64,000 nucleotides of DNA from Akkermansia muciniphila (lineage in GTDB: Bacteria > Verrucomicrobiota > Verrucomicrobiia > Opitutales > Opitutaceae), in contig CAMCZZ010000013.1 of NCBI GenBank assembly GCA_945888375.1, positions 1 through 64,000 of the forward strand, written 5' to 3'. Under the pieces are notes generated by a model that had not been told where the DNA came from, did not search any database, and saw only the letters and a list, made by a program, of their open reading frames with translations. A program made the translations under genes and the position numbers. Below, one piece after another: positions 1-64,000 of this stretch. Numbering within the stretch: the first letter of the stretch is position 1; each line of letters begins with the position of its first letter.

Positions 1-2057
1 TCAGCACGGCCGGAAAGGTGGCGAGACCAGCCGTCTAGCGGATCAAGGACGAGGGTCGCGGATAGTAACTCCCCGGCCTCGGCCGGGCGCTCGAGGCGGC
101 GCAGCACCATCACGCGGAGGGCGCGGGCGCGGAGGTTGTCGGTGTCGAGCCGGAGGGCGCGGTCGAGGTGATCGAGGGCGGCGGTCCAATCGGCACGGCG
201 GCAGTCGAGTTCGGCGAGCGCGTGGTGGGATGCGCCGGCCCAGGCCTGGTTCCAGGTGGCTTTGTAGAAAAAGTCATAGGCCTCGGCGGCGCGGTCGAGG
301 TGGACGAGGATGAGGCCGAGCAGATAGAGCGGCTCGCCGTCGGCGGGGTTGGGGTTGCGCCGGGTGAGGCGGGCAATCGCGGCGCGGGCATGGGTCTCCG
401 CCAAGGTGAATTCACCCCGGCGCAGGTGCCAACCGGCGAGGGCGGTGTGGCAGCGGGAATCGCCCGAGTCGCGACGAAGGGCCTCGCGCCAATAGGCATC
501 GGCGGCGCGGGTGGCGTGGCGATACTGGGCGAGGTGAAGGCCGGTGATGTAGAGCTCGTCGGTGGATGTGATGTCGGCCGGGGCGAGCGGTTCGGTGGCG
601 GCGGGCGGCACTTCGGCCTCCACCCGGGGCTTGGGCTGGTAGGCGATCAGTTCGCGGCCACCGGCAGTGCGGACCACGACACGCAGGTCGGTGAGGGTTG
701 CGCGATGGGGACGCGCGAGGATTTCGAGCAGCGGCGCTCCGGGAGCGAGATCGCGGGTGAAGGTGATCAGCGGCTTACCGTTTGCGGTGACGGTGATGAC
801 GGCCTGCGGGTGCGCAGCGAAAACGGCCACCCCGAGGCTGACTCCCGCGCCTTTAGTTTTCCGAGGCATGAGCGACACCGCCGCTTCGTCGTTCGCGTGG
901 TGAGCGGGTCCGATCTTGGTGAGAGGCGCCCAGTATTGTGTCCAGGTTTTGGTCTCGCCGGGATGGAGAAAACTGAAGTCAGGCTGGTTGTCGGTGTAAA
1001 CACCCGCCATGAGTTCGATGTAAGGCGCGCATTCACCCTTGGCGTCCGGGTCGGTGAGGTTGCGATCCCAAGCGTAGCCGAAGGCGTGGTTGCCCCAAGT
1101 CCACTGCTTTTTCCCTGGCGAGATGTGGTGATTGGCCAGGTGGATGAGGCCGGCGTTTTCGCGATGGTCGTAGCCGCCGAAAAAATCCTCCCGGCTGCCC
1201 ATGCACATGTAGGAGGTGGGCACGGGGATGTTGGCGTAGAACGAGAGATCGTTCGCCGCATAATTCACCGATGTCCGACCACCGCTGGACGGAGGAACGT
1301 AGTGGGCGGGTGCCTCGTGCGCGGGCACGCCGGAGCGGGCGTGTTCACCGTAATCAACCCCATAGTAGTGGCCCTCGCAGAGCGGGTAGCGGCTGGTGGC
1401 GCGCTTGGCGTGGTCGGCGATATAGTAGACGTCGGGCGGGAAAAAGCTCTGGTAGGACTCGTGAACGCGAGTCGCGACATTGGCCCACCAGAGGAAGGTC
1501 TGCGGGAGCGGGGTGCGGTTGTAGGCGCGCACGCGGAGTTCGAGCTTGGCGATGCCAGGACGAAGGCAGATGCCGTGCATCGCCTTCATGCGGGCCATGG
1601 GGTCATGGTCGCCACACCAGACCGTGATGGAGCCATCCCGGCCTTCCTCGATATGCGTCTCGGTCGGCAGGAACGTCGCCGGACGATGGTGCTGTGGCCA
1701 GTTGAACTCAATGCCGCCGCTGATCCATGGACCGGCGAGGCCGACGAGGGCGGGTTTGATCACATCCTGCCGATAGATGAGGTCGTAGCCATTGGTCTTG
1801 TCTTGGAGGATGTGGATGCGGCCGCCGATCTCGGGGAGCACGAGTGCACGCAAGTATTCGTTCTCGATCCAGATGCCGCGCCACGGGCGGTTCACCGGTT
1901 TTTCGGCGATGCGGTCGGTGAAGGGCAGAGGATAGACGCCACCACTTGATCCTTGGAAAACGCGCTTTTCCAGGAACATCGGGTTCCGGTCGGGCGGGAG
2001 CGGCAGGTAGGTGGGCAACACGATGGACTCGTGCCGAATGGTTACTTTAGCGGGCAT
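1..2057 (-). CDS. DUF5107 domain protein with C-terminal TPR repeats (partial, cut by window edge)
   Basis: The minus-strand frame is open from an ATG at 2057 to the window edge (685 codons, no stop), so the C-terminus is missing. Residues ~1-330 match the DUF5107 pattern I know from verrucomicrobial and firmicute proteins: an N-terminal beta-sandwich with 'ENEYLRALVLPEIGGRI' and 'GGIEFNWPQHHRP', resembling galactose-mutarotase-like sugar-binding folds. From ~residue 500 the sequence becomes helical tetratricopeptide repeats (e.g. 'AYDFFYKATWNQAWAG', 'ALDHLDRALRLDTDNLRAR'). There is no signal peptide, so it should be cytoplasmic. It heads the minus-strand run before GH43 and heparinase-like genes, suggesting a role in handling oligosaccharides released by them. 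The catalytic activity of DUF5107 proteins is not known to me. A long plus-strand frame overlaps it but has no recognisable protein features. Confidence 0.85.
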   Translation of the reverse strand, partial: MPAKVTIRHESIVLPTYLPLPPDRNPMFLEKRVFQGSSGGVYPLPFTDRIAEKPVNRPWRGIWIENEYLRALVLPEIGGRIHILQDKTNGYDLIYRQDVIKPALVGLAGPWISGGIEFNWPQHHRPATFLPTETHIEEGRDGSITVWCGDHDPMARMKAMHGICLRPGIAKLELRVRAYNRTPLPQTFLWWANVATRVHESYQSFFPPDVYYIADHAKRATSRYPLCEGHYYGVDYGEHARSGVPAHEAPAHYVPPSSGGRTSVNYAANDLSFYANIPVPTSYMCMGSREDFFGGYDHRENAGLIHLANHHISPGKKQWTWGNHAFGYAWDRNLTDPDAKGECAPYIELMAGVYTDNQPDFSFLHPGETKTWTQYWAPLTKIGPAHHANDEAAVSLMPRKTKGAGVSLGVAVFAAHPQAVITVTANGKPLITFTRDLAPGAPLLEILARPHRATLTDLRVVVRTAGGRELIAYQPKPRVEAEVPPAATEPLAPADITSTDELYITGLHLAQYRHATRAADAYWREALRRDSGDSRCHTALAGWHLRRGEFTLAETHARAAIARLTRRNPNPADGEPLYLLGLILVHLDRAAEAYDFFYKATWNQAWAGASHHALAELDCRRADWTAALDHLDRALRLDTDNLRARALRVMVLRRLERPAEAGELLSATLVLDPLDGWSRHLSGRA

Positions 2058-2092
2058 GGAAAAAGATCGTGGCTAAGGCCGGGGCGGGCGGC

Positions 2093-2977
2093 TTATTTTA
2101 AGCCGAGCAGTTCGCGGAGCGGAGGTGGGGTGGCGCGTAGCGTGGCCTCAGAGAGAACCGGGGCAAAATCATCGGGGAGAGCGGCCTTGGCGGAGGCGGT
2201 CCATTTGTCGTTCTCGAGGGCCTTGCCGTAGGTGCAGGCGGTGAAGGGCTGCCAATCCTTCGTCAGGCGTTTGAAGCGCCCCATGCCCCAGTCGTGATTG
2301 TTGCTCCAATCACTTTTCCACGCCGCATCCAAACTACGCCAGTAGTCGCCACCGGCCGACGCAATCAGTCGCGCCTCGTCGCGGTCGTCATTCTGGGCGG
2401 GATCATCGACCACGAGGCGGGCAAAGAAGACGGTCGCGAGGCCGGCGATTTCGGCGGGCTCGACGCGGGCGCGTCCCTTTTCTGGCCAGAAGTGGTAGTT
2501 GTAGCCCGGCTTCAGCAGCACGGAGACAGCCCCGTCGGGTTCTTTGCGCGCATCGGCGGGGATGTTGGCGTCGTCCTTGAAGTCCTCGGCATAAGCCGCG
2601 CCCTCGGGCGTGACACTGTGCTGGAGGAGCTTCCACTGGCCCGTCTTGCGACTCAGCACCCATTGCGCGCAGTCGCGGATTTGCACGCGCACGTTGCGTG
2701 CCGGATTGCCGGGACGCCCTACGTAAACCTGGCCCCACATCATCGAGTGGGTCCAGTCCTTGGGAATGATGTTGCCGGAGCCGACGCGGGGTTTGTAGGT
2801 CCAGCCGTAGTTGATTTTAACCGGACGGATGGCGTTCGGGATGCTCATGTCATCGATGAACAACTGCGCGATCTCGGTCTGGAGCGGCAGAGCCGATGCG
2901 AGGGGGTGTTCGGCGGCCGTGACTGCGCAGAACACGGATAGGAAACACAAGATAAACAGGGTAAAGCGGGGATGCAT
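2093..2977 (-). CDS. Secreted protein of unknown function
   Basis: The ATG at 2977 gives a 294-residue protein beginning with a clean signal peptide (hydrophobic stretch 'FTLFILCFLSVFCAVTAA'); the open frame extends upstream but the extension would bury the signal. The mature part is rich in Trp and Tyr ('YNYHFWPEKGR', 'DYWRSLDAAWKSDWSNNHDWGMGRF'), as often seen in carbohydrate-binding or carbohydrate-active secreted proteins, but I do not recognise a family. It lies between the DUF5107 protein and the GH43 enzyme on the same strand with short gaps, so it is probably part of the same polysaccharide locus. Function by neighbourhood only; binding to, or modification of, the same glycan is an inference. 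Confidence 0.7.
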   Translation of the reverse strand: MHPRFTLFILCFLSVFCAVTAAEHPLASALPLQTEIAQLFIDDMSIPNAIRPVKINYGWTYKPRVGSGNIIPKDWTHSMMWGQVYVGRPGNPARNVRVQIRDCAQWVLSRKTGQWKLLQHSVTPEGAAYAEDFKDDANIPADARKEPDGAVSVLLKPGYNYHFWPEKGRARVEPAEIAGLATVFFARLVVDDPAQNDDRDEARLIASAGGDYWRSLDAAWKSDWSNNHDWGMGRFKRLTKDWQPFTACTYGKALENDKWTASAKAALPDDFAPVLSEATLRATPPPLRELLGLK

Positions 2978-3051
2978 GGGAAGAGAAAAATCGGTTAATG
3001 GGGTCGCTGCGGCGGCGCTCTGGATGACGCACCGGGCGTCTGGTCCGTCGG

Positions 3052-4149
3052 TTACTTGGTGAGGGGGATTTCCTGTCGCGTCCAAGTCGGGCCTTGGATG
3101 CTCACGTTTCCTGCCGCGTCGAAATTCATCGGATCAATCACCAGAAAGGGCTTACCGCCAGCCGTGATGCCGTGACACGAGACCCAAAGTCGGCCGTCCG
3201 GGCCGGAAAAGACCGCATTGTGGCCGACTTCCTCAAGCGGGCTTTCTGGATTTCCGGTGTAAGCTACACCGTGCTTTGCGCAGGCTTTTTTGCTCTGTCC
3301 GCCGTAGACCGGATTCTGCGGCGACTTTGTCCATGGCCCGGTGATCGCTTTCGCGGTGGCGACGCCGATTTCGTAGCCGCGAGTCCAGGACGAGTAGAAT
3401 AGATAGTAGGTGTCACCGCGCTTGATGACGTAGGCGCCCTCGATGCCGATGCTGTCCCATTCGTAATAGTTAGCGATCTTGCGCTCAGGCCTTCCGTCGT
3501 AACCGGGCACCGTGAGCGGCTTGCCCCCGGCATCAAACGCGTAGTCAATCCGGCCCGCCTCGATGGCCGACTGCGCCTCGGTGAGAAACGTTCCCGTGAC
3601 CAAATCGATCTGGGCAAAACGGATGCCGAAGTCGTGGTCGCGATTCCAGAAAGCCCACATCTTGCCGTCGTCGTCGCGAAACAACGTGAAGTCGTTTCCC
3701 TCCGTCAGGGGCTTGTCTTCGGTGACCACGATGTAGGGTCCTGCCAACTGATCGGCCACCGCGTAGCCGAGGTGCTGGCCGGGATAACCGTATTCGGGAT
3801 TACTCGCATTGAACGTCGCGTAATATTTTCCGTCGAACCGGTGGATTTCCGGCGCCCAGAAACGTTTGCGATACCAGACCTCGGGCGCTGGTGCCGGCAC
3901 GAGCACTTTTTGAAAATGCCAGCTCGTCAAATCATCCGATGAGTAGAGCACCACCCCGGGATTGTTTAGACCGAAACTCTCCTCGCGAGGCCAGTGAGGC
4001 CAGGCGGTGCCGGTGAGAAACCATTTGTCGCCGTCGCGAAAAACCTGGCAGTCGCGCAGGCCGCCCATGGCGATGCCCTGCGTGATGGGGTTTTGGTAAA
4101 CGAAAACGTTACGCTGAGTTTGATTCAGGTTGGTGTTACTCGTTTCCAT
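3052..4149 (-). CDS. Glycoside hydrolase family 43
   Basis: A 365-residue five-bladed beta-propeller type glycosidase. Family 43 enzymes remove arabinofuranose, xylose or galactose from plant-type polysaccharides. The three acidic residues expected of GH43 can be placed: general base Asp33 in 'GGLRDCQVF', the pKa-setting Asp153 in 'EGNDFTLFRDDDGKMW', and general acid Glu237 in 'IGIEGAYVIKRGDTYYLFYS'. The start ATG at 4149 gives no signal peptide, so the enzyme would act in the cytoplasm or be exported by another route. It sits 68 bp downstream of the heparinase-like lyase gene on the same strand, consistent with finishing oligosaccharides after lyase cleavage. Substrate specificity cannot be read from the sequence. 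Confidence 0.9.
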   Translation of the reverse strand: METSNTNLNQTQRNVFVYQNPITQGIAMGGLRDCQVFRDGDKWFLTGTAWPHWPREESFGLNNPGVVLYSSDDLTSWHFQKVLVPAPAPEVWYRKRFWAPEIHRFDGKYYATFNASNPEYGYPGQHLGYAVADQLAGPYIVVTEDKPLTEGNDFTLFRDDDGKMWAFWNRDHDFGIRFAQIDLVTGTFLTEAQSAIEAGRIDYAFDAGGKPLTVPGYDGRPERKIANYYEWDSIGIEGAYVIKRGDTYYLFYSSWTRGYEIGVATAKAITGPWTKSPQNPVYGGQSKKACAKHGVAYTGNPESPLEEVGHNAVFSGPDGRLWVSCHGITAGGKPFLVIDPMNFDAAGNVSIQGPTWTRQEIPLTK

Positions 4150-4217
4150 GAAGAACCCGATGTTTTCGCGTGATGACGGATAAGGCGTCGGGGCAAACGA
4201 TGATCGCGCGCGTGCCG

Positions 4218-6401
4218 TCAGCGCGCCCCGGACTTGTCGCTTTTCCCGCCGCCGGGCAGCAACTCGATGGCGGAGAGTCCGGCCTTGGTGGAGATTCGGA
4301 ACCTGCGACTGTCGTTGAACTCAACCATGGTGTCTCCGCCGTCCTGCGTGACCCGGTGAACAGGACTCGGCTGGTCAGGCTTGAGCGGAAGCAAAAGGGT
4401 GAGGAAACGCTGCTCACCTTTGATCTTCCGAGTGTGGAGAACGGTCGTGCAGGGCAGGCGCGGGGGCGTCATGTCCTTGCGCGTGTTCCAGCCGAGGATC
4501 TCCGGTTCCTCCTGCGCGCTGACCGCCTCCACCGAGAGGCCCTGCGTCAGGAGCGGCACGATCGCGAGGTTCGCCATCACCGGGTCGGTCGTGACGACCT
4601 GCCCGGTTTTCTCGTCTCTCGCCGTGCTGGTGCTGAGCAGGTGCCAGCGTGCCTGATAGGTGTGCTCCATTTCGTCATTCGGCGTCAACCGGTCGGCGAC
4701 CACGTAGAGGTCGGGCTTGAGGAAAAGCACCTCCCGCTGGTGCGTGGCGAGTCGAAGGCGTGAGGGGCCGAAGCCTTGGTCGAACACGCCGCGGGCGTAG
4801 TCGGAAACCGGCGTGCTCACCCAGTGCGCATTGATGGGTTCTTGGGCAACTGAAGCGGGGTCCGTCAGGCGTTTCTCCATCGGATAGGCCTCCGGCACAT
4901 CTTGCCCGAGGCCGTCAACCAGCACGCAGTTGTGTGCTGCGGTGGAAAGCGACCACGTCCGCCACTTGCTTCGCTCGTAGCTGGCCCCGCCGCTGTCGAG
5001 AAGCAGTTCGCGACCGTGGGCCCAGAGCACGATGTTAAGCTTGTCCTGGTGGACGTGGGCGAAGCCGAGCGGCCCGACATCGAAGACGAGGTAATTCGCG
5101 GTCGGAGACCAGTCCGAGCGCATCACTGCGAAGCCGGACCAGTCGAGAAACCGGGAGGTGAACTCCGGCGGCTTGCCTGCGCCGGATGGATCGAGCGCCC
5201 ACTGGAAATCCTGTCGTTCCGGGAAGAACTTCAACGCCTGCGTGTAGATTCTCTGCGCGGGCACGGGCCACGAGTCGTTGAACCGCGGCAGGTTCCGGTC
5301 CGGCGTCATGAGGGTGAGTAGGAAATCGTAGGTTTTCTCCATGGAGGAGATGTAGGCCGGAGGCAGTTCCGTCTCCCGTCCGGTCCGCCGCGCGACATCC
5401 GCGATGCGGAGAACGTTATCTATCGTCGCATTGTGATAGGCGGGCGTGAGCTCGACCTGCCCGCCGTCCGGAAGGAACTGCTTGTCGGCCTCGGCCGCCA
5501 TCGTCCTGGCCGCGAAGTCGCGCCACTCGGACGACTCCTTGAACTCGGGAAACACGGCCCCCGTGGTGTAAAGGCCCGCCATCTCCATCGCGAGCCAGTT
5601 GGCGATGGTCGGGTGGGCGCGGAGATAGCGCGCATGGTCAAGAAATGAGCCGAGCATCGTGACAACGGCCGCATCGGTGAACGACGGCGAGTCGAGGAAA
5701 GTGAACCAGGCGTCGGGCCAAGAATACGTCGTTCGCAGACCCGCCTCAATGGTCCGCCAAGCCGATGGGCTCTTGTTCATGACCGCCTGAGGCACCGTGC
5801 ATTCAGCCACCCAGTCGGTCATCTGCGAGACGAAGGCGCGGACGTATTTCTCGTCCTTGGTGGAGAGGTAGGCGCGGCCCAAATCAGCCCAGATATTCAT
5901 GCGGTTCAACTGCCACTGCCATTCCGGGTTGAAGGCGGTGTCCGGGTTGTTCTCGGTCGGGTTAAAAAGCCAGTTGATGTTGCCGGCGGGGAACTGGTGC
6001 TCGACCGCGACGAGACCGCCGACCACGCGCCCCTCAACGGCGGCGTCAGCGATCTTGGTGTTTCGCGGTCCGGGAGGAAGCCCGCCCCAAGCCGGGCGTT
6101 TGCGCTCACGCAGGTAAGCGGCCAACGCTTGGATTACCGCGGCGTGGTCTTTGGCTGCGGCCGCCTCCTTCACCTTGAGTAAATCCGGCCGGGAAAGATC
6201 AAGTGACCCGAGGATATCTTCCAGGCGACCTTCGGAAATTTGGAAGGAAACCGGAGTTACATGCTCCTTCACGGAGAGGCTGTCGGCCGTGGCGGATGCA
6301 GTCGGCGCTGAGGCATCGGCTCCAGCAGCCGGAGCAGGGGGCGAAAAAGTGGAAATGACCAGCAGGCCAACTCCGGTGGAAAGAAGCGGTGTTTTACGCA
6401 T
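4218..6401 (-). CDS. Heparinase II/III-like polysaccharide lyase, secreted
   Basis: A 727-residue protein with an N-terminal signal region ('LLSTGVGLLVISTFSPPAPAAGA'), an alpha/alpha-toroid alginate-lyase-like half (~residues 60-400; 'AWRTIEAGLRTTYSW', 'VELTPAYHNATI') and a beta-sandwich heparinase II/III half (~400-710; 'LVFDVGPLGFAHVHQDKLNIVLWAHGRELLLDSGGASY'). The 'AHxHxD' stretch followed by the 'DSGGxxY' stretch is characteristic of the heparinase II/III superfamily (PL12, PL17, PL39 and others), which cleave uronic-acid polysaccharides by beta-elimination. It is probably periplasmic or secreted. Which PL family it belongs to, and so its substrate, cannot be decided by eye. Its neighbours (GH43, carbohydrate-binding protein) support a glycan-degrading role. 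Confidence 0.88.
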   Translation of the reverse strand: MRKTPLLSTGVGLLVISTFSPPAPAAGADASAPTASATADSLSVKEHVTPVSFQISEGRLEDILGSLDLSRPDLLKVKEAAAAKDHAAVIQALAAYLRERKRPAWGGLPPGPRNTKIADAAVEGRVVGGLVAVEHQFPAGNINWLFNPTENNPDTAFNPEWQWQLNRMNIWADLGRAYLSTKDEKYVRAFVSQMTDWVAECTVPQAVMNKSPSAWRTIEAGLRTTYSWPDAWFTFLDSPSFTDAAVVTMLGSFLDHARYLRAHPTIANWLAMEMAGLYTTGAVFPEFKESSEWRDFAARTMAAEADKQFLPDGGQVELTPAYHNATIDNVLRIADVARRTGRETELPPAYISSMEKTYDFLLTLMTPDRNLPRFNDSWPVPAQRIYTQALKFFPERQDFQWALDPSGAGKPPEFTSRFLDWSGFAVMRSDWSPTANYLVFDVGPLGFAHVHQDKLNIVLWAHGRELLLDSGGASYERSKWRTWSLSTAAHNCVLVDGLGQDVPEAYPMEKRLTDPASVAQEPINAHWVSTPVSDYARGVFDQGFGPSRLRLATHQREVLFLKPDLYVVADRLTPNDEMEHTYQARWHLLSTSTARDEKTGQVVTTDPVMANLAIVPLLTQGLSVEAVSAQEEPEILGWNTRKDMTPPRLPCTTVLHTRKIKGEQRFLTLLLPLKPDQPSPVHRVTQDGGDTMVEFNDSRRFRISTKAGLSAIELLPGGGKSDKSGAR

Positions 6402-6458
6402 AGGGGAGTTGAGGCGGGGACGAGTATCGCTGCCTCGGGCGAGGTGATCAGCTGCGAG

Positions 6459-7648
6459 TTAGGGGGCGACTTCGATCAACTCGAAATCGTCGAAATCGGC
6501 CACGACAACAGCCGAGGTAAAGGAGTGAATCCAGATCTGGGCAAAGGCGGCACCGGCTGGCGCTTTCGACACAAACGTTTGCGGGGTGAACTCGGTGAGG
6601 CCGGGGGCGATCATGAGCCGGTGTTCGCCTTCTTTGGCACCCAAGTTTATACCACGTTTTGCCTGATCGCTGTAGGCGAGGTAAACGGCGATGCCGTCTC
6701 CGGATACCGAGCGTGCGGTGAACTTGACACGAAAGGCCTGGCCGGCGGAAGCGGGGAAAAGCGCACTACGCAAACTGGAGCCGCGCACGGGATCGGAGTC
6801 TTCGACGCGAAGCCCGCCATCGCCGCGTGATGCGGCCTCGGGGGTCGAGCGGCTCATGCCGGAGTCGGCAAGATTATTCCAGCCGCGCAGCCCGGATTCG
6901 AACCCCGGGTTGGTGAGTGGAATAATGCGCGGAAGATCGGGACCGGCAGGCGAGGTGGCGGACTTGGTTAAAGGAAGGGGTGGCGGAGTGGCTGCAACGG
7001 GCGCAGGCGTGGATGCCATGCCATTGGCATCGGTAAGCGCGGTCGGGGCGACGCTGAAAGGCACTAACTCGATCGCGGTGTCATCCACGAGAACCGCGCC
7101 AGTGAGGCCCCAGGAAAAGAGATTCATGGAGAGCCGGTCGGTGTTTTCCGGAATTTCAACCACGGCGGTGAGGCCGACCCAATCCGTCGGGAGTGAGGAG
7201 CCCCTCAAGTGCGGCCCGATGGAGCTGCTGACCAGACCCGTGGGACCGAGGTAAAGGTGTTTCGCAGGAGTGCCGGGAGGGGCGTCTTGCGACGAGAAGT
7301 TCGCACGCAGCAAGAAACCAGGGACAGCGGGCTCGGCTACGGCACCGGGTTCGGCGCGAAACCAGGCCGAGATACGAAAGCGCTCGCCGGGTGCGACCGG
7401 GAGCAGGGGGTAGTTGCCAAAGGCGAAACGGGATGGAACGTCGCTGGAAAGACGCAGTGCCGAGCGACCGGTGCGGGCGGTGCCTTGGACGACATCCAGC
7501 ACCGGCGAGTGTGCGGTGCTGTCGGCCGGGATGAACGAAACCCAGCTCACTTTGCCGCCTTCGAAGCCGGCATTGCTGAGGAGATTCTGGGCCGAGAGCG
7601 GAAGGGCAAGGGCGAGGGAGGCGAGCAGACGAGGGTGGGTAAACGCAT
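6459..7648 (-). CDS. Secreted carbohydrate-binding protein, apparent 1-base frameshift in the signal peptide
   Basis: The mature protein carries two CBM4/9-like beta-sandwich modules: one opening with 'LLSNAGFEGGKVSW' and a second from about 225 codons further on with 'LTNPGFESGLRGWNN'. They are joined by a Pro/Thr-rich linker. The long frame has no ATG, GTG or TTG before the GTG at 7550, which lies inside the first module. Just upstream the same frame encodes a good signal peptide ending 'LALALPLSAQNLL', while the ATG at 7648 ('MRLPTL') is in another frame. Adding one base near 7626-7630 (GTC-CTG instead of GTCTG) joins them into a normal secretory leader. Hence either a sequencing error or a real disabling deletion. 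The given extent assumes the joined version; the uninterrupted frame is 6459-7550. Likely role: binding the glycan attacked by neighbouring enzymes. Confidence 0.7.
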
Positions 7649-7741
7649 GGGAGTAGGGTTTGGGGAGGGACGGAACCGGACGAAAATACGGCCGGCGTTA
7701 TGCGCCGACCGAACGAAAGAGAATCCTGCGAGAGCAGAGGA

Positions 7742-10711
7742 TTAGACGCGCGAACGGCGACGACGATACAGAACCAGACCAAGGGCTCCGAAGCCGCCGA
7801 GGACGGCGAAAGCGGAGGGCTCGGGAATGGCGGTGACTGAAAGGTAGCCGGTGGACTCGGTGAAGGTGAAGGTCAGGTTATTCGCCGTATCGTTGACCGT
7901 CCAAATGCCGAGCGCGCCGGAAAGCGCGCCCGGATTATAGACGGTGCCGGAGATGCTGACGCTATCGAGACCGGCGGCACCGTAGGAACCGGCGGCGTTG
8001 AAGAGGAAGAAGCTGTCGCTCGCGACCAGACCGGTGAGGCCGGTGGTGTTGATGAAGAGCGAACCATCGAAGGTAAGCGTGCCAGTGACCGAGACCTGAT
8101 CAAAATCCGTGCCCGCCGCGCCGGTGCGGCTGATGATCTCCATGTTGGTGACGGTCGTCGGTGCCATGGTCAGGTTGCCGATCACACTGGTGATGCCCGG
8201 GCTGTTGCCGGGGGCGAGGGTGCCGTTGATGGTAACGGTGTTGCCGGTCCCGATGTTGATCGTTCCGTGGCCGGCGATGGTCTGGTCGGTCCCGAAGGCG
8301 AAAGAAGCGCCCTTCGCGGTGAGATTGAGAGTGCCTTGCGAACCGCTGGTGCCGAGGTTGATAAAGGGGCTGTTGGCAAATGAGCCGGAGGCACCGAGGG
8401 CGAGAGTGCCGGCGGAGATGGTGGTGTTGCCTGAATATGTGTTGGCGCCGGAGAGGGTCACGTTGCCGGCGGTGCTCTTGGACAGGCCGTTCGAGCCGGC
8501 CAAAATCGCGCCGATGGAGCCACTCTGCACATCGTAGGTGCCGGAGTTGTTGGTGATGGTGCCGTTGCTCACCGCACCGCCGCCGGTGAGGGCGCCGAGG
8601 GTGTTGGTGATGCTGGCGGTGCCGAGGTTGAGCGTTCCGCCGGATACGGTCACATTCCCAGAACCCAAGGTGCCGGAACCGGAAAGCTGAAGCGTGCCTG
8701 CGGTGATGAGAGTGCTGCCGGCGTAAGTGTTGGCTCCGGATAGAATGACCGTGCCCGCGGTGTTTTTCGTGATGTTGATTGCACCAGCGCCGGCCGTGGT
8801 GACGTTGGCGGAAACAGTGCCATCTGACCAAGTGTAATTGGTATTGCTGGTGCGCAGGAGAGCTCCGTTCTGGATCACGCCGCCGTTGGTGAGCGAGATG
8901 GTGAATTTCTGCAGGTTGGTCGTGGTGCCCAAGTCAAGGGTTCCGCCCATGACATCAATCTGATTGGTGCTGGTGAAAGCGGCGACAGTTGTGATGGCCA
9001 GGACGCCAGACTTGATTTCCACCGCTCCAGTGAAATCGTTGGCGCCGCTAAGTGTGAGGGTGCCGGCGGAATCCTTGATGAGCTTTTTCCCTGCGCCGGT
9101 CAGTTTCCCGGCCACCGTGCCGGTTTGCAGCCCGGTGTAATTGGTCTCGGCGGTGGCGAAGGTGCCGTTGGTCAGGTTGCCGCCGGTCAGGCTGATGGTG
9201 GCGAAGGTGCGACCGGTGTTGGCGTCGAGGTCGAGGGTGCCGCCGGAAACGCGCAGGTCTTGCACGGTGCCGGTGGAGGCGGTGAGGACCCTCAGCGCGC
9301 CGGAGCTTACTTCGAGATCACCGAGGCTACGGTTGGAGGTGAGCGTGGCGGGCGTGGAAGTGGCTGCTGAGCCCGAATAGCGAAAGGATGAGTTGGCATT
9401 CAATGTGCCGGTGCCGCTGAGATCATTGGCCGTCGAGTTTCCGCCAACTGCGTTGATCACGGTGTTCGCGGCCACGTTGGTCGTAACGTTGCTGGTGGAA
9501 AACGTGAACCGATTCGCTTTGATTACGCCGCTGCCAGAGAGATTCCAGACAGTATTTGTCACACCGCTCTGCGTGCTAGCATTGGGCGTCCAAAGGCCGG
9601 AACCCGCTCCAGCGGAGAGATCGAGTGTGTTGCCGTTGGTGTCTATGCCGAGGTCGACGCGACCGGACTCGTGAGCGTTGCCGAAGCTCTGGGCTGCTGG
9701 CATCCCCGCGCCGGCGGTGGACGTCAGGTTGGAGCCGAGTTTTACAGTGGTGGTGCTATTAGACGAACCGTTGTTGCCATCGAAAAGCTGGAGTTGGCCG
9801 ATGCCGTTGCCACTGGCTGTGCTGGTCAGAGTCTTCACCCCTGTGGTGCGGGCTTGAAACACTGCGAGGGTCTTGTCGGTAGTCAGCGACTGGGCATTTG
9901 CGGTGTCCAAAGCGAGCGTGATATCGGTGTCGAAAGTTGTCGGACTAAAGGTGATGGGGCTTGTGGTTGAGAAGGTAATCGCTCCGCCGCCGCCCGTCTT
10001 TGCGGTCGTGATGGCGCCGCCAGTTACATTGACTGCGCCTTGGATAAGCAAACGTCGGTCGGCGAGCCCGGTCGCGTTCTCGATCGTCAAGGCACCGGAG
10101 CTCATAGTGAATCCCATGCTCAGCGTATTGGCCGCCGACGTGGCACTAGTCGTGCCCGTAGTGGCGCCAATCGTCAGTGTGCCTCCTTGCACCGTGAGGA
10201 GGCCAGTGCCGCCGGTCTGACCGAAATTAAGTGCGGAACCTCCGTTGCCCGTGCCCGTCATGACCAGATTGCCACCTGCGTTCAACGTTACCCCGCCACT
10301 CGGCGTCAGATTGAAGCCAGTGCTGGAAGAGCTGCCGATGATGATGCGCTCCGTGCCAGCAGCGGCCCCCAACGTGATGAGATTGGTGACCGTAAGACCC
10401 TTCTGAATATCGAGGATGTTCGCGAAGGCGGAAGATTGGTTGAAATTAAGCGTGCCCAAGGCTCCGCTGGCCCCGGTATCGTAGATGATCGTGCGGTTGG
10501 CTCCGGTGTCATCGAGGTTCGCGGTGTTGCCAGTCGTGGGAACGGTGTCGAGAGTCCAGAGGTTGGCGGTGGACCAGTTGCCGCCGACATTGGGGGTGCC
10601 GTTTCCGTCCCAAGTTTGGGCCTGGAGAACCAGCGGAGTCGCGGCCATGGCAAGCAACAGAGCGGACGCAACTGACGGACGGGGTAACTGACGGGCGTTT
10701 TTTAAGTTCAT
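7742..10711 (-). CDS. PEP-CTERM autotransporter-associated beta-strand repeat protein
   Basis: A 989-residue secreted protein: signal peptide at 1-32 ('ASALLLAMAATPLVLQAQ'), then a long Gly/Thr/Asn-rich region of imperfect repeats such as 'GTLTLSGANDFTGAVEIKSG' and 'GTVILSGANTYAGSTLITAG', the autotransporter-associated beta-strand (PATR) repeat that forms a right-handed beta-helix. It ends with a PEP-CTERM signal: 'IPEPS', a hydrophobic helix and 'RRRR'. Such proteins are processed by exosortase and are probably placed on or released from the outer surface. No autotransporter beta-barrel follows the repeats. It is transcribed divergently from the 10916 gene across a 204-bp gap that holds the promoters of both polysaccharide operons. 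A scaffold or adhesin role on the glycan substrate is inference. Confidence 0.9.
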   Translation of the reverse strand: MNLKNARQLPRPSVASALLLAMAATPLVLQAQTWDGNGTPNVGGNWSTANLWTLDTVPTTGNTANLDDTGANRTIIYDTGASGALGTLNFNQSSAFANILDIQKGLTVTNLITLGAAAGTERIIIGSSSSTGFNLTPSGGVTLNAGGNLVMTGTGNGGSALNFGQTGGTGLLTVQGGTLTIGATTGTTSATSAANTLSMGFTMSSGALTIENATGLADRRLLIQGAVNVTGGAITTAKTGGGGAITFSTTSPITFSPTTFDTDITLALDTANAQSLTTDKTLAVFQARTTGVKTLTSTASGNGIGQLQLFDGNNGSSNSTTTVKLGSNLTSTAGAGMPAAQSFGNAHESGRVDLGIDTNGNTLDLSAGAGSGLWTPNASTQSGVTNTVWNLSGSGVIKANRFTFSTSNVTTNVAANTVINAVGGNSTANDLSGTGTLNANSSFRYSGSAATSTPATLTSNRSLGDLEVSSGALRVLTASTGTVQDLRVSGGTLDLDANTGRTFATISLTGGNLTNGTFATAETNYTGLQTGTVAGKLTGAGKKLIKDSAGTLTLSGANDFTGAVEIKSGVLAITTVAAFTSTNQIDVMGGTLDLGTTTNLQKFTISLTNGGVIQNGALLRTSNTNYTWSDGTVSANVTTAGAGAINITKNTAGTVILSGANTYAGSTLITAGTLQLSGSGTLGSGNVTVSGGTLNLGTASITNTLGALTGGGAVSNGTITNNSGTYDVQSGSIGAILAGSNGLSKSTAGNVTLSGANTYSGNTTISAGTLALGASGSFANSPFINLGTSGSQGTLNLTAKGASFAFGTDQTIAGHGTINIGTGNTVTINGTLAPGNSPGITSVIGNLTMAPTTVTNMEIISRTGAAGTDFDQVSVTGTLTFDGSLFINTTGLTGLVASDSFFLFNAAGSYGAAGLDSVSISGTVYNPGALSGALGIWTVNDTANNLTFTFTESTGYLSVTAIPEPSAFAVLGGFGALGLVLYRRRRSRV

Positions 10712-10915
10712 GGGGGTGGGTTTTCAAACCTCTGCCAAAAAACGCCTCGCGGTGAAAGCGACCAGTTATTCTATTTATAGGACAACCCAAAAAAGCCGCC
10801 CTGTGCTCCAGGTCACGGATACCCACTGCGAGCTTTGCACAGGCCGGCGCTGATACGGTATAGCCACGCGGCAGTCGCAAGGCACCCGCAGCCGGATTTG
10901 CTGTGTGCTCACGCC

Positions 10916-13900
10916 ATGCCCCGCGTTTTCCGTCTCCTCTTCGCCGTCTTGCTACTCCTGCCGGCCCTCCTTCCCTTGCGCCTCTCCGCCCAAGCATGGA
11001 CTCCCGTGCCGCCTTGCAGCTTCTCAAGCCTCTCCCTCAGCCAATTCGCCGACCACGAGCTCGAGGTGCCTTACTTCCTCAACCACTTCGCCCAGGTCGC
11101 CAACGCCGTGGTCGAGTCCGGCACCGATCGCGGTTTCCTCAACATCAAGGTCAACCGCGACCCCGTTGACAATCAGACCTACAACGCCCGCATCATGGAA
11201 AACCAGCTCGCGCTGGCCTATTTCTACACCGCCAATCGCCCTTGGAACCCCTACTACGGCCAGGCCGTCGTCCGCGTCCGTCTCGAAGCCATGCTGGACC
11301 GGTGGACCCGCATCCAGGCTCCGGATACGAGCGCGAGCGCGGGTCTCTTCGCCGAATACAGCGCCACCAACTGGAGTCTCGCCCCGACTGGCTTTGGTGT
11401 TCTCCACGCCGCTCAGGCGCTCGATCTCGTCGCCGCCTCCGGTCTCACCTTCGACGCCGTCGTGCTCGAAAACTCCCGCCTCGCCTTGCGCAAGGCCCTG
11501 CTCGCCCTCTTCACCCGGGCCGACATGCGCTCCGCCGCCCGGCAATACAGCAACCAGTTCAACGGCTCCTACCATGCCGCCCTGCTCTACCTCGCCCGCT
11601 GGCCCGATTCCGCCCTCGACGCCGCTTTCGTTCAGGCCGTCAACGCTTCCTCCGCCCAGGACCAGAGTCTCGCCGGCTTTTTCTACGAGCAGGGCGGTCC
11701 CGACTTTGGCTACTCCAGCGTTCACGAGAACAATCTTCGCATCGCGCTCCCCCGCCTCCGCCAGCGCACCGATCTCTTCCCCATTGTCCAGGCCGACGAC
11801 TTGCGCTGGAACCAGTGGCTCGCCGCCAACTACGTTCCCCAACCCGGCTCCGCCACGCCCACCTACCTCGTCAACGCGGGCATAAACACACGCACTTCCC
11901 ACGGCTTCCTCACCCCCGCTACCCGCCCGCTCTCCGAATTTTCCGCACCGTCCCGGGTTTTTTCCTACACCGATACCGAATACGCCTCCCTTCTGGTGAA
12001 CCGCCGCGCCCAGGTGCAAACCCAGTTCGGCAACTGGGGCGCGCTCTCCGTGCCCAACGCCTACAGCTACATCCCGTCCTTCGTCTTCGACGCCGTTCAA
12101 CCGCTCAACGTCTGGCAACCCACCGCCGCCCAGCGCGACGCCGCCCTCGCCGCCCTGCCTTGTCGCGCTTCAGGCTCGGTCAACCGCCAGTTCCACGATG
12201 CCTGGCCCGTCACCGTCACCACCGTTCGCCGCCCCGCCTACTACGCCGCCCTCACCACCGGAAACATCCGCATCACCCGCCAGGTTTACGGTCTCGGTTT
12301 GCTCTGGCACGAGAAGTTCGGCGTCGCGCTCCAGTCCGTCGCCGCGACCCTCTCCGGCAACACTTGGGTCTGGGGCACCCGCCGCTCCGGCGTCACCAGC
12401 GGCACCTACGAAACCGCCAACCTCGCCGCCACGCTCACCGCCGACGGCGCGACGGTCACCCCCGCCACCGGCGTGCGCGACCTCGCTTCCGGCGATGTGG
12501 TCGCCACCTACCCGCTCGCCGCCAGCGGCACGACTTACGGACAAAAAACCGTCACCTTCGGCACCGGCCGCGTGGATGTTGCCATCACCCATTCCGGCGC
12601 GTTCACCGAGTTGCTGCCCCTCGCCCACGCCAGCGACGCCGTGCTTTCCAGCACCGCCACCCGGCTTACGTTTCAGCGGCCCAACGGCGCCTCCCTTGTG
12701 ATCGAGACCACCTCGCCCGGCGCGACTTTCACCGTCGGCGGCACCTCCGCGCTCACCACCGGCATCGTCCGCCGCGCCGTCAGCATCGCCGCCTCCGGCA
12801 GCCTCTCCTACCGCCTAACCTTGAGCGATCAGCCCCCGCTCGTGCTGCCTGCCCTCACCGTTTCCGATGCCACCGTCAACCAGCCCGCGAGCGGCACCGC
12901 GAATCTGGTGTTCACCCTAACCCTGACGCCCGCCTCCGCCAGCGCCGTCACGGTCAACTACGCCACCGCCAACGGCACCGCCCTCGCCGGCACCCACTTC
13001 ACCGCCACCAGCGGCACCCTCGCCTTCGCCGTCGGCCAGACCAGCCAGACCGTCACCGTTCCGGTCTCGGCCGGCACCCTCCTGCAAGGCACTTCTCTCG
13101 CCCTTTCGCTGCGGCTCATCACCCCGTCCGGTGCGTCCGTGGCCAACGACACCGCCACCGGCACGATCAACGGCATCACCCCGCCGCCCCCGCCTCCGCC
13201 GGGCAGTGCGCTGGTCGAATACGTGCCGGGCAACTCCTGGGGCTCCGGCTACCAGGGCACGTTTAAGATCACCAACTCCAGCACCGCCACCATCACCGGC
13301 TACGAGCTCCTCTTCGACTTCTCGGGCACCACGTTCACCTTCTTCAACGGCACCCTCACTCGCGCCGGCACCGCCTGCACGTTCACGCCGCTTTCCTGGC
13401 AGGCCACCATCCCCGCCGGCACGTTCTTCGACAACCTAGGCTTCCAAGCCTCCCCCGGCGATGCCCTGCCTCTCTCGCCTCGCCTGCGCATCACCTCCGC
13501 CACCGGCGTCTCCACGCTCCAAATCACCACCGCCGCCACCCTCCCCGGCACCAGCGCGGGCACCGCCTTCAGCCAGACTCTCGCCGTCGGCGGAGGCATC
13601 GGCCCTTACACGTGGTCGCTCGCCCCGGGCTCGACCCTCCCCGGCGGCCTCACGCTTTCCTCCGCCGGAGCACTCACCGGCACGCCTGTCACCGGAAGCT
13701 TTTCGTTCTCCCTCCGCGTCACCGATCTCCGGTCCGTCAGCGTGGATCGCGCCTTTTCCCTCGCCGTCGCCGCCCCGCCTTCCGCCTACGCGACTTGGCT
13801 CGCCAACACTCCTTGGGCCGCAGCCGACTCCGCCCCCACCGCCGACCCCGACGTCGACGGCCTGCCCAACCTCCTCGAATACGCCTTCGGCTCCAATCCG

Positions 13901-14152
13901 CTCGATCCGCGTGACACAGACATTCCTGTCTGTGGTCTGAATCCTTCAGCTTCATCTTTAACCTTAACCTTCCTGCGCGCCCGCTCCGATCTCACCTACG
14001 AGATCCAGGCCTCCTCCGACCTCGCCGCCTGGCAGACCATCGCCACCAATCCGGGAACAGTCAGCGCCTCCACTCCGCTCACCTTCACCGACTCGATCTC
14101 TCTCGCTACCGCCCCCCGACGCTTCCTCCGCCTAAGAGTGACTCCCCCATGA
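10916..14152 (+). CDS. Multidomain secreted protein: unassigned toroid-like glycan enzyme candidate + Calx-beta + CBM2 + Ig-like
   Basis: The ATG at 10916 (27 codons inside the longest frame) starts a signal peptide ('LLFAVLLLLPALLPLRLSAQA'). About residues 25-640 are homologous along their length to the neighbour at 18686: shared blocks include 'VANAVVESG', 'YNARIMEN', 'AGFFYEQGGPDFGYSSVHENNLRI' and 'NRQFHDAWP'. This region looks like an alpha-helical toroid plus beta domain, as in polysaccharide lyases, with conserved Tyr/His, but I cannot assign it to a known family. Then follow a Calx-beta module (~655-765), a Pro-rich linker, a CBM2-like module ('NSWGSGYQGTFKITNSSTATITGYEL'), a putative Ig domain ('LPGGLTLSSAGALTGTP') and the verrucomicrobial C-terminal segment 'TADPDVDGLPNLLEYAFG'. 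First gene of the plus-strand locus. Confidence 0.8.
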   Translation: MPRVFRLLFAVLLLLPALLPLRLSAQAWTPVPPCSFSSLSLSQFADHELEVPYFLNHFAQVANAVVESGTDRGFLNIKVNRDPVDNQTYNARIMENQLALAYFYTANRPWNPYYGQAVVRVRLEAMLDRWTRIQAPDTSASAGLFAEYSATNWSLAPTGFGVLHAAQALDLVAASGLTFDAVVLENSRLALRKALLALFTRADMRSAARQYSNQFNGSYHAALLYLARWPDSALDAAFVQAVNASSAQDQSLAGFFYEQGGPDFGYSSVHENNLRIALPRLRQRTDLFPIVQADDLRWNQWLAANYVPQPGSATPTYLVNAGINTRTSHGFLTPATRPLSEFSAPSRVFSYTDTEYASLLVNRRAQVQTQFGNWGALSVPNAYSYIPSFVFDAVQPLNVWQPTAAQRDAALAALPCRASGSVNRQFHDAWPVTVTTVRRPAYYAALTTGNIRITRQVYGLGLLWHEKFGVALQSVAATLSGNTWVWGTRRSGVTSGTYETANLAATLTADGATVTPATGVRDLASGDVVATYPLAASGTTYGQKTVTFGTGRVDVAITHSGAFTELLPLAHASDAVLSSTATRLTFQRPNGASLVIETTSPGATFTVGGTSALTTGIVRRAVSIAASGSLSYRLTLSDQPPLVLPALTVSDATVNQPASGTANLVFTLTLTPASASAVTVNYATANGTALAGTHFTATSGTLAFAVGQTSQTVTVPVSAGTLLQGTSLALSLRLITPSGASVANDTATGTINGITPPPPPPPGSALVEYVPGNSWGSGYQGTFKITNSSTATITGYELLFDFSGTTFTFFNGTLTRAGTACTFTPLSWQATIPAGTFFDNLGFQASPGDALPLSPRLRITSATGVSTLQITTAATLPGTSAGTAFSQTLAVGGGIGPYTWSLAPGSTLPGGLTLSSAGALTGTPVTGSFSFSLRVTDLRSVSVDRAFSLAVAAPPSAYATWLANTPWAAADSAPTADPDVDGLPNLLEYAFGSNPLDPRDTDIPVCGLNPSASSLTLTFLRARSDLTYEIQASSDLAAWQTIATNPGTVSASTPLTFTDSISLATAPRRFLRLRVTPP
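13915..13934. repeat. 20-bp perfect hairpin inside a coding region
   Basis: CACAGACA-TTCC-TGTCTGTG has an 8-bp perfect stem and a TTCC loop. It lies in frame in the C-terminal segment of the multidomain protein, encoding 'TDIPVC' between 'NPLDPRD' and 'GLNPS'. The equivalent place in the PL11 fusion protein at 30653 has unrelated sequence. AT content and style differ from the surrounding very GC-rich, C-ending codons. It may be a short dispersed palindromic repeat that inserted without breaking the frame. Confidence 0.5.
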
Positions 14153-15066
14153 TCGTTCCACGCCCTCGCCATCGCTTCCCCGGTTTCGTCGCCCTCCTCA
14201 CCCTCGTGTCCATCGCCTCCGCCGAATCCCTCTCCCTCGATAACGGCGTCACCACCGTGAGAATAGACCGCACCCGCGGCGGGGCCATCACCTGGGTCTC
14301 CGTTTCCGGCGGCACCAATCTCATCAACCTCCACGACCTCGGCCGCCTCGTCCAACAATCCTACTACGCCGGCGCCCGCCTCGACCGCCGCGCCGAGGGC
14401 CAGTCCCCCGCCTGGAGCCCCTGGACCTGGAACCCCGTCCAGGGCGGCAGCTTCGCCCACGCCCCCGGCATCCTCGATAAATTCGAGTCGCGCGACGGCG
14501 TCCTGCACAGTCTCACCCGTCCCAAACTCTGGGATATGCCAGACGAGACCGCCGCCTGCACCATGGAGCAATGGACCGAGTTCGAGCCCGGCCAGCGCAA
14601 CGTCATCCGCGTCACCAACACCCTTGTCATCCGCCGCCCCGCCGACGACCGCTGGGGCGACGCCAAACCCAACCACCAAGAACTCCCTGCCATCTACCTC
14701 GTCCGCGCCTTCGCCACCGCGCGCATCTACGAGGGCGAGGGCCGCTGGACCGACTTCCCCATGCCCGCGCTCTCTGCCAAAGGCTGGGGCCGTCCCGTCG
14801 TGCCCAAGCGCGCCATGGCCTTCTTCCGCGCCGACGGCTTTGGTTTCGCCATCTACAGCCCCGCCGCCGGTGCCACCTGGAACAGCGGAATCACCGGCAC
14901 CTCCCGCTCCGCCGATCCGAAGCACGCCGACACCACCCACGTCGCCCCCATCGCCACCATGACCCTCAACCACGACTCCACCTACACCTTCCGCTACTGG
15001 CTCCTCCTCGGCGACGCCACCACCCTCGCCTCCGACCTCGACGAGTTGATCAAGAGATACCCCTAG
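14149..15066 (+). CDS. Secreted beta-sandwich protein of unknown function in polysaccharide locus
   Basis: A 305-residue protein whose ATG overlaps the upstream stop (ATGA at 14149), indicating translational coupling. Residues 1-25 are a signal peptide ('FPGFVALLTLVSIASA'). The mature part starts 'ESLSLDNGVTTVRIDRTRGGAITWVSVSGGTNLINLHDLGR', the style of mutarotase-like or lyase-associated beta-sandwiches that bind sugar rings, with 'LVQQSYYAGARLDRRAEG' and 'SPWTWNPVQGG' following. I do not recognise a family. Its position between the candidate lyase and the sulfatase suggests action on the same glycan; whether it is catalytic is unknown. Confidence 0.7.
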   Translation: MIVPRPRHRFPGFVALLTLVSIASAESLSLDNGVTTVRIDRTRGGAITWVSVSGGTNLINLHDLGRLVQQSYYAGARLDRRAEGQSPAWSPWTWNPVQGGSFAHAPGILDKFESRDGVLHSLTRPKLWDMPDETAACTMEQWTEFEPGQRNVIRVTNTLVIRRPADDRWGDAKPNHQELPAIYLVRAFATARIYEGEGRWTDFPMPALSAKGWGRPVVPKRAMAFFRADGFGFAIYSPAAGATWNSGITGTSRSADPKHADTTHVAPIATMTLNHDSTYTFRYWLLLGDATTLASDLDELIKRYP

Positions 15067-15101
15067 GACCTTCAATCCCGCCCTGCACTTCGCTCAATAC
15101 C

Positions 15102-16487
15102 ATGCCCTCGTTCCCCTCCTTGCCGCGCTCGCTCCTCGCCGCCGCTCTCGCCGCTTTCTCCACCGGCAATCTCGTTTCCGCCGCCGCGAGCCCCGTCATC
15201 CGCCCCCCCAATGTCCTTGTCCTTGTCTCCGACGACCACCGCCACGACGCCCTCGGCGTCGTCCAACGCGAACTCGGCGCGCAGGCCAACTACCCGTTTT
15301 TAAAGACTCCCCAGCTCGACCGCCTGGCCGCCTCCGGCACGCGTTTTCGCAATGCCTTTGTCACCCACTCCCTCTGCTCCCCCAGCCGGGCCACCATGCT
15401 CACCGGACTCCACTCGCGCGCCCACGGCATCACCCACAACGACCAGCCTTTCAACTCCACCGCCACCTGGCCCGCCCTCCTCGCCGCCCAAGGCTGGCGC
15501 ACCGGCTACTTCGGCAAGTTCCACATGGGCACCCAGCGCCACCGCCCCGGCTTCCAGGAATCCGCCACCTTCATCGGCCAGGGCGTTTACACTGACTGCC
15601 CTTTCGTCATCAACGGCGTGGACACCCCCACCACCGGGTGGGTGGACGATGTCACCACCTCCTACGCCATCGACTACATCCGTCGCCACCGCGACACACC
15701 CTTCGCGATGTTCGTCGGCTTCAAAACCCCGCACGACAAGCGCACCCCCGCCCCGCGTCATGCCTCACTCTACGGTGACCTCACTCTCCCCGAGCCCACC
15801 AGCTTCCGCGACGTCGCCCCGTGGCGTCGTCAGAATCCACCCGGCCCGTGGAATCCCAAAAACCCCGACCGCCTCGCCTACTTCCAAACCATAGCCGGCA
15901 TGGATGAAAACATCGGCCGCCTGCTCGATACCCTCGACGAACTCCACCTCACCGAAGATACCCTCATCATCTACGCCGCCGACAACGGCTACTACCTCGG
16001 CGAACACGGCCTCGGCGATAAGCGCACCGCCTACGAGGAATCCATCCGCATCCCGTTTCTCCTCCGTTATCCCCGCCGCGTGCCCGCAGCCTCCGTGCGC
16101 CACGAACTCGTGCTCAACCTCGACTTCGCCTCCACCATCCTCGACTACTGCGGCCTCGCGTCTACCTGGAAACAAAGCGGACGCAGCCTCGCCCCTCTCC
16201 TCGCCGCCGCGCCCGGAACCGTTCCTTGGCGCTCCGCCTTCCTCTACGAAAACCTCGAGGACCCCGCCTACCCGAAGGTCACTTTCGACGTCCTCGCCGT
16301 TCGCACCCTCACCCACAAATACGTCGAGCACCCCGCCCATCCCGACTGGACCCAGCTCTTCGATCTGCGCGCCGATCCTCACGAGATGCATAACCTCGTC
16401 TCCGATCCCGCCGCCGCCTCCACTCTCGCCGAACTCCGCACCGAACTCGCTCGCCAACGAGCCGCCGCTGCCACTCCGTCGCCCTAG
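15102..16487 (+). CDS. Sulfatase (arylsulfatase superfamily, Cys-type)
   Basis: A 461-residue type I sulfatase that hydrolyses sulfate esters, here probably on a polysaccharide. ATG 15102 starts a signal peptide (1-29, ending 'GNLVSAAAS'); the longer open frame upstream has Arg-rich shadow sequence and is rejected. The metal-binding start 'NVLVLVSDDHRHDALG' (Asp44, Asp45) is followed by the CxPxR signature 'LCSPSRATMLTG', in which Cys92 must be converted to formylglycine. A second metal-site stretch 'IIYAADNGYYLGEHGL' and the 'KRTAYEESIRIPFLLRYP' segment are present. Cys-type sulfatases need a formylglycine-generating enzyme or an anaerobic maturase; none is in this window. It lies between the unknown beta-sandwich protein and the PL8 lyase, pointing to a sulfated glycosaminoglycan-like substrate. 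Confidence 0.93.
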   Translation: MPSFPSLPRSLLAAALAAFSTGNLVSAAASPVIRPPNVLVLVSDDHRHDALGVVQRELGAQANYPFLKTPQLDRLAASGTRFRNAFVTHSLCSPSRATMLTGLHSRAHGITHNDQPFNSTATWPALLAAQGWRTGYFGKFHMGTQRHRPGFQESATFIGQGVYTDCPFVINGVDTPTTGWVDDVTTSYAIDYIRRHRDTPFAMFVGFKTPHDKRTPAPRHASLYGDLTLPEPTSFRDVAPWRRQNPPGPWNPKNPDRLAYFQTIAGMDENIGRLLDTLDELHLTEDTLIIYAADNGYYLGEHGLGDKRTAYEESIRIPFLLRYPRRVPAASVRHELVLNLDFASTILDYCGLASTWKQSGRSLAPLLAAAPGTVPWRSAFLYENLEDPAYPKVTFDVLAVRTLTHKYVEHPAHPDWTQLFDLRADPHEMHNLVSDPAAASTLAELRTELARQRAAAATPSP

Positions 16488-16519
16488 GCGCGACCACGCT
16501 CCGCCCATCGGGAAAACCC

Positions 16520-18583
16520 ATGCCGCGTCACCTTCCCCGCTTCCTGTTCCCGACGCTGCTTTTCCTCGCGCCCTTCATCTCGTTCGCCGTCCCCTCGCTG
16601 ACCGGCGATCTCGAAATCCTTCGCGCCCGCCTCGCCACCGAATGGCTGGCCAACGTGGACGTCCCCGCCGCCCAAAGCACCCTGGCCGCCCAGTCCCCCG
16701 AAGGTTCCTGGCCCGACATCGACTACGCCGATAATCAGGGCACCAACTGGCCCCACCTCCAACACATCGAGCGCGCCTCCCTCCTCGCCCGCGCCTATTG
16801 CCAACCCGGCTCCGCCCTCGCGCGCGACCCCGCCGTCCGCATCGCCATCGCCCGCGCCTGGGAGTTCTGGTTCGCCCGCGATTTCACCAACGTCAACTGG
16901 TGGTATAACGAGATCGGCATCCCGCGCACCCTCGCCACCGGTCTTGTGCTCCTGCGCGACGAGCTGACTCCGCGCGAACTCGAACAGGGCATCCGCATTC
17001 TCGCCCGCGCCAAGATCCAGGCCGAGTCGCAAAACCTCGTCTGGCTCGCCGAAATCAACGCCCTGCGCGGCCTGCTCGCCGCCGACGAGGCCCTCGTCGC
17101 CCGCGCCTACGCCCGCATCGCCGCCGAAATCCGTGTCGTCACCCCGGGTGCCGAGGGTCTCCAAGCCGACTTCAGCCTCCTCCAGCATCGCCGCTGCCTC
17201 TACAACCACGGCTACGGCGCATCCTTCGCGGTGGACGGCACACGCCTCGCCCGCCTGCTTTCCGGCACCCGCTTCGCCCTGCCGCCCGAGCGCATCGCCT
17301 TGCTCGAAAACCTCCTCCTCGACGGCTCGCAATGGATGGGCCTCGGCCCGTGGCAGGACTGGGCCGCACGCGGCCGCGAGATCGCCCGCATCGGTCGCGG
17401 CCTCGGCACCTACCAGGCCGCCGCCGCCGAAAATCTGCTAGCCCTCACCCCGCCCTCTTCGCGCGCCGCCGAACTCGGCGCCCTCGTCGCCCGCATCCGC
17501 GAACAGCCCGACGCCCCGCCGCTCTCCGGCGCCCGCCACTTCTGGCGCGCCGACTTCACCGTGCTCCAGCGTCCCGGCTTCTACGCCTCCGTGCGCACCT
17601 TCTCCTCCCGCCTCGCCAACACCGATTTCAACGGCCCCGAAAATCTCCTAGGCCACCACCTCGCCGACGGCGCCACCACTCTGATGGCCCGCGGCGGCGA
17701 ATACGCCTCCATCTTTCCCCTCTGGAATTGGCAACGTCTCCCCGGCGTCACCGCCCGCCAGACTCCTCCGCTCACCCCCGGCAGCCCTCGTCGCGAAAAC
17801 GGCTCGCGTGATTTCGCCGGTGGCGTGAGCGATGGCAGCGCCGCCTTCGCCGCCTTCGACTTCGAGCGCGACGGCCTTGCCGCCCGCAAAGCATGGTTCC
17901 TCACCGACGCCGGCCTGCTCGCCCTCGGCACCGGCCTCTCGGATTCGGAAAACCATCCCGTCGCCACCACCCTAAACCAATGCCTCCTGCGCGGCTTAGT
18001 CGTCACCGAGTCCAACCCGGTCGCTTCCTCCACCACCTGGCTATGGCACGATGGCCTAGCCTACGTTTCCCTCGACGGCGCTTCGCTCCACCACGAAGCC
18101 GGCCCACGCACTTCATCCTGGCGCGCTATTCACCAAAACCTGCCCGCAACGCCAATTACCGGCGACCTCTTCACCGTGTGGCTTGACCACGGCTCCGCCC
18201 CGCGCAACGCCTCCTACGCCTACCTCGTCGCTCCCGCCACCGATGCCGCCGCCACCCGAGCCCTCGGCACCGCACCCCGCGTCCGCATCCTCGCCAACAC
18301 CCCCACCCTCCAAGCCGCCGCTCAACCCGCCGACGGCCTCCTTGGCGCGGCGTTCTACGCTCCCGGCGAACTTGATCTGGGCGCCTCCGGCGTCCTTGCC
18401 GTGGATCAGCCCTGCCTCGTGCTGCTCCACCGCCTCCCCGATGGCTCGACCGAACTCAGCGTCGCCGACCCCACCGCAAAACTCACGAGTGTCAACGTCC
18501 GCCTCGGCCCCACCCGCGCCGACTTCATCCTGCCCTCCGGCCCCGATGCCGGCCGCACCGTCACCCGCGCCCTGCCACGCTAA
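16520..18583 (+). CDS. Polysaccharide lyase family 8 (chondroitin/hyaluronan/xanthan lyase type)
   Basis: A 687-residue secreted lyase (signal peptide 1-23) that cleaves uronic-acid glycans by beta-elimination. The N-terminal alpha/alpha toroid (~30-310) holds the PL8 catalytic set: Asn172 in 'QNLVWLAEINALRGLL', His223 and Tyr232 in 'LLQHRRCLYNHGYGAS', and the Arg pair 286/290 in 'GREIAR'. The His-to-Tyr spacing of nine and Asn-to-His spacing of about 51 agree with chondroitinase AC (Asn175, His225, Tyr234). The rest is the PL8 beta-sandwich region ('DFNGPENLLGHHLADGATTLMARGGEY', 'RKAWFLTDAGLLALGTGL'). Known PL8 substrates are chondroitin, hyaluronan, xanthan and alginate; with a sulfatase next door, a sulfated glycosaminoglycan-like polymer is the best guess. 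Confidence 0.93.
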   Translation: MPRHLPRFLFPTLLFLAPFISFAVPSLTGDLEILRARLATEWLANVDVPAAQSTLAAQSPEGSWPDIDYADNQGTNWPHLQHIERASLLARAYCQPGSALARDPAVRIAIARAWEFWFARDFTNVNWWYNEIGIPRTLATGLVLLRDELTPRELEQGIRILARAKIQAESQNLVWLAEINALRGLLAADEALVARAYARIAAEIRVVTPGAEGLQADFSLLQHRRCLYNHGYGASFAVDGTRLARLLSGTRFALPPERIALLENLLLDGSQWMGLGPWQDWAARGREIARIGRGLGTYQAAAAENLLALTPPSSRAAELGALVARIREQPDAPPLSGARHFWRADFTVLQRPGFYASVRTFSSRLANTDFNGPENLLGHHLADGATTLMARGGEYASIFPLWNWQRLPGVTARQTPPLTPGSPRRENGSRDFAGGVSDGSAAFAAFDFERDGLAARKAWFLTDAGLLALGTGLSDSENHPVATTLNQCLLRGLVVTESNPVASSTTWLWHDGLAYVSLDGASLHHEAGPRTSSWRAIHQNLPATPITGDLFTVWLDHGSAPRNASYAYLVAPATDAAATRALGTAPRVRILANTPTLQAAAQPADGLLGAAFYAPGELDLGASGVLAVDQPCLVLLHRLPDGSTELSVADPTAKLTSVNVRLGPTRADFILPSGPDAGRTVTRALPR

Positions 18584-18685
18584 ACCGCGCCGTCGGCCAT
18601 AGTTTTTTCAATTCACCGCGCAGGGTTTACGAAACAGTGAACCCCGCGTCGCCCTCGTCGCGGCTCCGCTTAAGCCTCGCGCGCG

Positions 18686-20593
18686 ATGCCCCCCTTTCAC
18701 CCTTTTATAGCCCTTATCCCGGTTTTCCGCTTTGCCGGTTTGCTCCTCCTGCTGACCGCGCCGTCCCTTCGCTCGGCCGAGTCCGCCGCCGTCTGGCCCG
18801 AGGTTCCTTCCGCCGATTTCAGCCGCATCAAACCGGCAGACTTCACCGACCAGGAGGTGGATGTCCCCTACTTCCTTTTTCACTTCCCCCGCGTCGCCAA
18901 CGCGGTCGTGGAATCGGGCGAGAATCGCGGCTTCCTCGACCTCGCCGTCAACCGCGACACCAATGACAACAAACCCTATAACGCGCGCATTATGGAGATG
19001 CAGATGGCCCTCGCCTATTTCTACGGCGCGGACCGCCCGTGGAATCCCTATCACCGCCACCCCGCCGTGCGCGTCCGGCTCGAGGCCATGCTCGTGCGCT
19101 GGACCCGCATCCAGAACGCCGACGGTCTCTTTTCCGAGTATTCGCCGGATAACTATAGCCTCGCTCCCACCAACTTCGGCGCCATGGCCGCCGCCCAAGC
19201 CCTTGAGATCATCGTCAGCACCAAAGCCCCCTTCGATCCCGAAATCCTCGCCGCCGCCAAAAGCTCCCTCCGCTCCGCGCTCATGGCCATGTTCACCCGT
19301 GACGACATGGCTCGCCACGCCCGCGATTGGAGCAACCAGTTTAGCGGCTCCTACTACGCTGCCCTCGTTTACCTAAAACTCTGGCCCGACGCCGAGCTCG
19401 ACTCCGCCTTCGTCGCCGCCATCACCCGCGCCAGCCGCGAGGACCAGTCGCCCGCCGGCTTCCACTACGAACAGGGCGGCCCCGACTTCGGCTACTCCGG
19501 CGTCCACGACAACAATCTCCGCATCGCCTGGCCGCTCCTGCGCGAGCGCCCCGACCTTACCCGCCCCATCCTCGACGCCGACCGGCGCTGGAACCGCTGG
19601 CTCGCCTACAACTTTGTCCTCCAACCCGGCACCGACCAAAGCCCGCTCTTCATCACCAACGCCGGCATCAACGCCCGCACCTCCCACTCCTTCCAAAACC
19701 CTCGTCCCCGCCCCCTCGCCGAGCTGATCGCGGAGGCGCGCCCCTTCGCCGACACACCCTCAGAACAGCGCCGCGACCTCGCCTCCAAACGTGAAAAACT
19801 CGCGTCCTCCTGGGGCGAGTGGCCCGAGCTTCGCGTCCCCAGCCCCTACTCCTACGGCCCCGGTTTCGTTTACGATGCCTGGCGCCCGCTCAACTCCTGG
19901 CAGGCTCCCGAGCCCGATCGCGCCGCCGCCCTCGCGAAGATGCCTTGGCGCGCCGCCACCAGCTTCAACCGTCAACTCCACGACGCCTGGCCGCTGACCG
20001 TCACCCTCGCCCGCCGCCCCACCTACTACGTCGCCTTCAACTCCGGCCGCCTTCGCGTCCCGCGCCAAAACTACGGCCTCGGCCTCGTCTGGAACGACAA
20101 GTTCGGCGCCGCCCTGCAGGCCGTCGCCGGCACCGCGTGGGCCGCCGGCACGCGACCCGCCATCCCCGATGCAAAACTCTACGAACAATCCACCGCCACA
20201 ACCCGTTGCCTCGTCGCCGGCGGCAGCGTGACGCCCATGGTCGGCGAGCAATCCCTGCGCGAGGGCGACCTTTGCCTGAATTACAAACTGGCCGAGGCCG
20301 GCACCAAGTCCGTCACCTTCGCCGCCACCCGCATCTCCACTGAGATTACCCATCGCGGCGATTTTGAAGAACGCCTCCCGCTCCTCGTCCCGGACGATGC
20401 CAAGGTCGAGCAAAGCGCCTCCCGCCTGCAGATCGGCCGCCGCGATGGCGCAACCTTCCTCATTGAGGTAAAATCACCTGGCGCGAAACTGACCCTCGGC
20501 CCGCCCGAGCCCTTCGCCGGCGGCCTATCCCGCCGCGCGCTTGTGATCGCCGCCCCCGGCGGCACGCTCAGCTACGATCTGTCGTTCCGATGA
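18686..20593 (+). CDS. Secreted toroid-like protein, single-domain paralogue of the 10916 product; candidate new lyase family
   Basis: A 635-residue protein with a signal peptide (1-30, ending 'APSLRSAES'). It aligns over nearly its whole length with residues ~25-640 of the 10916 product: 'EVDVPYFLFHFPRVANAVVESGENRGFLDLAVNRD', 'YNARIMEMQMALAYFYGADRPWNPY', 'YEQGGPDFGYSGVHDNNLRI', 'NAGINARTSHSF', 'FNRQLHDAWPLTVTLARRPTYYVAF'. It lacks the Calx-beta, CBM2 and Ig modules. The invariant His, Tyr, Asn and Arg residues and the helix-then-strand order recall two-domain polysaccharide lyases, but no family signature is recognisable. The next gene overlaps it by four bases. Probably a secreted glycan enzyme; an uronate lyase is the leading hypothesis, not a demonstrated function. 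Confidence 0.78.
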   Translation: MPPFHPFIALIPVFRFAGLLLLLTAPSLRSAESAAVWPEVPSADFSRIKPADFTDQEVDVPYFLFHFPRVANAVVESGENRGFLDLAVNRDTNDNKPYNARIMEMQMALAYFYGADRPWNPYHRHPAVRVRLEAMLVRWTRIQNADGLFSEYSPDNYSLAPTNFGAMAAAQALEIIVSTKAPFDPEILAAAKSSLRSALMAMFTRDDMARHARDWSNQFSGSYYAALVYLKLWPDAELDSAFVAAITRASREDQSPAGFHYEQGGPDFGYSGVHDNNLRIAWPLLRERPDLTRPILDADRRWNRWLAYNFVLQPGTDQSPLFITNAGINARTSHSFQNPRPRPLAELIAEARPFADTPSEQRRDLASKREKLASSWGEWPELRVPSPYSYGPGFVYDAWRPLNSWQAPEPDRAAALAKMPWRAATSFNRQLHDAWPLTVTLARRPTYYVAFNSGRLRVPRQNYGLGLVWNDKFGAALQAVAGTAWAAGTRPAIPDAKLYEQSTATTRCLVAGGSVTPMVGEQSLREGDLCLNYKLAEAGTKSVTFAATRISTEITHRGDFEERLPLLVPDDAKVEQSASRLQIGRRDGATFLIEVKSPGAKLTLGPPEPFAGGLSRRALVIAAPGGTLSYDLSFR

Positions 20594-21699
20594 TTTCCAT
20601 GCCTTCGCCCCTCCTCGTTCACCAACTCCGTTCCGGCCTGCCCCGTTTGCAACGCGCCCTCGCCGCCGGTGTCGTCCGTCTTGGTTTTCTCGGCGGCTCC
20701 ATCACCGATCAAAAAACCGGCGCGCGCTGGCCCGAGCCTGTGCTCGCCTGGTTCTCCGCCACGTTTCCGCAAGTCCGCCTGATCGTCGAAAACGCCGCCA
20801 TCGGCGCCACCGGCAGCGACCTCGCCGTCTTCCGCGCCGCGCGCGACACCCTCTCCCGCGACTGCGACCTCGTCTTCGTCGAATACGCGGTCAACGACCA
20901 AGGCACTCCCCCCGTGCAACGCCGCCGCTCCCGCGAGGGCCTGCTCCGCCAGCTCCTCGCCGAGCCGCGCGATGTCGTGCTCGTTTACACCTTCATGCAG
21001 GAGCACCACGCCGACATGGCCGCCGGCCGCGCGCCCGCCTCGGTCGCCGATTTCGAGACCCTCGCCTCGCACTACCAACTCGGTTCCGTCTGGGTCGGCC
21101 TCCACGCCCTGCGCGAGGTCGAGATCGGCCTCCTGCGCTGGGAAGAGTGGCTGCCTGACGGCCTTCACCCCGAGCACCGCGGCAGCCTTAGCTACGCGCA
21201 GGCCGTGATCGCCCTCCTGCAACGCGAACTCCTCGATACGCCTCGCTCCAATGCCGCCCCCGCCGGCCCGGCGCTCCCTCCGCCTCTCGATCCGTTCTGC
21301 TGGCAAAACGTATCACAGATACCCTACGCCGACATCGCCCGCACCGGCCCCTGGACCGAACGTCGCTGGGGCCAGCTCAACTGGATTGATCAGGTGCTGC
21401 ATTGCACCTCCCCGGGGGCGACGCTGACGACGCGCTTCAACGGTCGCGGCCTCGTCGCCGCCTTCGATTTCGGCGCGACATCCGCCGAGTTTCGTTGGCG
21501 CATAGACGGTGGCGAGTGGCAGCTCAGCGAACGCGAACGCCCGGCCTGGGCCGGCCCCTCCGGCTGGTTCCGCCCCACCATCCTCGCCGAAGATCTCGCC
21601 CCCGGTCCGCACACCCTAGATTTTGAAACCACCCGCGGGGTCCGTTCTGACTGCATCGGCTGCACCACCGACCTCGTATTTTTCGGTGTGATACACTGA
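20590..21699 (+). CDS. SGNH/GDSL-family hydrolase (carbohydrate esterase candidate)
   Basis: A 369-residue esterase coupled to the upstream gene by an ATGA overlap at 20590. The SGNH blocks are visible: block I 'LGFLGGSITD' with nucleophile Ser37, block II 'GATGSD' with the oxyanion Gly, block III 'EYAVND' with Asn102, and block V 'DGLHP' with Asp190 and His193. Residues ~230-369 form an additional beta-rich domain ('FCWQNVSQIPYADIARTGPW', 'LTTRFNGRGLVAAFDFG') reminiscent of the accessory beta-sandwich in two-domain SGNH carbohydrate esterases. There is no signal peptide with this start. It likely removes acetyl or similar ester groups from the glycan or its oligosaccharides. Last gene of the plus-strand locus. 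Confidence 0.88.
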   Translation: MISMPSPLLVHQLRSGLPRLQRALAAGVVRLGFLGGSITDQKTGARWPEPVLAWFSATFPQVRLIVENAAIGATGSDLAVFRAARDTLSRDCDLVFVEYAVNDQGTPPVQRRRSREGLLRQLLAEPRDVVLVYTFMQEHHADMAAGRAPASVADFETLASHYQLGSVWVGLHALREVEIGLLRWEEWLPDGLHPEHRGSLSYAQAVIALLQRELLDTPRSNAAPAGPALPPPLDPFCWQNVSQIPYADIARTGPWTERRWGQLNWIDQVLHCTSPGATLTTRFNGRGLVAAFDFGATSAEFRWRIDGGEWQLSERERPAWAGPSGWFRPTILAEDLAPGPHTLDFETTRGVRSDCIGCTTDLVFFGVIH

Positions 21700-21785
21700 T
21701 TTCAAGACACCTAATCCGCATCGCCGCGTGGACCATCGGCGCCCGCAACACCAAGAAGGCCCTTCTTCTCGGATCGTCCCAGTTC

Positions 21786-21926
21786 CTAGGTGGGCGGATT
21801 AGCCATCGTCACCCAGGGGCCGGTCATTTCCTGGGCGGTGGTTCCCCGCGTGCCCAGCGTTGCCGCATTGGTGAGGTCCAGCACGCGGCCGACGATGACG
21901 GAGAAGTAGAACCTATCGAGAACAAC
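21786..21926 (-). pseudogene. RES-domain protein fragment
   Basis: Between an in-frame TAA (21927-21929) and a TAG (21786-21788) the minus strand encodes about 46 residues including 'FSVIVGRVLDLTNAATLG' and 'EMTGPWVTMANPPT'. The 'vxVxRVLDLTdp...' pattern is typical of the central part of RES-domain proteins, NAD-degrading toxins of RES-Xre toxin-antitoxin systems. There is no start codon with a leader, and neither the N- nor C-terminal catalytic parts of the domain are present, so this is a remnant. No antitoxin gene is adjacent. Confidence 0.45.
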
Positions 21927-22159
21927 TTAGGTGAGCGTCTTTGTGATGTTTAAGTGATTTATTTAAGTTTATTAAATATTATAGATCAAGCACTTATTTT
22001 GATTTTATTTCTTTGTTTTGGCACAAGTCATTGAATTGTAAAGGCCGGGCTTCCCCCGCGACATAACGGGCAAAAATGTCCGGCGTTTTGGGCGAAATCC
22101 GTGTAGGCGGCCCCCCGGTCGGAGCATCTCTTCGTTATCCGGTTATCGCCGTGCGTCCG

Positions 22160-22303
22160 CTAGGAGCCGGGGAGTTTGGCTACCTCGCGCCGGGGATGGC
22201 TGAGGTCGGTCAACTCGGCGCTGACCTCCACGCTGTATTGGTGCGATGAAAACTGGGGCAATCCCAGTTTCTTGACGTAGGTGGCCTTGATGAACACGGC
22301 CAT
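22160..22303 (-). pseudogene. Short conserved-looking ORF, probable truncated accessory gene
   Basis: ATG at 22303 is preceded by a good Shine-Dalgarno-like sequence (GGAAAGGACCC, minus strand), unusual for this genome. It encodes 47 residues starting 'MAVFIKATYVKKLGLPQFSS' and containing 'YSVEVSAELTDLSHPRREVAKL', then stops at TAG. The regular amphipathic pattern and abrupt end suggest the N-terminal part of a longer protein carried by plasmids or integrative elements; I recall similar N-termini only vaguely and give no function. It sits in the decayed island next to tRNA-Glu. Confidence 0.45.
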
Positions 22304-22943
22304 GATGGGTCCTTTCCTTGCCGACCGCTTAGAAAGCAAAAGCCCCGGCTGCGGTCGGCAGGCCAGGGCGTTTAAGCGAAGGACGACACGTCCCGCTCAA
22401 AGGTAGACAATAAAATTTGCGTTTTCCGCTGGAAACTCGAACATCCCATTGGCAAAAGCGAGACTTAGGCTGGAATTACGCGTGTTATGTTTGGTGAACG
22501 ATTCGTGGACGTCATGTGCTTCGAAGCGGCGCGTCCCCTGCTTTGAGTTGCTCCGATTGCCTGCAGTATCGGCCTATAAGACGGCAAACGATGCGCTCGC
22601 CTCTTCCAACTCCTAATCCGGCACTGACGCCAATGCCGGTTTCGTTGGGGTTGCCGGTGGCGGATACGTCGGTGAAGATGAAGATCTTGTGGAGGTGAGC
22701 TGGGTTCTCCTTCCCCGATCTTGCTGCGTCTGCGTGCTGTAGGCGCCACTGAAGCCATTTGCGCGGGCGGTTCAGCGAGCGTTGGTGATCCATCTTCCGT
22801 CCAGCTGAGCGCTGCTTCGATTTTGGTTGCGGCGCTTAGACGGAAATTTGGGCGTTCCCCGTTATACGCTCCCGAGTAATGGAGCCAAAGAAGGGGGGAT
22901 TTGTTCCCTATCCGTTCCCTTGAATCCGCCTTAGCTCTGTAGC

Positions 22944-23018
22944 TGGTGCCCCCACGGGGAATCGAACCCCGCTTTGAAGAATGAGAATCTCCTGTCCTAA
23001 CCGATAGACGATGGGGGC
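22944..23018 (-). tRNA. tRNA-Glu (anticodon CUC)
   Basis: 75 nt on the minus strand including an encoded CCA. Acceptor GCCCCCA pairs with TGGGGGC, D-stem GTCT/GGAC, anticodon stem GGAGA/TCTTC with loop TTCTCAT (anticodon CTC), T-arm CGGGG-TTCGATT-CCCCG. It reads the GAG codon. Its 3' end borders the decayed island at 21700-22943. Confidence 0.95.
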
Positions 23019-23168
23019 GGAACCAACGGACGGGAGAACATTGATGGGTCTTAACCGGCGTCAAGTCCCGGTTTTTAGCATTTTTGACCCGTCCACCCGA
23101 AGATCTGCGCAGCGTCAGGTCTTCCCGTTGACAAAAGACCACTATGCCAGACGTGCTAGTTAACTTCC

Positions 23169-24101
23169 ATGCTGCGCTATCTCGCCCACGGCCCACGTGA
23201 TCTGGCGCTGACGCCGATCGACGTGATAACCCGGTTTAACTGGGAATTCTACGCGAATCTAAAGGGAGGCCTGCGCCCCACCGAGGCGACGATCGAGCCG
23301 GGGCCCTTCATCTTCAGCCCCACTATTTGGGTTTTTCCACCGGCGCGCCCCCACGGATGGGTATCACACAAATCAATAGATCGCCTGGTTTTGCATTTCT
23401 CTTCGGTGCCAGATGTCATCCGCGAAGCCTGTGCGGAAAGAGGCTTCCTCAGCGCGGAACTGGAACCGTCCGACGTGGAGATGCTGCACGCCCTCGGCCG
23501 CTCCCTCGAGCCTCACTACCGCTCACCCTCGCCCGCGTCGCTGCTGCTGTTCGACCGAGCATTGATTGATCTTAGCCTTATATTTTTAAGAGGGCGAGAC
23601 TTCCCCTCGGCTTTGCCGCTCGAGACCGTGGCAGTCGAACGGGTGGAGCGGGCCATCGAGTGGTATCTTTCACACCTGCACGAACGCCCGACGCTGGAAG
23701 CGCTGGCCGATGTCGTGCACGTTTCCACCGCCCATCTCCGCCGCCAATTCCAACTCGTTTACAGCCAGAGCCCGCACTTTGTGCTGACCCATTTAAGATT
23801 GGAAAAAGCCGCCGAGTTACTGGCCACTACCGGAGATACGCTGGATGAAGTGGCGCGGCGGAGCGGGTTTAACAGCGCCAGCGACCTGTGCCGGGTGTTC
23901 CGCCGCCGGTTCAAAGCCTACCCCAACCAGTGGCGCACGCACGTGGCCGGCTCAGAAAAACCCGCCGATCAGATCGAGCGTCTGATCGCCCGCGTAGATC
24001 CGCAGACCGCCGCCATGACAGAACAACGTAAAAGACTCAAAGCCGCGGCGGCATCCCGCCGCCGCGGACAAGTCGGTTCGCACCAGACACTTTTTAAATA
24101 A
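23169..24101 (+). CDS. AraC-family transcriptional regulator
   Basis: A 310-residue regulator. Residues ~1-140 form an N-terminal sensing region with cupin-like character ('EPGPFIFSPTIWVFPPARPHGW', 'DRLVLHFSSVP'). Residues ~165-262 carry the two-helix-turn-helix AraC/XylS DNA-binding domain: 'TLEALADVVHVSTAHLRRQFQ' and 'LDEVARRSGFNSASDLCRVFRRRFKAYPNQWR'. The C-terminal ~45 residues are basic and poorly conserved. It may respond to a sugar and control one of the nearby polysaccharide loci, but it is separated from the closest one (ending at 21699) by the decayed island and tRNA-Glu, so the target is open. It converges with the epimerase gene. Confidence 0.92.
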   Translation: MLRYLAHGPRDLALTPIDVITRFNWEFYANLKGGLRPTEATIEPGPFIFSPTIWVFPPARPHGWVSHKSIDRLVLHFSSVPDVIREACAERGFLSAELEPSDVEMLHALGRSLEPHYRSPSPASLLLFDRALIDLSLIFLRGRDFPSALPLETVAVERVERAIEWYLSHLHERPTLEALADVVHVSTAHLRRQFQLVYSQSPHFVLTHLRLEKAAELLATTGDTLDEVARRSGFNSASDLCRVFRRRFKAYPNQWRTHVAGSEKPADQIERLIARVDPQTAAMTEQRKRLKAAAASRRRGQVGSHQTLFK

Positions 24102-24129
24102 AGAAAGCCAGAGGTTCCAACTGCCCCGG

Positions 24130-25122
24130 CTACTCGCCGCCAAATCCGTGGTAAGGCAAAAACCAGCGGGCAAATTCCGCCAGTCCGTCCTCCAGCGAGA
24201 TACGCGGGAGATAACCAATGGTTTCCCGAGCAAACGAGAGATCCGCACAAGTCGACTCCATGTCACCAGGCTGCGGCCCGAGCATTTCCAGAGTCGCCTT
24301 GCGCCCCAGCGCCGCCTCGAGCAGGGCCACAAACTGCAAGGTCTCCACTGGTTCGTTATGCCCCAAATTCAGGACCCGCGCCGGCGCCCGGCCCGCGGCC
24401 AGATCCACCGCAGGCGGACACCTCAGGGCCGCCAAAACACCCGTCGCGATGTCGTCCACATGCGTGAAGTCGCGGAGATTTTTACCATGATTAAAAAGCC
24501 GGATCGGGCGTCCCTCGCAAATGGCACGGGAGAAAAGCATGGGCGCCATATCCGGCCGGCCCCACGAACCATAAACTGTGAAAAAACGCAGGCCGGTGAC
24601 CGGCAAGCCGAAGAGATGCGCGTAGCTGTGCGCCATCAGTTCATTGGCCCGTTTGGTCGCCGCATAAAAGGACACCGGCCGGTCCGCCGCCTGATCCTCC
24701 CGGAAAGGCGAAACCGAGCCCGCACCATAAACACTGCTGGATGAGGCATAAACCAAGTGCTCCGGTGGATCACGCCGAGCGGCCTCAAGGACCTTGGTAA
24801 ACCCCAGCAGGTTGCTGCTCACGTAGGCCTCCGGTCGCTCCAGACTGTAGCGCACCCCGGCTTGGGCGCCCAGATGCACCACTCCCTCAGGGCGGAACGA
24901 CTGGTGGACCGAGGCATAGAGCTCCCCCTCGGCCAGATCTCCCTCCACCGCGCTAAAACCCGGGCATGCCCTCAAACGCGCCATCCGGTCACGCTTCAAA
25001 CTCACCGGGTAGTAATCATTGAAATTATCCAAGCCCAGCACCTCGTGCCCGCCCTCCTCAAGCAGGCGTCGACACACATGATACCCGATAAATCCGGCCG
25101 CACCCGTGACCAATATTCGCAT
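24130..25122 (-). CDS. NAD-dependent epimerase, UDP-glucuronate 4-epimerase type
   Basis: A 330-residue extended SDR. The Rossmann motif 'TGAAGFIGYHV' at the N-terminus binds NAD. The catalytic set is 'SSSSVYG' (Ser) and 'YAATK' (Tyr-Lys) in the middle. 'DNFNDYYPVSLKRDR' and 'GLRFFTVYGSWGRPDMAPMLF' are strongly reminiscent of UDP-glucuronic acid 4-epimerases (GAE/CapI/WbpP-like), which make UDP-galacturonate for capsule or LPS. It is cytoplasmic. Its stop lies 28 bp from the convergent AraC gene; a PAP2 gene lies 46 bp upstream on the same strand, and together with the downstream-facing GT genes it suggests an envelope-glycan role. UDP-glucose 4-epimerase or a related 4,6-dehydratase cannot be fully excluded. 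Confidence 0.88.
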   Translation of the reverse strand: MRILVTGAAGFIGYHVCRRLLEEGGHEVLGLDNFNDYYPVSLKRDRMARLRACPGFSAVEGDLAEGELYASVHQSFRPEGVVHLGAQAGVRYSLERPEAYVSSNLLGFTKVLEAARRDPPEHLVYASSSSVYGAGSVSPFREDQAADRPVSFYAATKRANELMAHSYAHLFGLPVTGLRFFTVYGSWGRPDMAPMLFSRAICEGRPIRLFNHGKNLRDFTHVDDIATGVLAALRCPPAVDLAAGRAPARVLNLGHNEPVETLQFVALLEAALGRKATLEMLGPQPGDMESTCADLSFARETIGYLPRISLEDGLAEFARWFLPYHGFGGE

Positions 25123-25168
25123 AAAATTCAGAATCTTTCTTGGAGCCTAGGAGTCGAGGGAGCCATCC

Positions 25169-26413
25169 TTAATCAGCCGCACCGGAAGCCACCGCAGAAT
25201 CCGCTTCGCGCAGTAGGGGCACGTCCGCCTCGACCGCTAGCTCCGCCGCCACGCCCTCCAGGACCAAGCGCCCTCCGGCCCCGAGTTGGAATTGCAGCCT
25301 GGGTCGGACTCCGGATCGCAGCGTGACTTCGAGCATGTTCTCCAACTCGGTGTAGTAACCCTTCGCCAGTCCCGAGTATTTCCAAGTGACCGCCGGGGAG
25401 AGCGGATCCGTCCGCACCTTCAAGTGATTGCCCGGCAATCCGAAGCCCTGGATCGACTGCCGCATGGCGAGCGCCGGCAAGCTCGCCCCGCCAACCACCC
25501 GCACCCGCACTTGTGCCCCGGGCGCCACTACTAAAACCTCCTCCGGCGGAGAAACCGCCGCAGGCCAGTTCAAGGCCGAGCGTTTATGGGTCGGCGTAGC
25601 CAGCAAAACCCCCGCGACCAAGGCCAACACGCCTGCCGCCATCGCGATGTTTTTCCACCGCTCCGCCCGACGCTCCGCCTCCGTCCCTGACGTCGTGGCC
25701 GGCTCCCGCTCCACCCGCACGATAAAGTAATAGGCGAACCAGGCCGCCCACCAAGTAAGCAAGGCCGACCAAAGCACATCCGACAGAAAATGCCCGCCCG
25801 CCGCCATGCGCGCCGCCCCCATGCCCGCCCCGATCAAAGTTGAAACGCCGAGAACCACCCAGGCCAGCCGGGGCCGTTTCGGCCGCAACAAAAGGAAAAC
25901 CCCCGCGTAAGCAAAAGCCACCGAGGGATGCCCCGCTGGAAAGGATTTGGCCTTGCCCGCCGTGCCCTTGAGCAAAGGCGGCAGATAAGACTGCGTGCCA
26001 TCAAACTGGACGATATGCTTGGGCCGCGGCCGGCCCCAATGGTCCTTGAAAATCGCATTCACCAGCACCCCCGGACCTAAAATCAAGGTGATTAACAAGA
26101 AGGCAGCCGCCGCCCGCCAGCGCCGCGCCTCCGCCCGCCACGTGCCCACGGCAAAACCCCACACCACCGCCAAAACCAAAGCCCCGACCAAAAACGGCGG
26201 CGCATAGTAAAACATCTGCACCCAGCCCGCCCGCTCCAGAAACCAGGAACCATCCGAATGCCCGCGCTGAAAAAACACTCCCGCCGCCCTGATATCCAGA
26301 TCCGTTAACCAGAAAACGGGGGTCAACCCCGCCGCCAGCACGATCCAAACCAAAAGATAGCGCCAACGATGGTCCTGTTTCGGAGCGAGGGTATTGAACA
26401 TACCCAAAACCAC
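25169..26413 (-). CDS. PAP2-family membrane phosphatase with C-terminal extra domain
   Basis: A 414-residue membrane protein. Residues ~15-235 form about six membrane segments with the PAP2 motifs: 'KDHWGRPRP' (KxxxxxxRP), 'SFPAGHPS' (PSGH with Ala for Ser) and 'ARMAAGGHFLSDV' (SRxxxxxHxxxD with Ala for the first Ser). This is the pattern of LpxE/LpxF-like lipid A phosphatases and undecaprenyl-PP phosphatases. After a further membrane helix at ~255-275 comes a ~130-residue soluble beta-rich domain ('EEVLVVAPGAQVRVRVVGG', 'TWKYSGLAKGYYTELENMLEVTL') that plain PAP2 enzymes lack. An ATG at 26401 is an alternative start. Divergent from the GT2 gene at 26570. Confidence 0.88.
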   Translation of the reverse strand: MVLGMFNTLAPKQDHRWRYLLVWIVLAAGLTPVFWLTDLDIRAAGVFFQRGHSDGSWFLERAGWVQMFYYAPPFLVGALVLAVVWGFAVGTWRAEARRWRAAAAFLLITLILGPGVLVNAIFKDHWGRPRPKHIVQFDGTQSYLPPLLKGTAGKAKSFPAGHPSVAFAYAGVFLLLRPKRPRLAWVVLGVSTLIGAGMGAARMAAGGHFLSDVLWSALLTWWAAWFAYYFIVRVEREPATTSGTEAERRAERWKNIAMAAGVLALVAGVLLATPTHKRSALNWPAAVSPPEEVLVVAPGAQVRVRVVGGASLPALAMRQSIQGFGLPGNHLKVRTDPLSPAVTWKYSGLAKGYYTELENMLEVTLRSGVRPRLQFQLGAGGRLVLEGVAAELAVEADVPLLREADSAVASGAAD

Positions 26414-26569
26414 GAAGTGCTATACGCTCCCCCGCAATCCCTTTTCCGCCTACGATCAGGCCTGGGACCCATCCAAATGCAGCGCTGGCCAGACCCGCGC
26501 CCAGCCCCCTCCGCGAGAAAGGCTTGTCGCTGGCCCTCACAACCGGTGCCCTCCCCTCTTCTCCCATCC

Positions 26570-27289
26570 ATGCCCACCCCAGAGCTCTCGGTCATCGTGC
26601 CGTTTTACAACGAGGCGGAAAACGTCGGCGAACTCTTGCGCGAGATTCGCGCGGCCTGCCCCGGTGCCGAAATCGTGGCGGTGGATGACGGCTCGACCGA
26701 CGGCACCACCGATATTCTCCGCTCGGAACCCAACATCCGGACCGTGCTCTTCCCCGCCAACCGGGGCCAAAGCGCCGCTCTCTACGCCGGGCTACGCCAG
26801 GCCCGGGGTCGTATTTGCGTGATGCTCGACGGCGACGGGCAGAACGATCCCGCCGATATCCCCGCCCTCGTCGCCGCCCTCGACCACGCGGATCTCGCCT
26901 GCGGCTGGCGACGCAACCGGCGCGATACCTGGAACCGCCGCGCCGCCTCCCGCATCGCCAACCGGGTGCGCCGCGCCTTCCTGAACGACGGCATCCGCGA
27001 TACCGGCTGCTCCCTGAAAGCCCTCCGCCGCGAACACATCGATCTGCTCGTGCCCTTCAACGGCCTCCACCGCTTTATCCCCGCCCTGCTGCGCAACGCC
27101 GGACTCCGCCTCGTCGAAGTGCCGGTCAACCACCGGCCCCGCCTGCGCGGCGTGTCCAAATACACCATCGGCGGCCGCGCCCTCCGCGGCATCCGCGATC
27201 TCTTCGGCGTCGCCTGGCTGCTAAAACGCCAGATCCGGTTTCCGGCCGGCATCCTCGAAGCATCCTCCACCCCGCCAGACCGCGCCTGA
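26570..27289 (+). CDS. Family 2 glycosyltransferase (ArnC/dolichol-P-sugar synthase type)
   Basis: A 239-residue GT-A enzyme; ATG 26570 was chosen because the region before it in the longer frame overlaps the divergent gene and looks non-coding. It starts directly with the GT2 core 'ELSVIVPFYNEAENVGELL', the nucleotide motif 'VAVDDGSTDGTTD', the metal-binding 'CVMLDGDGQNDPADIP' and the acceptor segment 'DTGCSLKALRREHIDLL' with 'HRPRLRGVSKYTI' near the end. These are the features of polyprenyl-phosphate sugar transferases (ArnC, DPM1, GtrB). No C-terminal membrane helices are present, as in DPM1. It is followed by LAB_N, PAP2 and ArnT-like genes: it probably loads a sugar on undecaprenyl phosphate for the ArnT-like enzyme. 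Confidence 0.9.
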   Translation: MPTPELSVIVPFYNEAENVGELLREIRAACPGAEIVAVDDGSTDGTTDILRSEPNIRTVLFPANRGQSAALYAGLRQARGRICVMLDGDGQNDPADIPALVAALDHADLACGWRRNRRDTWNRRAASRIANRVRRAFLNDGIRDTGCSLKALRREHIDLLVPFNGLHRFIPALLRNAGLRLVEVPVNHRPRLRGVSKYTIGGRALRGIRDLFGVAWLLKRQIRFPAGILEASSTPPDRA

Positions 27290-27310
27290 AGCCACCCGGC
27301 CTTTCCCCAC

Positions 27311-27628
27311 GTGAACGAAATCCTGTTTCGCCTCGAACTCGGACCCCTCGCACTCGTCATCACCGGCTGGAAGCTGGTCGGCTACCTTGGTGTCTTTCTT
27401 TTCGCCGGACGCTGGGTCGTGCAACTGCTTGCCTCTCGCCGCGCCGGTCGCCCCATCATGCCGCGCGCCTTTTGGTATATGAGTGTAGCCGGGAGCCTCC
27501 TGCTGCTCACCTATTTCATCGTGGGGAAAAACGACTCGGTCGGAGTGCTGTCGAATTTGTTCCCCGCCTTCACCGCCGCCTATAATCTATGGCTGGACAT
27601 CAAACACCGGTCAGCCGGCGCGGCCTGA
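27311..27628 (+). CDS. Lipid-A-disaccharide synthase N-terminal-like (LAB_N) membrane protein
   Basis: A 105-residue protein from a GTG at 27311, with three predicted membrane helices. 'YLGVFLFAGRWVVQLLASRRAGRPIMPRAFWYMSVAGSLLLLTYFI' is the characteristic stretch of the LAB_N domain, found at the N-terminus of some LpxB proteins and as stand-alone proteins next to GT2 and ArnT-like genes. Its biochemical role is not established; it is thought to help a glycosyltransferase in lipid A or lipid-linked sugar assembly. It lies 21 bp after the GT2 gene and overlaps the next gene by about 40 bp, so all are likely cotranscribed. Confidence 0.88.
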   Translation: MNEILFRLELGPLALVITGWKLVGYLGVFLFAGRWVVQLLASRRAGRPIMPRAFWYMSVAGSLLLLTYFIVGKNDSVGVLSNLFPAFTAAYNLWLDIKHRSAGAA

Positions 27629-28311
27629 ACTCCGCTTCGCCTCCGTCCGCTTGGCGCAGCGCGGCTTTTCTGTGTCGCGGAGCAGCAAAGGTCGCCTGGG
27701 CGCGACGCGGGACGCTGCTGCTGGTTTTTACCGGACTCACCGCCGCCCTGCTGGGCGGGCACGCTGCCGACCGCCCGATTATGACATGGCTGGCAACCTG
27801 GCGAACGCCCGATGTGGTAACGGCCGCCAAGTTGCTGAGTCTGCTCGGAGAACTCCACTTGGCCCCCCTCGGGGTGGTGCTCGGAGCTTGGGGCGTGGCC
27901 GAGTGGCGCCATCAAAAAGAACGGCGCATCCCGCTCGGCTCCGCCCTGCTCGCCATGGCCGTGAGCGGCCTCCTTGCCCAACTGCTCAAACCCCTTTTCG
28001 GACGCCCCCGCCCCCACTTGCGCGTCCCCGACCAACTCGATTGGTTTAACACGCAATGGGATTCCTTCCCCTCCGGCCACTCCATGCACTGGGCCGCCCT
28101 CATCGGCACCCTCTGGATGGTCTCCCCCCGCCTCGCCCGGTGGATAGCCCCCCTCGCCGTCACCGTGATGGCAGCGCGCATTCTGGTGCCGCGCCACTAC
28201 CCGACTGATGTGCTGGCCGGCGCCACTCTCGGCCTGCTTTGCGGACTTTGCTTCGGCCAGGCCGCTCTCGACTATCAACGTCAACTCGGACGCCTCCCGC
28301 CCTCTTCATGA
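27589..28311 (+). CDS. PAP2-family membrane phosphatase
   Basis: A 240-residue integral membrane phosphatase with canonical motifs: 'KPLFGRPRP', 'SFPSGHSMHWAAL' and 'ARILVPRHYPTDVLAG' (catalytic His pairs with Asp). About six membrane helices. It begins with ~45 residues of basic, Ser/Pro-rich leader overlapping the LAB_N gene by 40 bp; a later start is possible but no good ATG, GTG or TTG lies between. The downstream ArnT-like gene starts in its stop codon (ATGA). Likely recycles an undecaprenyl diphosphate by-product or dephosphorylates a lipid-A type lipid; family membership is clear, substrate is not. Confidence 0.9.
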   Translation: MAGHQTPVSRRGLNSASPPSAWRSAAFLCRGAAKVAWARRGTLLLVFTGLTAALLGGHAADRPIMTWLATWRTPDVVTAAKLLSLLGELHLAPLGVVLGAWGVAEWRHQKERRIPLGSALLAMAVSGLLAQLLKPLFGRPRPHLRVPDQLDWFNTQWDSFPSGHSMHWAALIGTLWMVSPRLARWIAPLAVTVMAARILVPRHYPTDVLAGATLGLLCGLCFGQAALDYQRQLGRLPPSS

Positions 28312-29975
28312 AGACCCTCTCCTCCGGCCGCCACGCCCCCCTGCTGCTACTCGCCTTCGTGTTCCTGCTGCTTCTGCCGGGAACCGGCACCGTCCCGCTG
28401 CTCGATCGCGACGAGCCGCGCTTCGCCACCGCCAGCCGAGAAATGGCCGAGCGCGCGGATTGGATCAAACCCACCTTCAACGGCCGTGATCGCTTCGATA
28501 AACCCGCCCTGTCCTACTGGCTGATGCGCGGCGGCTACGCCGTGTTCGGCCAAAACGAGCTTGGTGCCCGGCTTCCTACCGTGCTGTGCACCGCCGCACT
28601 GGTTTTGGCCGTGTGGTTCTTCGGCGTGCGCTGGTTCGGGCCGGAGACCGGCCTGCTCGCCGGCCTCGGCCTCGCCTCCTGTCTGCAGCTTTTTATCCAT
28701 GGCCGGCTCGCCTTGGCGGATATGCCGATGATCCTCGCCATCACCGTTATCCAGCTCGCCCTCGCCGCCCTGTTATTCCCTGCCAATCGGCCCTGGTCGG
28801 CCACGGATGCACCCGATTCCGCAGCCGCCCGCCGCTGGTGGTGGACGCTCTGGTTGGCGGTTGGTCTCGGTTTTCTTGCCAAAGGCCCCATCACCTTCGC
28901 CGTGCCGATAGTCAGCTTGTTGCTGCTGCGTTTCGTCTTCTGGCGGCAACCCCTGCCTTGGCAGCGCCTCGGGGCGGGACGCGGTGCTTTGGTTGCCCTG
29001 ACTGTGATCGCCGCCTGGGGCGTGCCTGCGCTGATCGTCACCGAAGGTCGCTTTTTTACGGTTGGGATCGGCGAACACGTCGTAGCCCGCGGCTACGAGA
29101 AGTTTAACGGACGCAGCTACAATCCCTTTTTCTATCTCGGCACCGCCCCCCTCAGCCTTTTCCCGTGGATCTGCTTCGCCCCCCTCGCCTTCCTCGCCCT
29201 TAAAACCAAGGATATCCGCCACCGCTGGCTGGCGAGTTGGTTGACCGCACCCTACCTGATTTTCACTCTCTACGCGACGCAACTACCCCATTACGTCCTG
29301 CCCGCATTTCCCGCTTTTTTCCTGCTGCTCGCCGAAGGCCTCGGCCTCGGAAAAAATCGCTGGAGACGCTTTGGCGAGATCACCCTCGCCGCCATTAGCG
29401 GGGTGGTCGTGATTCTTTTCGCCACGGTCTTGCTCCGCCCGCTGCCAGCCGATGCTTCCGCACTCCGTCCGGCTTTCGCGGGAGCGATCGCGGCCGTATT
29501 CGGCCTGCTGCTGATCGCCACCGCCCTCGTCCGCGGTAGACGCTGGTTACGCGCCGGCCTCACCGCGGGCGTCCTGATCGTCGCGTTTGGCGCCAGCCAA
29601 CTCGCCTCGGGCTTGCGCTCCGCCAGTTTGAGCGTGCGTTTGCCTGCCCTTTGGGCTGACGCCCCCGCCGAAACCCGTTTCATCGGCGCCGGCTTTTCCG
29701 AGCCCAGCCTGATTTTCTACAGCCACCGCCACTGGCTTGAGAATGCCTCGCCCAAAGTCATCGAGACGGAAATCGCCACCCCCGGCCCGATCGTGCTGGT
29801 GACCGTCGAGCGTCAGATCGACCCCCTGCATTTGTTTACCGGCCTCGATCGCTGGCGCACCCAAAAAACCCCGGCCAACCTTTTAACCGGCCCGGGCTGG
29901 ACCCAGCAGCGCTTGGCCGGGTTCAACCCCGGCCGCAGTCGCTGGCAAGAAGTGACCGTCTGGCGCCGCGATTAA
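28308..29975 (+). CDS. ArnT-like glycosyltransferase (GT83/GT39 dolichyl-P-mannosyltransferase superfamily)
   Basis: A 555-residue polytopic protein, ATG 28308 overlapping the previous stop. The first periplasmic loop contains 'LLDRDEPRFATASREMAERADW', the acidic catalytic loop of ArnT-type GT-C transferases, followed by 'DKPALSYWLMRGGYAVFGQNELGARLPTVL'. About eleven to thirteen membrane segments follow, then a C-terminal periplasmic region ('ETRFIGAGFSEPSLIFYS', 'VLVTVERQIDPLHLF'). ArnT moves 4-amino-arabinose from undecaprenyl phosphate to lipid A; related enzymes use other sugars. With the GT2, LAB_N and two PAP2 genes it forms a compact lipid-A or glycolipid decorating group. The sugar is unknown; no arnA/arnB is visible here. 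Confidence 0.9.
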   Translation: MKTLSSGRHAPLLLLAFVFLLLLPGTGTVPLLDRDEPRFATASREMAERADWIKPTFNGRDRFDKPALSYWLMRGGYAVFGQNELGARLPTVLCTAALVLAVWFFGVRWFGPETGLLAGLGLASCLQLFIHGRLALADMPMILAITVIQLALAALLFPANRPWSATDAPDSAAARRWWWTLWLAVGLGFLAKGPITFAVPIVSLLLLRFVFWRQPLPWQRLGAGRGALVALTVIAAWGVPALIVTEGRFFTVGIGEHVVARGYEKFNGRSYNPFFYLGTAPLSLFPWICFAPLAFLALKTKDIRHRWLASWLTAPYLIFTLYATQLPHYVLPAFPAFFLLLAEGLGLGKNRWRRFGEITLAAISGVVVILFATVLLRPLPADASALRPAFAGAIAAVFGLLLIATALVRGRRWLRAGLTAGVLIVAFGASQLASGLRSASLSVRLPALWADAPAETRFIGAGFSEPSLIFYSHRHWLENASPKVIETEIATPGPIVLVTVERQIDPLHLFTGLDRWRTQKTPANLLTGPGWTQQRLAGFNPGRSRWQEVTVWRRD

Positions 29976-30155
29976 AAAACGCCCACCCCGGTGCCTCCAT
30001 TGCGCCGGGCGATCTTACTGTTCGAATCCTCCGCTCTCCCGCGCCGGGGCAAAGACCGTCATTTAAAAATTTCCGAAGGTAACGAAGCAGCCAGGCGCGC
30101 TTAGCACGGTTGTTTCCCCCGGCTACCCTGCGCCCCTCATTTGCATCCTTACACC

Positions 30156-30656
30156 GTGCCCCGCCTTCCCTTACCCCTGCTGGCCTGTTTGCTGGCCATC
30201 TGGCTGGTCCCCCTTCCAAGCCGGGCACACCAGGCGCTGGAAAGCTCCGCCCAGATCGCAAGCACCCCGGAAAATCTGGAGCTTACCCTCACACTGGCCC
30301 AGCCCTACGCCGCCGCATTGCTGGTGCCGCCCCCCACCCTGCCGCTGACAACGGAGAACTTCGATCAGCTCCGCCCAGCCCTCCTGGCCATCGCGCCACT
30401 ACTCGCCGCCGCGACCGACAGGTCCGGCAAAAAACTGGAGCCCGCCCGAGTGCTGGTGTCGCTAACCACCGAGGGCGAGATTCGCTACCTCTTCCTTTAC
30501 CCCTCCGGCCTCCAACCGGCCGACTTCTCCATGCCCGCCCTGGCCCGTTTGCCCCGCGGTTTTTTCTGTATCCTCTCGGATCAAAGAACCACTCCTCCCG
30601 GCCGCGTCATTTTGTTCAAAGAGCGTCCTCTGCACGCATTCCCCGCCCTGCCGTGA
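30156..30656 (+). CDS. Small secreted protein of unknown function
   Basis: 166 residues from GTG 30156 (a TTG at 30141 would add five residues). A signal peptide covers ~1-24 ('LPLLACLLAIWLVPLPSRA'), followed by 'HQALESSAQIASTPENLELTLTLAQPYAAALLVPPPTLPL' and a C-terminal half with 'GEIRYLFLYPSGLQPADFSMPALARLPRGFFCILSD'. No family recognised. The downstream PL11 gene starts at the GTG that overlaps its stop (GTGA at 30653), so the two are translationally coupled. The coupling suggests a secreted helper for the lyase, but nothing in the sequence shows how. Confidence 0.65.
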   Translation: MPRLPLPLLACLLAIWLVPLPSRAHQALESSAQIASTPENLELTLTLAQPYAAALLVPPPTLPLTTENFDQLRPALLAIAPLLAAATDRSGKKLEPARVLVSLTTEGEIRYLFLYPSGLQPADFSMPALARLPRGFFCILSDQRTTPPGRVILFKERPLHAFPALP

Positions 30657-33600
30657 ACTTGCCCGACCAGCTACGCCGTCTTGTCCTGCTGCTGCTCGCC
30701 GCCGTGTTCGCCGGCGTCACCACCCTGCACGCCCAGCGCCAGATGGAACCCCTCGGCCGTGGCGTCGTCGCCATGCGCACAAGCTCCACCCAAGTCTACG
30801 TCGGCTGGCGCCTGCTCGGCTCCGATCCGGCCGATCTCGGGTTCAATCTCTATCGTTCCATTGGCGGCGCCACCGCCACCAAGCTCAACAGCTCCGTCCT
30901 CACCGCTTCAACCAACTACCTCGATACCCCTGGCTCCACCGCCCTGACCGGCCCCGTGTCTTACTACGTCGTCCCCGTTCGGAACGGCAGGGAGCAAAAC
31001 GCGAGCGCCCCCTACACCCTCGCCGCCAACGCCACCAGCGGACAGCAGTTCATCCGCCTCCCCCTAGCCACCGCGTATCCCAACCCCGCATCCACCTTCC
31101 CCCATACGGTGAAGTTTTGCTGGGTGGGTGACTTCGACGGCGATGGCGAATACGACTTCCTCGTCGATCGCCTCTCCACCAACCCCACCGCCGAGAAACA
31201 GTTCCTCGAGGCCTATAAACGCGACGGCTCTTTTCTCTGGCGCATGGATATGGGTGTGAATTCGGTAAACCAATACGCCTACGAACCCGGGGCCTCCGCC
31301 ATCTCCATCGGCGACACCGATAACGTCACCGTCTACGACCTGGACGGCGACGGCCGCGCCGAGGTCGCCGTGCGCACCGCCAACGGCGTCACCGTGACCA
31401 ACGCCGCCGGCACGGTCGTCGCCACCATCTCCGCCGCCAGCAACACCACCCAGTTTGTCTCGATCCTCAACGGCCTGACCGGCGCCGAGCTCGCCCGGAC
31501 CACCCTGCCCAACCCCTGGGCCCAATACGGCACCCTTACCAGCAAGTGCGCCATCGGCTACTTCGACGGCCAGCGACCGAGCGTGCTGTTCTACGGCTAC
31601 AACCGCGACGGCTCCGGCCCGTTTTACCGCGCTTTCAGCGCCTTCGACTACCGCAACGGTCAACTGACCCAGCGCTGGTCCACCGCCCAGACCTTCCACG
31701 GCTCCGAAGGCCACCAGATCCGCATCGCCGACGTGGATAACGACGGCAAGGACGAGGTCTGTGAGATCGGCCACGTGATCGACGACAACGGCACCCAGCT
31801 TTTCGACATCGCCGAGATCACCCACGGTGACCGCTTCCACGTCGCCGATATCAACCCGGACCGCCCCGGCCTGGAAAACTTTATCATCCAGCAGAATAAT
31901 CCCAGTTTCCTCGCCACCGCCTACTACGACGCCGGCACCGGGCAGATGCTGAAAAAGTGGTATGCCACCGACGTGGTGGATGTGGGCCGGGGTATCGCCC
32001 AGGACCTGAATTCCACCCACAAGGGCTACGAAATGTATTCGACGCAGCCCGGCATCTACAACGCCAAGGGCGCCCAAATCTACACGAACAACGTCTGGGC
32101 CCCCGAGGGCCTCTGGTGGGACTCGGACCTGCTCCGCGAATTCATCGACGGCGCCGGCAACGGCGCGCTCAACCCCGTCATCAACAAATTCAACCAGTCC
32201 ACCGGAGTCTCCGACCGGGTATGGACCCTGTATAGCGACTCCGGCGCCTACAGCATCACCCAGGCCTATGGCGGACGCCCCGCTTTCTGGGGCGACCTGC
32301 TCGGCGACTGGCGCGAAGAACTGGTCTTCGTCACCACCGACTACACCGCTCTGCGCATCTACACACCGACCAGTGCGGCAACCAACCGGCTCTACACCTT
32401 AATGCACAACCCGGCCTACCGCTGTCAGGCCACCACCAAGGGCTACGTGCAGTCCTCCAACGTGGATTACTACCTCGGCGTCGGCATGACCACCCCGCCG
32501 CCGCCCCCCATGGTGCCCGCCGCCCTCGCCTGGGCCGGCGGCACCGGCGCCTCCACTTGGAATACCGGCTCCACCGCCGCTTGGAAAAACACCACTACCG
32601 CCGCCGCCACCACCTTCTCCGCCGGACAGTCCGTGCGCTTCGACCTCGCTGGAAACAACGCCGCCGCCGTCACCCTGTCCGGCTCCCTGCAACCCGGCGA
32701 CGTCACCGTTTTCTCGCCGACCGATTATACCTTCGACGGCACCACCGGTTCGCTCACCGGCGCGATGACCCTCGTCAAGGCCGGTAAAGGCACCCTGCGC
32801 CTCACCGGTTCCCACTCCTTCACCGGCGCCACCACCGTGTGGGACGGCGCCCTGCGCGTTGACGGCACCTTGTCTGCCTCCCCCGTGACCGTCTGGGGCG
32901 GCACTTGGGGCGGCCCCCTCGCCAAGGGCCTGACCGGCGGCCGCCTCGCCGGCTCCGGCGCCGTCACCCAATCCGTCTCACTCCATTACCGCGGGACACT
33001 CACCCCCGGCGGGGGCATGAACGCCGCCGGCACCCTGACCCTCGGCGGAGGCCTGTCCGCCGCCGACGGCGCCACCCTCGCCTTCGATCTGTCCGGCGAC
33101 CCCACCGGCCTCACAACCGCCAACGACCGCCTCGCCATCACCGGCAACCTGGCCCTTTCCGGCATCGTTTCGGTAGTCATCAACCCCCTCGCCGCCCAAC
33201 TCGCCCCCGGCACCTACACCCTCGCCACCTACTCCGGTTCGCTCACCGGCTCGACCTCCAACCTTTCCGTGATCGTCCCCGAAGGCACTGCCTATTCCCT
33301 CTCGCTCGGCGCCGGCACCCTCAGCCTCACCGTGCCCGTCACCCGCTCCGCCGCTTCCATCAACTGGACCGGCAGGTCCTCCGGTAACTGGGATCTCTCC
33401 TCCACCCAAAATTGGAAACTCTCCGGCTCACCCGCGACCTTTGTAACCGGTGACGCCGTCTCATTCGACGACACCGGCTCCGCCCGCCCCGCCGTCACGC
33501 TCAACGTCGCCGCACCCGTCGCCAGCCTCGCGTTCTCCGGCACGACGAATTACACCCTTTCCGGCTCCGGCGCGATCGCCGGCTCCGGCGGCCTGACGAA

Positions 33601-35326
33601 GTCCGGCGCGTCCACGGTGACGCTGCACACCACCAACACCTTCACCGGCCCCGTCGTCATCACCGGCGGTGTGCTGGCCATCGACAACCTCGCCAACGGT
33701 GGCGAACCGAGCTCGATCGGCGCCTCCCCGGCCGTCGCTGCCAACTTTACTCTCAACGGCGGCACCCTTCGTCTCGTAGGTCCGCAAACCAATACCAACC
33801 GCGCCCTCACCCTCGGCGCCGGCGGCGGCGTGCTCGACGTCCCCACCGCATCCGTGACGCTGCAAATCAGCGGCGGCATCACCGGCGCGGGCGCGCTTAC
33901 CAAAGCCGGCGCCGGCACCCTCATCCTCGCCTCCGCCAACACCCACTCCGGCGGCACCATCCTTCAGGCCGGCACCCTCGTGCTCGCCTCCGACACCGCC
34001 AATACCTCCGGCCTCGGCTCCGGCGGGATCACCCTTCAGGGCGGCACGCTGCGGATGTATGACAACACCTCCTCCTACAACACCTCCGCCTGGCCTATCA
34101 CCGTCCCCGCCGGCGCCTCCGCCCGTCTCGAAGCCGACGGCCGCAGCACCCTGTCCGGCGCGCTGACCGGCGCAGGCACCCTCGATTTCAACAGCTCCTT
34201 CATCCGCACCGATCTCACCGGCAATTGGTCCGCTTTCACCGGTATCCTCAATGTCACCACCGACGCCGATGGCGGCGACCTGCGCCTGATGCAGTCCGCC
34301 GGCCTGCCCGCCGCCCTGCTCCAGGTCGCCGCTTCGACCTACACCTATTACAACAACACGCTTGGAGCGAACTTCACCTACCCCATCGGCGCCCTCGCCG
34401 GCTCCGGCACCCTCGCCGGTTGCGTGACGGCCGGTCGCACCCTCACCTGGCAGGTGGGCGCACGCGGCACCGACACCACCTTCGCCGGCATCATTACAAA
34501 CGGCACTGGAATCAGCGCCCTGACCAAAACCGGCAGCAGCACGCTCACCCTCACCGGTGCGTCCACCTACACCGGCGCCACCACCGTCTCTTCCGGTAAA
34601 CTCCTCCTCTCCGGCGGCTCCCTGACCGGCTCCGCCGTGACTGTCCAATCGGGCGCCGGCTTCGGCGGAAACGGGGCCGTCTCAGGCAACGTGACCTTCA
34701 ACTCCGGCGCCACCCTGCTCGCCAACCCGACCAGCCCCCTCGCCCTCACCGGCAATCTCGCCTTCGAAGGCGCCGTGACCGTCTCGCCAGCGCCCGGCGC
34801 GACCCTCGCCGCCGGCACCTACACCCTCTGCACCTACACCGGCACGCTCACCGGCACCCCGACTTTCACATGGGGCGGCACCGGTTTCAACGCCACCTTC
34901 AGCACCGCCACCGCCGGCCAGTTGCGCATCACACTGGCACCGAACCCCGCCAGCGTGTTTGCCACCTTTCTGACCACCGAGGGCGTGCCCGCTGATCAAC
35001 GCACCGCCACCGCCGACCCCGACGCCGACGGCATGGCCAACCTGCTCGAATTCGCCCTCGGTGGAAAACCCATGGTGGCCGACGCCGCCACGATCCGCCC
35101 CGGCGTGTCCGCCACTGCGTCGGTCCTGTCGTTTACCTACCAACGCATCCGCCCCGTCGAGATTCTCTACAGCGTGCAGACCACCAACGACCTCAGCGGA
35201 ACCCCCGTGTGGACCCCTGAAGGCGTCAATCAAGGCACCCCGGCCGCCGACGGGACCACCACCGCAACCATCCCCCTAACCACCGGCCGCCGTTTCCTTC
35301 GCCTCAGCGTGTCCCTCGCCCCTTGA
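30653..35326 (+). CDS. PL11 rhamnogalacturonan lyase fused to autotransporter-associated beta-strand repeats
   Basis: A 1557-residue secreted protein; GTG 30653 (overlapping the previous stop) starts a signal peptide ending 'GVTTLHAQ'. Residues ~25-610 are a complete family 11 polysaccharide lyase, the eight-bladed propeller enzyme that cleaves rhamnogalacturonan I of pectin: 'VGWRLLGSDPADLGFNLYR', calcium-type loops 'VGDFDGDGEYDFLVDR' and 'VYDLDGDGRAEVAVRTANG', 'TFHGSEGHQIRIADVDNDGKDE', 'RPAFWGDLLGDWREE'. After a 'PPPPP' linker come ~800 residues of PATR beta-strand repeats ('GTLRLTGSHSFTGATTVWDG', 'STLTLTGASTYTGATTVSSG') and the C-terminal segment 'ATADPDADGMANLLEFALGG'. The repeats may anchor or display the enzyme; this fusion is unusual. 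No PEP-CTERM motif. Confidence 0.93.
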   Translation: MNLPDQLRRLVLLLLAAVFAGVTTLHAQRQMEPLGRGVVAMRTSSTQVYVGWRLLGSDPADLGFNLYRSIGGATATKLNSSVLTASTNYLDTPGSTALTGPVSYYVVPVRNGREQNASAPYTLAANATSGQQFIRLPLATAYPNPASTFPHTVKFCWVGDFDGDGEYDFLVDRLSTNPTAEKQFLEAYKRDGSFLWRMDMGVNSVNQYAYEPGASAISIGDTDNVTVYDLDGDGRAEVAVRTANGVTVTNAAGTVVATISAASNTTQFVSILNGLTGAELARTTLPNPWAQYGTLTSKCAIGYFDGQRPSVLFYGYNRDGSGPFYRAFSAFDYRNGQLTQRWSTAQTFHGSEGHQIRIADVDNDGKDEVCEIGHVIDDNGTQLFDIAEITHGDRFHVADINPDRPGLENFIIQQNNPSFLATAYYDAGTGQMLKKWYATDVVDVGRGIAQDLNSTHKGYEMYSTQPGIYNAKGAQIYTNNVWAPEGLWWDSDLLREFIDGAGNGALNPVINKFNQSTGVSDRVWTLYSDSGAYSITQAYGGRPAFWGDLLGDWREELVFVTTDYTALRIYTPTSAATNRLYTLMHNPAYRCQATTKGYVQSSNVDYYLGVGMTTPPPPPMVPAALAWAGGTGASTWNTGSTAAWKNTTTAAATTFSAGQSVRFDLAGNNAAAVTLSGSLQPGDVTVFSPTDYTFDGTTGSLTGAMTLVKAGKGTLRLTGSHSFTGATTVWDGALRVDGTLSASPVTVWGGTWGGPLAKGLTGGRLAGSGAVTQSVSLHYRGTLTPGGGMNAAGTLTLGGGLSAADGATLAFDLSGDPTGLTTANDRLAITGNLALSGIVSVVINPLAAQLAPGTYTLATYSGSLTGSTSNLSVIVPEGTAYSLSLGAGTLSLTVPVTRSAASINWTGRSSGNWDLSSTQNWKLSGSPATFVTGDAVSFDDTGSARPAVTLNVAAPVASLAFSGTTNYTLSGSGAIAGSGGLTKSGASTVTLHTTNTFTGPVVITGGVLAIDNLANGGEPSSIGASPAVAANFTLNGGTLRLVGPQTNTNRALTLGAGGGVLDVPTASVTLQISGGITGAGALTKAGAGTLILASANTHSGGTILQAGTLVLASDTANTSGLGSGGITLQGGTLRMYDNTSSYNTSAWPITVPAGASARLEADGRSTLSGALTGAGTLDFNSSFIRTDLTGNWSAFTGILNVTTDADGGDLRLMQSAGLPAALLQVAASTYTYYNNTLGANFTYPIGALAGSGTLAGCVTAGRTLTWQVGARGTDTTFAGIITNGTGISALTKTGSSTLTLTGASTYTGATTVSSGKLLLSGGSLTGSAVTVQSGAGFGGNGAVSGNVTFNSGATLLANPTSPLALTGNLAFEGAVTVSPAPGATLAAGTYTLCTYTGTLTGTPTFTWGGTGFNATFSTATAGQLRITLAPNPASVFATFLTTEGVPADQRTATADPDADGMANLLEFALGGKPMVADAATIRPGVSATASVLSFTYQRIRPVEILYSVQTTNDLSGTPVWTPEGVNQGTPAADGTTTATIPLTTGRRFLRLSVSLAP

Positions 35327-35849
35327 AGAGCCGCCTCGCCCAGCCGCGTTACCCCAGCCCCGGGCGTTTCCCTTTGCTCGCCTGCACTCCCGCTTGCCCC
35401 CGCACCCAGCCTGCCCCCAAAGCCAAGAAGTCAGAACTCGGCCGCACCACGGGCACGACGATTACCAAAATTATACAGGAAAGGACTGCGGTAAGTTTTT
35501 CCCCGGCAAGATGTCTTCAATTTAAGAAAAGCCGTAGCCGTCCCTGACCTTCGGTGAAATCGGTGGCTCCAATGGCCTGAACCAAGCTAAATCCACCTCC
35601 ACAGCCAAAAGGGGCTACCCTCAAACAGACTCCCCGGGGCCAAAGTTTCCGGCCTTGCAACACTACCCCCGGGTGGAGTCGCACGCACTCCGCAGTGCGG
35701 CATGATTTCCGATGACGTGAGCCCCGGCCTGAAGCGAATCCCGGTGCCCGATACCGCCGCACCCTGGATTCGTCCGACTTGCGGGGAGATCAACTCGCCG
35801 CCTTGACACCGCCACGCCTCACCGACTTCCTCCCCAACCCAAGGCAAAC
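35327..35849. other. Intergenic stretch without a supported gene
   Basis: About 520 bp between the PL11 gene and tRNA-Met. I find no frame with protein-like composition. It contains a small perfect hairpin (CGCACT-CCGC-AGTGCG, 35684-35699) and a less GC-rich stretch around 35455-35530. The minus-strand frames crossing the tRNA are artefacts. Confidence 0.6.
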
Positions 35850-35924
<75 letters not shown>

Positions 35925-36027
35925 CTTTATCCCTAAAAGTCTGCAGCGAGGGTTTCGAAGCCCCGCATAGATCCCTTTGAAGGGGCGCCAAATCCCCCCT
36001 TTCGTTTTCGTCAGCCCCCCCACCCGC

Positions 36028-37428
36028 TTGGCCAAACTCCCGCCCTCCTCCCCCACCGCGCCCCTCGCCGCCGCTCTGTCCGCCCGTCTCGGCGCCCATC
36101 GCGTTTTGACCGCACCCGAGGATATCCTGCCCTACGGCTTCGACGGCACCGCCACGCTGAAACAACTGCCCGCCTGCGTCGTCTTCCCGCGCGACGCCGC
36201 CGACGTCGCCTTCATCCTCCGCCTCGCCCACGAGCACCGCGCCCCCGTCATCACCCGCGGCAGCGGCACCGGCCTCTCCGGCGGCAGCGTGCCTCTCCCC
36301 GGTTCCATCGTGCTGTGTCTGGCAAAACTAGACCGGATACTCGAACTCGACACAGCCAACCTCACCCTCCGCGCCGAGGCCGGCGTCATTACCCAAAAAA
36401 TTTACGAAACCGCCGACGCCGCCGGCCTCTTTTACCCGCCCGACCCCGGCTCGATGAAAATCAGCACCATCGGCGGCAACGTCGCGGAAAACTCAGGCGG
36501 CCTGCGCGGCCTGAAATACGGCGTTACCCGCGACTACGTCATGGGCCTCGAGGTCGTGCTCGCCGACGGCTCGATCTGCTGGCTGGGCTCGAAATGCGTG
36601 AAGGACGTCGCCGGCTACAACCTGCGCGACCTCTTCATCGGCAGCGAAGGCACCCTCGGCGTTGTCACCCAGGTCCTCCTCAAACTCCTCCCCAAACCCA
36701 CCGCCCGCCAGACCCTGCTGGCCACGTTCGCGGCGATGGACGCCGCCGCCGCGACGGTCTCCGCCGTCATCGCCGCCAAAATCATTCCCTGCACCCTGGA
36801 GTTTCTCGACCAAAAAACCCTTCGCTGCGTCGAGGATTTCGCCCGGGTCGGCCTGCCGCGCGACGCCGCCGCAATTCTGCTGATCGAGACCGACGGCCAC
36901 CCCGCAGCCGTGGCCGACGAGGCCGCGGCCATCGAAAAACTCTGCCAAGCCCACGGCGCCACCTCCGTCCGCCGCGCCGCCAACGCCGCCGAGGCCACCC
37001 AGCTCGCCAGCGCCCGCCGCAGCGCCTTCTCCGCCCTCGCCCGCCTCCGCCCGACCACGATTCTCGAGGACGTCACCGTGCCCCGCAGCGAACTCGCCGG
37101 CATGATTCGCGCCGTCGAGGCCATCGCCGAAAAACACGATCTGAATATCGCCACCTTCGGCCACTTCGGCGACGGCAACCTGCACCCCACCATCCTCACC
37201 GACGAACGCGACGGCGCCGAGATGCACCGCGTCGAGCTTGCCCTCGTCGATATCGTCGAAGAGACCCTGAAGCGCGGCGGCACCATCACCGGCGAACACG
37301 GGATCGGCTTGGCCAAAAAACCTTTCCTCAAACGCCAACTCGGCGACCAATCCTACGAACTGCTCCGCCTCGTGAAACGTGCCCTCGACCCCGACGGCCT
37401 GCTCAACCCCGGGAAAATCTTCGACTGA
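36028..37428 (+). CDS. glcD: FAD-binding glycolate/D-lactate oxidase subunit (GlcD family)
   Basis: About 466 residues from TTG 36028; a TTG at 35977 gives 17 extra residues and no ATG is available. The FAD-PCMH (VAO-type) domain spans ~40-215: 'ACVVFPRDAADVAFILRLAHEHRAPVITRGSGTGLSGGSVP' and 'PPDPGSMKISTIGGNVAENSGGLRGLKYGVTRDYVMGLEVVLADG'. The C-terminal FAD-linked oxidase domain has 'LNIATFGHFGDGNLHPTI' and 'GTITGEHGIGLAKKPFL'. GlcD oxidises glycolate or D-lactate in the cytoplasm or at the inner membrane and passes electrons to the Fe-S partner encoded next (37529). The usual third gene glcE is absent, as in some two-subunit D-lactate or glycolate dehydrogenases. Confidence 0.9.
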   Translation: MAKLPPSSPTAPLAAALSARLGAHRVLTAPEDILPYGFDGTATLKQLPACVVFPRDAADVAFILRLAHEHRAPVITRGSGTGLSGGSVPLPGSIVLCLAKLDRILELDTANLTLRAEAGVITQKIYETADAAGLFYPPDPGSMKISTIGGNVAENSGGLRGLKYGVTRDYVMGLEVVLADGSICWLGSKCVKDVAGYNLRDLFIGSEGTLGVVTQVLLKLLPKPTARQTLLATFAAMDAAAATVSAVIAAKIIPCTLEFLDQKTLRCVEDFARVGLPRDAAAILLIETDGHPAAVADEAAAIEKLCQAHGATSVRRAANAAEATQLASARRSAFSALARLRPTTILEDVTVPRSELAGMIRAVEAIAEKHDLNIATFGHFGDGNLHPTILTDERDGAEMHRVELALVDIVEETLKRGGTITGEHGIGLAKKPFLKRQLGDQSYELLRLVKRALDPDGLLNPGKIFD

Positions 37429-37432
37429 AATC

Positions 37433-37551
37433 CTACCGCGGATAACGCGGATGAAAGCGGATAAAACCAAATCATCTTCGTTTGCGCGCCAATCCGCGCG
37501 ATCTGCAGTTGTATAATCCCGACTCTCCGTGTCCTCCGTGGTTAAAACTTC
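37433..37551. repeat. Dispersed repeat pair ('CCGCGGATAACGCGGAT' and 'TCCGTGTCCTCCGTGGTTAA')
   Basis: The glcD-glcF gap contains two sequences of the kind I know as dispersed intergenic repeats in many planctomycete, verrucomicrobial and other genomes: one like 'accgcggataacgcggatg' followed by an inverted echo 'ccaatccgcgcg', and one like 'gtgtcctccgtggttaaaac'. Read on the minus strand the latter gives the peptide 'LTTEDTE', a familiar artefact of this repeat. The proposed GTG start codons of glcF (37529 or 37538) lie inside it. Confidence 0.6.
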
Positions 37552-38899
37552 TTCTCCGCAGTCCGCCAACCTCCTCGTCGGCCTCGACTACTCAGTGCTC
37601 CAGCAGTGCATGCACTGCGGGCTGTGTCTGCCGACCTGCCCGACCTACGACGAGACGAAGCTGGAGCGCCACAGCCCGCGCGGCCGCATCGCCCTCATGC
37701 GCGCCGTGGCCGACGGCGAACTCGCCGTCTCGAAGGCCTTCGGCGAGGAAATGTATTACTGCCTCGGCTGCCTCGCCTGCACCACCGCCTGCCCGGCCGG
37801 CGTGAACTACGCCGAGCTTTTCGAAACCGCCCGAGCCGAGGTCGAGCGACAGGGCGTGCTCGACGCGCCAAAGCGTAGCTTCATCCGCTATTGGGTGGTG
37901 AAGTTCCTCTTCACCCGCCCCCGCCTGCTCCGCTTCGCCGGTCGCACCCTCTGGCTCTGGCAGGCCTCCGGACTCCAGTCCCTCGCCCGCCACTCCGGTC
38001 TGACCAAACTGCTGCCCGCCAACCTGCGCCGCCTCGAACCCCAATCGCCGGCCATCCGCGCAAAGTTTTCCCACCAGCTCATCCGCCCCATCGAACGCCC
38101 GGCACCGCGCTCCGACGTATCCGCCAAACCCGCCCGCCGCGTCGCCGTGCTGACCGGTTGCGTGCAGGATCTCGCGTTCAGCGATGTCAATCGCGCCACC
38201 GTGGACGTCCTTCTCGCCAACGGCTGCGAAGTCCACACCCCGCCCGTCCAGCCCTGCTGCGGCTCCCTCCACGCCCACAATGGCGACCTCACCTCAGCCC
38301 GCACCCTCGCCCGCCGCCAACTCGACCTGTTTAACCCCGCTGACTTCGACGCCATTCTCACCAACGCCGGCGGTTGCGGTTCCCACCTTAAAAACTACGG
38401 GCACCTCCTGCACGACGACCCCGCCTACGCCGCCCGCGCCGCTACCTGGGACAAAAAGCTGAAAGACATCCACGAATACCTCGTGGTAATTGGCTTCCGC
38501 AAACCAGCTTCCTCCGTTTCACCCGTGACCGTCACCTATCACGAGTCCTGCCACCTTTGCCACGGCCAGAAGGTCAGTGCCCAACCCCGCGCCATCCTGC
38601 GCGCCTTACCCGGCGTCGAGTTAAAGGAGTGCGCCGAGGCCCAGTGGTGCTGCGGAAGCGCCGGAATCTATAACATCACCCAGCCCGACACCGCCGCCCG
38701 CTTGCAGGAACGGAAAATCGGTCACGTGCTCGCCACCGGCGCACAAACCGTCGCCACCGCCAACCCGGGCTGCCACCTGCAACTCGAAAACGGCCTGCGG
38801 ACCGCACCCGCCCACCACACAACCCCGCGCGTCACCCACCCCATCGTGCTGCTCGCCGAGGCCTACCGGGCCGAAACCGCCACCGCTAACCAGGCGTAA
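37529..38899 (+). CDS. glcF: Glycolate/D-lactate oxidase iron-sulfur subunit (GlcF family)
   Basis: About 456 residues from GTG 37529 (GTG 37538 is an equal candidate). Two 4Fe-4S ferredoxin clusters near the N-terminus: 'CMHCGLCLPTCP' and 'CLGCLACTTACPAG'. Two CCG (DUF224) heterodisulfide-reductase-like domains follow, with 'VLTGCVQDLAFSD...VQPCCGSLHAHNG' and 'TYHESCHLCHGQ...CCGSAGIYNITQ', then 'TANPGCHLQL'. It accepts electrons from the FAD subunit encoded 100 bp upstream and delivers them to the quinone pool. The start lies within a dispersed repeat, so the natural start could be affected by that insertion. Function in the pair is clear; glycolate versus lactate is not. Confidence 0.92.
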   Translation: MSSVVKTSSPQSANLLVGLDYSVLQQCMHCGLCLPTCPTYDETKLERHSPRGRIALMRAVADGELAVSKAFGEEMYYCLGCLACTTACPAGVNYAELFETARAEVERQGVLDAPKRSFIRYWVVKFLFTRPRLLRFAGRTLWLWQASGLQSLARHSGLTKLLPANLRRLEPQSPAIRAKFSHQLIRPIERPAPRSDVSAKPARRVAVLTGCVQDLAFSDVNRATVDVLLANGCEVHTPPVQPCCGSLHAHNGDLTSARTLARRQLDLFNPADFDAILTNAGGCGSHLKNYGHLLHDDPAYAARAATWDKKLKDIHEYLVVIGFRKPASSVSPVTVTYHESCHLCHGQKVSAQPRAILRALPGVELKECAEAQWCCGSAGIYNITQPDTAARLQERKIGHVLATGAQTVATANPGCHLQLENGLRTAPAHHTTPRVTHPIVLLAEAYRAETATANQA

Positions 38900-38926
38900 T
38901 TGGAGGCCCGGCCCGGTCGCGGACCG

Positions 38927-39610
38927 TCACCGCCGCTCGACGGCGAAATCCCGGATCTCTATCCGCGAATCCACGGTGCGAAACCCGAACCAACCGGAGC
39001 GCAGCGGTTCCGGATCCACATAGGTGAACCAGACCACACCGTCCCTCGCCCAAGTGGTCCGACCGTCCGCATCCACCGTGATCTCAACGCGGTAGGTCCG
39101 CTCCGCCTCGAGCAGAGCCGCCGGCTCCTTCAAATCATGCTGCGGCAAGAGCGGTCGCGCCCCGTGTCCGTCGTAACGCCGGAAGCGCGTGGTCGTGTTG
39201 CCGTTGCCCCCGCAGCCGACATAGTAGGTCGCGAGCGAGTCATAGGTGCCGAAACGACCGTCGCGCCCGTGTCCCGGCGCGAAGAGGTCGTCCGGCCTCT
39301 GCGGATCGACCGCCATCCAGAAGCAGTTCAGGTCCGAGACCCGCGCGTCGCCTTTCATCGTCGCGGTGTAACGGATAACCAGCGGCGCCTGCAGGCGCTC
39401 CCGCCACCACACCGTGCAACCCGCCCGGTCCGTGATCGTGAGCGCGCCGTCCGTCGCCTCGACCGTCCCGCCCGGTTGTTGCTCCACCACCCATGCCGCC
39501 AAGCCGCCGCGAAACGCATCCCGCGCCCCGTCTTGACCCGCCACCAAAGGCGCCAGCCACACAAGCCCGCCGCCTACCCAAACTCTCACGCTGGACCAAA
39601 CTAGCTTCAT
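38927..39610 (-). CDS. Secreted DUF6250-like beta-sandwich protein
   Basis: 227 residues from ATG 39610, which begins a signal peptide ('KLVWSSVRVWVGGGLVWLAPLVAG'); the longer frame upstream runs back into the divergent GH42 gene. The mature sequence 'WVVEQQPGGTVEATDGALTITDRAGCTVWWRERLQAPLVIRYTATM' followed by 'DLNCFWMAVDP', 'YYVGCGGNGNTTTRFRRYDG' and 'SGWFGFRTVDSRIEIRDFAVERR' is a jelly-roll typical of DUF6250/DUF1080-like lectin-fold proteins found next to polysaccharide lyases and hydrolases. It is transcribed away from the GH42 beta-galactosidase, with 115 bp between the two starts. Binding or cleaving of a pectin-type glycan is inference. Confidence 0.75.
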   Translation of the reverse strand: MKLVWSSVRVWVGGGLVWLAPLVAGQDGARDAFRGGLAAWVVEQQPGGTVEATDGALTITDRAGCTVWWRERLQAPLVIRYTATMKGDARVSDLNCFWMAVDPQRPDDLFAPGHGRDGRFGTYDSLATYYVGCGGNGNTTTRFRRYDGHGARPLLPQHDLKEPAALLEAERTYRVEITVDADGRTTWARDGVVWFTYVDPEPLRSGWFGFRTVDSRIEIRDFAVERR

Positions 39611-39725
39611 ACTGTCAGTTTCCACCCCCGTTGCCCGACGGCCACCAGGAAAGACGCTGAACGTAAGAATATCTTCACCCCGCCCCCCGCCCGAATTTGA
39701 CGCGGTGCCCCACTCTTTTTTCCGC

Positions 39726-41777
39726 ATGCTCATCCCCGCCCTCTCCTCCACGCTCGCCTACGGCGGCGACTACAACCCCGAGCAATGGCCCGAGTCCGTC
39801 TGGCCCGAGGACGCGCGCCTCATGCGCGAGGCCGGCGTGAACCTCGTCAGCGTCGGCATCTTCGCCTGGTCCCGCATTCAGCCCACCCCCAAGACGTGGG
39901 ATTTCGCCTGGCTCGACCGCGTCATGGACCTGCTCCACGCCCAAGGCGTGCGGGTCTGCCTCGCCACCGCCACCGCCTCGCCCCCGGCCTGGCTGGCCCG
40001 GCTTTACCCCGATTCGCTGCCCGTCACCACCGAGGGCGTGACGCTCCATATCGGCTCGCGCCAGCAGTTCTCCCCCAGCTCGCCCGACTACCGCCGCCAC
40101 GCCGCCGCCCTCGTGCGCCGCCTCGCCAAACGCTACGCGAAACACCCCGCGCTCGCCGTCTGGCACGTGGGGAACGAGTTCGCCTGCCACATGAACGAGT
40201 GCCACGGCCCGCACAGCACGCGCGCCTTCCGGGTGTGGTTGAAAGCCAAATACAAAACCCTCGCCGCCCTCAACGCCGCCTGGGGCACCGCCTTCTGGAG
40301 CCAGCTCTACGGGGACTGGGAGGAGATCCACACCCCGCGCCGCGCCCCCTACGCCAGCAACCCCGCCCAGCAGCTGGATTTCAAACGCTTCACCCACGAG
40401 GCCTTCTTCGACCTCTACAAGATGGAGCGCGCCATCCTCAAGGCCGCCACGCCCGACGTGCCCGTCACGACCAACCTGATGGCGTTTTTCAAGCCCCTCG
40501 ACTACCACGCCTGGGCCCGAGAGATGGATTTTGCCGCGTGGGATTCCTACCCCGACCCCACCCTGCCCGACGAGGGTCGCCATTGGGCCGCCGTCGGCCA
40601 CGATCTCACCCGCTCGCTCAAGCCCGGCCTGCCCTTCGTCTTGATGGAGGCCGCCACCTCGGCAGTGAACTGGCGCGCCTTCAACCGCCCCAAACCCGCC
40701 GGCCTCATGCGCCTGCAAAGCCTCCAGGCCGTGGCCCGCGGCGCCGACGGCGTGATGTTTTTCCAGTGGCGCGCCTCCCTCTCCGGCGCGGAAAAATACC
40801 ACAGCGCGATGGTCGCCCACGTGGACCCCGAACGCAGCCGTATCCACGCCGAGGTGCGCGCGCTGGGCGCCGAACTTCGACTGCTCGCCCCCGTCGCCGG
40901 CTCGGTCATCCGCGCCCGCGTCGCCATCGTGATGGACTGGGCCGCCTGGTGGGCCCTCGAGCTGGAGGCCCGTCCCACCAAAATCGATTACATGGCGACC
41001 CTGCACGCCGTGCACCGCGCTTTCTACGCCCAAAACTACGCCGTCGATTTTATCCACCCCGAGGCCGACCTCTCCGGCTACGCCCTGGTCGTCGCCCCCG
41101 TGCTCTACCTGCTCACCCCGGCCGGCGCGGCCAACCTCTCCGCCTTCGCCCAAAAGGGCGGCACCCTCGTCGCCACCTACGCGACCGGCATCGTCGACGC
41201 CGACGAACGCGTCGTCCCGGGCGGCTACCCGGGCCTGCTGCGCGACACCCTCGGCGTGTGGGTCGAGGAATGGGCCCCGCTCGGGGACCGCTTCACCAAC
41301 ACCTTCCGCCTGCCCGGCAAGGGCGGCGCGAAACTGAACTGCCGCGAATGGTCCGAATTCGTGCGCGTCGAGGACGCCGAGGTGCTCGCCACCTTCGCCG
41401 CCGACCTCACCGCCGGCGGCCCCGCCCTCACCCGCCGCCGCGTCGGCGCCGGGCGCGCCCTCTACCTCGCCGCCGGGCTCGAGGCCCTGGGCTGGGACGC
41501 CCTCGCCGCCTTCCTCGCCACCGAGGCGGACGTGTCGCCCGTGCTCGCCGCCCCGTCCAAGGTCGAGGTCTCGGAGCGCGTCTCCGCCGAAGGCACGCGC
41601 CACCTGTTTCTGCTCAACCACCGGCATACCCCGGTAAGCGTGCCGCTCGGCGCGCGCCGCGGCTTCGACCTGCTGACCGGCCAGCCAGCCACCCGCACCC
41701 TCACCCTCGCGCCGCTGGGCGCCGCGGTCATCGCGATCACTCCCGGCGGATCATCCGACAAAAAACGCGGACGATAA
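39726..41777 (+). CDS. Glycoside hydrolase family 42 beta-galactosidase
   Basis: 683 residues from ATG 39726 (GTG 39705 would add seven). The TIM barrel starts 'YGGDYNPEQWPESVWPEDARLMREAGVNLVSVGIFAWSRIQP', the signature opening of GH42. The general acid is Glu151 in 'VWHVGNEFACH' and the nucleophile Glu308 in 'PFVLMEAATSAVNW'. 'NECHG' and 'FFQWRAS' are typical too. A trimerisation domain (~395-610, 'HAVHRAFYAQNYAVDFIHPEADLSGYALVVAP') and a small beta domain complete the family architecture and length. No signal peptide: it should hydrolyse imported terminal galactosides, for example pectin side-chain fragments, fitting the PL11 lyase at 30653. The long minus-strand frame across it is a high-GC shadow. 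Confidence 0.93.
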   Translation: MLIPALSSTLAYGGDYNPEQWPESVWPEDARLMREAGVNLVSVGIFAWSRIQPTPKTWDFAWLDRVMDLLHAQGVRVCLATATASPPAWLARLYPDSLPVTTEGVTLHIGSRQQFSPSSPDYRRHAAALVRRLAKRYAKHPALAVWHVGNEFACHMNECHGPHSTRAFRVWLKAKYKTLAALNAAWGTAFWSQLYGDWEEIHTPRRAPYASNPAQQLDFKRFTHEAFFDLYKMERAILKAATPDVPVTTNLMAFFKPLDYHAWAREMDFAAWDSYPDPTLPDEGRHWAAVGHDLTRSLKPGLPFVLMEAATSAVNWRAFNRPKPAGLMRLQSLQAVARGADGVMFFQWRASLSGAEKYHSAMVAHVDPERSRIHAEVRALGAELRLLAPVAGSVIRARVAIVMDWAAWWALELEARPTKIDYMATLHAVHRAFYAQNYAVDFIHPEADLSGYALVVAPVLYLLTPAGAANLSAFAQKGGTLVATYATGIVDADERVVPGGYPGLLRDTLGVWVEEWAPLGDRFTNTFRLPGKGGAKLNCREWSEFVRVEDAEVLATFAADLTAGGPALTRRRVGAGRALYLAAGLEALGWDALAAFLATEADVSPVLAAPSKVEVSERVSAEGTRHLFLLNHRHTPVSVPLGARRGFDLLTGQPATRTLTLAPLGAAVIAITPGGSSDKKRGR

Positions 41778-41873
41778 GCCAACCAGATTTTGACTGTAAG
41801 AATCGGTTGATCTGTTCCCCCGCCTCAAAGGTATTCAATTTGCGAACAACCCCGATCAGTGCCCCCACCCCGA

Positions 41874-42257
41874 ATGGCCTCATGTAATTTCGCGCTTTTG
41901 CATGCCCTCGCTTTGCCGACGACGGCGGCGCTATGCCCTGCGGCCGAGGCCGCTCCGCCTGCCGCCGTCCCCTTTGTCGGCAGCATAGAGGCGGCCCGCA
42001 CGGGCAACGAGGTTTTGCTCACTAGGAAATTGCCCGGAGGAGACTTTATCCGGGTCGAATTCTACCGAAACCCCAATTCCTCGACTGCCGACCGCGGCCG
42101 GGTGAACACCACGCGGACCGACGCGACCCAGTTGCTCGACCAAGTGCCCGACCTCACCGTGACCTATTGGTATTGGCTGAAACTGATCCGCGCCGACAAC
42201 ACGCACCTCAACGTCGGCCCGGTCGCCACGCCTTCGGCCACTGTCTGGCAGCCGTGA
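41874..42257 (+). CDS. Small secreted protein, possibly fibronectin-III-like
   Basis: 127 residues from ATG 41874 (GTG 41859 possible). A hydrophobic leader ('LLHALALPTTAALCPAAEA') is followed by a single small beta domain: 'VGSIEAARTGNEVLLTRKLPGGDFIRVEFYRNPN' and 'VNTTRTDATQLLDQVPDLTVTYWYWLKLIRADNTHLNVGP'. The 'dxxpdltvtYwYWlk' segment is like the last strands of fibronectin-III modules at the ends of secreted verrucomicrobial enzymes, so this could be a stand-alone accessory module. It lies 50 bp before the large PEP-CTERM protein. Function unknown. Confidence 0.6.
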   Translation: MASCNFALLHALALPTTAALCPAAEAAPPAAVPFVGSIEAARTGNEVLLTRKLPGGDFIRVEFYRNPNSSTADRGRVNTTRTDATQLLDQVPDLTVTYWYWLKLIRADNTHLNVGPVATPSATVWQP

Positions 42258-42307
42258 GCCACGATTTTCTCCAAAATCCCAACCCCAGTCTTCTTAAGTT
42301 CCAGCCC

Positions 42308-45300
42308 ATGAAACCCCCGTTCGCTTCCATGAATACCCGCCCTGTCGGCAGCTCCCCCGCCGCCCGTCTCATCCTCGCCGCCATGCTCGCGACTGCCCTT
42401 ACACACTCGGTCCGGGCTGCCAACGGCACTTGGAGTTCCACCGCCGGAACCGGCGATTGGATCACGGCCGCGAATTGGGGCGGCACCGTCCCGGGCGCGA
42501 GCGGCGCGGCTAACAACAACACCGGTAACACGGATATGATCATCTTCAGATCCGGCTCGACCAACACGACTATCGCCATCGATAACCTCCGGTTCATCAA
42601 TTCCATGGAGTTCGTCACCGGTGTTGGTGCCTATTCCTTCACCGGCGGTCTCCTTTACCTGCGCAACGGCGGCTCGATCACGATGAACGCCGGCGCCGCC
42701 AACGCGCAGATCTTCGGCAATACTTGGCAGGTTCGTCAGAGCTCCAGCACCAACGGCGCCTATTCGTTCCTCAACAACGCGACCGCCGAGTCCGCCACGC
42801 TCACGTTCAACGTCGCCAGCAACACGCTTACCAACGCCAACGGCCGCCCGACGACCTTGACCTTGGGCGGAACCAACACGGGCAACAACACGATCAGTTC
42901 CGCGCTGACTAATGCCACAGGTTCACAAGCGGTCAACGTCATCACCAAAACGGGCGCCGGAACATGGATTCTTTCTGGTGCGAACACCTTCACCGGAACC
43001 GGAGCCACCGCCGTGGCCAATGGTATTCAGGTTAATGCCGGCACTCTGGTCGCCGCCAACAACGGCGCGCTCGGAACAAACGCGACAGCCAACACAAACC
43101 AAGTCAGCGTCAACAGCACCGGCACGCTGCGCATCGATTCGGGAATCACTTTGGACAACGGTCTGTCGCTCAACCTGAACAACGGGGGCACCATTCGTTC
43201 CAACGGAACCGCAGCCACCAACGGGCGAGTGAATCTGACGACCGCCGCATCCTCATCCGCAACCCTGTCCACCACCGGCTCCGGAGATTTTTTTACGGTT
43301 GGCAATGCCGCCAATGACCTCACTGGTGGCGCCTCGGACACGGTCCTAAACGTATCCGGGCCCGGCACCGTTCTTCTCGGGCAGTCGAGCAACTACATCG
43401 GGTCTTGGTCGCTCAATTCCGGCACCACCCGCCTTGGCGCCGCCACCGCCCTTGGTTCCGGGTCCGTCGCCTTCGGCTCCGGTAGCACCGCCACCCTCCA
43501 GCTCAACGGCCAGAGCATATCGGTCGCAGGCCTGAACAGCAACGCCACCGTCGGCACGCCCGTGATCGAGAATGGAATCGCCGGTTCCTCCACCCTCACC
43601 GTCAGCACCGCGGGGTCCTCCTCCTACGCCGGCCTCGTGCAGGACGGCGCCGCAGGCACCATCGCCATCACCAAATCCGGCACCGGCACCCTCGCGCTGA
43701 ACGGCGCCAACACCTATTCGGGGGGCACCACCGTATCGGCCGGCACGCTAAAGGCTAACAACGCCTCCGGCTCCGCCACCGGCTCCGGCTCCGTCTCCAT
43801 CGCCTCCGGCGGCACCCTCGGCGGCACGGGCACCATCTCGGGCCCGGTATCCGTGGCCTTGGGCGGCATCGTCGCCCCCGGCAACAGCGTCGGCACGCTC
43901 ACCGTCGGCTCCCTCACCGCCGCCTCGGGCTCGATTTTCAACTTCGAGTTCAACAGCACCCCCGCCAACGACCGGATCAACGTCACCACCTCCGACGGCC
44001 TGACCCTAAACGGCGGCGGCTTCAATCTCTACACCGAAGGCAGTCTCAACGGTTGGACCACAACAGGTGACTACAACCTGATCCAGTATACTGGCTCGAT
44101 CCAAGGCACCGGAACCAGCGAACTTTCCGTCCTGAATCCTCAGGCTGGTTATGGCTATACCTTCGGCTCCTCGAGCGGCTTCGTTACCCTCCAAGTCTAT
44201 ATCGCAGCTGTCCTCTCTAACTGGAACGTCGATGCGGGGGGCAGTTGGAACACTGCGGGCAACTGGAGCAGCGCAGTTCCGAACGGAGCGGGTGAAGGGG
44301 CTATTCTTAATAAGGCACTTTCCTCGCCGGCATCCATCACCCTTGACGGTAATAAAACCGTCGGCGGCCTGACCCTCAACAGCGCCAACGGCTACACCAT
44401 CGCCGCCGGTTCCGGTGGCACGCTTTCCCTCAATAGCGGCGTCAGCCAAGCCAGCATCATCGTCACAAGCGGATCACATACCATCAGTGCGCCGGTAGCG
44501 CTCGCCTCCAACACTGTCGCCTCCACTGACTCTGGCACCGGCCTTACCGTCTCAGGACAAATTTCCGGCACCGGCATCCTCACCAAATCGGGCGCGGGTT
44601 CCCTCGATCTCGATACGGTCAATGTCTACTCCGGCGGCACCACGATCACCGGCGGTTCCGTCGGCTTCGTATCCGGCGGCCTCGGCTCCGGAGCCATCTC
44701 GGTAGACAACGCGTCTCTCACTTACAAAGGAGTAAATACGAACGACCTTTCGGCCCAAGGCTTGTCCATCGGCGCAGGCGGCGCCGCGATCAACATCGGT
44801 GCGAACAACGTCGTCTACAGCGCCGCGGTCACCGGCACGGGAGCTTTCACCAAGAGCGGCTCCGGCACCCTTACCATGCAGGGTAACAATACCTTCACCG
44901 GATCCACCACCATCAACGGCGGCGGACTCGTGCTGAAAGGCTCCAGCGCCTCCACCGGCGGCACCACGCTCAACGGCGCGGACACATCCATCGAACTGGC
45001 CGGCGACTCCTCTCTTGGTGCGGTGCCCGTGACCCCGGCCGTAAACCTCACGCTCAACCCCGGCTCCGGCAACACCTCGAGCGTGAAGTTCAACGGCGCG
45101 ACCACCCTCGCCGCAAACAGGAATATCTCCCTCGCCAACGGCACGGGTATCATCAACACGAACGGGAACGCCGTAACCGTCTCCGGCGCCCTCGGCGGCT
45201 CCGGCAATCTCGTGAAAAACGGCACCGGCGTCCTTACCCTCGGGAGCGCCGCCACCGCCACCGGGTCGACTACGATCAACGCCGGGGGAATCACGGTCGG

Positions 45301-46321
45301 CAACGTCAACGCCCTACCCAGCGGGGCCATCGTCCTCAACAACGACGCCGCGATCACCATCACCCAGAACTCTGGCCAGACCATCAACAACGTCACGGTC
45401 AACGGCACAAACGCGATCACCGCGACCAACAACACGAGCAATGTCTTCAGCCTCGGCAACATCACAGGCGGCTCCGGCACCCTGACCTACTCGACCCGTT
45501 TCGTGGGCGATCTCACCGGTTCGTGGTCTGGCTTCACCGGCACCATCGCCCTCGCTGGCGATGCGGGCTACCGGCTCTTCGGCAGCGCCACCGGCTCTGC
45601 CGCCGTCACGCTGGATCTCGGCACCCGAGGCATTAGCGTTCGCAGTGGCCAGACCGCGATCACCTTCGGCGCTCTAGTTGGTGCCGCCGGTTCGACGCTC
45701 TCCGGCTCAACGGGTGGCGCGAGCAACGTGCAAAATGTCGGCTACATCATAGGCGGCAAAGATATCGACACGACCTTTGCCGGCGTGATCCAAAATGGCG
45801 GCGGCTCCACCGCGATCACCAAGGTCGGAACCGGCATCCTCACCCTTAGCGGTGCCAACACCTACACCGGTGATACGACGGTCAGCGCCGGCACCCTCGC
45901 CCTCGGAGCCAGCAATGTTTTCGCCAACACCTCTGCGATCAAGCTGAACGGCGGCACTCTCGCCGCCGGAACCTTCACCGATACCCTCGGAACGCTCGAT
46001 TTGGACGCAAATTCGTTCATCACGCTGGGAACCGGTGGCTCGTTGTTCTTCGCCGATAGCAGCTCCCTTTCCTCTGCTTGGGGATCGTTTAGCCTCAGCA
46101 TCGGTGGCAGCTTCTTAAATGGTAGCTCGATCCGCTTCGGCAGCAGCAGCACAAGCCTAACTCCTGCCCAGCTGGCCCTCATCACCATCAACGGTCAATC
46201 CGCCATCATCGACAACGACGGCTACCTCTCCGCCATCCCCGAGCCCTCCACCTGGGCCGCCTTCGCCGGTCTCTCCGGCCTGGCCTTCGCCGCTGGCCGC
46301 CGCCGTCGTCGCGCCGCCTGA
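42308..46321 (+). CDS. Large PEP-CTERM autotransporter-associated beta-strand repeat protein
   Basis: 1337 residues from ATG 42308 (ATG 42329 also possible). The signal peptide ends near 'THSVRA', then 'NGTWSSTAGTGDWITAANWGG', the start typical of these proteins. Dozens of PATR repeats follow ('GTLALNGANTYSGGTTVSAGTL', 'GTLTMQGNNTFTGSTTINGG', 'GILTLSGANTYTGDTTVSAGTL'), with an inner restart near ~640 ('NWNVDAGGSWNTAGNWSSAVPNGAGEG') suggesting two fused passenger units. The end is a complete PEP-CTERM signal: 'IPEPSTWAAF', hydrophobic helix, 'RRRRR'. It would be sorted by exosortase; no beta-barrel is present. A strong terminator follows at 46356. Surface scaffold or adhesin is the likely role; second such protein in this window. 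Confidence 0.92.
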   Translation: MKPPFASMNTRPVGSSPAARLILAAMLATALTHSVRAANGTWSSTAGTGDWITAANWGGTVPGASGAANNNTGNTDMIIFRSGSTNTTIAIDNLRFINSMEFVTGVGAYSFTGGLLYLRNGGSITMNAGAANAQIFGNTWQVRQSSSTNGAYSFLNNATAESATLTFNVASNTLTNANGRPTTLTLGGTNTGNNTISSALTNATGSQAVNVITKTGAGTWILSGANTFTGTGATAVANGIQVNAGTLVAANNGALGTNATANTNQVSVNSTGTLRIDSGITLDNGLSLNLNNGGTIRSNGTAATNGRVNLTTAASSSATLSTTGSGDFFTVGNAANDLTGGASDTVLNVSGPGTVLLGQSSNYIGSWSLNSGTTRLGAATALGSGSVAFGSGSTATLQLNGQSISVAGLNSNATVGTPVIENGIAGSSTLTVSTAGSSSYAGLVQDGAAGTIAITKSGTGTLALNGANTYSGGTTVSAGTLKANNASGSATGSGSVSIASGGTLGGTGTISGPVSVALGGIVAPGNSVGTLTVGSLTAASGSIFNFEFNSTPANDRINVTTSDGLTLNGGGFNLYTEGSLNGWTTTGDYNLIQYTGSIQGTGTSELSVLNPQAGYGYTFGSSSGFVTLQVYIAAVLSNWNVDAGGSWNTAGNWSSAVPNGAGEGAILNKALSSPASITLDGNKTVGGLTLNSANGYTIAAGSGGTLSLNSGVSQASIIVTSGSHTISAPVALASNTVASTDSGTGLTVSGQISGTGILTKSGAGSLDLDTVNVYSGGTTITGGSVGFVSGGLGSGAISVDNASLTYKGVNTNDLSAQGLSIGAGGAAINIGANNVVYSAAVTGTGAFTKSGSGTLTMQGNNTFTGSTTINGGGLVLKGSSASTGGTTLNGADTSIELAGDSSLGAVPVTPAVNLTLNPGSGNTSSVKFNGATTLAANRNISLANGTGIINTNGNAVTVSGALGGSGNLVKNGTGVLTLGSAATATGSTTINAGGITVGNVNALPSGAIVLNNDAAITITQNSGQTINNVTVNGTNAITATNNTSNVFSLGNITGGSGTLTYSTRFVGDLTGSWSGFTGTIALAGDAGYRLFGSATGSAAVTLDLGTRGISVRSGQTAITFGALVGAAGSTLSGSTGGASNVQNVGYIIGGKDIDTTFAGVIQNGGGSTAITKVGTGILTLSGANTYTGDTTVSAGTLALGASNVFANTSAIKLNGGTLAAGTFTDTLGTLDLDANSFITLGTGGSLFFADSSSLSSAWGSFSLSIGGSFLNGSSIRFGSSSTSLTPAQLALITINGQSAIIDNDGYLSAIPEPSTWAAFAGLSGLAFAAGRRRRRAA

Positions 46322-46355
46322 TCCGCAGACCGTCCCGTTCCGGCTCCCCTCACGA

Positions 46356-46385
46356 GCCCGCGTCCCCCCGGACGCGGGCTTTTTT
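46356..46385 (+). terminator. Rho-independent terminator after the PEP-CTERM gene
   Basis: GCCCGCGTCC-CCCC-GGACGCGGGC is a perfect 10-bp GC-rich stem with a 4-nt loop followed by six T. It lies 35 bp after the stop of the repeat protein and separates it from the ABC exporter operon. Confidence 0.92.
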
Positions 46386-46433
46386 ATGCCCGGCCGCTCG
46401 CTTCCCGCGCCGGTCGTGTTTCCGTGCAGCCCG

Positions 46434-47132
46434 ATGCCGGTCCCTTCCACCCTTCCCGCCCTCGCCGTCGTCGGCGTCACCAAACACTACGGCCCCCGCC
46501 GCGTGCTCGACGCCGTATCCTTCGACGTCGCCCCCGGCGAACGCGTGGCCCTCACCGGCCCCTCCGGCAGCGGCAAGACCACCCTGCTCAACTGCCTCGG
46601 TGGCGTGGACCGGCCCGACTCCGGCGAGATCCGCCTGCTCGGCGCGCGCATCGACCAACTCGACGCCGACGGCCTCAACCTCCTCCGCCGCGAACGGGTC
46701 GGCACCGTCTTCCAGTTTTTCCACCTCCTCCCCACCCTTTCCGTCGCCGAAAACATCGAGCTGCCGCTGCAATTGCTCCGCGTCCCCGCCCCCGAACGCC
46801 GCGAACGCGTCGCCACCCTGCTCGGCCGCGTCGGCCTCGCCGCCCGCTCCGCCGCCCTCCCCTCCCAGCTCTCCGGTGGCGAACAACAACGCGTGGCCAT
46901 CGCCCGCGCCCTCGTCCACCGCCCCGCCCTCCTCCTCGCCGACGAACCCACCGGCAACCTCGATTCCGCCAACGGCGCCAACATCCTCGCCCTCCTCCGC
47001 GAACTGACCGACGAAACCGGCACCGCGCTCGTCCTCGTCACCCACAGCGAGGAGGCCGCCGCCATCTGCCACCGCCGGGTCCGCCTGCGCGACGGCCGCG
47101 TGGTCGAAGCGTCCGCATCATCCCCGGCCTGA
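46434..47132 (+). CDS. ABC transporter ATP-binding protein (LolD/MacB type)
   Basis: 232 residues from ATG 46434; the upstream ATG at 46386 falls at the end of the terminator and is rejected. Walker A 'GPSGSGKTT', Q-loop 'VFQFFHLLPTLSVAENIELPL', signature 'LSGGEQQRVAIARAL', Walker B 'LLLADEPTGNLDS', H-loop 'VTHS'. The 'FFHLLPTL...ENIELP' Q-loop region is typical of the LolD/FtsE/MacB subclass that works mechanically with FtsX-type permeases. The permease gene (47154) follows after 21 bp and an AttH lipocalin gene after that, an arrangement also found in other bacteria. It powers extraction or export of a substrate from the inner membrane. Confidence 0.93.
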   Translation: MPVPSTLPALAVVGVTKHYGPRRVLDAVSFDVAPGERVALTGPSGSGKTTLLNCLGGVDRPDSGEIRLLGARIDQLDADGLNLLRRERVGTVFQFFHLLPTLSVAENIELPLQLLRVPAPERRERVATLLGRVGLAARSAALPSQLSGGEQQRVAIARALVHRPALLLADEPTGNLDSANGANILALLRELTDETGTALVLVTHSEEAAAICHRRVRLRDGRVVEASASSPA

Positions 47133-47153
47133 GCTCCGCCGCCCCCGCCTCCT

Positions 47154-49805
47154 TTGAACGGTTCCCTCCTCCCGCTCCTACTCCGCCGCCTCTCCCTGCG
47201 GCACGCGCGCCTCGCCCCGGGCCAGACCGCGTTGCTGGTGTTCATCCTCGCGTTGGGCGTGGCCGTGTTCACCGCCGTCCGCCTCGCCAACCGCGCCGCC
47301 GTCTCGTCGTTCACCCACTTCACCGACACCCTGACCGGCCAGTCCGACTGGATCATCCAAGCCCCCGCCGGCCCCCTACCCGAGGCCGTCCTGCCCGAAC
47401 TTCGCGCCGCCCTCGCCGACCTCGCCGTGCAGATCCATCCGGTGGTGGAAAGCACCGCCGCCGAACCCCTCGCGCCCGACGCCCCCGCCGAAAAACGCTT
47501 CGGCCGCCGCACCTACACCCTGCTCGGCGTCGACCTCGTCGCCGTGGCTAATCTCGCCGCGCAACAAGCCGCCGCCGACCCGTTTTTCCGCGCCCGCGCC
47601 GCCGCCGACACCCCGGCCACGCCCGCCGGCTTTTTTGATCTTTTCGGCGCCGAGCCGCTCGCCTGGGCCAGCCCGCGCCTCACCTCGCCGCTGCCCGAAA
47701 GCCTCGAACTCATCATCCAGGACCGCCCCGTCCGCCTGCGCCTCGCCGGCCCCATCCCCCGCGCCCCCGACGGCCCCGTCGCCCCGCCCAACCTGCTCGT
47801 CCTCGACCTGCCCCGCCTCCAGGAACTGGTCGGCCGCGCCGGCCGGGTCGACCGCGTCGAGTTCGTGCTCGAAGCCGGTCCCACCCTAGAAAACCGCCGC
47901 GCCGAGCTCGGTCGCCGCCTGGAGCAACTCGCCGCGCCCGCTCCCGGCGAAGCCGCCCGCTGGCTGGTCTCGACCCCCGGGGCTCGCCGCGATACCGCCG
48001 CGACCATGACCCAGGCGTTCCGGCTCAACCTCACGGTGCTCTCGCTCATCGCCCTGCTGGTCGGGCTCTACCTGGTTTTCCAAGCCCTCGACGGCGCGGT
48101 CGTGCGCCGCCGCGCCGAGATCGCCGTGCTGCGCTCCCTCGGGGTCGACGCCGCCGTGATCCGCCGCGCCTGGCTGGCCGAGGCCGCCCTGCTCGGCCTG
48201 CTCGGCGGCGCGCTCGGCCTGCTCCTCGGCTGGGCTGGCGCCCAGGTAGCCGTCCGAGCCGTGGGCAAGACGGTCAACGCGCTTTACTACACCACCACCG
48301 TGGACGCCGCCGGCCTGGCCTGGGGCGAGGCCGCGCTCAGCCTCGCCGCCGGCGTGGTCGCCAGCGTGCTCGCCGGCTGGGCCCCGGCCCGCGCCGCCGC
48401 CTCGACCCCACCCGCCCAGGTGCTCGTGCGCGGCGCGCCCGGCGCGATCGGCGGACGCTGGCTGCGCAGCCCCGCGCTCGCCGCCGGCGTGCTCGCCCTC
48501 GGCGTGGTCCTCTCCCGCCTGCCCCCGCTCGACCTCGGCGGCGGCACGCGTTTCCCGCTCGCCGGACACATCGCCGCGTTCTGCGGCATCCTCGGCGGCG
48601 GCATGCTCGCCGCCCTCGCCCTGCCCGTCCTCGGCCGCGCCCTCCGGCCGCTCGCCGTCCGCGGCGCGCCCTGGCGCGTCGCCCTCGGCCATCTGGCCCG
48701 CCCCTCGGGCCGCCATCGCCTTGCCGCCGCCGCCCTAGTCTGCGCCATCGGCATGGCCGCCGGTATGGCGATCTTGGTGGCGAGCTTCGAAAAATCCGTC
48801 CGCACCTGGGTGCAGACCGCCCTGCAATCGGACCTCTACCTCTCCAGCTCCGGCGCCCAATCCGCGTCCACCGACAACCACATCGCCCCCGCCACCTGGC
48901 GCGCCCTCGCCGCCCACCCCGCCGTCGCCCACGCGTCGGTCTTCTCCGCCTACCCTCTCACCCTCGAGGGCAAACCCACCACGCTCGGCGGCGGCGACCT
49001 CGCCGACCAGGCCGGGCGCGGTGGTTTTCTGTGGGTCGACGGCCCGCCCGCGCCCGAGACCCTCGACCCCGCGCACAACGCCGGCCTCGCCCTCGTGAGC
49101 GAGAGTTTCTCCGACCGCTTCCGCATCCGGCGCGGCGACACCCTCACCGTGCCCACGCCGGGCGGGTCGCAAACCCTGCGCGTCGCGGCCGTCTTCGCTG
49201 ACTACGGCAACGAGCGCGGCACCGTGCTGGTGGACCGGATGCACACCGTGCGCTGGTTCGCCGACGACCACGCCACCAGCCTCGCCCTCGACCTCGCGCC
49301 AGGCGCCTCCGCCGAGACGGTCCGCGCCGAGCTGCTCGCCGCCCACCCCGGCCTCGCCATCTTCACCAACGCCGCCCTGCGCGTCGAGGTGCTGCGCGTG
49401 TTCCGCCAGACCTTCTCCATCACCTACGCCCTCCAGGGCATCGGCCTCGCGGTCGCGGTGGTGGGCCTCGCGCTGAGCCTCGCCAGCGTGCTGCTCGACC
49501 GCCGCGACGAGCTCACCACGCTGCGCGCGCTGGGTTTCCGCCGGGGTGAGATCGCCCACGCCACCGCCGTGGAAGGCGGCGTGCTCGCCCTCTGCGCCGC
49601 CCTCGCCGGGATTGCGCTGAGCTTCGCCCTCGGCTGGCTGCTCATCCACGTGATCAACAAACAGAGCTTCGGCTGGACCCTCGCCTTCGCCGTGCCCGGC
49701 GCACAACTCGCCGCCCTCGGCGCGCTCGTCGTCGCGACCGGCGTGGGCGTGAGCCACCTCGTCGGCCGCTGGGGCGCCGACCTGCCCTCCGACCGCGAGG
49801 AATAA
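47154..49805 (+). CDS. FtsX-like ABC permease (two FtsX domains)
   Basis: 883 residues from TTG 47154 (no ATG nearby). One N-terminal membrane helix ('ALLVFILALGVAVFTAVRLA'), a large periplasmic region (~45-290), an FtsX core of three helices (~290-415, 'LNLTVLSLIALLVGLYLVFQALDGAVVRRRAEIAVLRSLGV'), further helices (~440-540), a second periplasmic region (~550-735) and a second FtsX core (~755-870, 'VVGLALSLASVLLDRRDELTTLRALGFRRGEIAHA'). The duplicated FtsX layout with both periplasmic domains matches lipoprotein- or toxin-type exporters. It pairs with the ATPase upstream. The downstream AttH-like lipocalin suggests hydrophobic cargo, an inference from context. Confidence 0.92.
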   Translation: MNGSLLPLLLRRLSLRHARLAPGQTALLVFILALGVAVFTAVRLANRAAVSSFTHFTDTLTGQSDWIIQAPAGPLPEAVLPELRAALADLAVQIHPVVESTAAEPLAPDAPAEKRFGRRTYTLLGVDLVAVANLAAQQAAADPFFRARAAADTPATPAGFFDLFGAEPLAWASPRLTSPLPESLELIIQDRPVRLRLAGPIPRAPDGPVAPPNLLVLDLPRLQELVGRAGRVDRVEFVLEAGPTLENRRAELGRRLEQLAAPAPGEAARWLVSTPGARRDTAATMTQAFRLNLTVLSLIALLVGLYLVFQALDGAVVRRRAEIAVLRSLGVDAAVIRRAWLAEAALLGLLGGALGLLLGWAGAQVAVRAVGKTVNALYYTTTVDAAGLAWGEAALSLAAGVVASVLAGWAPARAAASTPPAQVLVRGAPGAIGGRWLRSPALAAGVLALGVVLSRLPPLDLGGGTRFPLAGHIAAFCGILGGGMLAALALPVLGRALRPLAVRGAPWRVALGHLARPSGRHRLAAAALVCAIGMAAGMAILVASFEKSVRTWVQTALQSDLYLSSSGAQSASTDNHIAPATWRALAAHPAVAHASVFSAYPLTLEGKPTTLGGGDLADQAGRGGFLWVDGPPAPETLDPAHNAGLALVSESFSDRFRIRRGDTLTVPTPGGSQTLRVAAVFADYGNERGTVLVDRMHTVRWFADDHATSLALDLAPGASAETVRAELLAAHPGLAIFTNAALRVEVLRVFRQTFSITYALQGIGLAVAVVGLALSLASVLLDRRDELTTLRALGFRRGEIAHATAVEGGVLALCAALAGIALSFALGWLLIHVINKQSFGWTLAFAVPGAQLAALGALVVATGVGVSHLVGRWGADLPSDREE

Positions 49806-49812
49806 CCCACTC

Positions 49813-50967
49813 ATGCGCGCCCTCGTTTCCCTCCTCTTTGTTGGCTTCGGCCTCGCCGCCCTCGCCCCCGCCGCGCGTGGCCAAGAAATCCCCGCGCTCA
49901 CCACCGACGGTTTCGCCGTGCCGCGCCCGGACCCGGTCTTCGCCTTTCCCCGCGATCACGGCGCCCATCTCGACTACAAGATCGAGTGGTGGTATCTTAC
50001 CGGCCACCTCTACGCCGACGAGGGCCCGGTGCCGCGTCGCTTCGGTTTTCAGGCGACTTTTTTCCGCTCCGCCGCGCCCCGCAGCGTCGCGGCCAGCCCG
50101 GGTCCAACCGCCTTCGGCCACGACCAGATCTACCTCGCGCACATGGCGTTGATCGATGTCTCCACCGGCCACTTCCTACACCAGGAACGCCTCAACCGCG
50201 CCGGCTGGGACGCGACCGCGTCCACCACCACGCTCGACGTGCGCAACGGCGACTGGTCCCTCGCCCTCGCCGACCCCGCCGCCATGTCCGGCGCCGAAAC
50301 GCTCACGCTCGTCGGCGGCATCCGCGCCGACGCCCGCTTCGCCCTGACCCTCGTGCCGAAAAAACCCCTCGTGCGCTTCGGCGCCGGCGGCTACTCGCGC
50401 AAGGGCACCGCGCCCACCGCCGCCAGCTATTACCTGACTTTCCCGCGCCTCGCCGCCACCGGCACCCTCACGCTGGACGGCCGCGCACTCCGCGTCACGG
50501 GCGAGGCCTGGATGGACCACGAATACAGCAGCAGCCAGCTCGACCAAAACCAGGTCGGCTGGGACTGGCTCAGCGCCCAGCTCGACGACGGCCGCGAACT
50601 GATGTTCTACCGCCTGCGCACCACCGACGGCGGCACCGATCCGGCCTCCACCCTCACGTGGGTGGACCGCGACGGCCGCACCTCGACCGCCCCCTTCCGC
50701 TGGGAACCCCTGACCACCTGGAAAAGCCCGCACACCGGCGCGATCTACCCGCAACGTATCCGACTGACCACGACGGATCCGGCGACCGGCGCCGAGGCGG
50801 TCTTCCTGGTCGAGCCGTTCCACCCCGACCAGGAGCTCGGCGGCTCGCTCGGCGGCGTGACCTACTGGGAGGGCGCCTGCCGCATCCTCTCGCCCGCAGG
50901 CGCCTCGCTGGGCGCCGCCTACCTCGAGCTCACCGGCTACGACCGCGCGGTCGAGGCCCTGCGCTGA
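49813..50967 (+). CDS. AttH-like lipocalin (carotenoid 1,2-hydratase fold), secreted
   Basis: 384 residues with a signal peptide (1-24, 'LVSLLFVGFGLAALAPAARG'). The mature part has the AttH/CrtC hallmarks: 'FPRDHGAHLDYKIEWWYLTGHL', 'FGFQATFFR', 'AHMALIDVSTGHFLHQERLNRAG', 'YYLTFPRLAATGTLTLDG' and 'GEAWMDHEYSSSQLDQNQVGWDWLSAQLDDGRELMFYRLR'. Two lipocalin-like barrels. AttH proteins occur as the third gene after an ABC ATPase and FtsX permease, as here (8-bp gap), and are thought to accept lipophilic cargo in the periplasm. A hydratase activity would need confirmation. Confidence 0.92.
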   Translation: MRALVSLLFVGFGLAALAPAARGQEIPALTTDGFAVPRPDPVFAFPRDHGAHLDYKIEWWYLTGHLYADEGPVPRRFGFQATFFRSAAPRSVAASPGPTAFGHDQIYLAHMALIDVSTGHFLHQERLNRAGWDATASTTTLDVRNGDWSLALADPAAMSGAETLTLVGGIRADARFALTLVPKKPLVRFGAGGYSRKGTAPTAASYYLTFPRLAATGTLTLDGRALRVTGEAWMDHEYSSSQLDQNQVGWDWLSAQLDDGRELMFYRLRTTDGGTDPASTLTWVDRDGRTSTAPFRWEPLTTWKSPHTGAIYPQRIRLTTTDPATGAEAVFLVEPFHPDQELGGSLGGVTYWEGACRILSPAGASLGAAYLELTGYDRAVEALR

Positions 50968-50987
50968 GCCCCGTCCCCTTTTTGCCC

Positions 50988-51758
50988 ATGTCCACCACCG
51001 AAACCTCCCCCGCCCCGCTCGTCCTTATCGCCGGCCTGACCGGCGGCATCGGCTCCGACCTCGCGCGCCGCCTCCACCGCTCCGGCTGGCGGGTCGGCGG
51101 CTTCGCCCGCTCGCCCGACCGGCTCGCCGCGCTCGCGGCGGAGTTGCCCGGCCTGGAAACGTCGGTCGCCGACGCCACCGACCCGGCGTCGGTCGAGGCT
51201 GCCCTCGCCGATCTCACCGCGCGGGGCGGTGGCCAGCTCGACGCCTACGTTCACTGCGTGGGCTCGATCATCCTGAAAGCTGCCCACCTCACGTCCATCG
51301 AGGACTGGCGGCGCACGCTCGACCTCAACCTGAACTCCGCCTTCTACGGCCTGCGCGCCGCCGTCGGCCCGATGCAGGCGCGGGGCGCGGGCGCGATCGT
51401 GTTGCTCAGCTCGGTCGCCGCCTCCACCGGCCTGCCCGGCCACGAGGCCATCGCCGCCGCCAAGGGCGGGATCGAGGGCTTGGTCCGCGCCGCCGCCGCC
51501 AGCTACGCCTCGCGCAACATCCGCATCAACGCCGTCGCCCCCGGCCTGGTCGACACCCCGCTCGCCGCCGGCCTGCTGGGCAATCCGGCCGCGCGGGCCT
51601 TTTCGGAGAAGATGCACCCGCTCGGCCGGGTGGGCACGCCCGCCAACATCGCCTCGGCCATCGCATACCTGCTTTCACCCGAAGCCGACTGGGTCACCGG
51701 TCAGGTCTGGAGCGTGGACGGCGGCTTGAGTTCAGTCCGTCCCCGTCCGAAAGCCTGA
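50988..51758 (+). CDS. Short-chain dehydrogenase/reductase-like protein lacking the catalytic tyrosine
   Basis: 256 residues from ATG 50988 (the longer open frame covers the AttH gene in another frame). Cofactor motif 'LIAGLTGGIGSDLARRL', 'VHCVGSI' (NNAG position), 'NLNSAFYGLRA', 'VLLSSVAASTG' (catalytic Ser), and the C-terminal 'VAPGLVDTPLAAG' and 'PEADWVTGQVWSVDGGLS'. In the active-site helix the usual YxxxK reads 'EAIAAAKGG': lysine is present but the tyrosine position is isoleucine. So it either uses another proton donor or is a non-oxidising member. It lies 20 bp after the AttH gene in the same operon; its substrate may be linked to the exporter cargo. Confidence 0.88.
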   Translation: MSTTETSPAPLVLIAGLTGGIGSDLARRLHRSGWRVGGFARSPDRLAALAAELPGLETSVADATDPASVEAALADLTARGGGQLDAYVHCVGSIILKAAHLTSIEDWRRTLDLNLNSAFYGLRAAVGPMQARGAGAIVLLSSVAASTGLPGHEAIAAAKGGIEGLVRAAAASYASRNIRINAVAPGLVDTPLAAGLLGNPAARAFSEKMHPLGRVGTPANIASAIAYLLSPEADWVTGQVWSVDGGLSSVRPRPKA

Positions 51759-51860
51759 ACACCGGCAAAAGGCGGGGAGAAGACCGGATAAAACTTTCCG
51801 CGAAAAACCGCTTGCCTTCGCGGAAAGCAAAAGGCTTTTTCACCTTCCTGTTTCGCACAG

Positions 51861-51936
51861 GGGCTCTTAGCTCAGTTGGTAGAGCGCCTCAATGGCATTG
51901 AGGAGGTCAGCAGTTCGAACCTGCTAGGGTCCACCA
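51861..51936 (+). tRNA. tRNA-Ala (anticodon GGC)
   Basis: 76 nt with encoded CCA. Acceptor GGGCTCT pairs with AGGGTCC (two G-U), D-stem GCTC/GAGC, anticodon stem CCTCA/TGAGG with loop ATGGCAT, T-arm AGCAG-TTCGAAC-CTGCT. A terminator follows 7 bp later. Confidence 0.94.
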
Positions 51937-51943
51937 TTTCGAG

Positions 51944-51978
51944 GGGCCGCTGGAAAACTCCAGCGGCCCTATTTTTTT
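51944..51978 (+). terminator. Rho-independent terminator after tRNA-Ala
   Basis: GGGCCGCTGGA-AAAC-TCCAGCGGCCC forms a perfect 11-bp stem followed by TATTTTTTT. It ends the tRNA-Ala transcript and may also serve the convergent kdsB gene (stop at 52000). Confidence 0.93.
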
Positions 51979-51999
51979 GCCACCTGCCCCAGACCGAGC

Positions 52000-52752
52000 C
52001 TAGCCCAGCGCCGCCTCGAAGCGCACTGCGTCCTCCGGTGTATCGACGCCGAGCCCAGGGTCTTCGGTGACGTCGCAGGCGATCTCAAAACCGTTTTCCA
52101 GCACACGCAGTTGCTCCAGTTTCTCGATGAGCTCGTAGCGGCCCGCCGGCAGCCCGGCGAAGCGCTCTAGCAGCTCCGCCTTATAAGCGTAGAGGCCGAG
52201 GTGCTTGTAGCAGGGATTCGCTGCCACCCAGGCGTCATCCACCCGCCCGCCAAGGTCGCGGGCATATGGCATCGGAGAACGCGAAAAATAGAGTGCCCGA
52301 CAGCCTCCGCCGGGAGCAAAGACGACCTTCACTTGGTTGGGGTTGTTGAAGTCTTCGGCGCGCCGAAAAGGCGTTGCCAAAGTGGCCATCGCTGCCGGCC
52401 CGGCGATCAGCTCCGCCAGGCGCCGGATCTGCGCGCCGGTAACCAGCGGCTCGTCGGCCTGCACATTGATTACCCTAGCGGCAGCCGCCACGCGGTTGGC
52501 CTCAGCCAACCGATCAGTGCCACACTGATGGGCCACCGAGGTCATCACCACACGAAAGCCTGCCGCCTCCAGCGGGTCTGCCAGCAAAACGTCATCGACC
52601 GCAAACCAGAGCGGAAACTCCGGGGCCTCGGCGCGTATCCGCTCCGCTACCCAGAGCACCAGGGGTTTGCCCTTCACGTGGTGTAAAAGCTTGCGCGGGA
52701 AGCGAGTAGATTCGAGACGACAAGGAACGATGATGGCCGTGGATGCGCTCAT
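52000..52752 (-). CDS. kdsB: 3-deoxy-manno-octulosonate cytidylyltransferase (CMP-KDO synthetase)
   Basis: 250 residues, the normal KdsB length. It couples KDO to CTP, giving CMP-KDO for the LPS inner core, in the cytoplasm. Visible motifs: nucleotide-binding start '[30 protein letters not shown]', 'CGTDRLAEA', '[11 protein letters not shown]', '[13 protein letters not shown]', '[17 protein letters not shown]' and '[13 protein letters not shown]', ending '[12 protein letters not shown]'. Divergent from the HPr gene (70 bp between starts). The arabinose-5-P isomerase for the first KDO step is 5.5 kb away (58272). Confidence 0.95.
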
Positions 52753-52822
52753 GTAATGTTAGGTTGCGTCGTCGGTTTTGGGGTTGCAAGCCGTCCCCTT
52801 GCGTTGGACGGTAGCTTCCTTC

Positions 52823-53113
52823 ATGGAAAAGACCGACATCGCCTCCCAGCTCACCCGCGAGCTCGTTGTGCAGAACAAGATGGGTATCCACGCCCGTCCT
52901 GCCGCCATGATTGTGCGCATCACCAACAAATTTAAATCCGATGTAATGGTGGAAAAAGACGAGGAGCAGGTGAACGGCAAATCAATCATGGGCCTGATGA
53001 TGTTGGCCGCCGGAAAAGGCTCCAAAGTCAAATTTCTGGTCTCCGGCGCCGACGCCAACGCCATGCTCGACGAACTCGAAGCGCTTTTTACGCGCAAGTT
53101 CGACGAAACTTGA
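52823..53113 (+). CDS. HPr-family phosphocarrier protein
   Basis: 96 residues from ATG 52823; the longer frame overlaps the divergent kdsB start region. The phosphorylated histidine is His23 in 'NKMGIHARPAAMIV', and the regulatory serine is Ser54 in 'VNGKSIMGLMMLAAGKG', followed by 'VKFLVSGADANAMLDELEALF'. All normal HPr features plus ~10 extra N-terminal residues. HPr relays phosphate in the PTS or acts through HPr(Ser) kinase. No enzyme I, HprK or sugar permease gene is adjacent, so a regulatory role, as in bacteria with incomplete PTS, is possible. Confidence 0.93.
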   Translation: MEKTDIASQLTRELVVQNKMGIHARPAAMIVRITNKFKSDVMVEKDEEQVNGKSIMGLMMLAAGKGSKVKFLVSGADANAMLDELEALFTRKFDET

Positions 53114-53141
53114 GCTTACCGCGCCAACCAGGCGCCACCCC

Positions 53142-53603
53142 ATGCGATTACCCGTCCGCGTCTTGTTGCTCTTGGCGTCCGTCGTGTGCCTGCAGGCCGA
53201 ATCGCCCGCTCCATCCGCACCCGCCCCACTCGCCGGCCACGGCCAGAAAACCGAGCTTGCTGACAAAATGAGCGCGTTGAACGGAGCCTTCAAAAAACTC
53301 CGCCGCCAGATCGCCGACCCCGCCGCCAACGCCTCATCCCTCGAACTCGTCGCCAGCTTGCGCGCCGCCGCCGAGACCGCCCTTCCGCTCACCCCCGAAA
53401 AGGCCAAGCTGACCCCGGAGGCGGAGCGGCAAAAATTTGTCGCCGCCTACCAGGCCAAGATGAAGGTCTTCCTCGCCGAGGTGCAAAAACTCGAGGCCGC
53501 GCTTCAAGCCGGCAATAACGACGAAGCCGCCGCGAGCTTGGGGCGACTGGGTATGCTGCAAAAAGAAGGGCATCGCGAGTTCCGTCCGGCCAAAAAAGAT
53601 TAA
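53142..53603 (+). CDS. Cytochrome b562-family periplasmic protein
   Basis: 153 residues with a signal peptide (1-19, 'LPVRVLLLLASVVCLQA') and a Pro/Ala linker. The mature part is a helical bundle matching cytochrome b562: 'LADKMSALNGAFKKLRRQI' at the first helix (Met at the axial-ligand position) and 'LGRLGMLQKEGHREFRPAKK' at the last helix (His at the other axial position). Without the Met/His pair such proteins do not bind haem; both are here, so haem binding is plausible. An electron-carrier role is expected from the family. It lies 28 bp after the HPr gene on the same strand. Confidence 0.8.
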   Translation: MRLPVRVLLLLASVVCLQAESPAPSAPAPLAGHGQKTELADKMSALNGAFKKLRRQIADPAANASSLELVASLRAAAETALPLTPEKAKLTPEAERQKFVAAYQAKMKVFLAEVQKLEAALQAGNNDEAAASLGRLGMLQKEGHREFRPAKKD

Positions 53604-53654
53604 CCAGCATTCGGGCCCGCGCCCGGCTTCCGTGGCAAACGAAGCGTATCGCCC

Positions 53655-53840
53655 CGCGTCTAAAACCCGTCCTTGGTGGCCAGGTCGCCACATCATCAGG
53701 GTGAGCTTACCGCTTTCGAAAGCCGAGGGTAAGCCAGCTTCGCGCTGCCCGGGAGGGGAATCCTTGTGGCCCGCGCGGCACCCGCTTGGGGCACGTCCCA
53801 AGCCGAGAGGATACGCATTCGGAAAAAACGCATTCGACAT
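53655..53840 (+). ncRNA. Structured leader RNA candidate upstream of a small membrane protein gene
   Basis: The 267-bp gap holds several hairpins in series: GGTGGCC-AGGTC-GCCAC (about 53677), a long GCTTACC...GGTAAGC stem with inner GCTT-TCGA-AAGC (53704-53735), CAGC-TTCGC-GCTG, and CCGA...TCGG near 53801-53820. Unpaired GGGGAATCC, a following GCGCGGCACCCGC and AAGCC...GGATAC vaguely resemble parts of the cobalamin riboswitch core, but the canonical order is incomplete. No coding frame fits. It ends about 30-50 bp before the ATG at 53872, where a regulatory leader would be. Confidence 0.35.
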
Positions 53841-53871
53841 GACGCGCGCGAGGCCCTGAATCGCCCTCATC

Positions 53872-54156
53872 ATGGCCTCGCAACCGAACTCCCTCGACAA
53901 CGTCCACGCCCCCGCCGAGCAGACCCACGTTACTCCCGTCACCATCGCCGTCGATCTGGTGCTGGTCGCGATTTTTTTCTATAACATGTTCGGTTGGGTG
54001 AAGAGCCATGTGCCTGCCAGCAGCCCAGGCTTCATCCTCTTCTTCGGCGCCTCCACCGCGCTCTGCGTCACGGGCGTTTTCTGGATGGCCATCCAGATGT
54101 TCCGCGTCGTGCTGGCCGGCGAAAAACGCCTAAAGGCCGAACGCGCCGCCAAGTAA
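53872..54156 (+). CDS. Small two-helix membrane protein of unknown function
   Basis: 94 residues. A polar N-terminus ('MASQPNSLDNVHAPAEQT') precedes two membrane helices, 'TIAVDLVLVAIFFYNMFGWV' and 'FILFFGASTALCVTGVFWMAIQMF', with a basic cytoplasmic tail 'GEKRLKAERAAK'. No family recognised. It has its own terminator (54184) and an unusually long structured 5' region, so it appears to be a separately regulated single gene. Small helper subunit of a transporter or respiratory complex would fit the size but nothing specific shows it. Confidence 0.75.
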   Translation: MASQPNSLDNVHAPAEQTHVTPVTIAVDLVLVAIFFYNMFGWVKSHVPASSPGFILFFGASTALCVTGVFWMAIQMFRVVLAGEKRLKAERAAK

Positions 54157-54183
54157 GCCTCGCCGCCCGAATCCAAACCCAGC

Positions 54184-54210
54184 GGCCGCGATCCCCGATC
54201 GCGGCCTTTT
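54184..54210 (+). terminator. Rho-independent terminator
   Basis: GGCCGCGATC-CCC-GATCGCGGCC is a perfect 10-bp stem followed by TTTTCATTTT. It lies 28 bp after the small membrane protein gene and just before the DtxR-family regulator gene. Confidence 0.9.
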
Positions 54211-54228
54211 CATTTTCCTGCACCGCCC

Positions 54229-54663
54229 GTGACCGACCCCGTCACCAACCCAATGGTCCCGCCCCGGACCACCGCCGCCGCCGAGGACTACCTCGAACGT
54301 ATCGCCGGGCTGATCAAAAACAAAGGCTACGCCCGCGTCGTCGACATCGCCGCCGAGCTGAAAATTTCCCAGGCCAGCGTCACCACCATGGTGCAACGCC
54401 TCGATGTGGACGGCCTGGTGAAATACGAAAAATACCGCGGCATGGTCCTGACCGACGCCGGCGAGGCCGTCGCCGCCCGGATCGCCCACCGGCACGAGTT
54501 GCTCACCCAGCTCCTGCGCTTTTTCGAGTTACCCGAGGACGTGATTTTCCGCGACGTGGAGGGCATGGAGCACCACATCAGCGGCGAGACGCTCGACGCC
54601 CTAGAACGCCTCACCCGCCACCTACACGCCCACCCCGAGATCGTGGCGCAGCTCCGACGCTGA
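54229..54663 (+). CDS. mntR: DtxR/MntR-family metal-dependent repressor
   Basis: 144 residues from GTG 54229. N-terminal winged helix: 'AAAEDYLERIAGLIKNKGYARVVDIAAELKISQASVTTMVQRLDVDGLVKYEKYRGMVLTDAG', then the metal-binding and dimerisation domain 'RHELLTQLLRFFELPEDVIFRDVEGMEHHISGETLDALERL'. The metal residues of MntR-like proteins (Glu and His in 'RHELL', 'EGMEHHIS') are present and no SH3-like extension exists, as in MntR. It represses manganese uptake when Mn is ample. No mntH or mntABC is visible nearby; the next gene (convergent) is a ChrA transporter. Confidence 0.88.
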   Translation: MTDPVTNPMVPPRTTAAAEDYLERIAGLIKNKGYARVVDIAAELKISQASVTTMVQRLDVDGLVKYEKYRGMVLTDAGEAVAARIAHRHELLTQLLRFFELPEDVIFRDVEGMEHHISGETLDALERLTRHLHAHPEIVAQLRR

Positions 54664-54690
54664 AACCCACCCCCGGTGGCGGCGCCCGCC

Positions 54691-56034
54691 TCAACCTGCC
54701 GCGGTCGTCCAGAGCCAGCCCGCCGCGCCGGCCGCCGCGATGACCGCGATGAGGTTGGCCTTGAACCGGTGCAGCGCCACGAAGGCCGCCACACTCAACG
54801 CGACGGCAAACCAATCCCACTCCCCGCCTGACGCCGTAGCCGGCCGCCAGATTTGCCACGCAAACCAGACCGCAAGGCTAAGCACCACCCCGACCACCGC
54901 CGAAGTCACGGCCGCAAAAGCCGCATTCAGCCCGGGTTTATCCCGCAAACGCTCAACGTGGGGCGCACCGAGAAAGATCCACAGAAAACACGGCGCGAAG
55001 GTCACCCAGGTCGTCATGCCCGCGCAAAGGGTCGCCGCGAGCAGAGGGGAAAGGCCGCCGTCCGGCTGATTCCACCCGCCCATGAAGCCCACGAACTGAA
55101 GCACCATGATCAGTGGCCCCGGCGTCGTCTCGGCGAAGGCCAGCCCGGCCAACATCTGCGGACCGGTGAGCCAGCCGTGCACCTCCACCGCCCGCTCTGC
55201 CACGTAGGGAAGAACCGCATACGCCCCGCCAAAGGTGACCAGCGCCGCTTGGCTGAAAAAGAGCCCCTGCGCGACCAGCACGCTACCCCACCCCAAAGCG
55301 AAGCCCGCCGCCACGATGGGGGCCGCCCACAGGCCCCCGCCGAGCAAGGCCACCCGCAGCGCCCGCCCCCACCCCGCGGACTCTCTGGAGCTGTTCACGG
55401 CCGAGTCCGGCACCCCGCCGCTGTTTGGCGCCCTAGCCTTCCCGGGAAACCACTGCGGCGCGAACCGCTGCCCCGCCCAGCCCGCGAGCGCGGCCCCGCC
55501 CACGACCCAAGGAAACCCAACCTCAAAAACGAAGATCAAAACAAAGGCCGCCGCCGCGATCACCGCCAGCACCGGCGTCGTTAGTGACTTCGCCGCCAGC
55601 CGGGGCACTGCCGAAGCCACCACCGCCACCACCGCGGGTTTTAATCCAGCCATCAGTCCCACCATCCACGGGGCTTCCCCTTGGACCACGTAAAGATAAC
55701 TCAAGCCCCAGAGCATAAAAGCCGATGGAAGGACAAAAAGCAGGCCCGCCGCGAGCCCGCCGCGCGTCCGGTGCAGCAACCAACCACAGTAGATGGCCAG
55801 TTGCTGCGCCTCCGGCCCGGGCAGAAGCATGCAAAAATTCAACGCGTGCAAAAAACGCTCCTGCCCGATCCACCGCTTTTTCTCCACCAACTCCCGCTGC
55901 ATGATCGCGATCTGCCCCGCTGGCCCGCCGAAGCTGATAAACCCCAGTTTCAGCCAGAACCGCAGGGCCTCGCGAAAAGCCGGTGCCGCCACGGCAACAC
56001 CCGCCTCCCCCTCGCGCTGGCCGGATCGCTCCAT
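54691..56034 (-). CDS. chrA: Chromate transporter (ChrA family)
   Basis: 447 residues from ATG 56034; the open frame extends further but enters the aminotransferase gene. Two homologous ChrA halves: 'FREALRFWLKLGFISFGGPAGQIAIMQRELVEKKRWI...FLHALNFCMLLPGPEAQQLAIYCGWLLH' and 'GLFFSQAALVTFGGAYAVLPYVAERAVEVHGWLTGPQMLAGLAFAETTPGPLIMVLQFVGF'. About 11-12 membrane helices. ChrA exports chromate; for many environmental members the natural anion is not known. It starts 11 bp after the aminotransferase stop, so the two are cotranscribed, a link of unknown meaning. Confidence 0.9.
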   Translation of the reverse strand: MERSGQREGEAGVAVAAPAFREALRFWLKLGFISFGGPAGQIAIMQRELVEKKRWIGQERFLHALNFCMLLPGPEAQQLAIYCGWLLHRTRGGLAAGLLFVLPSAFMLWGLSYLYVVQGEAPWMVGLMAGLKPAVVAVVASAVPRLAAKSLTTPVLAVIAAAAFVLIFVFEVGFPWVVGGAALAGWAGQRFAPQWFPGKARAPNSGGVPDSAVNSSRESAGWGRALRVALLGGGLWAAPIVAAGFALGWGSVLVAQGLFFSQAALVTFGGAYAVLPYVAERAVEVHGWLTGPQMLAGLAFAETTPGPLIMVLQFVGFMGGWNQPDGGLSPLLAATLCAGMTTWVTFAPCFLWIFLGAPHVERLRDKPGLNAAFAAVTSAVVGVVLSLAVWFAWQIWRPATASGGEWDWFAVALSVAAFVALHRFKANLIAVIAAAGAAGWLWTTAAG

Positions 56035-56045
56035 GGCCACGCCGC

Positions 56046-57212
56046 TCACGCCCTTCCGTCGCGCAACCGCAACAAGCGTTCGCCGGCCGCCGCCAGCACC
56101 TCCCGCCCCTTGGCGAAGTGCAGTCGGACATAGCGATTCTCCGCGCCCGGAAAAAACGAGGAGCCAGGCACCGGCGCCACTCCGATCTCGCGGGCCATCC
56201 AGTGCGCACACTCGACGTCACTCGCGAAGCCCAGCGGTGTGACGTCGAGCATGACGAAATACGCGCCCTCCGGCCGGGAGTAGCCGAGTCCGGTGCGGTC
56301 CAGGTAGGAGAGCAGCAGGTCACGTCGCGCCTGATACTCAGCGCAGAGATCGGCGTAGTAGTCCGGTCCCCAGCCTAGAGCCGTCACCACCGCATGCTGC
56401 AGCGGTGCCGCCGCGCCAATGGTGAGAAAATCATGGACCTTGCGCGCCTGGGCGATCACCGCCGCCGGGGCCTGCACGTAGCCAAGCCGCCAGCCGGTGA
56501 TGGAAAAAGTCTTGGAGAGAGAGGAACAGGTGAGCGTGCGCTCCGCCATGCCCGGCAGGGTGGCAAAATACACGTGTTCACGGCCGTCGTAGACGAGATG
56601 CTCATAGACCTCGTCCGTGATGACAAAGGTGTCGAACTCCTCCGCAAGCGCCGCGATCTGCAGGAGCTCAGCCCGGGTAAAAACACGACCGCTGGGGTTG
56701 CTCGGATTGCAGAGGATAAAGGCCTTCAGTCCGCCGCCACTCGCAAAAGCCGCCCGCAGCTCGGCGGGATCGAAGCCGTAGCCGGGCGGATGCAGCGGCA
56801 CGTGCACCGCCGTCGCACACGTGAGGATGGCGTCGGCATTGTAGTTTTCGTAAAAAGGCGAGAACATCCCCACCCGGTCGCCGGGGTCACAGACCGTCAT
56901 CATCGCCACCATCATCGCCTCGGTGCCGCCGCAGGTGATGACCAGCTCGCCTGCCGCATCAACCGGTCGACCGGAGCAACGCCCTATCTTCGCCGCGAGG
57001 GCCTCGCGCAATTCAGGCGCACCCCAGGTCACCGCGTATTGATGCCGGCCCGCATCCATCGCCGCCCGCGCCGCCGTGATCAGCCCCTCCGGCGGATCAC
57101 CATCGGGGAACCCCTGCGCGAGATTGATCGCGCCATGTCGGGCCGCGACCCGCGACATTTCGCGGATCAGCGATTCGGTGAAGACAGAGGTGCGCCGGGA
57201 AGTCGTGGGCAT
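56046..57212 (-). CDS. Class I/II pyridoxal-phosphate aminotransferase
   Basis: 388 residues. Fold type I aminotransferase: N-terminal 'INLAQGFPDGDPPEGLI', 'QYAVTWGAPELREALAAKI', 'VITCGGTEAMMVAMM', substrate segment 'LCNPSNPSGRVFTRAEL', 'VITDEVYEHLVYDG' (Asp-Tyr contacting PLP) and Schiff-base Lys234 in 'SSLSKTFSITGWRLGY', with C-terminal Arg in 'RYVRLHFAKG' for the substrate carboxylate. Similar to aspartate/aromatic or methionine-type (KAT, YbdL-like) enzymes. The precise amino acid cannot be told. It is followed by chrA and preceded, 51 bp away, by the LysM lipoprotein gene. Confidence 0.92.
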   Translation of the reverse strand: MPTTSRRTSVFTESLIREMSRVAARHGAINLAQGFPDGDPPEGLITAARAAMDAGRHQYAVTWGAPELREALAAKIGRCSGRPVDAAGELVITCGGTEAMMVAMMTVCDPGDRVGMFSPFYENYNADAILTCATAVHVPLHPPGYGFDPAELRAAFASGGGLKAFILCNPSNPSGRVFTRAELLQIAALAEEFDTFVITDEVYEHLVYDGREHVYFATLPGMAERTLTCSSLSKTFSITGWRLGYVQAPAAVIAQARKVHDFLTIGAAAPLQHAVVTALGWGPDYYADLCAEYQARRDLLLSYLDRTGLGYSRPEGAYFVMLDVTPLGFASDVECAHWMAREIGVAPVPGSSFFPGAENRYVRLHFAKGREVLAAAGERLLRLRDGRA

Positions 57213-57263
57213 CGGGGGAGAATTGGGGGCAAAGCGAACCGGGCGTAAAGAGCGGGCGCAGGC

Positions 57264-58169
57264 TTACTGCGGAATCTTCAATTCCATCCCGATGCGCAGC
57301 GTCCCCTCGTTGGACATGACATCCCGGTTAGCCGCATAGATCTCGCGGAAACGGGAACGCGTCCCGTAGTAGCGCAGGGAAATCAGCTGGAGGGTATCCC
57401 CCTTGGCCACGACATGCCGGCGCATCCCGGCCGCGGGAGTGGCAGCGACCGGCGAAGTCACGGCCGGAACCGCGGGTGAGGGCGCAGGGAGAGGCACCGG
57501 CACGACCGGCACCGGCGAGACCTCGACCGGGGCCGCATATTCAGGCTCGACGCCCCGCGCCGCCAGGCCCGTCGCCGGAGCGTCAGCGGCAAAACCACCC
57601 TGAGAAGGCTCGAGCTCAAAGCCCGGCGAAACCGAGAGCCCCTCGCCCGCCGCCGCCTGTCGGGTGGTGTCGAGAACCGCCGCACGGGCCCCGGCAAGCT
57701 GTTCCTTGAGTTGTAGATTCTCCCGCTGCAAGCGATCGATCGCGTCCATCAAATCGGTGCGGTCCACCTGATTGTCCAGCGGCTGGGCCGGCAAAGTGCG
57801 GGCGAAATCGCGGATACAGGCCTCGATGCTTTGCAACACCAACCGAGCCTGCTCCGTGCCCGGCCGCAACTCCCGGTAACGGCGGTAGTGGTAGATCGCC
57901 GCGATCGGATCCTTGATGTGCTTGTGATAAAGGATGCCCACCTCGAGGTGGGACTCCGCCGCCGCCCCGCCTCGCTGGTCGATGAGCCGGAGAAACTGGG
58001 CCAGCGCCTCCTGCTCGCGCCCCATACGCAGCAACTCCTTGGCCCGGCGGTAATCAGGATCATCCGCCTCCGCCGTGAAAGGCATGACCGCCTGCGGCAC
58101 GCACCCGGTGTGCAGGAGTGACGCAAAAGCCAGAAAGGAGAGAAGAAACCAGGACGGCAAACGACGCAT
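57264..58169 (-). CDS. LysM-domain lipoprotein with TPR-like and coiled-coil regions
   Basis: 301 residues from ATG 58169, starting a lipoprotein signal peptide with lipobox 'LHTGC' (Cys ~22); the longer frame upstream is rejected because it would bury the leader. Residues ~30-120 are TPR-like ('YRRAKELLRMGREQEALAQFLRLI', 'AIYHYRRYRELRPGTEQARLVLQSI'), ~130-165 a coiled coil ('RTDLMDAIDRLQRENLQLKEQLAGARAA'), then a Pro/Val/Ala-rich linker, and a C-terminal LysM (~255-301, 'HVVAKGDTLQLISLRYYGTRSRFREIYAANRD...LRIGMELKIP') that binds peptidoglycan. Probably outer-membrane anchored, contacting the wall; divergent from kdsD. Confidence 0.9.
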   Translation of the reverse strand: MRRLPSWFLLSFLAFASLLHTGCVPQAVMPFTAEADDPDYRRAKELLRMGREQEALAQFLRLIDQRGGAAAESHLEVGILYHKHIKDPIAAIYHYRRYRELRPGTEQARLVLQSIEACIRDFARTLPAQPLDNQVDRTDLMDAIDRLQRENLQLKEQLAGARAAVLDTTRQAAAGEGLSVSPGFELEPSQGGFAADAPATGLAARGVEPEYAAPVEVSPVPVVPVPLPAPSPAVPAVTSPVAATPAAGMRRHVVAKGDTLQLISLRYYGTRSRFREIYAANRDVMSNEGTLRIGMELKIPQ

Positions 58170-58271
58170 GACGCGAAAAGAGAGACAGACAGGGAGGCGG
58201 AGGGAAAAGGGAGTTGAACGAAAATGCTCAGAGACCAAGTCTTGCGACTCCCCCACGGACACAAACCCGAA

Positions 58272-59261
58272 ATGGCCCTCGACTCCACCTTCGTCCTCCG
58301 CCGCGCACGCCAAGTCCTTCGCATAGAGCAGGAGGCTCTAGCGGCCACCCGCGAAGCACTCGGCGCGGAATTCGTCGCCACGGCCCGCGCCGTGCACGAA
58401 ACCCTAGTCGCTGGCCGCAAACTGGTTTTCACTGGCGTCGGCAAGTCCGCCCATATCGCGCAGAAGCTCGCCGGCACCTTCAACAGCACCGGCGCGCCCT
58501 CCAGCTTCCTCGACGCCACCCAGGCCCTGCACGGCGACCTTGGCATGGTTTCGGAAGGTGACCTCGCGCTGATCCTCTCCAACAGCGGCCAGACCGATGA
58601 AGTCTTGAAACTCCTGCCTCTGCTGCGCCGCTTCGGGGTGCGTCTGGTGGCCTTCACCGCCCAACCGGAATCCGACCTGGCCTCAGGCTGTGACCTCCGG
58701 CTCATCTACAAGGTGCCGAAAGAGGCCTGCCCGCTCGCCCTTGCCCCCACCGCCAGCACCACCGCCGCCCTAGCCCTCGGCGACGCCCTCGCCATGGTCC
58801 TACTCGAGGCCCGCGGCCTCACCCGCGACGATTTCGCGCGCTTCCACCCGGCTGGGAACCTTGGCCGCGTGCTTCTGCTAAAAGTCGGCGATATCATGCG
58901 CGCCGGCGATCGCCTGCCCGTCGCATCCGAGACCATCACCGTGCAAGAGGCCATCCTCAGCATGACCAAGGCCCGCAGCGGCAGCATCGCGCTGGTCCAC
59001 CCCCGCACCGGCAAACTGACCGGCATCCTCACCGATGGCGATTTCCGCCGCAGCGCCCTTACCGGGCCCAATTTTCTGCAAAAACCAGCCGCCAGCTTCA
59101 TGACCCGCGGTCCCAAGACTATCGCCGCCGACGCCCTCGGGGTCGAAGCCCTGCGCCTGTTCGAAGCCCACAAAATCGACGACCTCATTGTGATCGATGC
59201 CAAGGGCAAACCCGTCGGCCTGATCGACGGCCAGGATTTGCCCAAGCTCAAGATCATCTAG
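58272..59261 (+). CDS. kdsD: D-arabinose-5-phosphate isomerase (KpsF/GutQ family)
   Basis: 329 residues from ATG 58272 (ATG 58224 would add 16). N-terminal SIS domain (~35-165): 'GRKLVFTGVGKSAHIAQKLAGTFNSTGAPSSFLDATQALHGDLGMVSEGDLALILSNSGQTDEVL' and 'LALAPTASTTAALALGDALAMVLLEARG'; then two CBS domains (~200-329: 'VGDIMRAGDRLPVASETITVQEAILSM', 'FMTRGPKTIAADALGVEALRLFEAHKIDDLIVID'). It converts ribulose-5-P to arabinose-5-P, the first KDO step. Together with kdsB (52000) it shows that the cell makes KDO-type LPS. Confidence 0.94.
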   Translation: MALDSTFVLRRARQVLRIEQEALAATREALGAEFVATARAVHETLVAGRKLVFTGVGKSAHIAQKLAGTFNSTGAPSSFLDATQALHGDLGMVSEGDLALILSNSGQTDEVLKLLPLLRRFGVRLVAFTAQPESDLASGCDLRLIYKVPKEACPLALAPTASTTAALALGDALAMVLLEARGLTRDDFARFHPAGNLGRVLLLKVGDIMRAGDRLPVASETITVQEAILSMTKARSGSIALVHPRTGKLTGILTDGDFRRSALTGPNFLQKPAASFMTRGPKTIAADALGVEALRLFEAHKIDDLIVIDAKGKPVGLIDGQDLPKLKII

Positions 59262-59375
59262 ACGGTCCGCTCTCCCGGCGCACCCCGCAGCCACGCCTTC
59301 GCCCAATTTTCCACCACCGGCCGGATCACGTTTTTCGTCGTCCCGTTTCTCGGATTTGTGGCTAGATTCTCACCA

Positions 59376-61037
59376 ATGCCCACGCCCGCCTTCCACTACT
59401 CCGAGCCCTTCCCGCTCGGCCCCGACACCACCGAATACCGCCTGCTCTCCACCGAGGGCGTGAGCGCCGCCAGCTTCGAGGGCAAAACCATCCTGAAGAT
59501 CGCCCCCGAAGCCCTCACGCACCTCGCCCGCGAGGCCTATCACGACGCCAATTTCTATCTCCGCCCCGCCCACCTAGAACAAGTCGCCGGCATTCTCTCC
59601 GACCCCGAGTCCTCCGACAACGACCGCTACGTCGCCCTCACCCTTCTGCGCAACGCCGAGGTCGCCGCCCAGGGTATCCTGCCGCTCTGCCAGGATACCG
59701 GCACCGCCGCCATCCTCGGCTACAAGGGCCAGCAGGTCTGGACTGATTGCAACGACGCCGAGGCCCTCTCCCGGGGCGTCTACGAGGCCTACACCCGGGA
59801 AAACCTCCGCTACTCCCAGAACGCCCCGCTCGACATGTGGCGCGAGGTCAACACCGGCACCAACCTGCCCGCCCAGATCGACCTCATGGCCGCGCCCGGT
59901 GATTATTACAAATTCCTGTTCGTCTCCAAGGGCGGCGGTTCGGCCAACAAGATGTTTCTCTTCCAGGAAACCCGCGCCGTGCTCACCCCCGCCGGTCTGG
60001 AGAAATTCGTCACCGACAAACTCGGCTACCTCGGCACCTCCGCCTGCCCGCCCTACCACCTCGCCTTAGTCATCGGCGGCACCTCCGCGGAAGCCACCAT
60101 GAAGACGCTCAAACTCGCCTCGACCAAATACTACGACGCCCTCCCCACCACCGGCGACGAACACGGCCGCGCCTTTCGCGACCTCGAATGGGAAGGCAAG
60201 ATCCTCGACCTCGCCCGCCGGACCGGTATCGGCGCGCAATTCGGCGGTAAATACTTCGCGCTGGATGTGCGCGTGATCCGCCTACCCCGCCACGGCGCGT
60301 CCCTGCCCATCGGCCTGGGCGTCTCCTGCTCCGCCGACCGCAACATCAAGGCCAAGATCAACCAAGACGGCATCTGGCTCGAAAAACTCGAAACCAATCC
60401 CGGGCGCTTCCTCGCCCCCGCCCAACGGCAGATCAAGGACGACAAGTCCGTGCGCATCGACCTGAACCAGCCGATGGCCGCCATCCTGGCCGAGCTTTCC
60501 CAACACCCCACCACCACCCGCGTTCTCCTCACCGGCCCGCTGGTCGTAGCCCGCGATATCGCCCACGCCAAACTCAAGGAACGCGTCGACGCCGGCCTCG
60601 GCCTGCCCGACTACTTAAAAAACCACCCCGTCTACTACGCCGGCCCCGCCAAGACCCCCGCCGGCTACGCCTCCGGCAGCTTCGGCCCCACCACCGCCGG
60701 CCGCATGGATAGCTACGTCGATCTTTTCCAGTCACTCGGCGGCAGTCTGATCATGCTCGCCAAGGGCAACCGCTCCAAGGCCGTCACCGAGGCCTGCCAT
60801 AAACACGGCGGTTTCTACCTCGGCAGCATCGGCGGTCCCGCCGCCATCCTCGCCAAGGAAAACATCAAGAAGGTCGAGGTCCTCGAATACCCCGAGCTCG
60901 GCATGGAGGCGGTCTGGAAGATCGAGGTGGAGGATTTCCCAGCCTTCATCCTGGTGGACGACAAGGGCAACGACTTCTTCGCCCAAGGCTGCGGCGCCTG
61001 CCTCCCCGGCGGCCTCACCGCCGCCGCCAAGAAATAA
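59376..61037 (+). CDS. fumA: Class I fumarate hydratase (iron-sulfur)
   Basis: 553 residues from ATG 59376 (GTG 59358 would add six). Cys105 ('[12 protein letters not shown]'), Cys224 ('[15 protein letters not shown]') and Cys318 ('[14 protein letters not shown]') fall at the numbers known for the 4Fe-4S ligands of E. coli FumA, supporting the chosen start. The C-terminal beta domain has '[21 protein letters not shown]', '[31 protein letters not shown]' and '[58 protein letters not shown]'. It interconverts fumarate and malate in the TCA cycle; oxygen-labile. 115 bp after kdsD. Confidence 0.96.
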
Positions 61038-61344
61038 ACCGGGCCTGGGCCGCGGCGCTGGATCCGGTTACCGCGCTTATGCCGGCGAAGCATAAAACCA
61101 GGAGCGGGCCTGTTTTCCGGTGAAACGCCCGGTCATGGCCACAAACTTTGTCTTGCGGCGCTGGGAAAACGTCCCGTAGTAACACCCCCCCTCGCGCCAA
61201 AGCCGGCCGGGGATTTGGTTCTTTGCCAAGGCTTGCCCTTCTGATTCCTTCGCAGTGCTTAGTCTTTACCCGACAAAGCCCCGGCGCAGGATGCAGACCG
61301 GCAGGCGCAGGCAGATGACCACTTCGTCTGAAAGCAGTTGGTTC
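61038..61344. other. Intergenic stretch before tRNA-Lys
   Basis: About 300 bp between the fumarase stop and tRNA-Lys. I see no protein-like frame, strong terminator or clear promoter. The minus-strand frames that cross it run through the tRNA and are artefacts. Confidence 0.6.
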
Positions 61345-61419
61345 GGGTCGATAGCTCAACGGTAGAGCAGCATCCTTTTAAGTTGTTGGTTCCGGGTTCG
61401 AATCCCGGTCGACCCACCA
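61345..61419 (+). tRNA. tRNA-Lys (anticodon UUU)
   Basis: 75 nt with encoded CCA. Acceptor GGGTCGA pairs with TCGACCC, D-stem GCTC/GAGC, anticodon loop CTTTTAA, T-arm CCGGG-TTCGAAT-CCCGG. The anticodon stem GCATC/GTTGT includes a G-U and a T-T mismatch. Confidence 0.93.
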
Positions 61420-61436
61420 AACGCGGCACACTCCGC

Positions 61437-61931
61437 TCACTCCACTGTATCATTGGCAAAGGCGGCGTAGACAATGCCGAGCAGGTTCCCCGGCGTCACC
61501 CGACCCAGATCCTCGGCTTCGTTGTTCAGTCCAGCCACCCGCCACCCTCCGGCCTCCAGCTCAAGCAAGCGGTGCAATACAAGGGAGCCCCGGTCACTGC
61601 GATAGGCCACATTCATGCCGGCTCGGAGCGCGGCATACGGTATTTTCTGCAAAACCAACACCGTGTTCTCCCCGTAAACCGGCCGCATCGAGGCACCCGC
61701 GCCGATCACCGTTAACCGCGCCGGATCCAGCGCCGCCAGACTTTCGGCATCGCGCCAGGCCTGATTACGGCTGACGTTAGCCCGTGGCGGAGAAATCGCC
61801 GGAACCGGTTTAAAGGTAACTGGTTCCGTGACACAACCAGCCACGCCACCCAAGACAAGCCCCGCCAAGGGTAGCCCCCACCCAACCATCGGTATCTTAA
61901 CGCATAGCATGCGAGGAACAAGACTTGGCAT
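61437..61931 (-). CDS. Lipoprotein with S24/S26 (signal peptidase-like) domain
   Basis: 164 residues from ATG 61931 (ATG 61910 also good). A leader ends in a lipobox 'GVAGC', so it should be membrane-anchored in the periplasm. The rest has the S24/S26 core: 'VIGAGASMRPVYGENTVLVLQKIPYAALRAGMNVAYRSDRGSLVLHRLLELEAGGWRVAGLNNEAED'. The catalytic serine position ('GASMRP') is kept, but where bacterial signal peptidase and LexA have Lys ('KR'), this has 'LHR', so His replaces Lys, as in the Ser-His type of eukaryotic and archaeal signal peptidases. Activity is therefore uncertain. Divergent from the response regulator gene (63 bp apart). Confidence 0.75.
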   Translation of the reverse strand: MPSLVPRMLCVKIPMVGWGLPLAGLVLGGVAGCVTEPVTFKPVPAISPPRANVSRNQAWRDAESLAALDPARLTVIGAGASMRPVYGENTVLVLQKIPYAALRAGMNVAYRSDRGSLVLHRLLELEAGGWRVAGLNNEAEDLGRVTPGNLLGIVYAAFANDTVE

Positions 61932-61994
61932 TCGCAAATAATCGATAAGATTGGCTAGGGATTTATCCCGTCCTTTTGCCGCCCCTCCCTTTAC

Positions 61995-62654
61995 ATGAAG
62001 CGCCTCCTCATCATCGAAGACCAGACTGCCATCCGCGAATTACTTGTGGAAGTGCTTAGCGCAGATAAACATTACCAATTGATAGGCGAAAGTGGAGACG
62101 GTCAGAAAGCCCTTGCGCTGTGCCTGGAGACAAAACCCGACCTGCTCGTGCTCGATGCCAAATTACCGGGTTTGAACGGCGTGGACCTGCTCCGCCGCTT
62201 GGTGAAACAACTGCCCCACATCCGCGTGCTGGTTTTCTCCGGGCACGAAAACCCCATGCTCGTGCGCGAAATGCTGGAGGCCGGCGCCCACGGCTTCGTC
62301 GAAAAAACCGCCGGGCTGAGCGAGTTCAAAAAAGGCCTCGAGACCGTCGCCAACGGCGGCACTTTCTTCGGCCCCGCCGTCGCCGCCCTGTTGCGCGACG
62401 TGGTCGCCAACCCCGCATCCAGCAGCAGCCCCGATTTCTTGACCGAGCGCGAGCGCGAGATCCTCCAACTGGTCGCCGAGAGCCACAGCACCAAGGAGAT
62501 CGCCAACAAACTCGCGATCAGCGCCAAGACGGTCGATAACCATCGCACCAACCTGATGCGCAAGCTGAACTTGCACGACGTCGCCAGCCTCACCCGCTAC
62601 GCTTTCGACATCGGCTTGATCGAGACCAAAAAACCCTCGACCCAAGCCAGTTAG
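61995..62654 (+). CDS. NarL/FixJ-family response regulator
   Basis: 219 residues. Receiver domain ~1-120: acidic pocket 'IIEDQ', phosphoacceptor Asp54 in 'LLVLDAKLPG', Ser/Thr position 'VFSGH' and Lys104 in 'GFVEKTAG'. LuxR-type helix-turn-helix ~145-205: 'LTEREREILQLVAESHSTKEIANKLAISAKTVDNHRTNLMRKLNLHDVASL'. Phosphorylation by a histidine kinase would allow DNA binding. No kinase gene is adjacent, so it is an orphan in this window. Target genes unknown. Confidence 0.95.
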   Translation: MKRLLIIEDQTAIRELLVEVLSADKHYQLIGESGDGQKALALCLETKPDLLVLDAKLPGLNGVDLLRRLVKQLPHIRVLVFSGHENPMLVREMLEAGAHGFVEKTAGLSEFKKGLETVANGGTFFGPAVAALLRDVVANPASSSSPDFLTEREREILQLVAESHSTKEIANKLAISAKTVDNHRTNLMRKLNLHDVASLTRYAFDIGLIETKKPSTQAS

Positions 62655-62858
62655 CTCGGATACCGCGATTCTCCTGGCGGAATATCGCTCAAGTTGTTGA
62701 GCCGCAAAGTCAGCGCGGAATCCCCAGTCTGCACCTGGAAGGTGCTGGTCGCGCGGAGCCCGGCGAGCAGCCGCCCAACCGGTTGCACCAGACGCCACCC
62801 CGGTAAAAGCAGTGCGCGGGAAAAAAGTCTGCCCCGGCACTCCGATTCCGTGACCGTC

Positions 62859-63053
62859 TCAAGCGTCCGGCACGAAAATCCACTCGAGCGGTTTCTCGAA
62901 TAAGCGGCCTATTTTAAAGGCTAACGGCAGACTAGGATCATACTTTTCCGTCTCGATCGCATGGATCGTCTGGCGAGATACCCCGAGCCTGTCCGCCAGC
63001 TCACCCTGCGACCACTGGCGCGCCGTGCGCATTTCACGCAACCGGTTCTTCAT
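62859..63053 (-). CDS. XRE-family transcriptional regulator (small HTH)
   Basis: 64 residues from ATG 63053, overlapping the upstream stop (ATGA). Almost the whole protein is a Cro/C1-type helix-turn-helix: 'MKNRLREMRTARQWSQGELADRLGVSRQTIHAIETEKYDPSLPLAFKIGRLFEKPLEWIFVPD', typical of the YgzD/YozG subfamily that accompanies small membrane proteins. Two tandem 13-bp sites upstream of the operon (63511-63543) are the likely operator for autoregulation. Confidence 0.93.
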   Translation of the reverse strand: MKNRLREMRTARQWSQGELADRLGVSRQTIHAIETEKYDPSLPLAFKIGRLFEKPLEWIFVPDA

Positions 63054-63502
63054 CGGTAGCGGCGGTTTGCGATTGTGACGCCCACGCACCAGAAAATGAA
63101 CATCGTCAGATAGGTTTCGCCCACCCCGAGGCCGTGGGGCAGCCAGTTTCCCCCTTGGCCGTGGAGGTTGAACACGTTCAGGACCGCACTGAAGATCACC
63201 GTGCCCAAGGCGGCGAAAAGCCAGCCTTCAAACTGGATTCGCCGCTCCAGCTCATCCAGTCCGCGCAACAAATGCAGTCCATTCCGCAGGTAAAACAAAC
63301 CGGGCAAGATCGGCGTCAGGGCCCAGGTGATCTTCCACCCCGGACGCCATTCAGGGTGATGCCGGACCAGAAAGAGCGCGGCCAGGTAGGTCGCCGTGGT
63401 CACCGCCAACCAGGCGTTGAGTTCAAACGAGCGCAGCGCCCGTTTCACCAGGGAGCGGTCAACTTGCGTTGGGGTTCGGTCGGGAGCGGGGTTAGAATTC
63501 AT
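63050..63502 (-). CDS. Four-helix membrane protein paired with XRE regulator
   Basis: 150 residues with four predicted membrane helices ('LNAWLAVTTATYLAALFLV', 'ITWALTPILPGLFYLRNGL', 'WLFAALGTVIFSAVLNVF', 'TYLTMFIFWCVGVTIANRRYR'). The spacer 'LHLLRGLDELERRIQFEG' between helices two and three is typical of this uncharacterised family. Its stop overlaps the start of the XRE gene, so both are translationally coupled. Membrane protein plus tiny XRE repressor pairs are widespread; roles in stress or toxin-like control have been proposed but I know of no proof. Confidence 0.85.
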   Translation of the reverse strand: MNSNPAPDRTPTQVDRSLVKRALRSFELNAWLAVTTATYLAALFLVRHHPEWRPGWKITWALTPILPGLFYLRNGLHLLRGLDELERRIQFEGWLFAALGTVIFSAVLNVFNLHGQGGNWLPHGLGVGETYLTMFIFWCVGVTIANRRYR

Positions 63503-63510
63503 AACCTAGG

Positions 63511-63543
63511 TGTAAAGCATACTTGTCAAAAGTAAAGCTTACT
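63511..63543. promoter_or_regulatory. Tandem operator-like repeats upstream of the membrane protein/XRE operon
   Basis: GTAAAGCATACTT (63511-63523) and GTAAAGCTTACTT (63531-63543) are 13-bp direct repeats with one mismatch, 20 bp apart centre to centre, i.e. about two helical turns. The second copy runs into TTAC and makes the inverted repeat GTAAAG-CTTA-CTTTAC. A TTGACA lies between them on the minus strand (at about 63524-63529). They sit 8 bp before the ATG at 63502: the right place for autorepression by the XRE protein. Confidence 0.65.
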
Positions 63544-63750
63544 TTACATCTGCTCCGACCGATCCCGCCCCGGGCCGAGCAACACCCAAGCATCAAGGCC
63601 TCGCCGAAGGTGTAAATCGGCCGAAATGTTGACTGTTCAATTTCCCCGGCGTTGCCCGCCGGAGTAGTCTCGCCCAGCTCAAACAACGCCCCCCGTCATT
63701 CGGCTCCCCCCGGCCCCGGGCTGCCGCCCACTAGCATGCTTTCGCCTACC

Positions 63751-64000
63751 CTACCCCTTCGCGGCCGCCTTTATGCCGGCCACGAGTGGAAACGTGAGAG
63801 TCGCCTCCCCGCGAACGAGCGCCTTTGCCCCGAGCAATCGCCGCTTCTCATCCACCACCCGCACCGAGACCAGATAACCAGCCGCGATGCGATCCAGCAG
63901 CGGCACCGCGAGGGTCAACCTCTCGCCACCCGCCGCCCTGTAACCCAGAAAAAACATCACTTCATCCTGCGCCCCTTGGATGACATCTATCGTGGTCAGC
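63751..64000 (-). CDS. C-terminal end of a protein of unknown function (partial)
   Basis: The minus frame is open from the right window edge to a TAG at 63751 (82 codons). Visible sequence: 'LTTIDVIQGAQDEVMFFLGYRAAGGERLTLAVPLLDRIAAGYLVSVRVVDEKRRLLGAKALVRGEATLTFPLVAGIKAAAKG'-type residues with alternating hydrophobic strands, suggesting a beta-rich C-terminal domain. The start lies outside; the internal ATG at 63960 is not a start. Too little is visible to assign a function. Confidence 0.55.
   Translation of the reverse strand, partial: LTTIDVIQGAQDEVMFFLGYRAAGGERLTLAVPLLDRIAAGYLVSVRVVDEKRRLLGAKALVRGEATLTFPLVAGIKAAAKG

Follow-up and report, generated by a model that had tools for sequence, protein, structure and literature searches.

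Two paralogous genes of the window (the whole 64,000-nucleotide stretch of DNA that was analysed), designated FAM1 and FAM2, probably encode secreted polysaccharide lyases of a family that is not catalogued in the libraries that we searched, namely Pfam, NCBIfam and the sequences of PDB chains. The family is most likely an undescribed one of uronate lyases. An earlier, sequence-only reading of this DNA had reported the pair and interpreted it as unrecognised lyases; we confirmed the observation, and the interpretation is partly supported by the predicted fold, residue conservation and gene linkage described below.

The paralogous pair and its gene neighbourhood

Both open reading frames, FAM1 at 10916-14152 (1078 amino acids) and FAM2 at 18686-20593 (635 amino acids), were found to be present, and they are the only family copies in the genome at E values up to 0.001. 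Alignment with BLASTP revealed 322 identical residues out of 616 (52%, 621 bits), in agreement with the shared region of about 610 residues reported earlier, and the two motifs quoted at that time are common to both proteins, the first as YEQGGPDFGYSSVHENN / YEQGGPDFGYSGVHDNN and the second as NRQFHDAWP / NRQLHDAWP. A Pfam search detected Calx-beta (4.5e-09) and CBM2 (3.8e-13; 50.1 bits vs a cut-off of 24) modules on the COOH-terminal side of the FAM1 core and neither module in FAM2, so that binding modules are indeed carried by one paralogue alone. Signal peptides recognised by eye suggest that both proteins are secreted. The features of the locus are as follows, with the candidate residues of FAM1 taken from its pairwise alignment with FAM2 and conservation counted in the numbering of P0002.

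10916..14152, + strand: FAM1 (P0001, 1078 aa), the modular paralogue; core at approximately residues 24-640, then Calx-beta, CBM2 and a C-terminal tail; putative signal peptide (by eye)
10985..12829, + strand: shared core of FAM1; candidate active site N213, E258, D263, Y266, R326
14149..15066, + strand: 305-aa protein, family unnamed; 4-base overlap with FAM1; 86% homologue 3' of FAM1 in L014
15102..16487, + strand: sulfatase (PF00884, 1.9e-46); closest solved chain GlcNAc-6-sulfatase 5g2v (4.4e-65)
16520..18583, + strand: PL8 lyase (PF02278, 7.1e-67); closest solved chain chondroitinase AC 1hm2 (3.3e-94)
18686..20593, + strand: FAM2 (P0002, 635 aa), the single-core paralogue; putative signal peptide (by eye); candidate active site N217, E262, D267, Y270, R331
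20590..21699, + strand: GDSL-like hydrolase; 4-base overlap with FAM2
4218..6401, - strand: PL12-type (heparinase III-like) lyase; closest solved chain 4mmi (6.8e-54)
3052..4149, - strand: GH43-type protein

As had been stated, the pair flanks a sulfatase and a PL8 lyase, and the gene for the 305-aa protein, to which domain and sequence searches assigned no family name, also lies between them. On the + strand, the six genes spanning 10916-21699 are separated by gaps of at most 102 bases or overlap by 4 bases, an operon-like arrangement. The GDSL-like hydrolase is found 3' of FAM2 in L009 and also in L008, where it is cut by the contig end. The PL12-type lyase and GH43-type protein on the opposite strand may belong to the same polysaccharide locus. 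A recent duplication was rejected, because FAM2 from L008 and from L009 groups with that of the window in a single clade (99/99) and L009, another Opitutaceae genome, carries both FAM1 and FAM2; the paralogues are old.

A single sulfatase subfamily recurs in the vicinity of members across three bacterial families (Opitutaceae, Akkermansiaceae and Chthoniobacter MAGs), and orthologues of the window's sulfatase are located close to members in L013 and L015. This part of the sulfatase/PL8 setting proposed earlier was recurrent, whereas a general partnership with PL8 was not borne out: among frames of at least 250 aa, the PL8 profile matched in only two of 19 neighbour loci, L008 (of the window's lineage) and L076 (Nonomuraea), and the Hepar_II_III profile in none, although several of these loci are just 3.5-9 kb long, so that the absence of a gene from them says little. 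The Nonomuraea PL8 is itself part of the PL8 profile and was missed by phmmer with the window's PL8 as query.

With regard to the substrate, there is a serious possibility that the same lyases act on a sulfated glucuronate/mannose polysaccharide (xanthan-like or glucuronomannan-like, of algal or cyanobacterial origin) and not on a chondroitin- or hyaluronan-like glycosaminoglycan. Alpha-mannosidases are situated next to two family loci (GH125 in L014 and GH38 in L015), and two gene kinds beside the L013 and L015 members have homologues in the other locus of the genome, where a xanthan-lyase-like PL8 (1j0m, 1.2e-158) is present. The window itself points toward the glycosaminoglycan, given that the closest relatives of its PL8, sulfatase and heparinase-like protein are chondroitinase AC, GlcNAc-6-sulfatase and PL12, respectively, and that GH125 is absent from its genome. 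One of the two gene kinds beside the L013 and L015 members matches PL14 via its L082 homologue, and the other encodes a long protein.

Family membership

The earlier statement that the pair could not be placed in a described family held for the libraries compared. The shared core showed no convincing match in Pfam, NCBIfam or PDB chain sequences, and no convincing Pfam or NCBIfam name was obtained for the 14 A4 members (best E values of 0.016 and 0.065) or for a further set of ten proteins. A weak Pfam match of a single member was to GH127 (0.016), beside one to PL10 (0.062). The Pfam models for the Hepar_II_III N and C domains, which are carried by PL12, PL15, PL17 and PL21, matched none of the 14 members at E values up to 1, and the Lyase_8_N and Lyase_8 domains matched neither FAM1 and FAM2 nor the A4 members. 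Comparison of the A4 profile with PDB chains yielded nothing at E < 0.25 and four matches, none of them a lyase, at E up to 10; similarity to the characterised members of PL33 and PL35 with solved chains was likewise not found in this comparison, and single-sequence phmmer searches of the PDB gave chance matches only. PADLOC and phage records returned nothing for P0002. Homologues are present in Streptomyces, Nonomuraea and Gemmatirosa, with the actinobacterial relatives coming from plasmid records only and the scan of genome contigs relying on two peptide patterns of close relatives. A literature search of titles and abstract openings, covering few subscription papers and no preprints, found no description of the family.

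Given that Pfam, NCBIfam and PDB chains were the libraries compared and that 44 PL families are counted in the published extracts consulted, the proteins might belong to the same enzyme class but to an existing CAZy PL family that these libraries do not represent, such as one without a solved structure. The occurrence of homologues in Streptomyces, Nonomuraea and Gemmatirosa is compatible with this explanation; the lack of a convincing Pfam or NCBIfam name for the A4 members and the ten additional proteins, together with that of any PDB chain at E < 0.25, renders it unlikely.

Predicted fold and profile comparison

To the structure prediction and fold search suggested in the sequence-only reading, the shared core responded with a helical toroid followed by a beta domain and with polysaccharide lyases as the best matches. 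The AlphaFold2 model (pLDDT of 82.4, pTM of 0.81) comprises helices from 24 to 381 and strands from 391 to 598, the latter forming an antiparallel beta domain. The top Foldseek match was PL35 9o3q (E of 2.5e-12), followed by 8khv (8.4e-12), and 25 of the 26 leading matches were polysaccharide lyases of the two-domain fold, at identities of 8-12%: PL35, then PL39, PL12, PL33, PL8, PL17, PL21 and PL15. The sole exception was CgsiGP1 at rank 21. The best VIA-align results, for PL12 and PL35 chains, had Z scores of 15.4-15.6 over 452-463 residues with an rmsd of 5.8-7.0. The modelled core is thus consistent with the clan of toroid plus beta-sandwich polysaccharide lyases.

The assignment as toroid-like holds for the two-domain model; the toroid modelled alone gave no Foldseek match below an E value of 1e-3. 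Its top VIA match was a sugar epimerase (Z of 13.7), with PL5, PL35 and PL39 within about 1, so that the toroid-only model, resembling toroids in general, did not sharpen the family assignment.

Profile comparison with hhalign yielded a modest sequence signal linking the family to lyases. The 25-member profile reached a score of 43.3 with Hepar_II_III proteins and one of 38.4 with PL8, compared with maxima of 20.6 and 23.1 for 150 column shuffles and values of 16.8 and 17.7 after reversal, and the 15-member core alone gave P values of 0.008 and 0.014. Comparison of A4 with single lyases of the window was uninformative, profiles being needed. Given that Hepar_II_III scored 34.9 against GH88 and PL8 just 19.4 against Hepar_II_III, hhalign is poor at telling lyases from other toroids.

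A glycoside hydrolase built from a toroid and a beta domain would account for the weak single-member match to GH127 (beside that to PL10), the resemblance of the isolated toroid to many toroids, the conserved Glu and Asp close to the Tyr, and the scores of the 25-member profile against GH88 (24.0) and GH127 (30.1), both of which exceeded their 60 shuffles. These scores were nevertheless lower than those for the PL12-type and PL8 profiles, and lyases dominate the leading two-domain fold matches, making a hydrolase improbable. A DS-epi1-type uronyl C5-epimerase or another non-cleaving enzyme would have the same fold (human DS-epi1, 6hzn, VIA Z of 12.9), but DS-epi1 acts in biosynthesis, and the putative signal peptides, the CBM2 and the degradative-looking locus with its sulfatase and PL8 make such an activity highly improbable.

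Candidate active site and proposed mechanism

Asn217 and Arg331 are retained in all 25 aligned relatives, and Glu262, Asp267 and Tyr270 in 24; the position eight residues before the Tyr is Glu in 24 relatives and Asp in one, and the L018 row is gapped at G265, D267 and Y270. The count omits L003 (DNA identical to part of L012), L007 (half length), L016 (a fragment), L005 (a weak match), L008 and L014 (both nearly duplicating the window pair) and the FAM1 of L009, and it retains the weak L006. Conservation of the motif among distant members is partly selected, because the motif region was what found them. Of the His/Tyr/Asn cluster anticipated earlier, the Asn/Tyr pair is nearly invariant and its spacing of 53 residues is typical of the lyase clan (about 53-63), whereas the beta-domain His of PL12, PL33, PL35 and PL39 is not conserved, the closest candidate, H432, being present in eight of 15 core members.

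We propose that the NH2-terminal (alpha/alpha) toroid and COOH-terminal antiparallel beta domain clamp an acidic polysaccharide, that Asn217 (with Gln218) would neutralise the uronate carboxylate, and that Tyr270 would serve as acid/base at C5 and the leaving oxygen, with Glu262, Asp267 and Arg331 possibly holding the substrate or tuning the Tyr. Beta-elimination would then cut the chain and leave an unsaturated uronate end. CBM2 may tether FAM1 to insoluble or cell-bound material, with FAM2 acting free, and the neighbouring sulfatase may strip sulfate so that the lyases or exo-enzymes can proceed. Tentatively, the pair could found a new PL family inside a larger unnamed superfamily (Verrucomicrobiota, Gemmatimonadota, Actinomycetota, and distant groups of ~860-900 and 560-610 aa), with an Asn-Glu-Tyr-Arg toroid site lacking the beta-domain His of the clan, a sulfatase of its own, and as substrate a sulfated glucuronate-containing, possibly mannose-rich polysaccharide for which no endo-lyase is known. 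If so, the toroid lyases would gain a family with an altered catalytic set and a partner sulfatase subfamily, and proteins of several phyla without a family match here could be named. The compact FAM2 would be a tool for finding the sulfated acidic polysaccharide eaten by these bacteria, and the recurrence of one kind of sulfatase in three lineages would render the substrate directly testable. The residue set would also probe the dependence of the Tyr mechanism on the beta-domain His.

Comparison with known lyases draws on published extracts (PMC11848413, PMC12088678, PMC11262172, PMC12269599), which give Asn-Tyr spacings of 53 for PL33 and PL39 and 54 for PL12 and PL35. The beta-domain His is H424 in PL12, H444 in PL33, H401 in PL35 and H405 in PL39. 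PL35 (BcPL35 9o3q, GAGase II 8khv, GAGase VII 8khw) is the best match in fold and near-equal in spacing, and an essential Glu that immediately precedes its Tyr (BcPL35 E228) is a possible counterpart of E262 once a 3-residue gap is allowed; identity is only ~10-12% without a sequence-level match, and the family differs in its invariant Arg331 and the lack of a conserved beta-domain His. According to the same extracts, a Tyr-to-Ala mutant of BcPL35 retained approximately one-third of its activity, and Tyr conservation alone is therefore no proof of mechanism. PL33 (BT4410), PL12 (heparinase III) and the PL39 alginate lyase Dp0100 (6jp4) share the fold and have an equal or, in PL12, near-equal spacing, but their His444, His424 and His405 are not conserved in the family, which shows no Hepar_II_III Pfam match and no sequence match to Dp0100.

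The Asn-His-Tyr-Arg cluster of PL8 (chondroitinase AC, xanthan lyase) lies wholly in the toroid. PL8 resembles the family in the order of its domains and in the presence of a PL8 gene in the FAM1/FAM2 locus, although the family shows no Lyase_8 domain match. Among the Asn, His and Tyr that the consulted extracts include in the PL8 active site, the His (nine residues before the Tyr in 1RWA) has no counterpart, the family having Glu262 eight residues before its Tyr, whereas the Asn, the Tyr and a later Arg are present in the sequence alignment. The profile alignment with PL8 places N217 on the Asn of TGAN and Y270 on the Tyr of GYG, and in that with the window's PL12-type protein N217 coincides with its Asn, and Y270 lies no more than one column from its Tyr.

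The FAM1/FAM2 pair and its gene run

FAM1 and FAM2, the products of the genes starting at 10916 and 18686, are most aptly described as members of a candidate new family, or a variant, among the toroid polysaccharide lyases, where unassigned means unassigned within Pfam, NCBIfam and PDB chains. Their genes lie in a plus-strand run at 10916-21699 that encodes FAM1, an unknown protein of 305 amino acids, a sulfatase, a PL8 lyase, FAM2 and a GDSL-like hydrolase, in that order, with neighbours overlapping by 4 bases or separated by gaps of at most 102 bases.

Features of the run and its surroundings
4218-6401, minus strand: PL12-type lyase, upstream of FAM1
upstream of FAM1, minus strand: GH43-type protein
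7742-10711, minus strand: long PATR-repeat protein, divergent from FAM1
10916-14152, plus strand: FAM1, 1078 amino acids, modular (core, Calx-beta, CBM2 and tail)
18686-20593, plus strand: FAM2, 635 amino acids, core alone (without Calx-beta, CBM2 or tail)
20590-21699, plus strand: GDSL-like hydrolase (PF13472, 32.7 bits, just below the 32.9 cut-off), with a 4-base overlap with FAM2

The two products are 52% identical across 616 aligned residues, and a putative signal peptide was judged by eye to be present at each NH2-terminus. The sequence-only reading had described them as paralogues that flank a sulfatase and a PL8 lyase, one carrying binding modules and the other not, and this description is borne out by the identity, by the gene order and by the CBM2 module of FAM1. 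A GDSL-like gene also follows FAM2 in L008, a near-copy of the window lineage, and in L009, a locus of another Opitutaceae genome in which FAM1, FAM2 and the GDSL gene are consecutive; the hydrolase is a possible partner deacetylase of FAM2. The PATR-repeat protein ends in what appears by eye to be a PEP-CTERM-like sorting tail. The genome that holds the window (G000; 3.22 Mb, 39 contigs) contains FAM1 and FAM2 as its only core copies, together with 15 sulfatases, three PL8 proteins and five Hepar_II_III_N proteins. The locus closest to the window, from an Opitutaceae MAG from a pond, is 91% identical.

With E values up to 1 allowed, FAM2 had no match in Pfam or NCBIfam. At the same threshold, 14 members of the family matched five Pfam families, none convincing (best values, one member each: 0.016 for GH127 and 0.062 for pectic acid lyase), and four NCBIfam families, again none convincing (best, 0.065), and the profile of these 14 members found no PDB chain below an E value of 0.25. 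The earlier statement that the shared region cannot be placed thus holds for these three libraries.

Predicted fold and kinship to toroid enzymes

A structure model of the core was obtained with AlphaFold2 from 10 sequences (pLDDT 82.4, pTM 0.81; core numbering plus 36 gives FAM2 numbering). Helices lie within residues 24-381 and strands within 391-598, so that the predicted toroid is followed by a beta domain, as had been anticipated. The top Foldseek match was the PL35 enzyme BcPL35 (2.5e-12), followed by GAGase II, GAGase VII, PL39, PL12, PL33, PL8, PL17, PL21 and PL15, with lyases occupying 25 of the first 26 rows. VIA-align gave tied rows for PL12 and PL35 (Z 15.6, 452-463 residues) and PL33 (Z 15.4, 461 residues) at 10-11% identity, and their high rmsd of 5.8-7.0 fits the interdomain hinge motion reported for BcPL35. 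The toroid modelled alone (pLDDT 74.6) gave no Foldseek match under 1e-3, and in VIA-align the sugar 2-epimerases, PL5, PL35 and PL39 differed by no more than about one Z unit. The isolated toroid is generic in this model, and the lyase reading therefore stands on the two-domain architecture and the residues, not on the toroid by itself.

In the profile comparison, the 25-member profile scored 43.3 against Hepar_II_III proteins and 38.4 against PL8 proteins, compared with maxima of 20.6 and 23.1 for 150 column shuffles and with 16.8 and 17.7 for the reversed profile. Scores for GH127 (30.1) and GH88 (24.0) were below those for the lyases yet above their 60-shuffle maxima (19.6 and 18.5), and the 15-member core profile gave 33.2 for Hepar_II_III, 31.3 for PL8, 25.6 for GH127 and 17.5 for GH88. 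Given that the control pair Hepar_II_III and GH88 scored 34.9 whereas PL8 and Hepar_II_III scored only 19.4 despite their common fold, the profile signal indicates kinship to toroid enzymes, leaning to lyases, and no more. The fold and relationship of FAM1/FAM2 are well supported for a prediction; the predicted lyase chemistry is probable.

Candidate active-site residues

Conservation was assessed across 25 aligned members, 15 of the core and 10 distant, with duplicates, near copies, fragments and weak members (L003, L005, L007, L008, L014, L016 and the FAM1 copy of L009) omitted. N217 and R331 (FAM2 numbering) are present in 25 of 25 rows and E262, G265, D267 and Y270 each in 24, with Nonomuraea alone deviating (by a gap, or by Asp at E262), although the agreement of the distant members is partly selected because their detection went through the motif region. 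The FAM1/FAM2 alignment gave N213, E258, D263, Y266 and R326 as the FAM1 counterparts. In the Hepar_II_III profile alignment, N217 coincides with the Asn of the PL12-type protein of the window and Y270 lies one column off the Tyr of its PAYH motif; in the PL8 alignment, N217 and Y270 coincide with the TGAN Asn and the GYG Tyr.

The Asn and Tyr are 53 residues apart in both FAM1 and FAM2, a spacing equal to that of the catalytic residues of PL33 (N238 and Y291; PMC11848413) and PL39, whereas it is one residue longer (54) in PL12 and PL35 according to Table 4 of PMC12088678. Of the His/Tyr/Asn cluster expected in the sequence-only reading, the Asn and Tyr are conserved and the His is not: the beta-domain His of PL12, PL33, PL35 and PL39 has no conserved counterpart, with H432 found in 8 of the 15 core members. 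In PL8 and PL23, a His is given as 9 or 8 residues ahead of the Tyr (PMC12088678), whereas the family has E262 at the Tyr-8 position. In BcPL35, E228, four residues ahead of the Tyr, is described as essential, and the Y232A mutant as losing only about two thirds of activity; judging from sequence, E262 may correspond to E228 across a GGP insertion.

Neighbours, substrate and distribution

Orthologues of the window sulfatase were found in the near-identical L008/L014 lineage, next to the family member in a Chthoniobacter MAG (L015; 69%) and, in an Akkermansiaceae MAG (L013; 65%), separated from it by a HipA-like gene (L013:8592-9818; PF07804, 1.7e-40). These orthologues share approximately 24-32% identity with the other 14 sulfatases of G000 (36% for one 86-residue piece). 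Nineteen neighbour loci, four of them (L069-L072) those of distant members and several only 3.5-9 kb long, were searched using profiles of sulfatase, PL8 and Hepar_II_III proteins, yielding sulfatase frames in three (L008, L013 and L015; L014 has a contig-end fragment), PL8 in two (L008 and L076, Nonomuraea) and Hepar_II_III in none. In the tree, the FAM2 genes from the window, L008 and L009 form one clade (99/99), separate from a clade (90/87) that includes the FAM1 genes of these lineages, which indicates that the duplication predates the split of these Opitutaceae. L014 also has two low-GC3 genes (L014:7429-9755), an insertion not in the window, between the homologue of the 305-amino-acid gene and the sulfatase fragment; the first resembles a DNA cytosine methylase by eye.

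The nearest matches of the window sulfatase (GlcNAc-6-sulfatase 5g2v), the PL8 protein (chondroitinase AC) and the PL12-type protein (heparinase III) favour a glycosaminoglycan-like polymer. Alpha-mannosidases, however, adjoin family members (GH125 in L014, GH38 in L015), and genes flanking those of L013 and L015 have homologues at the second polysaccharide locus of G000 (L082; G000:C25:8000-27500), which contains a xanthan-lyase-like PL8 (1j0m, 1.2e-158), a sulfatase, LacI, an ABC transporter, a PL14-like protein, GH10 and a PATR/CBM4_9 protein of 1815 amino acids. On these gene contents, a sulfated polysaccharide of glucuronate and mannose is a candidate substrate of roughly the same likelihood as a glycosaminoglycan-like polymer. 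In each of L013, L014 and L015, homologues of parts of L082 lie beside the family member.

Within the sampled material, members of the family are few and patchily distributed, and they span three phyla. Within the class, 384 genomes were searched with the protein and five matched (G000, G237 and G324 strongly, G076 and G143 weakly); within the phylum, 387 genomes, a draw that shares genomes with the first, were searched with a profile and 11 matched (G000, G460 and G488 strongly, the other eight partially and distantly). Peptide-pattern scans of genome contigs found nine loci, all in Verrucomicrobiota MAGs, and plasmid records contained members from Gemmatirosa (38.5%), Nonomuraea (26.9%) and four near-identical Streptomyces (approximately 26%). 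Among the 10 distant rows of the alignment, the eight scanned with Pfam and the five scanned with NCBIfam received no name above chance. Nine distant unnamed proteins, with frames of 557-614 (L023, L024, L028 and L030) or 752-897 amino acids (L025, L026, L027, L029 and L033), retain the GGxD..Y motif, the Asn and the Arg, and the seven compared with Pfam (all but L029 and L030) likewise received no name above chance. At L068:2401-6357, which includes L032, a single open frame of 1319 codons places a family member behind what appear by eye to be a five-bladed propeller-like and a LamG-type domain.
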